Shown: piece after piece, positions 1-24,323 of the stretch | How the letters are laid out: the number at the start of each line of letters is the position of its first letter | Position numbering within the stretch: the first letter of the stretch is position 1 | The notes under the pieces: generated by a model | Told to the model about the DNA's origin: nothing | Seen by the model: the letters and a program-made list of their open reading frames with translations, nothing else | Database searches by the model: none | Virus record (IMG/VR): IMGVR_UViG_3300037491_000131 | Span: 1-24,323 of that record | Strand: one strand, 5' to 3' | Source of the DNA: a virus | DNA length: 24,323 nucleotides | Made by a program: the position numbers and the translations under genes

Positions 1-84
1 TGCGCCCGCGAGCATCAGGCCGAACACGGTGGCGGTGAAGAGCTTCGGGATCGACCAGTGACCGGTGATCGCCTGTGTGATCAC
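1..84 (-). CDS. Partial small membrane-type protein (N-terminal 28 residues)
   Basis: This reading frame starts at GTG (84-82) and runs off the left edge of the window. The visible residues begin MITQAITGHWSIPKLF and continue into a hydrophobic stretch (TVFGLMLAGA) that looks like the start of a membrane helix. An in-frame stop at 90-88 forces the start to be this GTG or later. It lies 17 bases downstream of the next minus-strand ORF, so the two could form a small operon. The start codon sits inside a palindrome (53-109), which lowers confidence. An alternative reading is that a plus-strand gene ends here with TGA at 59-61. The function is not recognisable; a small phage membrane protein near a lysis module would fit but is only a guess. 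Confidence 0.3.
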   Translation of the reverse strand, partial: MITQAITGHWSIPKLFTATVFGLMLAGA

Positions 85-109
85 TGGTCACCCATCCCCG
101 ATCACTGGA
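53..109. repeat. Intergenic palindrome, ATCACTGG family
   Basis: Perfect 9-base arms GACCAGTGA (53-61) and TCACTGGTC (81-89) are followed by a further ATCACTGG at 101-108. It belongs to the same ATCAG/ATCACTG style as the repeats at 1044, 8170, 9444 and 17283. It would form a strong hairpin in RNA from either strand. Confidence 0.6.
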
Positions 110-254
110 GCGTGGCGGGGCTGATAGCGATCGCGCGCGCGGCAGCCTGATACCAGCTCATCGACTTGAACAGGCTGGTCCGCCTGGCGGGCTTGCGTTT
201 CTTGCCGGTTTTCCGGGTTGGGGCGCTGCGTTTCCTCGAAGGTTTGCTCGACAT
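102..254 (-). CDS. Small basic protein, 50 aa, unknown function
   Basis: The ORF encodes 50 residues, begins MSSKPSRKRSAPTRKTGKK and is very rich in Lys, Arg and Ser in its first half. The second half (SMSWYQAAARAIAISPATLQ) could form an amphipathic helix. A good ribosome binding site (GAGGAG, five to six bases before the ATG) supports the start. A longer overlapping minus-strand frame (372-88, 94 aa) exists but has no comparable ribosome binding site, so I prefer this one. No family is recognised. The charge suggests nucleic-acid or membrane-surface binding, which is inference. It is the only well-supported gene transcribed leftward at this end of the window. Confidence 0.45.
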   Translation of the reverse strand: MSSKPSRKRSAPTRKTGKKRKPARRTSLFKSMSWYQAAARAIAISPATLQ

Positions 255-579
255 GTACTCCTCGTCCTGCAACCTGCCCCGCGGACTTCGCCCCGTTCAC
301 GAAGTCCCACCCGGACGCCAGCATAGCGGCTGATCGCGGGATCAGCAAATTTCCCCCGCGCATGCCGGCCATGCAGCGGCCGGGGATTAAAACGCAAGTC
401 CGATCATAGGCTTACCGTAGTCGCTTCGGCGCCAAGGCGAGCCTCCCGACCTTATCTCCTGCTTCCTCTCTTGCTTCGGCCCGAGTCGCGCTCTTTCGAC
501 GCAGGCCGCGCAACCGCCGCGGTCGCGGGGCGGGCCCCCGCGGCGCCGGCGTTCTCGCATCCCAACGGAGACCTCAACC
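255..579. other. Divergent intergenic region with small hairpins
   Basis: No convincing gene is seen between the leftward 50-aa ORF and the rightward gene at 580. The stretch should hold divergent promoters, but no clear -35/-10 pair stands out. Small inverted repeats are visible: GGACTTCG/CGAAGTCC at 283-307, GCTGATC/GATCAGC at 329-346 and GCGGGG/CCCCGC at 525-541. A minus-strand frame at 599-387 is Arg/Gly-rich and looks like a shadow. Confidence 0.5.
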
Positions 580-1044
580 ATGGCCAAATATGCAATCACC
601 GGAACCCAATCGGCGGTATCGACGGTGGCCTACAAGTCCGTTCTGTCGGTCGTCGCCAGCAGCGCCACCCAGGCGCGCCGCGGCAAGATCTTCGACGTGC
701 TGATCGGCACCAACGGCACGCCCGCCGACAACTACCTGCAATGGGACATCAGCCGCATCACCGCCGCCGGCACCAACACGGCGGTGACGCCGAACCCGCT
801 CGATCCGGCGGACGCCGCCGCGCTCGGGGTCGCCGGCAACAACCATACCGTCGAGCCGACCGTGACCGCGAACTCGTCGCTGTTCAACGTCGGCGTCAAT
901 CAGCGCGCGTCCTACCGCTGGGTGGCGGCGCCCGGATCCGAGCTGGTGTTTCCGGCCGTGAACAACAATGGGCTCGCCCTGCGCACGACCTCGGGCGGCT
1001 ACACCGGCTCGGCCACCGGCGACTTCATGTACGAGGAGCAGTGA
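580..1044 (+). CDS. Conserved phage virion-type protein, beta-rich, 154 aa
   Basis: The protein starts MAKYAITGTQSAVSTVAYK behind a GGAG ribosome binding site. It contains the stretch RGKIFDVLIGTNGTPADNY and later QRASYRWVAAPGSELVFPA, a pattern I associate with a conserved but uncharacterised protein of alpha- and betaproteobacterial phages. The composition (Thr, Ala, Asn, Gly and alternating hydrophobics, no Cys) suggests a compact beta-sandwich such as a decoration or tail-associated protein. It heads a rightward cluster with the zinc-ribbon protein and the tail fibre. Its stop codon TGA (1042-1044) is directly followed by a palindromic repeat. The structural role is inferred from composition and position. 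Confidence 0.75.
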   Translation: MAKYAITGTQSAVSTVAYKSVLSVVASSATQARRGKIFDVLIGTNGTPADNYLQWDISRITAAGTNTAVTPNPLDPADAAALGVAGNNHTVEPTVTANSSLFNVGVNQRASYRWVAAPGSELVFPAVNNNGLALRTTSGGYTGSATGDFMYEEQ

Positions 1045-1106
1045 TCAGGCATCAGGTATCAGGCATCAGGTTTTCCTGATCCCCGATCCCTGTTTCCTGA
1101 TCCCTG
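1044..1106. repeat. Intergenic palindrome, ATCAGG family
   Basis: Four direct ATCAGG units (about seven to nine bases apart) are followed by TTTT and then by CCTGAT/CCCGAT units, giving a long hairpin. It begins at the stop codon of the previous gene and ends in CTGGAGC, which supplies the ribosome binding site of the next gene. Confidence 0.8.
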
Positions 1107-1119
1107 GAGCATGCGCAGC

Positions 1120-1377
1120 ATGCGACGACCCGGCGGCTACGCCCGCATCGACGATCCCGACGGGCCACGGCAGGAGTTCGACACCTTCACCTGCGCCCAT
1201 TGCAACCGCGTCACGCACGTCGCGGCGCGGGCGCGCCCCGAGGACATCGGCGGCCTGTGCAAGGTGTGCATGGGGCTGATCTGCCCGCGTTGCGTCGGGA
1301 AGCCTTGCGTGCCGTTCCTCCAGCGCCTCGACGAAATGGAAGCGAAGGCGCGGTTTCGCGCCGAACTCGCGGGATAG
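1120..1377 (+). CDS. Small zinc-ribbon protein, 85 aa
   Basis: Seven cysteines lie in pairs: C25-x2-C28, C47-x2-C50, C55-x2-C58 and C63, with H27 and H33 nearby. This fits one or two structural zinc sites. The segment EDIGGLCKVCMGLICPRC is the most characteristic part, and I recall similar small proteins in phage virion modules near tail genes. Two start codons are possible. ATG at 1111 leaves only one base after GGAG, whereas ATG at 1120 gives about ten bases, so 1120 is preferred. The C-terminus is helical (RLDEMEAKARFRAELAG). The protein may bind nucleic acid or act as a small assembly factor; the function is unknown. Confidence 0.75.
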   Translation: MRRPGGYARIDDPDGPRQEFDTFTCAHCNRVTHVAARARPEDIGGLCKVCMGLICPRCVGKPCVPFLQRLDEMEAKARFRAELAG

Positions 1378-1380
1378 GAA

Positions 1381-1429
1381 GCCGCCTGCGCGCGAGCATG
1401 AGAAACCAAGCGCGAGCGCGCTGGCGGCA
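1381..1429. repeat. Imperfect palindrome sharing the AAACCAAGCGCG core
   Basis: The arms GCCGCCTGCGCGC and GCGCGCTGGCGGC pair almost perfectly. The loop side holds GCATGAGAAACCAAGCGCG. The core AAACCAAGCGCG also occurs in each of the three tandem units at 19064-19318, so this looks like a single copy of the same element. Confidence 0.55.
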
Positions 1430-1449
1430 ACGTAAAAAAGGAAAACCAC

Positions 1450-1602
1450 ATGTCCGGCAAAGGCGCGCTTGCCCAAGTCGCCGTCGCGGCGCTGCCGACG
1501 GCTGCGCCGACTACCGGCCCGGCGGCGCCGGGCCAGGCGATCCAGCCGATCGTGATGGGTTTCGGGACCGGCGGGCGCCGCATCGAAGTGAAGGGATATT
1601 GA
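1450..1602 (+). CDS. Short Ala/Pro-rich protein, 50 aa, unknown
   Basis: The peptide begins MSGKGALAQVAVAALPTAA and ends GFGTGGRRIEVKGY. An AAGGA motif lies about seven bases before the ATG. Its stop is one base before the ATG of the tail fibre gene at 1604, so the two are probably translationally coupled. The low-complexity middle (Ala, Pro, Gly, Gln) looks flexible, with a more ordered tail. No family is recognised. Coupling to the fibre gene suggests a minor tail or fibre-assembly role, which is inference from position only. Confidence 0.6.
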   Translation: MSGKGALAQVAVAALPTAAPTTGPAAPGQAIQPIVMGFGTGGRRIEVKGY

Positions 1603-1603
1603 C

Positions 1604-2923
1604 ATGGCCACGGTGTTCGACCGCGCCGGCATGGCGACCACGACGACCGGCACGGGCACGCTCACGCTCGGCTCCTCGCTCGGCAACGTCAGCCCGAACC
1701 TCGCCGCCTTCATGAGTTTCGCCGCGGCCGGCGTCGCCAACGGACAATCGGTCCCCTATCTCATCCTCGACGCCAACAACAACTGGGAAGTCGGCATCGG
1801 GACTTACACGTCATCCGGCACGACGCTTTCTCGCTCGCCGCTATGGTCGTCCGCCGGGGCCGGAACGGCGATCAATCTCTCCGGCAACGCCCAGGTCTTC
1901 ATCACCGAGATCGCCGAGGACATCAATCAGGCCTCCTTCGGCGGCTGGCGCAACAAGTTCCGCAATCCGAACATGGATATCTGGCAGCGCGGCACGAGCT
2001 CGGTCACCGCCACCACTGCCGGCGCCTATGTTGCCGACGGCTGGATCGTCGTTCCGACCGGCGCCAGCTGCACCGCGGCCGCGGGCGGCCCGGAGGGGAA
2101 TGTCGCGGGATTCTACAGCGTCTATTATGCCCTTCAGGTCACCGGCGCGACCGGCGTCACGGATATCGTCATCCGGCAGCGCATCGAGTCCTATGTCGCC
2201 GCGCCATTGTCCGGCCAGACGGTCACCGTTCAGGCCGCCATTTACAACAACACGGGCGCAACGATCACGCCGGCCTTGACCGTCAAGCACGCCGGTTCGC
2301 AGGACAATTGGAGTTCGCCGACGACCGATGTGAACGCGGTCAGCCTGCAATCGTGCCCGAACGCGGCCTGGACGATCGTCGCCTATACGTTCGCCTGCTC
2401 GGCGTCCGCCTATAACGGCTTGGAGGTCGATTTCGACTTTGGCAACAATTTCAGCACCAATGCCAAATACGTGATGCTGGCGGCCGCCGACATCCGCGTC
2501 ACGTCCGGGGTCTCAACCGGGCTCAACAACAACCCGCCGCCGCCCGAGCTGCGGCCGATCGGCGCCGAAATGGCGCTCAATCAGCGCTACTTCAGAACGA
2601 GCTATCCGCAGGGAACGGCCCCCGGCGCGGTGACGACGGCCGGGCAGCGGCAGGTCTTTTTACAAGGCGGAGCCGCCAGCGCGGCGTGGATTTCCGGCGC
2701 CAGCGAACTCTTCGGCGCTCCTATGCGCGCCGCTCCATCCGTGACGCTCTACTCGCCGGCAACGGGAGCGAGCGGCAAGATTCGCGATGTGACGAATGGA
2801 GCCGATGTGACGGGGAGCACAACCGCGATCGGCGACAATTCATTCGTTTGGTTCGGGACGCTGAGCGCCGCAGCGACTTCGTATACCTTTGCCGTGCAAT
2901 ACACGGCAACCGCCGAACTATAG
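1604..2923 (+). CDS. Phage tail fibre / receptor-binding protein, 439 aa
   Basis: The N-terminal ~100 residues (MATVFDRAGMATTTTGTGTL, then NNWEVGIGTYTSSGTTLSRS) match the style of adaptor domains at the start of many tail fibres. From about residue 125 (FRNPNMDIWQRGTSS) a jelly-roll-like region follows, resembling carbohydrate-binding modules of fibres. It ends at about residue 330 with PELRPIGAEMALNQRYFR, a common fibre motif. The last ~90 residues form a small beta-rich tip. It would bind the host surface at the virion tail. A ribosome binding site (GAAGGGA) overlaps the end of the preceding gene. The final codons CTA TAG are palindromic, so its stop overlaps the stop of the leftward methyltransferase. 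The fibre call is confident; receptor specificity cannot be read. Confidence 0.85.
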   Translation: MATVFDRAGMATTTTGTGTLTLGSSLGNVSPNLAAFMSFAAAGVANGQSVPYLILDANNNWEVGIGTYTSSGTTLSRSPLWSSAGAGTAINLSGNAQVFITEIAEDINQASFGGWRNKFRNPNMDIWQRGTSSVTATTAGAYVADGWIVVPTGASCTAAAGGPEGNVAGFYSVYYALQVTGATGVTDIVIRQRIESYVAAPLSGQTVTVQAAIYNNTGATITPALTVKHAGSQDNWSSPTTDVNAVSLQSCPNAAWTIVAYTFACSASAYNGLEVDFDFGNNFSTNAKYVMLAAADIRVTSGVSTGLNNNPPPPELRPIGAEMALNQRYFRTSYPQGTAPGAVTTAGQRQVFLQGGAASAAWISGASELFGAPMRAAPSVTLYSPATGASGKIRDVTNGADVTGSTTAIGDNSFVWFGTLSAAATSYTFAVQYTATAEL

Positions 2924-3691
2924 GGAGGGCTTGCGGGCCACGACGACGCGGCTCCCGCCCACCGGCCATCGCAGGCCGGCAAGCGAGGCCGACACTTCCG
3001 CGTGAAGCACCGAGCGGAGGAGGGCGTTGACACCTTTCGATGGCTCCATCTCGCGCCGGATCAGTTTTCTACCTTCTGCCGCCCGAACACGTGAAGCGAA
3101 CAAGAGCGGGAAAAGTAGCGCCGTGTAAGACGTCGAGAAGATGAGCTGAAAGCCAGCGCGAACAAGCTTCCGTTCTAGTTCACCGGAGCAATAGCGGCGA
3201 ACATGGCGTCCCATGTCGTCGGCTGCGCTCCACAAGAACGGATGCTGAGGGACAGTCGCAATGAACCCGCCGCCGGGCAGAATTATAGAAAAGATCGCGC
3301 GGATCGTCTCATCGTCGTCCTCGATGTGCTCAAGGACGTCATAGGCCCCCACGAGATCGGCCGAAATACCAAGATCGCGCAGACACCCGGCATCAGCCCG
3401 CCGGAGGACAACATCGGCGCCGACGCGCTGTTGCGCGTGAAGGAGCCCCTCCTGGTGCATGTCCACGCCCATGATGGAGTCCCAGCGGCGCGCGGATGCG
3501 AATGCGGACAGAACAAAGCCGGTGCCGCAGCCGACTTCGAGATAGCTCGTCGCCTCAGGAAAATACTTGTCGGCCAATCCAAGCAATAGGCGATTGCGTG
3601 GTCCGAACCAAAAGTGACCGACCTCGTTTCGAGCAAGCGCAGCGAATCCTGTTTCATCAAATCCGCCGGAACGGTCGCGGACAGCCGACAT
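2918..3691 (-). CDS. Class I SAM-dependent methyltransferase, 257 aa
   Basis: Rossmann-fold methyltransferase motifs are clear. Motif I is LEVGCGTGFV (residues 51-60), the acidic ribose-binding residue is D77 in GVDMH, and motif II is YDVLEHIEDDD (117-127). LPGGGFIATVPQHPF follows at 138-152. A hydrophobic stretch at about 183-200 may touch the membrane. The frame could extend upstream to GTG at 3799, but ATG 3691 has AGGAG seven bases ahead and fits the family length better. The family is often seen in surface-polysaccharide or glycolipid clusters, so a host-glycan or small-molecule substrate is more likely than DNA; this is inference. It is the only leftward gene in the virion module and its stop overlaps that of the tail fibre by six bases. 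About 150 bases separate it from the divergent gene at 3843; no clear promoter was seen there. Confidence 0.88.
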   Translation of the reverse strand: MSAVRDRSGGFDETGFAALARNEVGHFWFGPRNRLLLGLADKYFPEATSYLEVGCGTGFVLSAFASARRWDSIMGVDMHQEGLLHAQQRVGADVVLRRADAGCLRDLGISADLVGAYDVLEHIEDDDETIRAIFSIILPGGGFIATVPQHPFLWSAADDMGRHVRRYCSGELERKLVRAGFQLIFSTSYTALLFPLLFASRVRAAEGRKLIRREMEPSKGVNALLRSVLHAEVSASLAGLRWPVGGSRVVVARKPSL

Positions 3692-3842
3692 GAAAAAGCT
3701 CCTGAGTGCTCTGGCTATGCCAGCGGCTTTGAGCGGCACCGTATGCGCGCAGCCTATCATGGAAGTACGCCGTTGGCTGAGCGCCCTTTTGCCGCTCACT
3801 TTCGGCAGCTTTTAGCTGATGCGCGCGCAGGACAGGTAGCCC

Positions 3843-5105
3843 ATGCCCGGCATCACCGGCCTGACCCAAACCGCCGTTGCCGCGCTCGTCCCGAGCACGA
3901 GCGGGCCGGTCACGCAATCGCGCTGGCACCAGCCGTGGTCGGAGCCGGTCCGTCAGCGCATCGGCCCGCAGCTCGCCGTCGCGCTGATCGCCTCGGGGCT
4001 CCGCTTCGTCGAAGCGCCGCCGTTCCAGGAGACGGTCACCGAGGATCGTTGGCATCAGCCGTGGTCGGAACCGGTGCGCACCCGCTGGCTTCCGCCGGCC
4101 GAGCAGCCGGCGCTGGCGCTGCAGCCCGCCCCGGGCGATCCCTACGGCTGGTTCGCGCCGCTCGCCGAACCGGTGCGCACGCGCTTTCTCGGCGTCGCGC
4201 ACCAGCAGGCCTTCGTTTCCGATCCGCAGCCGCGCGTTTCGTTTTCTTGGCTAAACTGGCTCAACGAGCCGGTCCGGATCAAATCGGCCCTGCTCGCCGG
4301 CGAGCAGCAGGTCGCGCCGTTCGACGAAGACATCATCTGGGCGGACCGCTGGTTCGCCTGGTGGTCGGAGCCGATCGTCAAGGCGAAGCCGCGGCTTGCC
4401 GAAGCGCTGCAGCAATACCTGGCCTTTGCGCCGCCGTTCTCGGCCGGTGCGGCGCAGTCGGAATGGGCGGGTCCGCCGCCGAGCCTGGTCCGCTTCCAGT
4501 ATCAGGTCGAGGCGCGGTCGCCCTGGCCGGATATCAACATCGGTTGGTACCTGCCGCTCACTGAGCCGGTGCGGATCAAGCCGGCCTTGCTGGCTGCGCT
4601 GCAGTCCTTCGAGGTCAGGTACGACGTCCTACCGCTGCCGTTCCTCGGTGGCGGCGGCGGATGGTATCTCCCGGACCCCACGCGACCGCCGGACGCACAT
4701 GGCGAACCCGAGCGGCGCAACCCCCGGGCTCTTCGACCCGGGGGCCGCGCGCCGCGCCAGGTCGAGGCGAAAACCGAGCCGCCGACCTTCGCCGAGACGA
4801 TCGCGGCGCAACAGCCGGCCCGGCTTGCCGATGTGCTCGGCTCGGCGTTCGCGCAGCGGCTCGGGCAACTCGCGCCGCCGGCGCTCGATCTCTACCTGCC
4901 GCCCGCCTCCGCGGTTGCGGCTTCGGCGGGCAAGCCGGCGGTCCCCGGGTCGAAGAGCCCGGGGATCGCGCCCGCGGTCATCGACGACATCCAGGATCGC
5001 CTCGACGCCATGGAGGCGCTGCGGGTGCTCGACGCACTGGAGCAGCAGCGGCGCGAGGAGTTGGTCATGCTGCTGCTGCATCTCGCTAACAGCGAACAGG
5101 CGTAA
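3843..5105 (+). CDS. W...EPVR repeat protein, phage structural candidate, 420 aa
   Basis: The first ~280 residues consist of imperfect repeats with the pattern W-x-x-P/W-L/W-x-E-P-V-R-x-K/R. The conserved Trp lies at residues 28, 70, 103, 136, 170, 208, 235 and 274, and the linkers are rich in Leu, Ala and Gln. The sixth and eighth copies are degraded. Residues ~281-310 are Arg/Pro-rich, followed by a Pro/Ala linker and a C-terminal helix or coiled coil (about 378-416, DDIQDRLDAMEALRVLDALE). I recall similar EPVR repeats in uncharacterised phage proteins but know no function. The position just before the scaffold and capsid genes suggests a virion or assembly protein. Two palindromes sit in the linker, and a Met at 4700 opens another frame (MANPSGATPGLFDPG), so an old frameshift near 4745 is possible. 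The ribosome binding site is weak (AGGACAGGT). Confidence 0.75.
   Translation: MPGITGLTQTAVAALVPSTSGPVTQSRWHQPWSEPVRQRIGPQLAVALIASGLRFVEAPPFQETVTEDRWHQPWSEPVRTRWLPPAEQPALALQPAPGDPYGWFAPLAEPVRTRFLGVAHQQAFVSDPQPRVSFSWLNWLNEPVRIKSALLAGEQQVAPFDEDIIWADRWFAWWSEPIVKAKPRLAEALQQYLAFAPPFSAGAAQSEWAGPPPSLVRFQYQVEARSPWPDINIGWYLPLTEPVRIKPALLAALQSFEVRYDVLPLPFLGGGGGWYLPDPTRPPDAHGEPERRNPRALRPGGRAPRQVEAKTEPPTFAETIAAQQPARLADVLGSAFAQRLGQLAPPALDLYLPPASAVAASAGKPAVPGSKSPGIAPAVIDDIQDRLDAMEALRVLDALEQQRREELVMLLLHLANSEQA
4721..4964. repeat. Pair of inverted CCCGGG palindromes inside a coding sequence
   Basis: CCCGGGCTCTTCGACCCGGG lies at about 4723-4742, and its exact reverse complement lies at 4944-4963. Each copy is also a short hairpin by itself (arms CCCGGG). 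Together they can pair over about 220 bases. Both fall in the linker of the EPVR repeat protein, at about residues 293-301 and 367-374. A related CCCCGGG hairpin is found inside the acetyltransferase gene at 18756-18779. Confidence 0.75.
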
Positions 5106-5138
5106 TCCAAATGAGCGAAGCGCCGCTCGGTGCCCTTA

Positions 5139-5332
5139 CCCTCCCCCTTGTGGGGAGGGTCGACCCGCATAGCCGGCGCTGCGCGCCGGCGTTCTTCATA
5201 GAAAAAAACGGGCGCGCGGAGCGCGCCCTATGGCGAAGCGAAGGCGGGTCGGGGTGGGGGTCGTTGTTTGTTTGCTCGATCGCGCCACCCCCACCCCTAA
5301 CCCCTCCCCACAAGGGGGAGGGGAACCGCGGC
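5139..5332. repeat. Long intergenic palindrome, CTCCCCCTTGTGGGGAGGG family
   Basis: The left end is a CCCTCCC/GGGAGGG hairpin and the right end is CCCCTCCCCACAAGGGGGAG, so the whole 190-base stretch folds back on itself. Inside are smaller hairpins, such as CGGCGC/GCGCCG near 5174 and GGGCGCGC/GCGCGCCC near 5210. The same family occurs at 18305-18478. It separates the EPVR repeat gene from the gene at 5341. Confidence 0.8.
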
Positions 5333-5340
5333 GCCGTGCC

Positions 5341-5760
5341 ATGACCCGCGACCCCGTCGTCTCCCTCGCCCTCGAGCGCGCGGCGCTGATCTCGGCCGAC
5401 ATCGAGGAGCAGCTCACGGCCCGCAACGAGCACGGCATGCGCCCGCTCGTTGCCGTGCTGGCCAAGGCGCGGCGCGAGGCGGCGGACGCCTTGGCGGCGC
5501 TGGTCGACGTGGATGCCAAACGCGTCGACGAGGTGCAGCGGCTGCAGCACCGCGTCTGGCGCTTCGCCGATCTCGTGCGCTGGCTGCAGGAGCTGACCGC
5601 CGACGGCCTCGATCGCCGCTACGAGGTGTCGGATGCCGAGCGCGACGAATTGGAGCGCCTGGTCGCGCCGGGCGACGACGAGGCGGCCGCCCACGCGGCC
5701 GATGAACTGGAACGGCTTGGCGTCACCACGCGCCCGGGCAACGGAAGGATGCATGCATGA
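5341..5760 (+). CDS. Small helical phage protein, 139 aa, unknown
   Basis: The protein starts MTRDPVVSLALERAALISAD and is almost entirely helical and charged, with heptad-like stretches (AKARREAADALAALVDVDAK, LQHRVWRFADLVRWLQEL). The frame stays open upstream through the palindrome to 5230, but those residues are repeat-encoded, and ATG 5341 directly follows the repeat. No strong ribosome binding site is seen next to this ATG; the nearest purine-rich run (GGGGGAGGGG) belongs to the palindrome. The stop overlaps the next start as ATGA (5757-5760), so it is co-translated with the scaffold-like gene. Its position suggests a head-assembly helper; no family is recognised. Confidence 0.7.
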   Translation: MTRDPVVSLALERAALISADIEEQLTARNEHGMRPLVAVLAKARREAADALAALVDVDAKRVDEVQRLQHRVWRFADLVRWLQELTADGLDRRYEVSDAERDELERLVAPGDDEAAAHAADELERLGVTTRPGNGRMHA

Positions 5761-7043
5761 CCACCGAGACGCCGGAACGCTCGCCGCTGCCGCCGGTCAA
5801 CCCCGCCGTGGCGGCTGCCGAAGCCGAGGCCTCGCGCGCGCTCGCGGCCGAGGCCGCGCCGGACAACCCGAATCCGCCGGCGGCAGATGCTCCACCTGCG
5901 CCGCAACCGGCGACCGAGGCGCCAGCGCCGGACGCCCCGAAGCCGCTTGAGCGCGTCACATCGTTCGACCGCGGCCGCGCCGACATCGCCGCCCGCTTCA
6001 AGGAAAAGCGCGCGGCCCAGGGCGGGCAGGTCGAGTTCCACGGCAATTTCCAGGACCCCTCGCAGACCTATGGTCCCTACGCCGGCCAGGGCGCGCCGGC
6101 CGAGCCGGAGCCGGGCGCTGCTCCAACCGAGACGCCCGCACCTTCGGCACCCGCGGCCGAAACCGCCACGCCAGCGGCCGCGTCAGCCCCAGCCCCGGAG
6201 GCGCCCCGCCTTGTCAAGGTGAAGGTGCACGGCGTCGAGATGCACATCCCCGAGGACCAGGTCATCGCCGAGGCGCAGAAGTCGCTCGCCGCCGGCAATC
6301 TGCTGGAGACCGCAAAGGACGTGCTGGCACTGTCGCGGCAGCCGGCACAGCCGCCCGATGGGCCCGATCCCTATGTCGAGCTGGCGCAGACCATCCAGCT
6401 CGAAGATGCCGCGGCGGCGGGCACGAAGCTCAAGCAGACGATCGAAGGCGAGACCGCCAAGGCGCGCCAGGAGGCGGCGCGCGAGGCGGCGCGCCAGGTG
6501 CGCCTCGAGACCGAGCTTTCCGCCTCGCAAAAGGCGATGGCGGCGTTCGAGAAGACGCATCCCGAGCTTGCCGCCGACGAGTTCGCCCGCGACGCCGTCA
6601 CCACCCAGGTGCAGCGCGAGATCAACGCCGACCTGCAAGCGGTGGTGGCGCAAGGCATCCTGAAAGAGCTGCCGCGCTCCCAGGACGAGCGCAACGGGCT
6701 GCATACGCAGCTGCGCGCCTTCGGCGCGCCGGTGCGGCCCATGACCGACATTTTCAACGCGGCGGGGACGAAATACGCGACATGGCGGGGCGGCACACCA
6801 GCGCCTCGTTCAGCGCCGCAGCCCGCGCCTGCGACGACTAGCACCCAACCGGCTGCCCAAGCCGCACCGCGAGTCGAGCTTTCGCCCGACCGCGCGCAAC
6901 GGCGGGCGGCCATTCCCACCCAACCGACTAACGGCACCGTGCCGCCGCGTGCGCCGGCGCTAAGCCCTGAGCAAACCACGGCTCAGCGGCGCAGCGCGGC
7001 CGTCATGGCGATGCGCAAGGCCCGCGGTCAGATTACCGCCTGA
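5757..7043 (+). CDS. Scaffold-like head assembly protein, 428 aa
   Basis: It lies directly upstream of the major capsid gene and has the build expected of a scaffolding protein. Residues 1-150 are Ala/Pro/Glu-rich and probably disordered. A small domain at about 155-195 (VKVKVHGVEMHIPEDQVIAE) is followed by a long charged helix (~210-265). A conserved C-terminal segment includes HPELAADEFARDAVTTQVQR and later FNAAGTKYATWRGG (~330-350). The tail is again Pro/Ala/Gln-rich and ends RSAAVMAMRKARGQITA, a basic helix that could bind the capsid shell. I recall this architecture from phages with N4-gp56-type capsids, where it is usually annotated as hypothetical. The scaffold role is inferred from position and composition. 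It overlaps the preceding gene by four bases. Confidence 0.7.
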   Translation: MTTETPERSPLPPVNPAVAAAEAEASRALAAEAAPDNPNPPAADAPPAPQPATEAPAPDAPKPLERVTSFDRGRADIAARFKEKRAAQGGQVEFHGNFQDPSQTYGPYAGQGAPAEPEPGAAPTETPAPSAPAAETATPAAASAPAPEAPRLVKVKVHGVEMHIPEDQVIAEAQKSLAAGNLLETAKDVLALSRQPAQPPDGPDPYVELAQTIQLEDAAAAGTKLKQTIEGETAKARQEAAREAARQVRLETELSASQKAMAAFEKTHPELAADEFARDAVTTQVQREINADLQAVVAQGILKELPRSQDERNGLHTQLRAFGAPVRPMTDIFNAAGTKYATWRGGTPAPRSAPQPAPATTSTQPAAQAAPRVELSPDRAQRRAAIPTQPTNGTVPPRAPALSPEQTTAQRRSAAVMAMRKARGQITA

Positions 7044-7053
7044 CGGGCGGGGC

Positions 7054-7142
7054 AATAGGGAATGGGGAGTGGGGAGTAGGAAGAGGCGCGGGCCAACCCG
7101 CTCGGCGCCCCCACTCCCCATTCCCCCATTCCCCACTCCCCG
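7054..7142. repeat. Intergenic palindrome, GGGGAGTGGGGAAT family
   Basis: A G-rich arm with repeated GGGGAGT/GGGAATG units is mirrored by a C-rich arm with ACTCCCC/CATTCCCC units, with a GC-rich loop between them. It lies between the scaffold-like gene and the major capsid gene, so any mRNA hairpin would sit directly ahead of the capsid leader. The same family occurs at 9032-9112. The G-runs could also form a G-quadruplex on one strand. Confidence 0.85.
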
Positions 7143-7178
7143 TTTCAGCGGTCATCAGCAAACAAAGGAACCTATCCC

Positions 7179-8165
7179 ATGGCAGGCCAGCTCTGGTCTG
7201 TCTCCGCGGAAGGCGGGTTCATGTATTCGGACGAGCTGTCCGACGTGCTCCGCCAGCAGGTCCAGCCGCTCACCAAATTCCGTCAGCTGTGCGACGCGAA
7301 GGACGGCAGCGAGAAGGGCCTCAACCGCGGCGACAAGTACCACTGGAACGTCTATTCGACGGTGGCGACGCAAGGTCGCCAGCTGCTCGAAACCGATCCG
7401 ATCCCGGAGTCGAACTTCACCGTCAGCCAGAAGACGCTGACGGTCAACGAGGCCGGCAACTCGATCCCCTATACCGGCAAGCTCTCGGATCTCGCCAAGC
7501 ACGACGTCGTGTCGATCCTCGACAAGACGCTCAAGGACGACGCGCGCAAGTATTTCGACATCGCCGCCCAGGCGCAGTTCAACAACTGCCAGCTGCGCGC
7601 GTCCACCGCGACCTCCACCACCTCCATCACCTTGGACACCAACGGCACGGCGTCGCAGACCAACAACGTCGCGCTCGGCACCGGCCACGTGAAGGCGATC
7701 GTCGACACGATGAAGGAGCGCAACATCCCGCCCTACATCGCCGACGACTACGTGGTGATCAGCCACCCGACCACCTACCGCAACTTCAAGAACCAGCTGG
7801 AGACGATCCACCAATACACCGAGACCGGCATCGTTTTCATCTTCAACGGCGAGGTCGGGCGCTACGAAAGCTGCCGCTTCATCGAGCAGACCTTCATCCC
7901 GAAAGGGGGAGCGGCGGACTCGAGCACCTGGGACCCGTACGGCGGCACCGCCGATGCCTGGGACAACGCGCAGTCGTCCTGGGCGTTCTTCATGGGCGGC
8001 GACACGGTCACCGAGGCGCTGTGCATCCCGGAGGAAATCCGGGCGAAGATCCCCGGCGACTTCGGCCGCTCCAAGGGCATCGCCTGGTACTACCTCGGCG
8101 GCTTCGGCCTCGTTCACGATGATGCCACCAACGGCCGCATCGTGAAGTGGGATTCGGCGGCGTGA
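7179..8165 (+). CDS. Major capsid protein, N4-gp56 family type, 328 aa
   Basis: The protein begins MAGQLWSVSAEGGFMYSDEL and continues SDVLRQQVQPLTKFRQLCD. This is the typical entry of N4-gp56-type major capsid proteins, with later signature-like parts GLNRGDKYHWNVYSTV, NEAGNSIPYTGKLSDLAK and ARKYFDIAAQAQFNNC. The central part (IADDYVVISHPTTYRNFK) and the end (KGIAWYYLGGFGLVHDD) fit the HK97-like fold of this family. The length (~330 aa) is normal, with no truncation. AAGGA lies nine bases before the ATG. It forms the head shell, probably with the upstream scaffold. Palindromes flank the gene on both sides (7054-7142 and 8170-8241). Confidence 0.92.
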   Translation: MAGQLWSVSAEGGFMYSDELSDVLRQQVQPLTKFRQLCDAKDGSEKGLNRGDKYHWNVYSTVATQGRQLLETDPIPESNFTVSQKTLTVNEAGNSIPYTGKLSDLAKHDVVSILDKTLKDDARKYFDIAAQAQFNNCQLRASTATSTTSITLDTNGTASQTNNVALGTGHVKAIVDTMKERNIPPYIADDYVVISHPTTYRNFKNQLETIHQYTETGIVFIFNGEVGRYESCRFIEQTFIPKGGAADSSTWDPYGGTADAWDNAQSSWAFFMGGDTVTEALCIPEEIRAKIPGDFGRSKGIAWYYLGGFGLVHDDATNGRIVKWDSAA

Positions 8166-8169
8166 GGGC

Positions 8170-8241
8170 CAGCGATCAGTAATCAGGGATCAGGGATCGG
8201 ACCTTTGTCTTGATCGTTGATCGCTGATGCCTGATCCCTGA
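8170..8241. repeat. Intergenic palindrome, ATCAG/GATCAGGG family
   Basis: AGCGATCAGTAATCAGGGAT at the left is mirrored by GATCGCTGATGCCTGATCCC at the right. It starts a few bases after the capsid stop and ends next to AGAAAGGA, the ribosome binding site of the following gene. Confidence 0.8.
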
Positions 8242-8255
8242 GAAAGGACACAACC

Positions 8256-8708
8256 ATGACCATTCCGGCTCACTACGCCATCCCGCAGACCGAGGTGATC
8301 TGCCTCAACAACCAGAACTTCGGCAACTCGACCTTGACCTTCAACTACATCGGCCCCAAGGGCCGCGAGGGGCACGTCGAGGACATTGTCGCCGACGTAT
8401 CGACCGCGATGGTCGGCACCACCACGGTGCCGGAGATCGACGTCGGCACCGCCTCGGGCGATACGACTTACGCGCAATACCGCCTCGGCACCGCCGCCGG
8501 GACGGGCTACGGCACCGGCGTGCACCGGGCGCAGCAGGAGGCGTGGACCGGCAATCCGCCGATCACGCTCTCCGACTTCACCGGGCACGTCGCGCTCAAC
8601 AAGGCGCGCATCCCCAAGGACACCGCCTTCGTGATCACGCTCAAGGCCGGCACCGGCGGTTCTCCCGCCGGCGTCGCCAACGTGTACGTGATCATCAAGT
8701 GGTTCTGA
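8256..8708 (+). CDS. Putative minor head protein next to the capsid gene, 150 aa
   Basis: The protein starts MTIPAHYAIPQTEVICLNNQ behind AAGGA. It is rich in Thr, Gly, Val and Ala with alternating hydrophobics, which suggests a beta-sandwich. It ends with a strongly beta strand (VANVYVIIKWF), as often seen in capsid decoration proteins. It directly follows the major capsid gene, the usual place for decoration or cement proteins. I do not recognise a named family, so the role is inferred from position and composition. The region GTASGDTTYAQYRLGTAA may be a surface loop. Confidence 0.65.
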   Translation: MTIPAHYAIPQTEVICLNNQNFGNSTLTFNYIGPKGREGHVEDIVADVSTAMVGTTTVPEIDVGTASGDTTYAQYRLGTAAGTGYGTGVHRAQQEAWTGNPPITLSDFTGHVALNKARIPKDTAFVITLKAGTGGSPAGVANVYVIIKWF

Positions 8709-8716
8709 GCAAAACT

Positions 8717-8798
8717 GTCATCGCGAGCGAAGCGAAGCGATCCAGGGACAGCGTGTGACGCCCTGGATTGCTTCGGCGCTTCGCGCCTCGCAATGACG
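8717..8798. repeat. Intergenic palindrome, CATCGCGAGCGAAGCG family
   Basis: TCATCGCGAGCGAAGCGAAG at the left pairs with the CTTCGCGCCTCGCAATGACG type of arm at the right, and CCAGGG/CCCTGG closes the inner stem. I recall this family as common in Bradyrhizobium-type chromosomes. A shorter member is at 17957-17990. Its right end contains an ATG that could be mistaken for the start of the next gene. Confidence 0.85.
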
Positions 8799-8810
8799 AC
8801 GGAGGCCACG

Positions 8811-9023
8811 ATGTTCGGAAATCTCAGAAACGTTCCCGAGAAGATCAAACCGGTCAATCCGTTGCCTGAGAACGAGAAAGTCTCCGCCACCGGCGATGCC
8901 GGCCGCGACGGCTACAGCTGCCTCGCCCGCGCCGACCGCGCGACCGGCGTTCGCCCGCCCGCCGGCGGGGGCACGCGGGTCGATTGGCCACCGAAGAGCG
9001 ACCAGGAAGACTACACGCCGTAA
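8811..9023 (+). CDS. Small phage protein, 70 aa, unknown
   Basis: The frame is open from 8793, but that ATG is part of the palindrome. ATG 8811 has GGAGG five bases ahead and gives a protein starting MFGNLRNVPEKIKPVNPLPE. It is polar, with one Cys (in GYSCLARADR), and ends acidic (WPPKSDQEDYTP). Low hydrophobicity and many Pro and Gly residues suggest little fixed structure. It lies in a row of small genes between the capsid and adaptor genes, so a minor head protein is possible. No family is recognised. Confidence 0.6.
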   Translation: MFGNLRNVPEKIKPVNPLPENEKVSATGDAGRDGYSCLARADRATGVRPPAGGGTRVDWPPKSDQEDYTP

Positions 9024-9031
9024 GCTCCGCC

Positions 9032-9112
9032 GGGAGTGGGGAATGGGGAGTAGGGAATAGAGAGTAGCGAACTCCACTCCCCACTCCCCATTCCCCACTC
9101 CCCACTCTCCCT
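9032..9112. repeat. Intergenic palindrome, GGGGAGTGGGGAAT family
   Basis: This is a second copy of the family at 7054-7142. A G-rich arm (GGGAGTGGGGAATGGGGAGT) is followed by a C-rich mirror arm (CCACTCCCCACTCCCCATTC). It fills nearly the whole gap between two small genes. Confidence 0.85.
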
Positions 9113-9135
9113 CCCAACATCAGGAGAATCACCCC

Positions 9136-9444
9136 ATGGCCAAACAACCAGGCCGCTTCGGCAAGTTCACCGAGGCCGAGGTCAAGGCCGGCACCGACGC
9201 CGGCACCGGCCGCGGCAATCCCAAGCTGCACGAGTCGTCGGGCATCGTCGACCTGCCGGCCGCGCACGGCCAGCAGATCAAGCGCGCCTACCCGCTCGAC
9301 ACCTCCGACATGGAGCTGCCGAATGAGACCGGCATGGCCGGCTTCAAGGGCTCGCCCGACAACGTGCGGCACTCCCTTGACGGCGCCTCCGCCGTCATGG
9401 GCCCGAACGACGGGAATGAGAGCCCGTATATCCCGAACCACTGA
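9136..9444 (+). CDS. Small phage protein, 102 aa, unknown
   Basis: The protein starts MAKQPGRFGKFTEAEVKAGT behind CAGGAG, with good spacing. It is hydrophilic, Gly/Asp/Asn-rich and has no obvious membrane segment or Cys. The middle (HGQQIKRAYPLDTSDMELPN) and end (SAVMGPNDGNESPYIPNH) look like surface loops. The context of capsid genes upstream and adaptor downstream suggests a minor virion protein. I do not recognise a family. Palindromes bound it on both sides. Confidence 0.6.
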   Translation: MAKQPGRFGKFTEAEVKAGTDAGTGRGNPKLHESSGIVDLPAAHGQQIKRAYPLDTSDMELPNETGMAGFKGSPDNVRHSLDGASAVMGPNDGNESPYIPNH

Positions 9445-9529
9445 CAGGCATCAGGAAATCAGGGATCAGGCATCAGAACGCCGCACGGCGCTTGATCCTG
9501 ATCCCTGATGCCTGATCGCTGATCCCTGG
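9444..9529. repeat. Intergenic palindrome, ATCAGG family
   Basis: Units of GGCATCAGG, ATCAGGG and GGCATCAG are mirrored by CCTGAT and CTGATGCCTGAT units around a GC-rich loop (CGCCGCACGGCG). It starts at the stop codon of the previous gene and ends in CTGGAGC, the ribosome binding site of the next one, exactly as at 1044-1106. Confidence 0.85.
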
Positions 9530-9536
9530 AGCATCC

Positions 9537-10010
9537 ATGCCCGACCCGCACCTGCTCCGCCTCGACCGCTCGCGCTATCATTCGAGCGTGCACGGCGAGT
9601 TCCAGAGCCCGACGCATTACTGGCAGGACGGCTTGCCGTTCGATGCCGTGGGGCATCTCGTCGTCGCCGAGTGCGACGCGGAGATGCTCGCAAAGGCGGA
9701 CGCCAAGGCGCCGCGACCGCAGCCGCGCGCCACTCCCGACGAGGGCACGCCAGCTCCGGACAACGATCCACCGCCGGGCGAGGTCAACCTCGAACTGTGG
9801 GCCAAGGGCGAGGCGCGCTATCCGCCGTTCAAGGTCTTCGCCGCCATCCGCGAGCGCTACAGCAAGAGCGTATCCACCTTCGCCGACGCCATCGAGTTCC
9901 TGGTCAACGAGGCGAAGCTTATTCCGGCGCGAGGCGTCGAAGAAACTGCTCGCCGCGGGCGCTCCCGCGGCGGTGCGGGAAGAGGCGTGATCCCCAAAAC
10001 CTCATGGTGA
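9537..10010 (+). CDS. Phage protein with probable C-terminal frameshift, 157 aa as read
   Basis: The protein starts MPDPHLLRLDRSRYHSSVHG behind GGAG. An N-terminal segment (PTHYWQDGLPFDAVGHLVV) is followed by a Pro/Asp linker and a helical region (KVFAAIRERYSKSVSTFADA, EFLVNEAKLI) up to about residue 130. After that the encoded frame turns Arg/Gly-rich (GRSRGGAGRGVIPKTSW). The +1 frame from about 9925 reads RREASKKLLAAGAPAAVREE and stops at 9990, which looks like the authentic ending. A one-base change between about 9918 and 9927 is therefore likely. As read, the gene runs into the palindrome that follows. Function unknown; the position suggests a head or connector accessory protein. Confidence 0.65.
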   Translation: MPDPHLLRLDRSRYHSSVHGEFQSPTHYWQDGLPFDAVGHLVVAECDAEMLAKADAKAPRPQPRATPDEGTPAPDNDPPPGEVNLELWAKGEARYPPFKVFAAIRERYSKSVSTFADAIEFLVNEAKLIPARGVEETARRGRSRGGAGRGVIPKTSW

Positions 10011-10149
10011 GGAGCCGTGCGCAGCACGGCGTCTCGAACCATGGCGTCACGGGCGGAGCGGCGGCCATCCTTCGAGACGGCCGCTGTCGGGGCACCCCAT
10101 CGCGCAAGCGCGATGGGGACCCCGGGCGGCCTCCTCAGGATGAGGACGG
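9998..10149. repeat. Long intergenic palindrome, CATCCTGAGG family
   Basis: The left arm (CCTCATGGTGAGGAGC) and right arm (GGCCTCCTCAGGATGAGG) bound a nested set of hairpins, including GTGCGCAGCAC, GCGGCC/GGCCGC and CCCCATCGCG/CGCGATGGGG. The same family is at 18934-19050. It fills the gap upstream of the adaptor gene. Confidence 0.8.
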
Positions 10150-10165
10150 CAGATAGGGCGGCGTC

Positions 10166-11332
10166 ATGGCTTATTCGATGTCCTACACGTCGCTGATCGG
10201 CGACAAAAACACCGCAGGCTCGATCGCCCGCTGGGTGAACTACGCCAAGCTCGACGCCGATCAGATCCTGCAGGAGGCGCAGTCGCTGCTCTATTCCATG
10301 CTGCGCGTGCGGGAGATGCGCGCGCACTTTAACTTCAGCACGATCGTAGGGCAGGACCGCGTCGCGTTGCCGTCAGGCTTCCTCGATCCGATCGGCAAGA
10401 TCGCCATGCTCGGGACGGGAGCGAAGATCGAGCAGCGCTACCCGAACTTCATCCAGCGCCGCCGCACCTATACGGAGACGACGGGGAACCTCGGCAGCAA
10501 CCCGTTCACCACCAACAATCCTGGTCCCTTCGCGCTCATCGTCAACGTCAACCTGCCGAACCATGGCTTTTCCGACGGCTCTGTCTTCTTCACCACTGGC
10601 GCCATGGCGTTCAATGGGGTGACCATCGTCGGCACCTTCGACGTGGTCGCCCTCATCGATGCCAACAATTTCTGGATCGACATCACCCCGCTGGGAACGA
10701 CGCCGACGGCAGGCGGCAGCGGGGGAACGATCAGCGGCTCTGTCACCGCAACGTCGGCCGGGGCCGGCAACGTGATCCAATTGACGCTTGGCGCCGGCGA
10801 CGCGGCATCGGTGGCCGGGTTCACGAGTGGAAATACCGTCGTCGTGAACGGCGTCGGCGGGACGACCGAAGCGAACGGCACCTGGGTCATCGACGTCATC
10901 ATAAGCGGCGGTCTCGGCCGCATCAACCTGCGCGGCTCGACTTTCGTCCATAGCTGGACGTCCGGAGGAACGGTCACAACGACGGTTGCTTACATCTGCG
11001 ACAACCTCGTCCAGGGCATGCCGCTCCACTGGGGCGTGTGGGACGAGACCATCTTCTTCGACGTGGCGTTCAGCCAGCCGACCAACTGCAATCTGCAATA
11101 TTTCAGGTCACTGCCGATCCTCTCCGCGGCGAACCCGACCAACTTCCTCACCACCCGCTATCCGCACCTGCTGCGCAAGGCGTGCACCGCGCAGGCCTGG
11201 GATTTCCTGCGCAACAACACCGAATACCAGAAGGACGTGGCCGCGCTCACTGCGCTCGTCGAACAGACCAACGCGGAAGCTGATCTGCTCTACCGCGGGG
11301 CGGCGTTCGACACGTATCTGCATGATGAGTGA
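10166..11332 (+). CDS. Head-tail adaptor (connector) protein with inserted beta domains, 388 aa
   Basis: The N-terminal ~100 residues (SIARWVNYAKLDADQILQEA, then LLYSMLRVREMR) resemble adaptor or connector proteins that sit under the portal of short-tailed phages. The C-terminal helix (PHLLRKACTAQAWDFLRNNT) matches the other half of such a fold. Between them, about residues 113-280, lie two beta modules that resemble the FCCH-type domain often annotated in phage proteins: NHGFSDGSVFFTTGAMAFNG and GFTSGNTVVVNGVGG with GTWVIDV. The adaptor would join the portal ring to the nozzle protein encoded at 13040. The ribosome binding site is weak (AGGGCGG). The insertion makes the protein longer than simple adaptors (~200-250 aa). 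Confidence 0.75.
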   Translation: MAYSMSYTSLIGDKNTAGSIARWVNYAKLDADQILQEAQSLLYSMLRVREMRAHFNFSTIVGQDRVALPSGFLDPIGKIAMLGTGAKIEQRYPNFIQRRRTYTETTGNLGSNPFTTNNPGPFALIVNVNLPNHGFSDGSVFFTTGAMAFNGVTIVGTFDVVALIDANNFWIDITPLGTTPTAGGSGGTISGSVTATSAGAGNVIQLTLGAGDAASVAGFTSGNTVVVNGVGGTTEANGTWVIDVIISGGLGRINLRGSTFVHSWTSGGTVTTTVAYICDNLVQGMPLHWGVWDETIFFDVAFSQPTNCNLQYFRSLPILSAANPTNFLTTRYPHLLRKACTAQAWDFLRNNTEYQKDVAALTALVEQTNAEADLLYRGAAFDTYLHDE

Positions 11333-11333
11333 T

Positions 11334-11444
11334 CGTAGGGTGGGTTAGCGGAGCGCCCTTGCGCGACGCGTAACCCACCGACCACCCGCGCAATTTGATC
11401 TGCCACGGTGGGTTACGGCGCTGCGCGCCTAACCCACCCTACGG
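11334..11444. repeat. Intergenic palindrome, CGTAGGGTGGGTTA family
   Basis: CGTAGGGTGGGTTAGCGGAG at the left is mirrored by CGCCTAACCCACCCTACG at the right, with an inner GTAACCCACC/GGTGGGTTAC pair. Members of the same family are at 12746-12878 (variant GGGTGGGCAAAG) and 14884-14987. I recall this family from Bradyrhizobium-like genomes. Confidence 0.88.
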
Positions 11445-11451
11445 AGCCCCC

Positions 11452-12726
11452 ATGCCCGACACCTACACCGCGACCCTCGGCACCATCGTGATGTCGATCG
11501 GGGGCGACAACAACACCTGGGGCACCAACCTCAACAATTCCGTCTTCCAGATCCTGGAAGACGCGATCGCCAACCAGTTGACCTCCGCCGTCACCGGCGG
11601 AACGCTCGACCTGTCGACCAATCCGCCGCCCGCCGGGCCGTCGGCCGCGCGCTACGCCATCCTCAAATTCACCGGCACGCTCGCGTCCAACCAGGTCGTC
11701 AAGGTCCCCAACCTGTCGAAAATCTGGCTGGTCAACAACACCGCGCTGGTCAACGCCGGGTTTACGCTGACGTTCACGACGCCGGGCGGATCGCCGTCGA
11801 ACTTCGTGCCCGCCGGCGGCTGGTGCTGGGTCTTCTGCGACGGCAACAACAACGTCTACGTGAGCCCGTTCGCCAGCAACGTGGCGCTGATGCCGAACGG
11901 CAGCGCCGCGCTGCCGGCCTATGCCTTCTACAACGAAACCTCCGGCTGGTATCGCAACGGCTTAAACGACATCCGCCTGGCGATCGGCGGGAGCGACGTG
12001 CTGCAGGTGACCGGCGCGGGCGCCGGCACGCCGTCCGTCGTCAACATCCTCAGTCCGGCGGCCTTGCAGATTGCCGGCCAATCGCTCGGTGGCTTCACCA
12101 CTGGCGATGTGAAGCTGACGTTCAAGACCGCCGCCGATCCCGGCTGGGTGCTGATGAACGACAGCACGCTCGGGGATGCGTCGTCGAACTCGACCTATGC
12201 CAACGCCGCTGCCGGCGCGCTGTTCATCCTGCTCTACAATAACATCGCCGATGCCGATGCGCCGATCCTGACGAGTGGCGGCGCGGCGACGACCCGCGGC
12301 GCGCAAGGAAGCGCCGCCACGGCATTCGCCAACCACTGCCGGCTCACGCTGCCGCTGGTGTTGGGCCGCGCCCTTGCCGCAGCAGGGGGCGGCATTGGCT
12401 CGCTCGGCCATGCGCTCGGCGAGCAGACCCACACGCTCGTCGTCGGCGAGATCCCGGCGCACACACACGGCTACAGCGGCACGACCGGAAACGAGAGTGC
12501 GACGCACATCCATGCCACCCCGATTCAACCCTCGGCTCACCAGTTCCAAACTACGGCGGGCGGGAGTGAAAATCCAATCGTAGCTGGCGGCGGCACCAAT
12601 GCGGGTACGGAGAGCGCTGTCCACGCGCACGCGTTCTCGGGGACAACGGACAATGGCAGCGGCGGCGGCGGCGCGCACAACAATATGCAGCCGACGACCT
12701 TCCTCAACGTGATGATCAAGCTGTGA
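11452..12726 (+). CDS. Tail-collar/fibre protein with His-rich C-terminus, 424 aa
   Basis: The start ATG 11452 follows CGGAG; the frame is open from 11395 but that part is palindrome. The N-terminal part (TLGTIVMSIGGDNNTWGTNL) is a fibre-like module and residues ~60-200 are beta-rich. A tail-collar-like domain spans about residues 215-330 (GDVKLTFKTAADPGWVLMND, then LPLVLGRALAAAGGG). The C-terminus has clustered HxH motifs (EIPAHTHGYSG, THIHATP, VHAHAFSG), typical of metal-binding collar/fibre tips such as T4 gp12-type proteins. It ends HNNMQPTTFLNVMIKL, a standard ending for this group. It probably forms a second receptor-binding or collar structure besides the fibre at 1604. Confidence 0.85.
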   Translation: MPDTYTATLGTIVMSIGGDNNTWGTNLNNSVFQILEDAIANQLTSAVTGGTLDLSTNPPPAGPSAARYAILKFTGTLASNQVVKVPNLSKIWLVNNTALVNAGFTLTFTTPGGSPSNFVPAGGWCWVFCDGNNNVYVSPFASNVALMPNGSAALPAYAFYNETSGWYRNGLNDIRLAIGGSDVLQVTGAGAGTPSVVNILSPAALQIAGQSLGGFTTGDVKLTFKTAADPGWVLMNDSTLGDASSNSTYANAAAGALFILLYNNIADADAPILTSGGAATTRGAQGSAATAFANHCRLTLPLVLGRALAAAGGGIGSLGHALGEQTHTLVVGEIPAHTHGYSGTTGNESATHIHATPIQPSAHQFQTTAGGSENPIVAGGGTNAGTESAVHAHAFSGTTDNGSGGGGAHNNMQPTTFLNVMIKL

Positions 12727-12745
12727 ACGCGCCCGACACCGCGCC

Positions 12746-12878
12746 GCGTAGGGTGGGCAAAGCGGCGCGCAGCGCCGCGTGCCCACGCGTTCTTCGTCGC
12801 GCAATCCGCGTGCCCACGCGTTCTTCGTCGCGCAATCCGCGTGGGCACGGCGCTTTCGCGCCTTTGCCCACCCTACGG
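12746..12878. repeat. Intergenic palindrome, GTAGGGTGGGCAAAG family, with 31-bp tandem duplication
   Basis: The outer arms CGTAGGGTGGGCAAAG and TTTGCCCACCCTACG pair. Inside, a 31-base unit beginning GTGCCCACGCGTTCTTCG is repeated twice without a change, starting near 12779 and 12810. The duplication shows that the element is still changing by slippage or recombination. Confidence 0.88.
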
Positions 12879-12898
12879 CACCTCTGTGGAGTAAGATC

Positions 12899-13006
12899 AT
12901 GCGTTGGGTCTCTTCACGACTGGTCGTCTATCTAGCTGCCGCCGTCGGTAGTGCGGCCCTGTTCCTGATCGGCGCCGCTATATACGTGGCCGTAATCCCG
13001 GCCTGA
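12899..13006 (+). CDS. 35-aa single-pass membrane peptide
   Basis: The peptide starts MRWVSSRLVVYLAAAVGSAA and continues through a hydrophobic stretch to AIYVAVIPA. It therefore has a short basic N-terminus and one membrane helix covering most of its length. A TGGAG motif lies about eight bases before the ATG. The gene sits between the collar and nozzle genes. Tiny membrane proteins in phage structural regions can be holin- or spanin-like or can be involved in membrane passage of DNA, but nothing here proves that. I rate it as a real small gene on the ribosome binding site and membrane pattern. Confidence 0.55.
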   Translation: MRWVSSRLVVYLAAAVGSAALFLIGAAIYVAVIPA

Positions 13007-13039
13007 CCGCGCAAGCCGCGGATCATCGGCAACGCAAAA

Positions 13040-14881
13040 ATGCCCGAGCCCATCCCCATTCCCATCACGCCGCCGCCCGGCATCGTGAAGACCGAGACCG
13101 GCAAGGTGGCGGCGGGCCGCTGGACCGACGGCGACGCCGTCCATTTCGTGCGCGGCATGCCGCAGAAGATCGGCGGCTGGGTGCGCCAGACCACCACGCC
13201 GACGTCGGGCCAGCCGCGCGCATCCCACGCCTGGCGCGACAATTCCGCCAACCAGTTCATCGCCGTCGGCACCTATCGCAAGCTCTACGTCTACGACTCG
13301 AGCCTGGCGCAGAACGACGTGACGCCGTTCCGGCGCACCTCCGGGGGAATCGGCGGCGGCTCGGCGCTGACCAACCCGTTCACCACCAACACGACCGCCG
13401 GCACCGCGTCGCAGGTGAGCGTGCACGACGTAGGCCACGGCGCGAACATCGGCGACACCGTCATCTATACCTCGGTCGGCGCCGGCGTGGGCGGCATCGC
13501 CGCGGCGCAGCTCACCGGCACCTTCCTGGTCCTCGGCGTCACCGACGTCGACCATTACGTGTTCGACTGCGGGGTCGCCGCCTCCTCGGCCGCGACCGGC
13601 GGCGGCACGGTGCAGTACGAATACGAGATCACCGTCGGCACCGAGCTCGGCGCCGAGGGCACCGGCTTCGGGGTCGGGCAGTTCGGCGCCGGCACCTGGG
13701 GCACCGCGCGCTCGGGCTCGACCATCTTCATCGAGCCGCGGGTGTGGTCGCTCGACCACTTCGGCCAGCTTCTGCTCGCCTCCTACAACACCGGGCAGAT
13801 TTACGTGTTCGACCCGACCCAGAGCCAGCCGTGGCCGCGCGCGGTCCTGGTCAACGCGTCGTCCGGCGACAGCGCGGCGCCCACCACCTGCCGCGCCATG
13901 TTCGTCACCCAGGAGCGCTTCGTGGTCGCGCTCTTGACCGGCATGGTGGTGCAGTGGTCGTCGCAGGGCACCTACGACACCTGGACGCCGTCCGCCACCA
14001 ACACCGCCAACAGCCGTACCTTGACAGTCGGCACCAAGCTCGTGGCCGGGCGCGTGCTCGGGCCGTTCCTCTCGCTCATCTGGTCCGACGCCGCCTGCTA
14101 TCTCATGCAGTGGACCGGCAGCCTCTACGTCTACAACACGTCGATCCTGGCGACCGAGTGCGGCCTCATCTCGCCCGGCGCCGCGGTCACCGTCAACGGC
14201 GTCGCCTACTGGATGGGGTGGGACAATTTCTTCATGTACGACGGCGCGGTGCACCCGATCCCCAACGTCGAGGACATCCGCAAGTTCGTGTTCGACCAGG
14301 TCGACAAGATCGTCGGGCCGTATCAGTGCCACGCCGTCTACGTGCCGAAGTTCAACCGCATCGACTTCCACTACACCACCACCGGCAGCGCCAACCCGAC
14401 GCTGTTGGCGCGCTACCACATCAACGATGAGGTGTGGGCGCCGGGCGTAGCCGGCGGCACCCGCTGCTCGGGCACGCATTTCGCCCAAGGGGATACGCGG
14501 GTCATCGCCTTCGACGTGGACGGCTACGGCTACCAGCACGACAACGGCAACGACGCCAACGGCGCCGCCCTGCCGTGGACGCTGACCTTGGCGCCGTTCG
14601 CGCTCGATAAGTCGCTCTCGGTCTGCGAGATCGACGGCATCGAATCCGACTTCAAGGACCAGGCCGGGACGATCACTTTTACTTTGTCGACCTACGACCG
14701 GCTGGGCGATGCTTCACCGGAAGACAGCGAGACCGAGACCGTCTCGCCCGGCGACCAGCTCATCGACTGGCATTCGTCCGGGCGCTATCTCAGCCTCGCG
14801 ATCTCGTCGTCGGATTTGGGCAGCTATTTCCGCTGGGGCGTGCCGCAGGCCTACGTGAAGCCGCTGGGGCTGCGGCGGTGA
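13040..14881 (+). CDS. Tail nozzle / packaged-DNA stabilisation protein, 613 aa
   Basis: The opening (MPEPIPIPITPPPGIVKTET, then GRWTDGDAVHFVRGMPQKIG) is typical of P22 gp10-like stabilisation and T7 gp12-like nozzle proteins of short-tailed phages. Beta-propeller-type repeats follow, such as QFIAVGTYRKLYVYD, LLLASYNTGQIYVFD and RFVVALLTGMVVQWSS. An inserted region at about residues 105-200 (NPFTTNTTAGTASQVSVHDV) begins with the same NPFTT stretch as the insertion in the adaptor at 10166. Later parts (YWMGWDNFFMYDGAVHPIPN, RYLSLAISSSDLGSYFRWG) match the same family. It plugs the virion channel and forms the tail tip. The ribosome binding site is weak. It is the last virion gene before the host-like island. 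Confidence 0.85.
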   Translation: MPEPIPIPITPPPGIVKTETGKVAAGRWTDGDAVHFVRGMPQKIGGWVRQTTTPTSGQPRASHAWRDNSANQFIAVGTYRKLYVYDSSLAQNDVTPFRRTSGGIGGGSALTNPFTTNTTAGTASQVSVHDVGHGANIGDTVIYTSVGAGVGGIAAAQLTGTFLVLGVTDVDHYVFDCGVAASSAATGGGTVQYEYEITVGTELGAEGTGFGVGQFGAGTWGTARSGSTIFIEPRVWSLDHFGQLLLASYNTGQIYVFDPTQSQPWPRAVLVNASSGDSAAPTTCRAMFVTQERFVVALLTGMVVQWSSQGTYDTWTPSATNTANSRTLTVGTKLVAGRVLGPFLSLIWSDAACYLMQWTGSLYVYNTSILATECGLISPGAAVTVNGVAYWMGWDNFFMYDGAVHPIPNVEDIRKFVFDQVDKIVGPYQCHAVYVPKFNRIDFHYTTTGSANPTLLARYHINDEVWAPGVAGGTRCSGTHFAQGDTRVIAFDVDGYGYQHDNGNDANGAALPWTLTLAPFALDKSLSVCEIDGIESDFKDQAGTITFTLSTYDRLGDASPEDSETETVSPGDQLIDWHSSGRYLSLAISSSDLGSYFRWGVPQAYVKPLGLRR

Positions 14882-14883
14882 GG

Positions 14884-14987
14884 CGTAGGGTGGGTTAGCG
14901 GGCGAAGCCCGCGTAACCCACCAAACAGTCGTGCAACCGGCAATACCGCCGGTGGGTTACGCGCCTTCGGCGCTAACCCACCCTACG
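14884..14987. repeat. Intergenic palindrome, CGTAGGGTGGGTTA family
   Basis: CGTAGGGTGGGTTAGCGGGC at the left is mirrored by GCGCTAACCCACCCTACG at the right, with an inner GTAACCCACC/GGTGGGTTAC pair. It lies between convergent genes (nozzle and the leftward secreted protein) and could end transcription from both sides. Confidence 0.88.
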
Positions 14988-14995
14988 CTCTCTTC

Positions 14996-15445
14996 TCAAC
15001 ACCGCGTCACCGACACCTTCACCACGCCGCCGCCTTCGCCCGGCACGTCGTAGGCGCGCGACTGACAGCCGAGGCGCTCCGACGGCGGGGACGCCGGCGG
15101 CGCAAACACGGTGGCGCCCGGGCCGGCGGCCGTTCCGGTGACGTCGTTCGGATAATAAGTGCCGCCGTAGCTCCCGGCGTCGCCCCCGTAGCCGTAGCCC
15201 GTGTTCGAGCCGTTGCCGCGGTGGAAATTCCAGCGGTGGAACCGCCACGCGAACCGCGCCGGCCAGCGCCGCGCAAAGCCGTGCGCCAACCCATGATGCA
15301 CCGCGGGACGGGGGAAGCCGAACACCGGCCCGACGTGGATGGCGCCGTGGAATCCGCCGCCGCCGCCGCGCGCGAGCGCGCCGGCCGGAACGAGCAGCGT
15401 CGCGGCGATCGCGGCGAGCGCCGCCGTCTTCGACCAGATCTGCAT
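14996..15445 (-). CDS. Secreted glycine/histidine-rich protein, 149 aa, host-like
   Basis: A clear signal peptide opens the protein (MQIWSKTAALAAIAATLLVP, cleavage probably after GALA). The mature part is Gly-, His-, Phe- and Arg-rich (RGGGGGFHGAIHVGPVFGFP, then HHGLAHGFARRWPARFAWRF). The C-terminus is more ordered, with two cysteines (ERLGCQSRAYDVPGEGGG, VTRC). AGGAG before the ATG supports the start. Such small exported proteins are common in Bradyrhizobium-type chromosomes and unusual in phage virion modules. It is divergent from the similar secreted gene at 15719. Function unknown; envelope or extracellular location is inferred from the signal peptide. Confidence 0.75.
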   Translation of the reverse strand: MQIWSKTAALAAIAATLLVPAGALARGGGGGFHGAIHVGPVFGFPRPAVHHGLAHGFARRWPARFAWRFHRWNFHRGNGSNTGYGYGGDAGSYGGTYYPNDVTGTAAGPGATVFAPPASPPSERLGCQSRAYDVPGEGGGVVKVSVTRC

Positions 15446-15560
15446 ACGCCTTACTCCTGCTACGCCTTGTTAATCTTTCGTTCACCTTGTCCCTTCGGCG
15501 CGGGGGTGTCCAGGTGCTCCAACCCGCGTGGTTAATGGGTGAGCGCCGTTCGTCGTTCGT

Positions 15561-15644
15561 AGGATGGGTTTCGCTGCAGCGAAACCCATCCTGCCTGCTG
15601 TTCTTTTTTGCGATCCGTCGCGGACTGCGCTCGGCGACGGATCG
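15561..15644. repeat. Two palindromes in a divergent promoter region
   Basis: A perfect 32-base palindrome lies at 15561-15592 (arms AGGATGGGTTTCGCTG and its complement). A second hairpin lies at 15611-15644 (arms CGATCCGTCGC and GCGACGGATCG). The second matches the element at 18415-18445, but with the loop in the reverse-complement orientation. The remaining bases of 15446-15718 carry no gene and should include the promoters of the two divergent secreted proteins; no clear promoter boxes were found. Confidence 0.85.
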
Positions 15645-15718
15645 CGGCGCCCACACGCTTTCGTTACAGGAACAATCGCCCGCGGCAGACGTTTTTATTC
15701 AAACCACAGGAGGTTTGC

Positions 15719-16228
15719 ATGAAACGCGTATTGCTGGTCGGCGCGGCGGCGCTGTTGATCGCCGGCGCCATGACGGGCGCTGCCTCCGCCCGCGGCATGG
15801 GCGGCGGTGGCGGTGGCGGCGGCGGTCACGCCGCGATGGGTGGCGGCGGCGGCCACGCCGCGATGGGTGGTGGTGGCGGCGGCGGCTTTGGCCGCGGCGG
15901 CGGCGGCTTTGCTGCACCGCGCGCGTCGGTCGGCGGTGGCTTCGCTGCGCCGCGCGCGTCGGTCGGCGGCGGGTTTGCCCGCGGCGGCACCGTGAACGGT
16001 CGGTTCGCGCGCGGCAACGTGGCGCAGGGCAATTGGGGCGCGCGCAACTGGAACGGCGGCTGGGGCGGCCGGCACTTTCACCACCGCCACGGCTTCTTCC
16101 CGTTCGCCGGCGTAGCGGCGGGCGTCGCCATCGGCAGCGGCTTCGCCTACGACTATCCGGACTACGACTACTACGGCGACGCGTGCATCCAGTGGAACGG
16201 CTGGGCCTGGGTCAACGTGTGCTACTGA
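15719..16228 (+). CDS. Secreted glycine-rich repeat protein, 169 aa, host-like
   Basis: A perfect AGGAGG lies five bases before the ATG. The signal peptide is MKRVLLVGAAALLIAGAMTG, with cleavage likely after AASA. The mature protein begins with poly-glycine blocks containing GHAAMGGGGG twice and FAAPRASVGGG twice. An Asn/Trp/His-rich segment (WGARNWNGGWGGRHFHHRHG), a hydrophobic stretch (FPFAGVAAGVAIGSGFA) and a Tyr/Asp-rich region follow. It ends with CIQWNGWAWVNVCY, where the two Cys could form a disulfide. This ending is familiar from exported proteins of Bradyrhizobium-like bacteria. A structural or surface role is likely; the exact function is unknown. It looks like host DNA, not phage. 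Confidence 0.8.
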   Translation: MKRVLLVGAAALLIAGAMTGAASARGMGGGGGGGGGHAAMGGGGGHAAMGGGGGGGFGRGGGGFAAPRASVGGGFAAPRASVGGGFARGGTVNGRFARGNVAQGNWGARNWNGGWGGRHFHHRHGFFPFAGVAAGVAIGSGFAYDYPDYDYYGDACIQWNGWAWVNVCY

Positions 16229-16243
16229 GGCCGGATTCGCAGA

Positions 16244-16480
16244 GCATTGTTCCCCGGATGGGGGCCCCCCGCGACGCGAGCGTCGCGGGGACCCCTCGGC
16301 GCAGCGTGCAGCGCAGCGGAACGGTGCGCCGCTGATCCGGGGTCCGGGTTCATGCGCATCCGTCGCGGACAACGCGAGATCCCCGCGCAGGCGGGGACGG
16401 ATGCGAGGGTGGCCACCGGATCTGCGCCGCACAACTTTGCGGTGCAACGCGCCCGGGGAACAAGTTCCCTGGGGTCGCGG
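16244..16480. repeat. Nested palindrome cluster in a 590-base gene-free stretch
   Basis: Several inverted repeats are stacked: CCCCGGAT/ATCCGGGG (about 16252 and 16336), CCCCGCGACG/CGTCGCGGGG (16269-16291), CATCCGTCGC with GACGGATGCG, and ATCCCCGCG/CGGGGA. They are related to the families at 15611 and 18415. From 16481 to 16600 I see no gene; a repeat-free promoter region for the regulator at 16822 follows. Confidence 0.7.
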
Positions 16481-16600
16481 ATGAAGGAGTCGGGAAGCGG
16501 ACCTTCGTCGTTTTGCTCGACCGGATTCCCAATGCCCACCCCGGCCGCACCTTCCCCAGCGTCATGTCGCTTCTGCGGGATTTTTCTAGCCTATTACCGG

Positions 16601-16628
16601 GCGTTATACGTTGTTTAGGCGTTATACG
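16601..16628. promoter_or_regulatory. Candidate operator: direct repeat GCGTTATACG, 18-base spacing
   Basis: GCGTTATACG occurs at 16601-16610 and again at 16619-16628. A TTGACA follows at about 16639, but no good -10 box was found at the usual distance. Two identical sites almost two helical turns apart, 190 bases upstream of an XRE regulator, fit an autoregulatory operator. This is inference from position. Confidence 0.35.
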
Positions 16629-16821
16629 AACCGCCGATTGACAATTGCGCTCCTGCATTGTTGGTGCGCCTCCCGATAAGCGCGCTCGTTCGCGCGGCGA
16701 ACCTGTGCTATCGCTGGCGCACGTTCGCCGTGAGGCGAGTCGCGAACGGGCGCACCGGACCGTCACTGCGACGCGACGTTGCGGCAAAACAACACTGTGG
16801 CAAGAGAAGGAGAATGCTTCG

Positions 16822-17280
16822 ATGGCGGCCGAGGCAAGAGACCCGCGGAGACCCGACAACGTCGACGTCGAGGTCGGACGGCTGGTGCGCGTTCAACGCA
16901 TCGCGAAGGGGCTGTCGCAAACCGAGCTTGGAAACGAGATCGGCGTCACGTTCCAGCAGGTGCAGAAATACGAGAGCGGCGCAAACCGCATCTCCATGGG
17001 CCGCCTGACCAGGATCGGGCGCGTGCTCGGGGTGCAGGTGACCTACCTGCTCGGAGCGAACCGGCGCGCGAGTCCGGTCGCAATCAACCCGAAGGAGCAG
17101 GCCAAATTCTCCGAGGCGGTGGGCATGCTCGGCCGCATCGGCGCGTTGCGGCTGCTCAGGGCGTTTTCCGCGATTCCCAACAAGCCGCCCTCGCTGCGCG
17201 AAAGCATCGTGCAGATGGTCGAGGGCGCGGCGTCGGCGTCGGCGCGCGAGGTGGCGCGCAAGAAGGCCCGCCGCCATTAG
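16822..17280 (+). CDS. XRE-family transcriptional regulator, 152 aa
   Basis: An HTH_3/Cro-CI type DNA-binding domain spans about residues 18-77. Helices are visible as GRLVRVQRIAKGLSQTELGN and GVTFQQVQKYESGANRISMG, with the second helix pair carrying the recognition helix. The pattern VGxxVRxxRxxxGxSQTELG...FQQVQKYExGxNR is typical of alphaproteobacterial chromosomal XRE regulators. The C-terminal part has a helix (MLGRIGALRLLRAFSAIPN) and a basic end (AREVARKKARRH). The frame is open from 16645, but AAGGAG before ATG 16822 and the domain layout favour this start. It could control its own promoter through the direct repeat at 16601. It looks host-derived, not like a phage repressor of the CI-protease type. 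Confidence 0.85.
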   Translation: MAAEARDPRRPDNVDVEVGRLVRVQRIAKGLSQTELGNEIGVTFQQVQKYESGANRISMGRLTRIGRVLGVQVTYLLGANRRASPVAINPKEQAKFSEAVGMLGRIGALRLLRAFSAIPNKPPSLRESIVQMVEGAASASAREVARKKARRH

Positions 17281-17282
17281 CC

Positions 17283-17357
17283 AGTGATCAGTGATCAGTA
17301 ATCAGACCAGCGTTCGGTAGTCAGAGGCTCATTCTGATCACTGATTACTGATTACTG
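17283..17357. repeat. Intergenic palindrome, ATCAGTGATCAG family
   Basis: CAGTGATCAGTGATCAGTAA at the left is mirrored by TGATCACTGATTACTGATTA at the right. It lies exactly between the stop codons of two convergent genes (17280 and 17358), so it may act as a two-way terminator. Confidence 0.85.
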
Positions 17358-17873
17358 TTACGCGGCCATGCCGACTGACGAACCCTGCGCTTCGCGCAGC
17401 AGCTTGGTGCGGATCGCGTGCTCGATGTTGCGGAGCGCCGCTTCCGCCTCGAGCGAGCGCGCCTCGGCCGCCTGCGCGCGCGCTTCCGCGGCGGCCGCCT
17501 CGGACTCGGCGGCGGCGATGCGCGCCTCGGCGCGCCTGAGCGCCTCGACCGCTTCCTGTAGCCGCGCCGCGGTGTCGGCGATCGCCTCCCGGTGCGCCGT
17601 TTCGGCCGCCTGGATGCGCGCTTCCGCCGCGTGCAGCTTCTCGATCGCGCCGCGCACCAGCGATTTCGCCCGCGCCTCCGTGTCGTTGGCGCGCTCCTCG
17701 ATGTCGTTGATGGCGTCGGCGGCCTGATAGACCAGCTCGAGCGCGGCGGCGCCGCGGCTCTTCGCCGGACCTTGCGGCGGCCGCTCCAGGTTGACGACGT
17801 TGCGCGGCGCGCCGGGCGCGCGGCCGAATTGATCGCGCACGGGCCGGCGCGGCCAGTTGGGGTCCTGGGACAT
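17358..17873 (-). CDS. Alanine-rich coiled-coil protein, 171 aa, host-like
   Basis: After a basic, Pro-rich N-terminus (MSQDPNWPRRPVRDQFGRAP), residues ~45-155 form an almost unbroken Ala/Glu/Arg coiled coil with heptad character (AEARIQAAETAHREAIADTA, AESEAAAAEARAQAAEARSL). The C-terminal piece (NIEHAIRTKLLREAQGSS) is a separate short helix. Similar small coiled-coil proteins are encoded in Bradyrhizobium-like chromosomes without known function. The start at 17873 has GAAAGGG upstream. It is convergent with the XRE gene. A structural or scaffolding role is possible but not shown. Confidence 0.7.
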   Translation of the reverse strand: MSQDPNWPRRPVRDQFGRAPGAPRNVVNLERPPQGPAKSRGAAALELVYQAADAINDIEERANDTEARAKSLVRGAIEKLHAAEARIQAAETAHREAIADTAARLQEAVEALRRAEARIAAAESEAAAAEARAQAAEARSLEAEAALRNIEHAIRTKLLREAQGSSVGMAA

Positions 17874-17956
17874 CGGTCGAACCCTTTCGAAAACGTTAAG
17901 TCCGCCGATCTTTAGCAGCAGATGGTGAACGGGTTGTTAACGTAAGGCCGCCGTTC

Positions 17957-17990
17957 GTCATTGCTTCGTCGCTACGCTCCTCGCAATGAC
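17957..17990. repeat. Short palindrome, CATTGCGAGGAGCG family
   Basis: GTCATTGCTTCG at the left pairs with CTCCTCGCAATGAC at the right around GTCGCTACG. It is a small member of the family seen at 8717-8798 and marks the border where phage genes resume. Confidence 0.75.
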
Positions 17991-18016
17991 GCCGGCGTGG
18001 GCACGGAGTCCCTCAA

Positions 18017-18283
18017 ATGAAACCCATCGCCCTGCCGCCGGTGCCGCCGGGCTCCGATCCGGCCGCCCAGTTCGCCTGGATCAAGGCCTGCCTGCAGCAG
18101 ATCGAGCGGGCGTCCCAGGAAGAGCCGGCGCAGATTTTCGACAGCTATTCGACGGATGCAACGCCAACCGCCACGAGGCAGCTCCTTGTCACGTCGCCGA
18201 CGCAAGCGAACATCGTCGCCGTCCTCGCCACCCTCATCGCCGATTTCCGCGCCCGCGGCGTCAAGCGAATGGGGCCGACCTGA
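18017..18283 (+). CDS. Small conserved phage protein, 88 aa
   Basis: The protein begins MKPIALPPVPPGSDPAAQFA and continues WIKACLQQIERASQEEPAQI, a start I recall from small proteins in short-tailed and rhizobial prophages. A Thr/Ala-rich middle is followed by a helix (QANIVAVLATLIADFRARG). No Cys or membrane helix is present. The purine-rich GGAG before the ATG lies about ten bases upstream. It marks the resumption of phage-type genes after the host-like island. Function unknown. Confidence 0.7.
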   Translation: MKPIALPPVPPGSDPAAQFAWIKACLQQIERASQEEPAQIFDSYSTDATPTATRQLLVTSPTQANIVAVLATLIADFRARGVKRMGPT

Positions 18284-18304
18284 CGAGCACACTCGCGCCA
18301 CAGC

Positions 18305-18478
18305 GCTCCCTCCCCCCTTGTGGGGGAGGGATGGGGAGGGGGGTGGCGAGATGGCGCGCGACAACAACGACCCCCACCCCGGCGCCTGCGGCGCCGACCC
18401 TCCCCAAGTTGTCGATCCGTCGCGAGCGCAGTCCGCGACGGATCGGAAGAAGCTGGGGGAGGGTGGAGCAGGGGCGCG
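18305..18478. repeat. Long palindrome, CTCCCCCTTGTGGGGGAGGG family
   Basis: The left end is a CTCCCCC/GGGGGAG hairpin and the right end AAGCTGGGGGAGGGTGGAGC mirrors it over 170 bases. A hairpin with arms GATCCGTCGCG and CGCGACGGATC at 18415-18445 is nested inside, which suggests that one element was inserted into another. The right half lies within the N-terminal part of the acetyltransferase frame. Confidence 0.8.
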
Positions 18479-18944
18479 AGCACAGCGAACAATTCGCGCC
18501 GCGGACAGCGACGCCGACGCACTTGCCATCCATCGTTTCCTCGCCACCGTGGCGACGCCGGTGCTCCATTGTGCGATCAATCCTGCGAAGTCGCTCGCCG
18601 AGGTGCGCCGCGTCGTCACCGATCGTGACTACGGCTTTGCCCTCATGGCGCTCGAGCGCGATGCCCTCGTCGGCACCATCGGGGCGATCTTCGTGCCGTG
18701 GTGGTACGGCGACGATCACTTCTTCACCGACCGCTGGTTCTTCGCGCTGCCGCGGTCCCCGGGCACTTCGTCCCGGGGATGGGCCGGTCCGCGATTGCTG
18801 GCCGAGGCCGACGCGGTCGCGCGCGAGGTCGGCGTGCCGCTGATCGTGAACTTGAAACAGCGGCGCACCACGGCCGCGGTGACCTTCGTCAAGCCGGTGG
18901 TGTTGGGCGTGGACCATCGCGCCACCCACTCGACGTCATCCTGA
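18351..18944 (+). CDS. GNAT-like acetyltransferase altered by palindromic elements, 197 aa
   Basis: From about residue 46 the protein reads like a phage GNAT protein: TIRAADSDADALAIHRFLAT, then LHCAINPAKSLAEVRRVVT and VPWWYGDDHFFTDRWFFALP. A helix (AGPRLLAEADAVAREVGVPL) and a last strand follow. Residues 1-45 are encoded by a palindromic repeat and have no domain character. No ATG or GTG closer to the domain is in frame, so ATG 18351 (GGAGGGG upstream) is used. A second element inserts SPGTSSRG at residues 136-143, just where the acetyl-CoA loop (Q/RxxGxG/A) is expected; only GWAGPRLL remains there. The end (THSTSS) and stop lie in a third repeat. Substrate unknown; activity may be lost. Confidence 0.65.
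   Translation: MARDNNDPHPGACGADPPQVVDPSRAQSATDRKKLGEGGAGARAQRTIRAADSDADALAIHRFLATVATPVLHCAINPAKSLAEVRRVVTDRDYGFALMALERDALVGTIGAIFVPWWYGDDHFFTDRWFFALPRSPGTSSRGWAGPRLLAEADAVAREVGVPLIVNLKQRRTTAAVTFVKPVVLGVDHRATHSTSS
18756..18779. repeat. CCCCGGG palindrome inside the acetyltransferase gene
   Basis: The arms TCCCCGGG (18756-18763) and CCCGGGGA (18772-18779) surround CACTTCGT. The 24 bases keep the reading frame and code for SPGTSSRG. Related CCCGGG hairpins are inside the gene at 3843 and in the cluster at 16244. Confidence 0.75.
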
Positions 18945-19050
18945 GGTGCGACCCCGGCCTTGAGCCGGGGGAGCCTCGAAGGATGGAAGCACGCACGGAG
19001 CAAGCTTCCACCCTTCGAGGCGCGCCTGCGGCGCGCACCTCAGGGTGACG
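18934..19050. repeat. Intergenic palindrome, CATCCTGAGGTGCG family
   Basis: CGTCATCCTGAGGTGCG at the left is mirrored by CGCACCTCAGGGTGACG at the right, with inner CCTCGAAGG/CCTTCGAGG arms and an inner GCTTCCA/TGGAAGC pair. It supplies the last codons and the stop of the acetyltransferase gene. The same family is at 9998-10149. Confidence 0.85.
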
Positions 19051-19063
19051 GCGGAGCGGGTTG

Positions 19064-19318
19064 AGCGGCCAACAGTCCGATCTCTCCATAGCGGCCGCGC
19101 GCTGCCGGGGCATCAAAAACCAAGCGCGCCGGCGAGCGCGGCAGAGTCTAAAGCGGCAGTCCACTCTCTCCACCGCGGCCGCCCGCTGCCCGCGCATGCA
19201 AAACCAAGCGCGCGGGCGAGGGCGGCAGGAGTCCAAAGCGGCAGTCCACTCGCGCCACAGCGGCCGCGCGCTGCCGGCGCATCAAAAACCAAGCGCGCCG
19301 GCGAGCGCGGCAGGGACA
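19064..19318. repeat. Three tandem ~86-bp repeats ahead of an ejection-type gene
   Basis: Units start at about 19064, 19152 and 19237, each with AGCGGC at the left. Each unit carries a GCGGCCGC-type motif, the core GCATCAAAAACCAAGCGCG (GCATGCAAAACC in unit two) and a GAGCGCGGCAG-like right end. The right end can pair with the GCTGCCGG region to form a hairpin. The next gene begins in GGGACATCAAAATG, which looks like the start of a fourth core. A single related copy is at 1381-1429. On the minus strand the units code for a repeated Arg-rich peptide that I regard as incidental. Confidence 0.88.
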
Positions 19319-19323
19319 TCAAA

Positions 19324-20364
19324 ATGTGCTTCGGCATGCAGGCGACGCAACAACAGACGAACACGCCCTCGCCGTTCGTCCAGGGCGCGGGGCAGACCGC
19401 GTTCAACTTCGCCCAGAATCTCGCCACGTCGCCGTTCGATGCGCCGTTGCAGGGAGTGGCCGGATTCACGCCGCAGCAGAGCCAGGCCTTCTCCCAGATC
19501 GGCAACCTCGCCAACGCGCCCAACGCCAACAATCCGTTCTATTCGACCATCGCCAACGATTACGCCAATTACGGCGCGGCGCCGGCCGCGACGATCACTG
19601 CGCCGAGCGTGCTCGGCGGCGGCGTCGACCCGACGACGGCTGGTCTTGGCGCCTATATCGACCCGAACCTGCAGCTCGAGCTCAACCCGACCCTGGCGGA
19701 GATCACGCGCCAGGCCGACATCGCCAAGACCGGTCCGGGCGGCGTCGGCGCGGCGGCGACCGCGGCGGGCGCCTTTGGCGACGCGCGCCAGGGGGTGGAG
19801 AACGCCAACGTCGACGAAGCGGCCATGCGCCAAGCGGCGCAGGCGACCGGACAGGCCTATCAGAACGCGTTCCAGAACGCCGCCAACCTGCGCGGCATCG
19901 ACCTGTCCAACTTGATGAATGTCCAGTCCGCCAATGCGGCGCTGCGCCAGCAGCAATTGCAGAACATGCTCGGCTCCGGCAACGCGCTCACCAACCTGGC
20001 GCAATACACCACCGGAACGGGCCTCAACCTCGCCCAGGCGCTGGGCCAGGCCGGCACCCAGCAGCAGCAGCTGGCGCAGCAGCAGCTCGGCAATCGCTAC
20101 AACCAGCAGCTCCAGGACCTGCTCGGGCCCTATCAGTATCAGCTGCCGGCGCTCAACTCGACGCTGTCGGCGCTGACCCCGTCGCAGCCGTCGACCCAGA
20201 CCATCCAGCAGCCGAACAACGCCGGATGGCAGCTCGCCGGCGCGCTCGGCGGCGCCTTGTTCGGCGGGCTCGGCACCGGCTTCGGCCAGGGCGTGGGGCT
20301 CGGGGCCTTCGGCAACCTGTTCGGCAGCGGCAAGGCCGGTGGCCAGTTCATGCAGAACGATTGA
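19324..20364 (+). CDS. Putative internal virion / DNA ejection protein, 346 aa
   Basis: The protein starts MCFGMQATQQQTNTPSPFVQ, then QGAGQTAFNFAQNLATSPFD. The middle is an Ala/Gln/Asn-rich helical region (GAFGDARQGVENANVDEAAM, RQAAQATGQAYQNAFQNAAN, LGQAGTQQQQLAQQQLGNRY). It ends with a glycine-rich hydrophobic segment (GWQLAGALGGALFGGLGTGF) that could insert into membranes. This build is usual for ejection or internal core proteins of short-tailed phages, which leave the virion with the DNA. AGGGA precedes the ATG by about eight bases. It is followed at 21 bases by a second protein of similar type. The class is inferred from composition and context; homology was not tested. Confidence 0.7.
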   Translation: MCFGMQATQQQTNTPSPFVQGAGQTAFNFAQNLATSPFDAPLQGVAGFTPQQSQAFSQIGNLANAPNANNPFYSTIANDYANYGAAPAATITAPSVLGGGVDPTTAGLGAYIDPNLQLELNPTLAEITRQADIAKTGPGGVGAAATAAGAFGDARQGVENANVDEAAMRQAAQATGQAYQNAFQNAANLRGIDLSNLMNVQSANAALRQQQLQNMLGSGNALTNLAQYTTGTGLNLAQALGQAGTQQQQLAQQQLGNRYNQQLQDLLGPYQYQLPALNSTLSALTPSQPSTQTIQQPNNAGWQLAGALGGALFGGLGTGFGQGVGLGAFGNLFGSGKAGGQFMQND

Positions 20365-20385
20365 TCGCAATTCGATGAGGTCGCC

Positions 20386-21243
20386 ATGAACTCCACTTTC
20401 GGCACCGACGTGCTCGGCCTGGATTACCTGCCGCCGTCGCCGCTCTATCCGATCGGCTCGTTGCTGCCGCCGGACGCGGGCGCGCCGCCGGCAGCCGCGC
20501 CGCCTGCCTCCGCGGTCGATCCATCGCAGGCGCTTGGAACGACGCCGCCCGCGCCGGCTGGTCCCGGTCCGGGCGGCCTCAATCTTGGGCCGCTGCTCCG
20601 CAGCGCCCTCGCGCCGCAGACGCAGAACGCCGGCGGCTTGCTTGGATCGCTCGGGCTCAACGCCGACCAGGCGGGCCGCATCATGTCCGGCCTCGGCGGC
20701 GGGCTGTCGAGCGCGGGCCAGAACTGGAACAAGCCGGCCATGGCCGCCTTCGCCGGCGGCGCCGGCGCGGCGATCCAGGGCGGCCAGCAGTTTCAGAACC
20801 TGCAGCAGGACGCCAAGCTCAAGGCGCTCAACGCCGCCATCGCCGCCTGGAAGATCGGCGACATGGCGAGCTATCACCAGGCACTGGCGAATTATCGCGC
20901 CGCGGTGACGCAGCAGCGGCTGGCCTCGACGAGCCCGCGCATCGCCTCGCAAGGCGGGCTGCCGGCCGCTTCGGTCAACCCAAACAACGAGGCGCCGGCG
21001 CCCGCTGCGCAACCCTCCGGACAGGTCAGCACGCCCGGGCAAGGTGCCGGCGGCGGTCCATTTGCTCCGCCGTCGATCGTCTATGGAAATGGGCCCGGTG
21101 CCGGCGCTGCGGCGGCCGCGCCCCCGACCGCCGCGTCGTCCGATCCGCTCGCCCAGGCGCGCGATGCGATCGCCCGCGGCGCCTCGCGCGCCGCGGCGAT
21201 CGCGCGGCTGCGCGACAACGGCATCGATCCCGCGGGCCTGTGA
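20386..21243 (+). CDS. Putative second internal virion / ejection protein, 285 aa
   Basis: The first ~90 residues are Pro/Ala/Gly-rich (LPPDAGAPPAAAPPASAVD). A small domain follows (GRIMSGLGGGLSSAGQNWNK, then AAFAGGAGAAIQGGQQFQNL), then a helix (DAKLKALNAAIAAWKIGDMA) and a further low-complexity region. The C-terminus (AQARDAIARGASRAAAIARL, ending RDNGIDPAGL) matches a motif I recall at the ends of phage virion proteins, with the pattern A-x-x-A-I-A-x-G-A-x-R-x-A-x-x-x-R-L-x-x-N-G-I-D-P. A GAGG lies shortly before the ATG. It is probably co-translated with 19324 and 21250. The role is inferred. Confidence 0.7.
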   Translation: MNSTFGTDVLGLDYLPPSPLYPIGSLLPPDAGAPPAAAPPASAVDPSQALGTTPPAPAGPGPGGLNLGPLLRSALAPQTQNAGGLLGSLGLNADQAGRIMSGLGGGLSSAGQNWNKPAMAAFAGGAGAAIQGGQQFQNLQQDAKLKALNAAIAAWKIGDMASYHQALANYRAAVTQQRLASTSPRIASQGGLPAASVNPNNEAPAPAAQPSGQVSTPGQGAGGGPFAPPSIVYGNGPGAGAAAAAPPTAASSDPLAQARDAIARGASRAAAIARLRDNGIDPAGL

Positions 21244-21249
21244 CGTCCC

Positions 21250-22887
21250 ATGTTCGAGGATCTGATTCCATCGGCGCTGGCAGCCCCGGCGCCGCCGCCC
21301 GGCCTGTTCGACGATCTCATTCCGGCGTCCGACGTTCCCTCCGGCTACGGGGCAGCGATCACGGACATCCCGCGCGAGATCGCTACGACCACCGGCGAGG
21401 CGTGGGAAGGCGTTCGCCGCGCGTTGCCGTCGTCGCTCGGGGGCGAGCGCAACATGGCCGCCGAAGGCCCGCTGGAAAGCCTCACGAATACCGGCAAAGG
21501 GTTGGTTGCTGCCGCGACGCTGCCGCTCGCGCCTGTCCAAGGTGTGTGGCGTTCGCTCATCGGCCACCCGATGGTCGAGGCCGATCAGGCGCTGCGCGCC
21601 GGCGCGGTCGCCCTTTACGGCGAAGACAAGGTGCGCGCGGCGGAGCAGGCGCGCGGTCTCAGCCCCGGCGGAATGACCTATGACGAAGCGCGCCGTAACG
21701 CCGATACCGCGCTTTCGCTGATCGCGCCGCGCGGCGGACTCGGACTCGCGCGCCCCGCGGTAAGACCGCCGCCCCCAGCATCACCCGCCGCGCCCACGCC
21801 GGACTCGGCGGCGTCCGTCCGTGTCCCGGAGCCTGAACTTCCGCCCCTGCACGAGGGGGCGCAGATCATCGACCACGGCCCGCTCGGGCCGGTTCTCGAT
21901 GGTTATCAGAATCGCTGGGCGGACGCAGTCGACTGGCTGCGGCGCGCGCAGACCGGAGACGCGCGCGGCGTGCTCGAACACCCCGACGTGCCCGACGGCC
22001 GCATCGACGTGATCTGGGGCGCGCACAATCCTCAAACCGACAAAGGCTTCGGCCTAGCACATATCGCCGCCAAGCATGCGGAGGTGCTGCCCGACCTGCC
22101 GGAGCGGCTTGCCCGCATGCGAAAGGTCGCGGTCGACGAAGCGGCCGGCCGCATCTATCTGGAATCGCCGGACGGCAACGAGTTCGCGGCGATCTCGCAA
22201 AATTGGCACTTCGCGCCGAAGAATTGGCTGCTCACCGCCTTCGACAGACGTGCGCGGGGAAGTGGAAGCGGAGGAGTGGTACCGGCCGGGCCAGCCGCCG
22301 CGCCGACTGCGGCGGGGAGTGGTGGCCCTGGTGATCAGTCCGGCTTAAAGCCCGCGGCTGACCTACGCTCGCCGCTTTCTCTTTACTACGGCGGCGAGGG
22401 AGCAGGACCGACTCCAACGATAGCACGCGCGCCGGCGCCGCCGCAACCGGGAACGCCAGCGCCGCGCGATCTTCCTCAGCAAACAGAAGATCAAAGCCGG
22501 CGCGGACGGGGTAGTATGGGGAGCCCGCCCGACTTGCTGGGCCCGACTCGATCCTCGGGCACGCCGGGTAGCGGAAATGTAGGGGTGCCCTCTGCCGACA
22601 ACAAGTTCGAAGTCGCCCCAGCGCCCGCGCCCCTGTCGCAACAGCAAATCGCCGGCAACCGCGCGAAAGTCGTCGACTCCCTTCACCGCGTCGGCGTTCC
22701 GCCCGACCGCGTCGATCCGGCCGACATCGAATGTGCCGCGCGGCTGGTGACGCGCCGGGATGTGTTGACGCTCGATGCGTTCAAGCGCGCCGTCATCGGC
22801 GACGCGCTCGAGCGCGGTTTCGCGACGCCGCAAGAGGTCGATCAGGTCTACGGAAAAGGCACAGCGGATGAATACCGAGGCTCATAA
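21250..22887 (+). CDS. Polyvalent virion protein with PBECR-like nuclease domain, 545 aa
   Basis: The N-terminus has a doubled short motif, FEDLIP (residues 2-7) and FDDLIP (20-25), as seen in phage polyvalent or ejected proteins. A helical region (~35-160) and a Pro/Ala linker follow. Residues about 248-335 resemble the phage Barnase-EndoU-ColicinE5/D-RelE-like (PBECR) fold: GRIDVIWGAHN, then AHIAAKH (H271, K275, H276), a long helix (DLPERLARMRKVAVDEA), strands (GRIYLESPDGNEFAAIS) and NWLLTAFD (T329). These are the likely catalytic and substrate-binding positions. A long low-complexity linker (~340-455) leads to a C-terminal helical domain (NRAKVVDSLHRVGVPPDRVD onward). It probably acts as an RNA-targeting toxin or effector delivered with the DNA; activity is inferred. 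No immunity gene is obvious. Confidence 0.7.
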   Translation: MFEDLIPSALAAPAPPPGLFDDLIPASDVPSGYGAAITDIPREIATTTGEAWEGVRRALPSSLGGERNMAAEGPLESLTNTGKGLVAAATLPLAPVQGVWRSLIGHPMVEADQALRAGAVALYGEDKVRAAEQARGLSPGGMTYDEARRNADTALSLIAPRGGLGLARPAVRPPPPASPAAPTPDSAASVRVPEPELPPLHEGAQIIDHGPLGPVLDGYQNRWADAVDWLRRAQTGDARGVLEHPDVPDGRIDVIWGAHNPQTDKGFGLAHIAAKHAEVLPDLPERLARMRKVAVDEAAGRIYLESPDGNEFAAISQNWHFAPKNWLLTAFDRRARGSGSGGVVPAGPAAAPTAAGSGGPGDQSGLKPAADLRSPLSLYYGGEGAGPTPTIARAPAPPQPGTPAPRDLPQQTEDQSRRGRGSMGSPPDLLGPTRSSGTPGSGNVGVPSADNKFEVAPAPAPLSQQQIAGNRAKVVDSLHRVGVPPDRVDPADIECAARLVTRRDVLTLDAFKRAVIGDALERGFATPQEVDQVYGKGTADEYRGS

Positions 22888-23134
22888 GCATCTGCGAATG
22901 GGGCAGCTGCTTCGCCGCAAGGCGTTGCACCTGGCCGATCCGTCGGCGATGCGCCGCAAAGCCAACAGCTTCCTCGCCCTGGCGAAGATGGCGGCAATGT
23001 CGGCGAAACGCCAAACGGTGGCCCCGCCGCCGAACGTCAGCCGGCCGGCCCCGCCGAGCCTCCCGCCGCCCCGGGCACCATTTCGCACGACGCGGCTCGA
23101 TCCGAGGAACCTGTTCGGGCCGATGCGTAGCTGA
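22868..23134 (+). CDS. Small basic phage protein, 88 aa
   Basis: It overlaps the end of the polyvalent protein gene by 20 bases in another frame, with AAGG ahead of the ATG. The protein starts MNTEAHKHLRMGQLLRRKAL and has a strongly basic helical half (HLADPSAMRRKANSFLALAK, MAAMSAKRQ), followed by a Pro-rich tail (RPAPPSLPPPRAPFRTTRLD). Overlap suggests translational coupling with the polyvalent protein. It could be a chaperone, a packaging partner or an immunity protein for the nuclease, but nothing in the sequence settles this. It is the last intact gene before the degenerate region. Confidence 0.6.
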   Translation: MNTEAHKHLRMGQLLRRKALHLADPSAMRRKANSFLALAKMAAMSAKRQTVAPPPNVSRPAPPSLPPPRAPFRTTRLDPRNLFGPMRS

Positions 23135-23241
23135 CCGCGCGACCAACGCGACGAATAACTCGCTGTGCGCGCCACGACGGCAGATCGACCGCTTACCTCG
23201 GCCGTACGGACCTCGGACGGGAAGGCATCGGGTATTGGAAG

Positions 23242-23730
23242 CGCATCGACGGGCGCATTCTTTATGTCGAAGAAGTGCGAAGTGGCCGCAACGCGCTCGC
23301 TGCGGCGTCGATGCGCAAATATCGCGCGGACGACGGAGGCGCCGGGACGACCACATGGCGCTGAGGCCCCGCGTCGAACGTCCGAAACGCTTCCCGGCGG
23401 ATCGGATGTATACCTGCCGCCGGCTGGCGGCAACTCGCCAGCGAACACCACAGCCGTTACTCAAGGCCAATCTAGACCACCAAACATCGTCCCGCGATAA
23501 CCGCGCGATCTGCCCGAGCTGCATGAGGCCACGACGGTTTTGGGGGACTCATCGACGGCGTTCTTTATGTCGAAGAAGTCCGAACCGGACGCAAGATGCT
23601 CGCCGCGGAATCCGTGCGCAAATATCGCCTGCGAAGGACGAGGCGCCGGGACGACCGCATGGCCCTTAGGCCCGTCTCCGGTTGGCGGCAACCCGTAAGC
23701 GGAATCCGCAGCCGTTGATCAAGCGCAAGC
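23242..23730 (+). pseudogene. Degenerate direct duplication of a small gene (two copies)
   Basis: Copy 1 (23242-23466) and copy 2 (23548-23730) share TTCTTTATGTCGAAGAAGT (23258 and 23561) and GCGCAAATATCGC (23313 and 23616), 303 bases apart. Both code for IDGxLYVEEVRxGRxxLAAxSxRKYR in matching frames. After that the copies differ in frame: copy 1 stops early after TTTWR, while copy 2 continues RRRDDRMALRP. Downstream, GGCGGCAAC(T/C)CG and CAGCCGTT(A/G) again match, now about 258 bases apart, so copy 2 carries a deletion of about 45 bases. No good start codon or ribosome binding site is present, so I treat the stretch from 23135 to 23775 as decayed coding sequence. The ancestral protein is not recognised. 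Confidence 0.6.
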
Positions 23731-23775
23731 CGGCCATCCGTCAGCGCCTCGTCGAAGAACCCATCATCCAGCCCC

Positions 23776-23800
23776 AGGGCCGCGTGCGGCCCTCTTTCAT
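23776..23800 (+). terminator. Probable intrinsic terminator
   Basis: AGGGCCGC and GCGGCCCT form a GC-rich stem with a very small loop, followed by the pyrimidine-rich CTTTCATTT. It lies just upstream of the HNH gene and would stop transcripts coming from the ejection genes. Confidence 0.6.
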
Positions 23801-23813
23801 TTGCGAGGCTGCC

Positions 23814-24323
23814 GTGCAACGCTGCCCGCGCCTGACCTTCGAGCGGCTGCACGAGATTTTACACTACCATCCGAAGACCGGGATATTTCGCTGGCGCCAG
23901 CGCGTGAGCTACGCGATCAAGGTCGGCGACGTGGCCGGCTCCCTGAACAAGACCAGCGGCTACCGGCTCATCCATATCGGCGGCCGCAATTACAAGGCGC
24001 ACCAGCTCGCTTGGCTTTATGTGACCGGCACATGGTGCCGGCCGATGGTCGATCATCGCGATCGCGACCGGGCGAACAACCGCTGGAGCAACCTGCGCCG
24101 CGCGACCGCGTCGACGAACGCCGCCAACCGCGGCCGCCCGCGCACCAACGCGTCCGGGTTCAAGGGCGTGCATCGGCGCCGCGACACCGGCAAGTGGCGC
24201 GCCCAGATCTGGAAGGACGGACGCGCCCGCTATCTCGGGCAGTTCGCAACCCCGCAGGAGGCGCACGCAATCTACGTCCGCGCCGCGCGGGACTTGTTCG
24301 GCGAGTTCGCGCGGGAGGACTAA
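23814..24323 (+). CDS. HNH endonuclease with AP2-type DNA-binding domain, 169 aa
   Basis: From GTG 23814 (GAGG five bases ahead) the protein starts MQRCPRLTFERLHEILHYHP, a normal opening for phage HNH-AP2 proteins. The frame is open further upstream to TTG 23682, but that part crosses the terminator. An N-terminal strand region (KTGIFRWRQR, GDVAGSLNKTSGYRLIHIGG) is followed by the HNH core: HQLAWLYVTG, MVDHRDRDRANNRWSNLRRA and TNAANRG, with the D-H pair and the two N residues as catalytic or metal ligands. The C-terminal AP2-like domain reads SGFKGVHRRRDTGKWRAQIW and ARYLGQFATPQEAHAIYVRA. It is a homing-type nuclease, often found as a free-standing mobile gene in phage genomes. The stop is at the last base of the window. 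Confidence 0.88.
   Translation: MQRCPRLTFERLHEILHYHPKTGIFRWRQRVSYAIKVGDVAGSLNKTSGYRLIHIGGRNYKAHQLAWLYVTGTWCRPMVDHRDRDRANNRWSNLRRATASTNAANRGRPRTNASGFKGVHRRRDTGKWRAQIWKDGRARYLGQFATPQEAHAIYVRAARDLFGEFARED

Follow-up and report, generated by a model that had tools for sequence, protein, structure and literature searches.

A family of 96 distinct proteins from uncultivated phage contigs carries a tryptophan-centered motif that recurs about every 37 residues, has a core kept by selection, and is encoded by genes linked to a small conserved companion gene. The starting point was one gene in a virus record stretch of 24,323 nt, which was analyzed at its full length and is called the window here; the loci of relatives carry L-numbers. 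Both the repeat protein family and the companion family appear to be unnamed. Tentatively, we favor the reading that the repeat protein is a virion-associated and mostly unfolded multivalent tether, the Trp motifs of which would dock on a virion partner and mount receptor-binding parts.

The Trp-repeat protein and its family

The ORF found in the window is a real protein under purifying selection. Its frame is open and correct, and its start is kept in relatives. Four relatives (L003, L004, L006, and L041) align over the full length with 56 to 74% identity to the window protein and give dN/dS values of 0.35 to 0.56 against it. The pattern W.....EP[VI] occurs six times, at residues 28, 70, 103, 136, 170, and 235, as compared to a mean of 0.012 and a maximum of 1 in 20,000 shuffles, and a repeat profile recovered exactly the same six copies. 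A sequence-only reading of the DNA had counted eight repeats, which were said to share W-x-x-P-x-x-E-P-V-R at a spacing of 27 to 42 residues. The repeat is real and every Trp is where that reading placed it; however, there are six copies and not eight, the exact motif is restricted to four of them (residues 28, 70, 103, and 235), and the measured spacings are 42, 33, 33, 34, and 65. The copies at 136 (WLNWLNEPVR) and 170 (WFAWWSEPIV) are variants. The Trp at 208 belongs to a second type of box (WAGPPPSLVRFQYQ), the pattern of which is rarer than the repeat and present in 7 of the 96 family members, and the Trp at 274 (WYLPDPTRPP) is no repeat copy but a single site, shared by the near relatives L003 and L041. 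The coordinates of these features and of the neighboring genes are collected in Table 1.

Table 1. Features of the window discussed in the text, in order of position.
Feature	Position	Strand	Basis
Companion gene, small conserved protein (NQRASYRWVAAPGSE)	580..1044	+	linked to repeat gene across phages
Tail-fiber gene, phrog_4492	1604..2923	+	E 5.5e-25; between companion and repeat gene
Methyltransferase, PF13489	2918..3799	-	between tail-fiber gene and repeat gene
Trp-repeat array protein, 420 aa	3843..5105	+	open frame, conserved start, dN/dS 0.35-0.56 vs four relatives, 96-member family
Repeat core 1, WHQPWSEPVR, residues 28-37	3924..3953	+	motif and profile match
Repeat core 2, WHQPWSEPVR, residues 70-79	4050..4079	+	motif and profile match
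Repeat core 3, WFAPLAEPVR, residues 103-112	4149..4178	+	motif and profile match
Repeat core 4, WLNWLNEPVR, residues 136-145	4248..4277	+	motif and profile match
Repeat core 5, WFAWWSEPIV, residues 170-179	4350..4379	+	motif and profile match
Second-type box, WAGPPPSLVRFQYQ, residues 208-221, not a repeat copy	4464..4505	+	aligned in L003, L004, L006
Repeat core 6, WYLPLTEPVR, residues 235-244	4545..4574	+	motif and profile match
C-terminal helix (predicted), residues 382-417	4986..5093	+	AlphaFold2 10-residue blocks, pLDDT 83-98
Small conserved downstream gene	5341..5760	+	near-relative homologues; start inferred from relatives (listed ORF 5230-5760)
Ala/Pro-rich protein directly 5' of capsid gene	5757..7043	+	scaffold by position only
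Major capsid protein	7179..8165	+	phrog_1357, E 6.6e-17; PF13252
SU10-type adaptor	10166..11332	+	PF24175, E 4.7e-11
Nozzle protein, 613 aa	13040..14881	+	phrog_3287, E 1e-42

Scanning IMG/VR with the window protein returned 31 loci, one of which (L002) encodes an identical protein, and 73 distinct loci, on contigs partly shared with the first scan, came from a search with 30 aligned repeats. The total of 96 includes the proteins found beside the companion gene. Members have 83 to 1,333 residues and 1 to 21 repeats (median 6), and 85 of them are complete ORFs. The motif consensus is W-H-Q-P-[WL]-S-E-P-V-R-x-[KR], and the repeat period has a median of 37 residues with quartiles of 35 and 39, based on the 367 of 473 spacings that are below 60 residues. 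The Arg of the core is present in 163 of 166 seeds; the Glu and Pro are fixed by the seed pattern itself. Outside the core, positions L+14, A+16, and Q+19 are conserved, and inserts interrupt the repeats in several members. None of 1,816 reversed or shuffled proteins matched the profile at E 0.001.

Between the copies within one protein, pN/pS is 0.30 for SEPVR, 0.43 for the whole motif, and 0.88 for the linkers. Synonymous sites between copies are saturated (0.69–0.74) and TRF detected no DNA tandem array in the repeat ORFs of the window or L024, which together argue that the repetition is kept by selection and is not the result of recent duplication. Conservation of the motif also exceeds that of the linkers in all four comparisons of the close relatives with the window. 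These relatives contain 4, 4, 5, and 6 repeats, respectively, versus 6 in the window, and in the alignment the differences are in-frame gaps at repeat positions.

Seven contigs (L013, L044, L049, L060, L062, L075, and L101) encode two or three repeat genes, and the second one of L013 is minimal, with one repeat plus box and tail. The scan of genome contigs added L033, a true member on a contig filed under a Patescibacteria MAG. L034 and L035 were rejected as members since they encode membrane-like proteins that have only SWHQPWSEPV in common with the family.

Beyond the array, a short N-terminal 'FQYQ-KTEP' or 'IYP' box was found by pattern in 41 of the 96 members and a common C-terminal tail by profile in 66. 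The window clade lacks this tail, and the window protein ends in a predicted helix (residues 382–417) instead. In 17 of the 96, the first repeat starts only after 120 or more residues. Ten of these long-N-terminus members were scanned in Pfam and two gave domains above the cut-off, a LamG domain in L102 (PF13385, E 1.5e-11) and a Gly_rich_2 domain in L093 (PF21722, E 1.7e-6); Gly_rich_2 in L097 fell below it. The LamG-like domain is a separate gene in L016 and L021, and the Gly-rich domain is a separate gene immediately 5' of the repeat gene in L008, L011, L017, and L030. Some family members resemble phage tail proteins with Gly_rich_2 or LamG domains by carrying these domains N-terminally, whereas the window protein has neither and the repeat array itself matches no fiber family. 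No fused fiber, lectin, or other receptor-binding domain was recognized in the window protein with PHROGs or Pfam. In L023 (11703–11963) and L029 (7347–7592), a short gene of its own encodes this C-terminal tail, and in both a tail-fiber-type gene lies between the array and the tail gene.

AlphaFold2 models of the window protein and a four-repeat relative had a mean pLDDT of 51.8 and 50.4, with 22 and 27 sequences, respectively. These low-confidence models look unfolded, and the C-terminal helix is the only confidently predicted part of the window protein. Shallow alignments, rather than disorder, may be the cause of the poor models. A Foldseek search with the window model gave no match up to E 0.001 (best 1.0).

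The view that the repeat has no described family held up in the curated libraries, solved structures, and named phages that we searched, and profile searches gave no link to a nonstructural family, with a few weak single-member rows in Pfam and NCBIfam. The window protein had no PHROGs match at E 0.001 and none at the Pfam cut-off. Nothing of substance was found for 22 members in Pfam (two single-member rows) or for 27 members in NCBIfam (one weak row); the Med12, Vts1, MORC2, and pantothenate-kinase rows each come from a single member and were interpreted as compositional. Five members searched against PHROGs gave one row, for L007 (E 9.4e-6), in which no single stretch passed alone; it was not recovered in eight records including that of L007 itself. 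The leads phrog_10118 and phrog_19867 were dropped, with none of eight records matched. PDB profile searches with the repeat alignment yielded weak, unrelated rows and no solved relative. In 50,697 named phage records, tblastn with the window protein and the proteins of L007, L190, L158, and L090 found no match. A Vibrio phage JSF39 match to a 28-residue consensus (E 0.2) runs antisense to the annotated gene and was considered chance. The search of 398 Pseudomonadota genomes with queries A1 and A4 (E 1e-5 and 1e-8) gave no match and, having no positive control, is uninformative. A literature text search did not return the WSEPVR motif, and the uses of SEPVR there are unrelated. Among the matches listed for EPVR with phage, all were unrelated as judged by title, and searches for Trp-repeat, linear-motif, or Gly-rich tail-fiber literature found nothing relevant.

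The companion gene and the gene neighborhood

In the window the gene order is companion, tail fiber, methyltransferase (on the opposite strand), repeat gene, small gene, possible scaffold, capsid, adaptor, and nozzle. The sequence-only reading had assigned the repeat gene to the head module, which is half right, as the gene sits between a tail-fiber gene (phrog_4492) and the major capsid region (phrog_1357). The profile of the nozzle family matches the solved phage chains 9nwi_Y, 8zkm_E, and 8zkk_O, the latter two of which are named nozzle. Most relatives have the order capsid, several small genes, companion, fiber-type genes, repeat gene, a 95-residue gene, two SU10-type adaptors, and nozzle; a PDB profile search with the 95-residue gene 3' of the array gave only weak unrelated rows. 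In L090 the companion-repeat pair is placed after a tape-measure gene and before a phrog_4492 tail fiber, and L094, which has a homologue of the L090 tape measure, shows the same order. As read from sequence, the pair lies between head genes and connector-like genes in L056 and 5' of a terminase-like gene in L020. With head genes nearby in some phages and a tape measure ahead of it in others, the pair stays together while its surroundings change.

The companion protein has 11 invariant columns in 32 sequences and is encoded by 195 stretches in IMG/VR. It has no Pfam family and no convincing PHROG, and a PDB profile search with its alignment gave only weak unrelated rows. A comparison with the protein encoded after the capsid gene showed no relation. 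Among repeat ORFs with at least three upstream genes, the companion is upstream of 46 of 59 and missing from the fetched stretch in the other 13. In the reverse direction, 57 companion loci had 4 kb or more of downstream sequence, and 42 of them carried a repeat ORF; the figure was 34 of 47 after removal of near-identical companions, and only 12 of 25 for the non-redundant contigs outside the reach of the motif searches. All 50 repeat ORFs beside a companion are on the same strand and 49 are downstream, at a median distance of 1,720 bp. The linkage may be partly inherited synteny.

Judged by eye, at least six of the 15 companion loci scored as negative (L158, L159, L168, L176, L183, and L190) contain diverged Trp repeats of the W..P.SQP..R or W.P.YPDR type. 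The W.P.YPDR repeats of L176 (12665–13270), L183 (13844–14338), and L190 (15191–16588) lie 3' of the companion in proteins with a similar QYQ N-terminal box and probably represent a sister repeat family. One named phage record, MW202566.1, encodes a companion homologue, the hypothetical protein UOF78683.1, with 46.5% identity over 66% of the query; the searched 32.3 kb of this record contained no Trp-repeat gene.

Possible roles of the repeat array

A short selected core, evenly spaced along an apparently unfolded chain, looks like a multivalent docking tether, and it is on this pattern that our tentative preference is based. The long chain would have little fold of its own and would bear a Trp docking motif about every 37 residues. 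The Trp of each motif would insert into a pocket on a partner in the virion, for which the companion product or the base of a tail fiber is the likeliest candidate, and one chain could thereby hold several copies of the partner. The ends of the chain would mount receptor-binding parts on the particle, by way of the helix in the window protein, the small tail domain in most relatives, and the lectin-like or Gly-rich domain in some. Copy number would then set reach and avidity and not ring symmetry. It counts against a tether that the window protein has neither a fused receptor-binding domain nor the common C-terminal tail.

A repeat unit that folds could account equally well for the regular period of 37 residues. 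Units of this kind might stack into a fiber shaft or spacer and act as a ruler for the distance of the distal domain, which would fit a period that stays tight while the linkers drift, and also the conserved positions beyond the core. We consider such a spacer unlikely given that AlphaFold2 yields no fold, that neither a solved relative nor a fold match at E 0.001 was obtained, and that inserts break the repeats in several members. The least unlikely of the alternatives is a host-surface adhesin, an extended arm along which every repeat would be a small unit that binds glycan or envelope, with a gain in avidity for the host surface. The repeat gene sits among tail-fiber and LamG-type genes, some members are fused to LamG lectin-like or Gly-rich domains, copy number is variable, and exposed Trp and Arg are common in sugar binding. 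However, receptor contacts usually diversify and the motif core is nearly constant across very different phages, and the neighboring genes already supply adhesive domains.

That the protein is an assembly aid, an ejected protein, or a host-takeover factor lying by chance in a structural region seems quite improbable. The window protein itself has no fiber domain, which fits such a role, but the LamG and Gly-rich fusions within the family and the persistent location beside fibers, adaptor, and nozzle speak against it. The sequence-only reading had proposed that every repeat could bind one subunit of the capsid or tail, and that the number of repeats might mirror a ring or spike symmetry. The array does have the look of a multivalent binder and lies in a virion-structural region, near head genes in the window; binding to the capsid in particular would be less probable because the repeat gene of L090 and L094 is in the tail module behind the tape measure. 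A match to symmetry is very improbable, since copy number varies freely. Family members have anywhere between 1 and 21 copies without favoring any value (multiples of 3 account for 27 of the 85 complete ORFs), and close relatives have 4 to 6.

As a tether, the repeat protein would work by a variant of Trp-mediated fiber docking, for which the nearest precedent, and not a homologue, appears to be the three-Trp dock loop of phage SU10. In the passages of the SU10 report that deal with the fiber dock (PMC9509320), Trp839, Trp847, and Trp857, which lie in a loop of the nozzle, touch one subunit each of the trimeric short tail fiber. Judged against those passages, both systems repeat Trp along a stretch of polypeptide, and the window phage, like SU10, has an SU10-type adaptor (PF24175) and a nozzle protein. 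In contrast, the SU10 dock forms a loop inside the nozzle beta-propeller protein, with Trp residues 8 to 10 apart (PMC9509320), whereas the repeat protein is an ORF separate from its nozzle gene, has Trp spacings of 33 to 65 in the window with a family median of 37, and features a conserved SEPVR core. As neither the nozzle location nor the 8 to 10 residue spacing applies, we do not claim membership in this dock type. The window nozzle has only 613 residues, so a loop at the SU10 residue numbers is impossible; another site could serve.

A broader proposal, which we regard as doubtful, is that tailed phages possess a portable docking system made up of two parts, the companion and the Trp-repeat gene. 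The first would encode a small conserved receptor on the particle and the second a ligand chain of programmable valency with swapped host-recognition domains, in a cassette that moves between the head and tail modules of otherwise different phages, with a logic comparable to that of cohesin and dockerin. If true, uncultured phages would have a general mechanism, not yet described, for attaching variable receptor-binding parts to the particle through repeated short motifs, with copy number tuning the valency. It would account for a large set of genes that lack annotation, help to predict the host-recognition modules of metagenomic phages, and make a short natural peptide available as a tag for phage-particle display. 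Should the mechanism prove wrong, the repeat profile and the companion still define two easily recognized families for which no name was found.

Other repeated elements in the window DNA

The window also contains intergenic runs of approximately 7-nt repeats of the TGATCCC and CCCCATT types, at 1044–1112, 7108–7148, 8208–8246, 9032–9115, 9445–9534, and 17282–17361. Such runs seem unusual for a phage and resemble chromosomal intergenic repeats. Palindromic CCCTCCCCCTTGTGGGGAGGG-type elements lie between genes at 5130–5345 and about 18200–18500; we take them to be of a kind present in alphaproteobacterial chromosomes, possibly a clue to the host group. A perfect tandem repeat of 31 nt was observed at 12775–12843, and an 85-nt unit in three copies (19060–19313) is located at the start of the frame 19045–20364.

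What the first reader, a model, noticed from the sequence alone, without database searches (positions are those of the whole stretch)
21250..22887. Candidate injected toxin: PBECR-like nuclease inside a polyvalent virion protein
The protein combines doubled F(E/D)DLIP motifs at its N-terminus, a long helical part, and a PBECR-like domain with H271, K275, H276 and a WLLTAFD ending. It follows two ejection-type genes, so it may enter the host with the DNA and cut RNA. No antitoxin is recognised, except possibly the small basic gene overlapping its 3' end.
Basis: partly seen in the sequence, partly recalled or inferred. Interest (0 to 1): 0.75.

Follow-up and report, generated by a model that had tools for sequence, protein, structure and literature searches.

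The report
Swappable phage-injected RNase-like effector gene
This gene encodes a protein that a short-tailed phage probably injects into bacteria with its DNA; its front end is a standard tag shared by dozens of unrelated phages, while its predicted RNA-cutting end has replaced a different one whose broken remains still lie downstream.

Summary
Window 21250-22887 encodes a 545-aa protein with a PBECR1 domain (Pfam PF18809, above its cut-off), a confident AlphaFold model and an intact predicted active site (H276, T329). It is not strictly polyvalent, and no antitoxin was found.

The surroundings add more. The doubled F(E/D)DLIP start is a recurring N-terminal head in dozens of phage contigs, in front of different effector domains (PBECR1, PBECR3, ART, InPase, zeta toxin, ddrB-ParB, transglycosylase). 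The gene directly upstream ends in a matching ~33-aa C-tail (ARDAIARGAPRDAVIxRLRxNGIDPSGL). Contigs selected on the tail alone carried the head in the next gene in 39 of 41 new cases.

A sister phage is 79-87% identical on both sides. Homology breaks just after the second FDDLIP, and there it carries PBECR3 instead of PBECR1. The window still holds a 47-aa orphan 3' end of that PBECR3 gene. So the gene is one allele of a cargo slot whose tip was exchanged, as in polymorphic toxins but without immunity genes.

Virion packaging, RNA cleavage and tail-head docking are inferred, not shown. PBECR1 itself is known; I found no published description of the head/tail pair or the tip replacement.

The parts
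20386..21243 (+). upstream ejection-type gene (285 aa) that ends in the C-tail
   Evidence: weak PHROG match to a pilot protein for DNA ejection at residues 229-280 (E 0.018); 64% identical relative in L193, in the same position
21142..21240 (+). C-tail: DPLAQARDAIARGASRAAAIARLRDNGIDPAGL, predicted two-helix hairpin
   Evidence: HMM trained without the window hits it at E 2.0e-14; AlphaFold helices 10-19 and 24-33 of a 41-residue stretch, pLDDT ~91-93 in the core
21250..22887 (+). effector gene: FDDLIP head, helical linker, PBECR1 tip, Pro-rich stretch and C-terminal end (545 aa)
21253..21324 (+). tandem FEDLIP / FDDLIP head (residues 2-25)
   Evidence: synonymous codons vary freely in relatives, so the conservation is at protein level
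21337..21732 (+). linker region (residues 30-161) shared with FDDLIP-headed proteins L228, L229, L242, L244, L250
   Evidence: BLASTP E 1e-6 to 3e-11
21856..22257 (+). PBECR1 domain (residues 203-336); H276, K324, W326, T329 conserved
   Evidence: Pfam; model pLDDT 93.4, pTM 0.86; conservation in 102 sequences
21327..23190 (+). segment with no nucleotide match to the sister phage L180, flanked by 79-87% identity: the exchanged tip
23194..23334 (+). orphan 3' end of a PBECR3 effector gene (47 aa, 79% identical to L180 residues 359-405)
   Evidence: tblastn E 1.7e-22; Pfam PBECR3 profile positions 68-109 of 115, E 1.5e-5, below the family cut-off as expected for a fragment
23536..23628 (+). second, more decayed orphan PBECR3 3' end (32 aa, 66%)
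   Evidence: tblastn E 1.6e-9; direct repeats 303 nt apart

Best explanation
The gene encodes a virion-carried, ejected effector of a short-tailed (podovirus-type) phage. The tandem FDDLIP head marks it as cargo for the ejection cassette, most likely by working together with the helical-hairpin C-tail of the ejection protein encoded directly upstream. On infection the protein enters the new host with the DNA, and its PBECR1 tip cuts RNA early in infection by a metal-independent mechanism using H276 and T329 (host mRNA, tRNA or a defence RNA; the target is unknown). The head is constant and the tip is exchangeable. In this lineage a PBECR1 body replaced an older PBECR3 body just behind the second FDDLIP, leaving the 3' end of the earlier PBECR3 gene stranded downstream. 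Shown by sequence: the domain, its conserved residues, the head/tail gene pair, the exchange and the orphan ends. Inferred: packaging, ejection, docking and RNase activity.
For: PBECR1 is above the Pfam cut-off. The active-site pair described by Iyer et al. 2017 (PMC5512222; His in the N-terminal helix, C-terminal Thr/Ser) is intact and nearly invariant. The model is confident; colicin D tRNase chains make up five of the first eight PDB matches, each weak (E 0.46-0.89). The position is that of known PBECR1 virion-cassette proteins. Head and tail co-occur: nearly every head-selected locus with upstream sequence has the tail in the gene before it, and 39 of 41 new tail-selected contigs (35 distinct) have the head in the next gene, mostly starting 2-6 nt after the stop. 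Three cultured Rhizobium phages read here show the same pair, one annotated 'putative injection protein'. Five isolates whose next gene lacks the FDDLIP head also lack the tail (best E 0.18). Heads front many effector types. The exchange and orphan ends are seen at nucleotide level.
Against: No virion proteomics for this phage or for any FDDLIP-headed protein was found here. The PDB fold match is weak, with no hit at E <= 0.001. No RNase assay of a PBECR1 domain was found in the papers looked at. Only one clear tip exchange was found; candidate pairs L203/L204 and L229/L244 proved to be related cargo. The docking of head and tail rests on co-occurrence alone.
Confidence: 0.7

Rival explanations
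1. The PBECR1 tip is catalytically inert and serves as an RNA- or DNA-binding or structural part of the ejection apparatus, as Iyer et al. suggest for the inactive PBECR domain of Mu MuF.
For: The position is structural, and Iyer et al. report inactive PBECR domains. Position 271, K in 92 of 102 sequences, is H here.
Against: H276, K324, W326 and T329 are all kept, and H271 is the family's second choice (10 of 102). The tip has been exchanged as a unit with another PBECR domain and sits in a slot that otherwise holds enzymes.
Confidence: 0.15
2. The FDDLIP head and the C-tail are an inherited gene junction or a recombination hotspot, not a delivery signal: the border sequences persist because modules are exchanged there.
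For: The exchange endpoint lies right behind the second FDDLIP, so the head does mark the crossover in this case.
Against: Codons of FDDLIP vary freely in tail-selected relatives while the residues are kept. Where a related cargo body carries another head (Microcystis Mae-JY35 against RHEph18), the upstream tail is also different. Both fit selection on protein.
Confidence: 0.2
3. The downstream PBECR3 fragments are decayed tandem duplications of the 3' end of one gene, unrelated to tip replacement.
For: The fragments form direct repeats about 300 nt apart that include sequence downstream of the gene, and L180 also has several besides its intact PBECR3 gene.
Against: The first orphan in the window is collinear with the functional 3' end in L180 (84% over 484 nt), so at least this one is the stump of a replaced gene. 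The other copies could be duplications.
Confidence: 0.2
4. It is a lysogenic toxin-antitoxin pair with the small basic gene at 22868-23134 as antitoxin.
For: The two genes overlap by 20 nt, which suggests translational coupling.
Against: The small protein has no relative in viral contigs and no family match. L009, the nearest PBECR1 relative, has no such gene next to it.
Confidence: 0.04

Closest known systems
PBECR1 (Pfam PF18809) in phage polyvalent proteins, Iyer et al. 2017 (PMC5512222)
   Same: Same domain above the curated cut-off, same predicted His and Thr/Ser pair, same virion-gene context
   Different: A 545-aa protein with one recognisable enzymatic domain, where many relatives found here are 1,400-5,400-aa proteins; constant FDDLIP head and traceable tip replacement, not described in the passages read
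Bordetella phage BPP-1 Bbp10 and Sinorhizobium phage PBC5 DarB-like protein
   Same: About 40% identity in the PBECR1 domain; Bbp10 lies behind an internal virion protein and a transglycosylase gene
   Different: Much larger proteins; no strict FDDLIP motif found in the stretches held
Polymorphic toxins (CDI / Rhs)
   Same: Constant N-terminal part, exchangeable toxin tip, orphan tip remnants downstream (CDI/Rhs features from general knowledge)
   Different: Delivered by a phage virion (inferred), no immunity gene, short linear-motif head in place of a large stalk, orphan ends very short
Podovirus ejection proteins (P22 gp7/gp16/gp20, T7 gp14-gp16)
   Same: Gene position after the tail genes, mosaic evolution (PMC8954989)
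   Different: Those form the DNA conduit; this protein carries a nuclease-type tip behind a short repeated head

Membership tests
PBECR1 (PF18809) | Profile score above the curated cut-off | tested here: met
   29.7 bits against 27.6, E 9.5e-7
[quoted passage not shown]
   H276 (100 of 102 sequences) and T329 (T/S in 101 of 102); H276 lies at the break just after the helix at model residues 66-73
PBECR1 (PF18809) | BECR fold | tested here: inconclusive
   Confident model; matches nine phage models at E <= 0.001; colicin D chains lead the PDB list but at E 0.46-0.89
PBECR1 (PF18809) | RNase activity | not testable with these tools
   predicted only
Polyvalent protein | Two or more disparate domains in one polypeptide | tested here: not met
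   Pfam recognises one domain, NCBIfam none
Ejected virion effector | Encoded in the virion/ejection gene cluster | tested here: met
   Synteny with L035, L180, L009; RHph_Y1_10 equivalent annotated as injection protein
Ejected virion effector | Present in virions and transferred to the host | not testable with these tools
   Only indirect: phiM5 internal virion proteins in the corresponding region noted as detected in the particle proteome
Toxin-antitoxin module | Conserved neighbouring antitoxin | tested here: not met
Polymorphic toxin system | Constant N-terminus with exchanged C-terminal toxin and displaced remnants | tested here: met
Polymorphic toxin system | Cognate immunity gene | tested here: not met
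   none recognised

The most novel reading that the evidence does not exclude
A general cargo-docking code for phage effector injection: a tandem FDDLIP head on the cargo and a matching helical-hairpin C-tail on the neighbouring ejection protein load diverse enzymes into virions. This makes the slot behind the head a place where effector tips are swapped, as in polymorphic toxins, leaving orphan ends behind.
Probability: 0.42. Interest if true: 0.85.

Novelty: new variant of a known kind. Interest (0 to 1): 0.7.

Why it matters
How phages select which proteins to pack and inject is known for few phages. A short, recognisable head paired with a partner tail would give a sequence rule for finding injected effectors in metagenomes and a direct test of the packaging signal. 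The head could also be tried for loading chosen proteins into virions in laboratory phages. The tip replacement suggests that injected effectors turn over like polymorphic toxins, which fits an arms race with host RNA-based defences.

Tried and rejected
Full-length P0001 as a pattern query found no relatives in viral contigs, and the eight-sequence domain alignment was too diverse; the five-sequence one worked. tblastn with a synthetic FDDLIP peptide found nothing in the phage collection, perhaps because of the low-complexity filter. The C-tail query did work; its RcXuper hit (E 4, opposite strand to the annotated genes) was rejected. The small 3' ORF as antitoxin: no relatives. No PDB relative by sequence. 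L203/L204 and L229/L244 looked like further tip exchanges by nucleotide comparison but encode related cargo. No structured RNA family in 18000-24323. No paper in the library contains 'FDDLIP', though figures are not held. Foldseek of the C-tail against viral models gave no match at E <= 0.001, only a few probable relatives and chance matches.

Full report
What is there. The ORF at 21250-22887 (+, 545 aa) is intact and carries PBECR1 above the Pfam cut-off (29.7 bits against 27.6, E 9.5e-7, residues 250-334). tblastn against cultured phages finds the same domain, at about 40% identity for the best matches, in Sinorhizobium phage PBC5, Bordetella phage BPP-1 Bbp10, Pseudomonas phage Itty13 and Agrobacterium phage Atu_ph08. 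It is also found in 80 viral-contig loci and 66 genome loci. Over 102 sequences H276 (100), W326 (102), K324 (99) and T329 (T/S in 101) are conserved, and position 271 is K in 92 and H in 10. This fits the active-site description of Iyer et al. [quoted passage not shown] The AlphaFold model of the domain is confident (pLDDT 93.4, pTM 0.86). Its PDB neighbours are headed by colicin D chains, but weakly (E 0.46-0.89). Nine phage models match at E <= 0.001.

Setting. Upstream lie a P22-type tail stabilisation/needle-head protein (13040-14881; some relatives are annotated so), a small gene (18017-18283), an Ala/Gln-rich gene (19045-20364) and the 285-aa gene 20386-21243. The first three have counterparts in the same order in L035, where the place of the effector is taken by a 3,556-aa protein with FDDLIP motifs and PBECR1. 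In L009, the closest PBECR1 relative (48% over residues 177-380), the gene lies behind a 203-aa gene and an 867-aa gene that looks like a transglycosylase (my reading, not tested with a profile). In BPP-1 the homologue Bbp10 follows an internal virion protein and a transglycosylase.

The head. Doubled FDDLIP starts occur in many phage contigs. Alignments of the headed proteins from two searches (31 and 51 members) share almost nothing but the head. Behind it Pfam finds ddrB-ParB, RadC, SLT, LPD1, LPD5, PBECR3, ART-PolyVal, zeta toxin, SNF2 helicase, Eco57I and InPase. PHROGs adds DarB-like, endolysin and metallo-endopeptidase families. FDDLIP does not occur in the text of any paper held.

The tail. 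The gene directly before almost every headed gene ends in a ~33-aa stretch, consensus DPLAQARDAIARGAPRDAVIxRLRxNGIDPSGL. An HMM built without the window finds it there at E 2.0e-14. All matches below 1e-8 lie in head-bearing loci, nearly all at a C-terminus, and no PBECR1 locus without the head scores below 1e-3. In the reverse test, contigs were chosen by the tail alone. Of 41 contigs not seen before, 39 (35 distinct) have the head in the next gene, and one more has a FDDLP variant. Start codons lie mostly 2-6 nt after the stop. In the Rhizobium phages RHEph18, RHph_Y25 and RHph_Y1_10, found by the tail, the next gene starts with a doubled FDDLI/FDDLV-type head. In five isolates without the FDDLIP head (Mae-JY35, pCB2047-C, Pam5, VSN-002, phiM5) the tail is absent (best E 0.18). 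Mae-JY35 is telling: its cargo body is 51% identical to that of RHEph18, yet both the head and the upstream tail are different. Codons of the head vary freely, so selection is on protein. The tail is predicted as a two-helix hairpin.

The exchange. Contig IMGVR_UViG_3300037852_000519 (L180/L193/L200) matches the window at 79-87% nucleotide identity over most of 13025-21326 and again at about 84% from 23193. The match stops 76 nt into the effector gene, directly behind the second FDDLIP. L180 has there a 415-aa protein with three FDDLIP motifs and PBECR3 (PF18812, E 9.9e-18). The window keeps, at 23194-23334, a 47-aa piece 79% identical to the end of that PBECR3 protein (E 1.7e-22), recognised by the PBECR3 profile at positions 68-109 of 115 (E 1.5e-5). 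A second, shorter piece follows at 23536-23628, and L180 has further pieces of its own. Since the window has a PBECR3 end without a front and no PBECR1 remnant was seen in L180, the simplest reading is replacement of PBECR3 by PBECR1 in the window's lineage. Whether the further pieces are older replaced tips or duplications is open.

Mechanism. I propose a virion-carried effector, loaded through head and tail and cutting RNA early after entry. The sequence facts above are shown. Packaging, docking, ejection and RNase activity are inferred. The nearest analogy is polymorphic toxins, which this works like in tip exchange and remnants, but it is not a member: no immunity gene was found, and the delivery route appears to be a virion. 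The strict label 'polyvalent' is not met because only one enzymatic domain is recognised. The toxin-antitoxin reading fails for lack of a conserved partner.

Limits. The window is a 24.3-kb virus record, probably a fragment. Only one sister phage with an exchanged tip was found, and two other candidate pairs did not hold up. The head and tail searches used motif patterns, so the diversity of the pair is under-sampled. The phiM5 proteome note concerns a phage without the FDDLIP head. The claim that the head/tail pair is undescribed rests on the papers held here, without figures or subscription journals.

Noticed in passing
window 23682-24323 (+): HNH endonuclease with an AP2-like DNA-binding domain directly behind the orphan PBECR3 ends (Pfam HNH_3 E 1.1e-11, AP2 2.2e-6); also conserved in L180. 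Whether it helps the exchange is unknown.
   Followed up: no
L260 14759, L256 3362, L258 3284: Other short heads on cargo genes in the same place: VELPDGSIAEFPDDTSPDVIKAALQKKFGG (phiM5), a similar PDG start (Mae-JY35), and a doubled LVPVDYDPFA/LVPVDHDPFA (Pam5), each behind an upstream gene without the NGIDPSGL tail. This hints at several head/tail types.
   Followed up: partly
L194 8087-10797: Two consecutive headed genes (FNDLVP, then FDDLIP/FDDLVP with an InPase domain) behind the same tail gene.
   Followed up: partly
window 18934-19054, 5250-5336, 8709-8798, 16358-16402: Short stretches that match several non-orthologous places in the sister contig: dispersed repeats between genes, perhaps of host REP type.
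   Followed up: no
window 16645-17280 (+): XRE/HTH_3 regulator with weak MqsA-antitoxin similarity inside the structural gene region.
   Followed up: no
window 10166-11332 and 7179-8165 (+): SU10 adaptor domain at the C-terminus of a longer protein and a Phage_capsid_3-type capsid gene.
   Followed up: no
window 22868-23134 (+): Small basic ORF (88 aa) overlapping the effector's stop by 20 nt, no relatives found; possibly brought in with the PBECR1 tip.
   Followed up: yes
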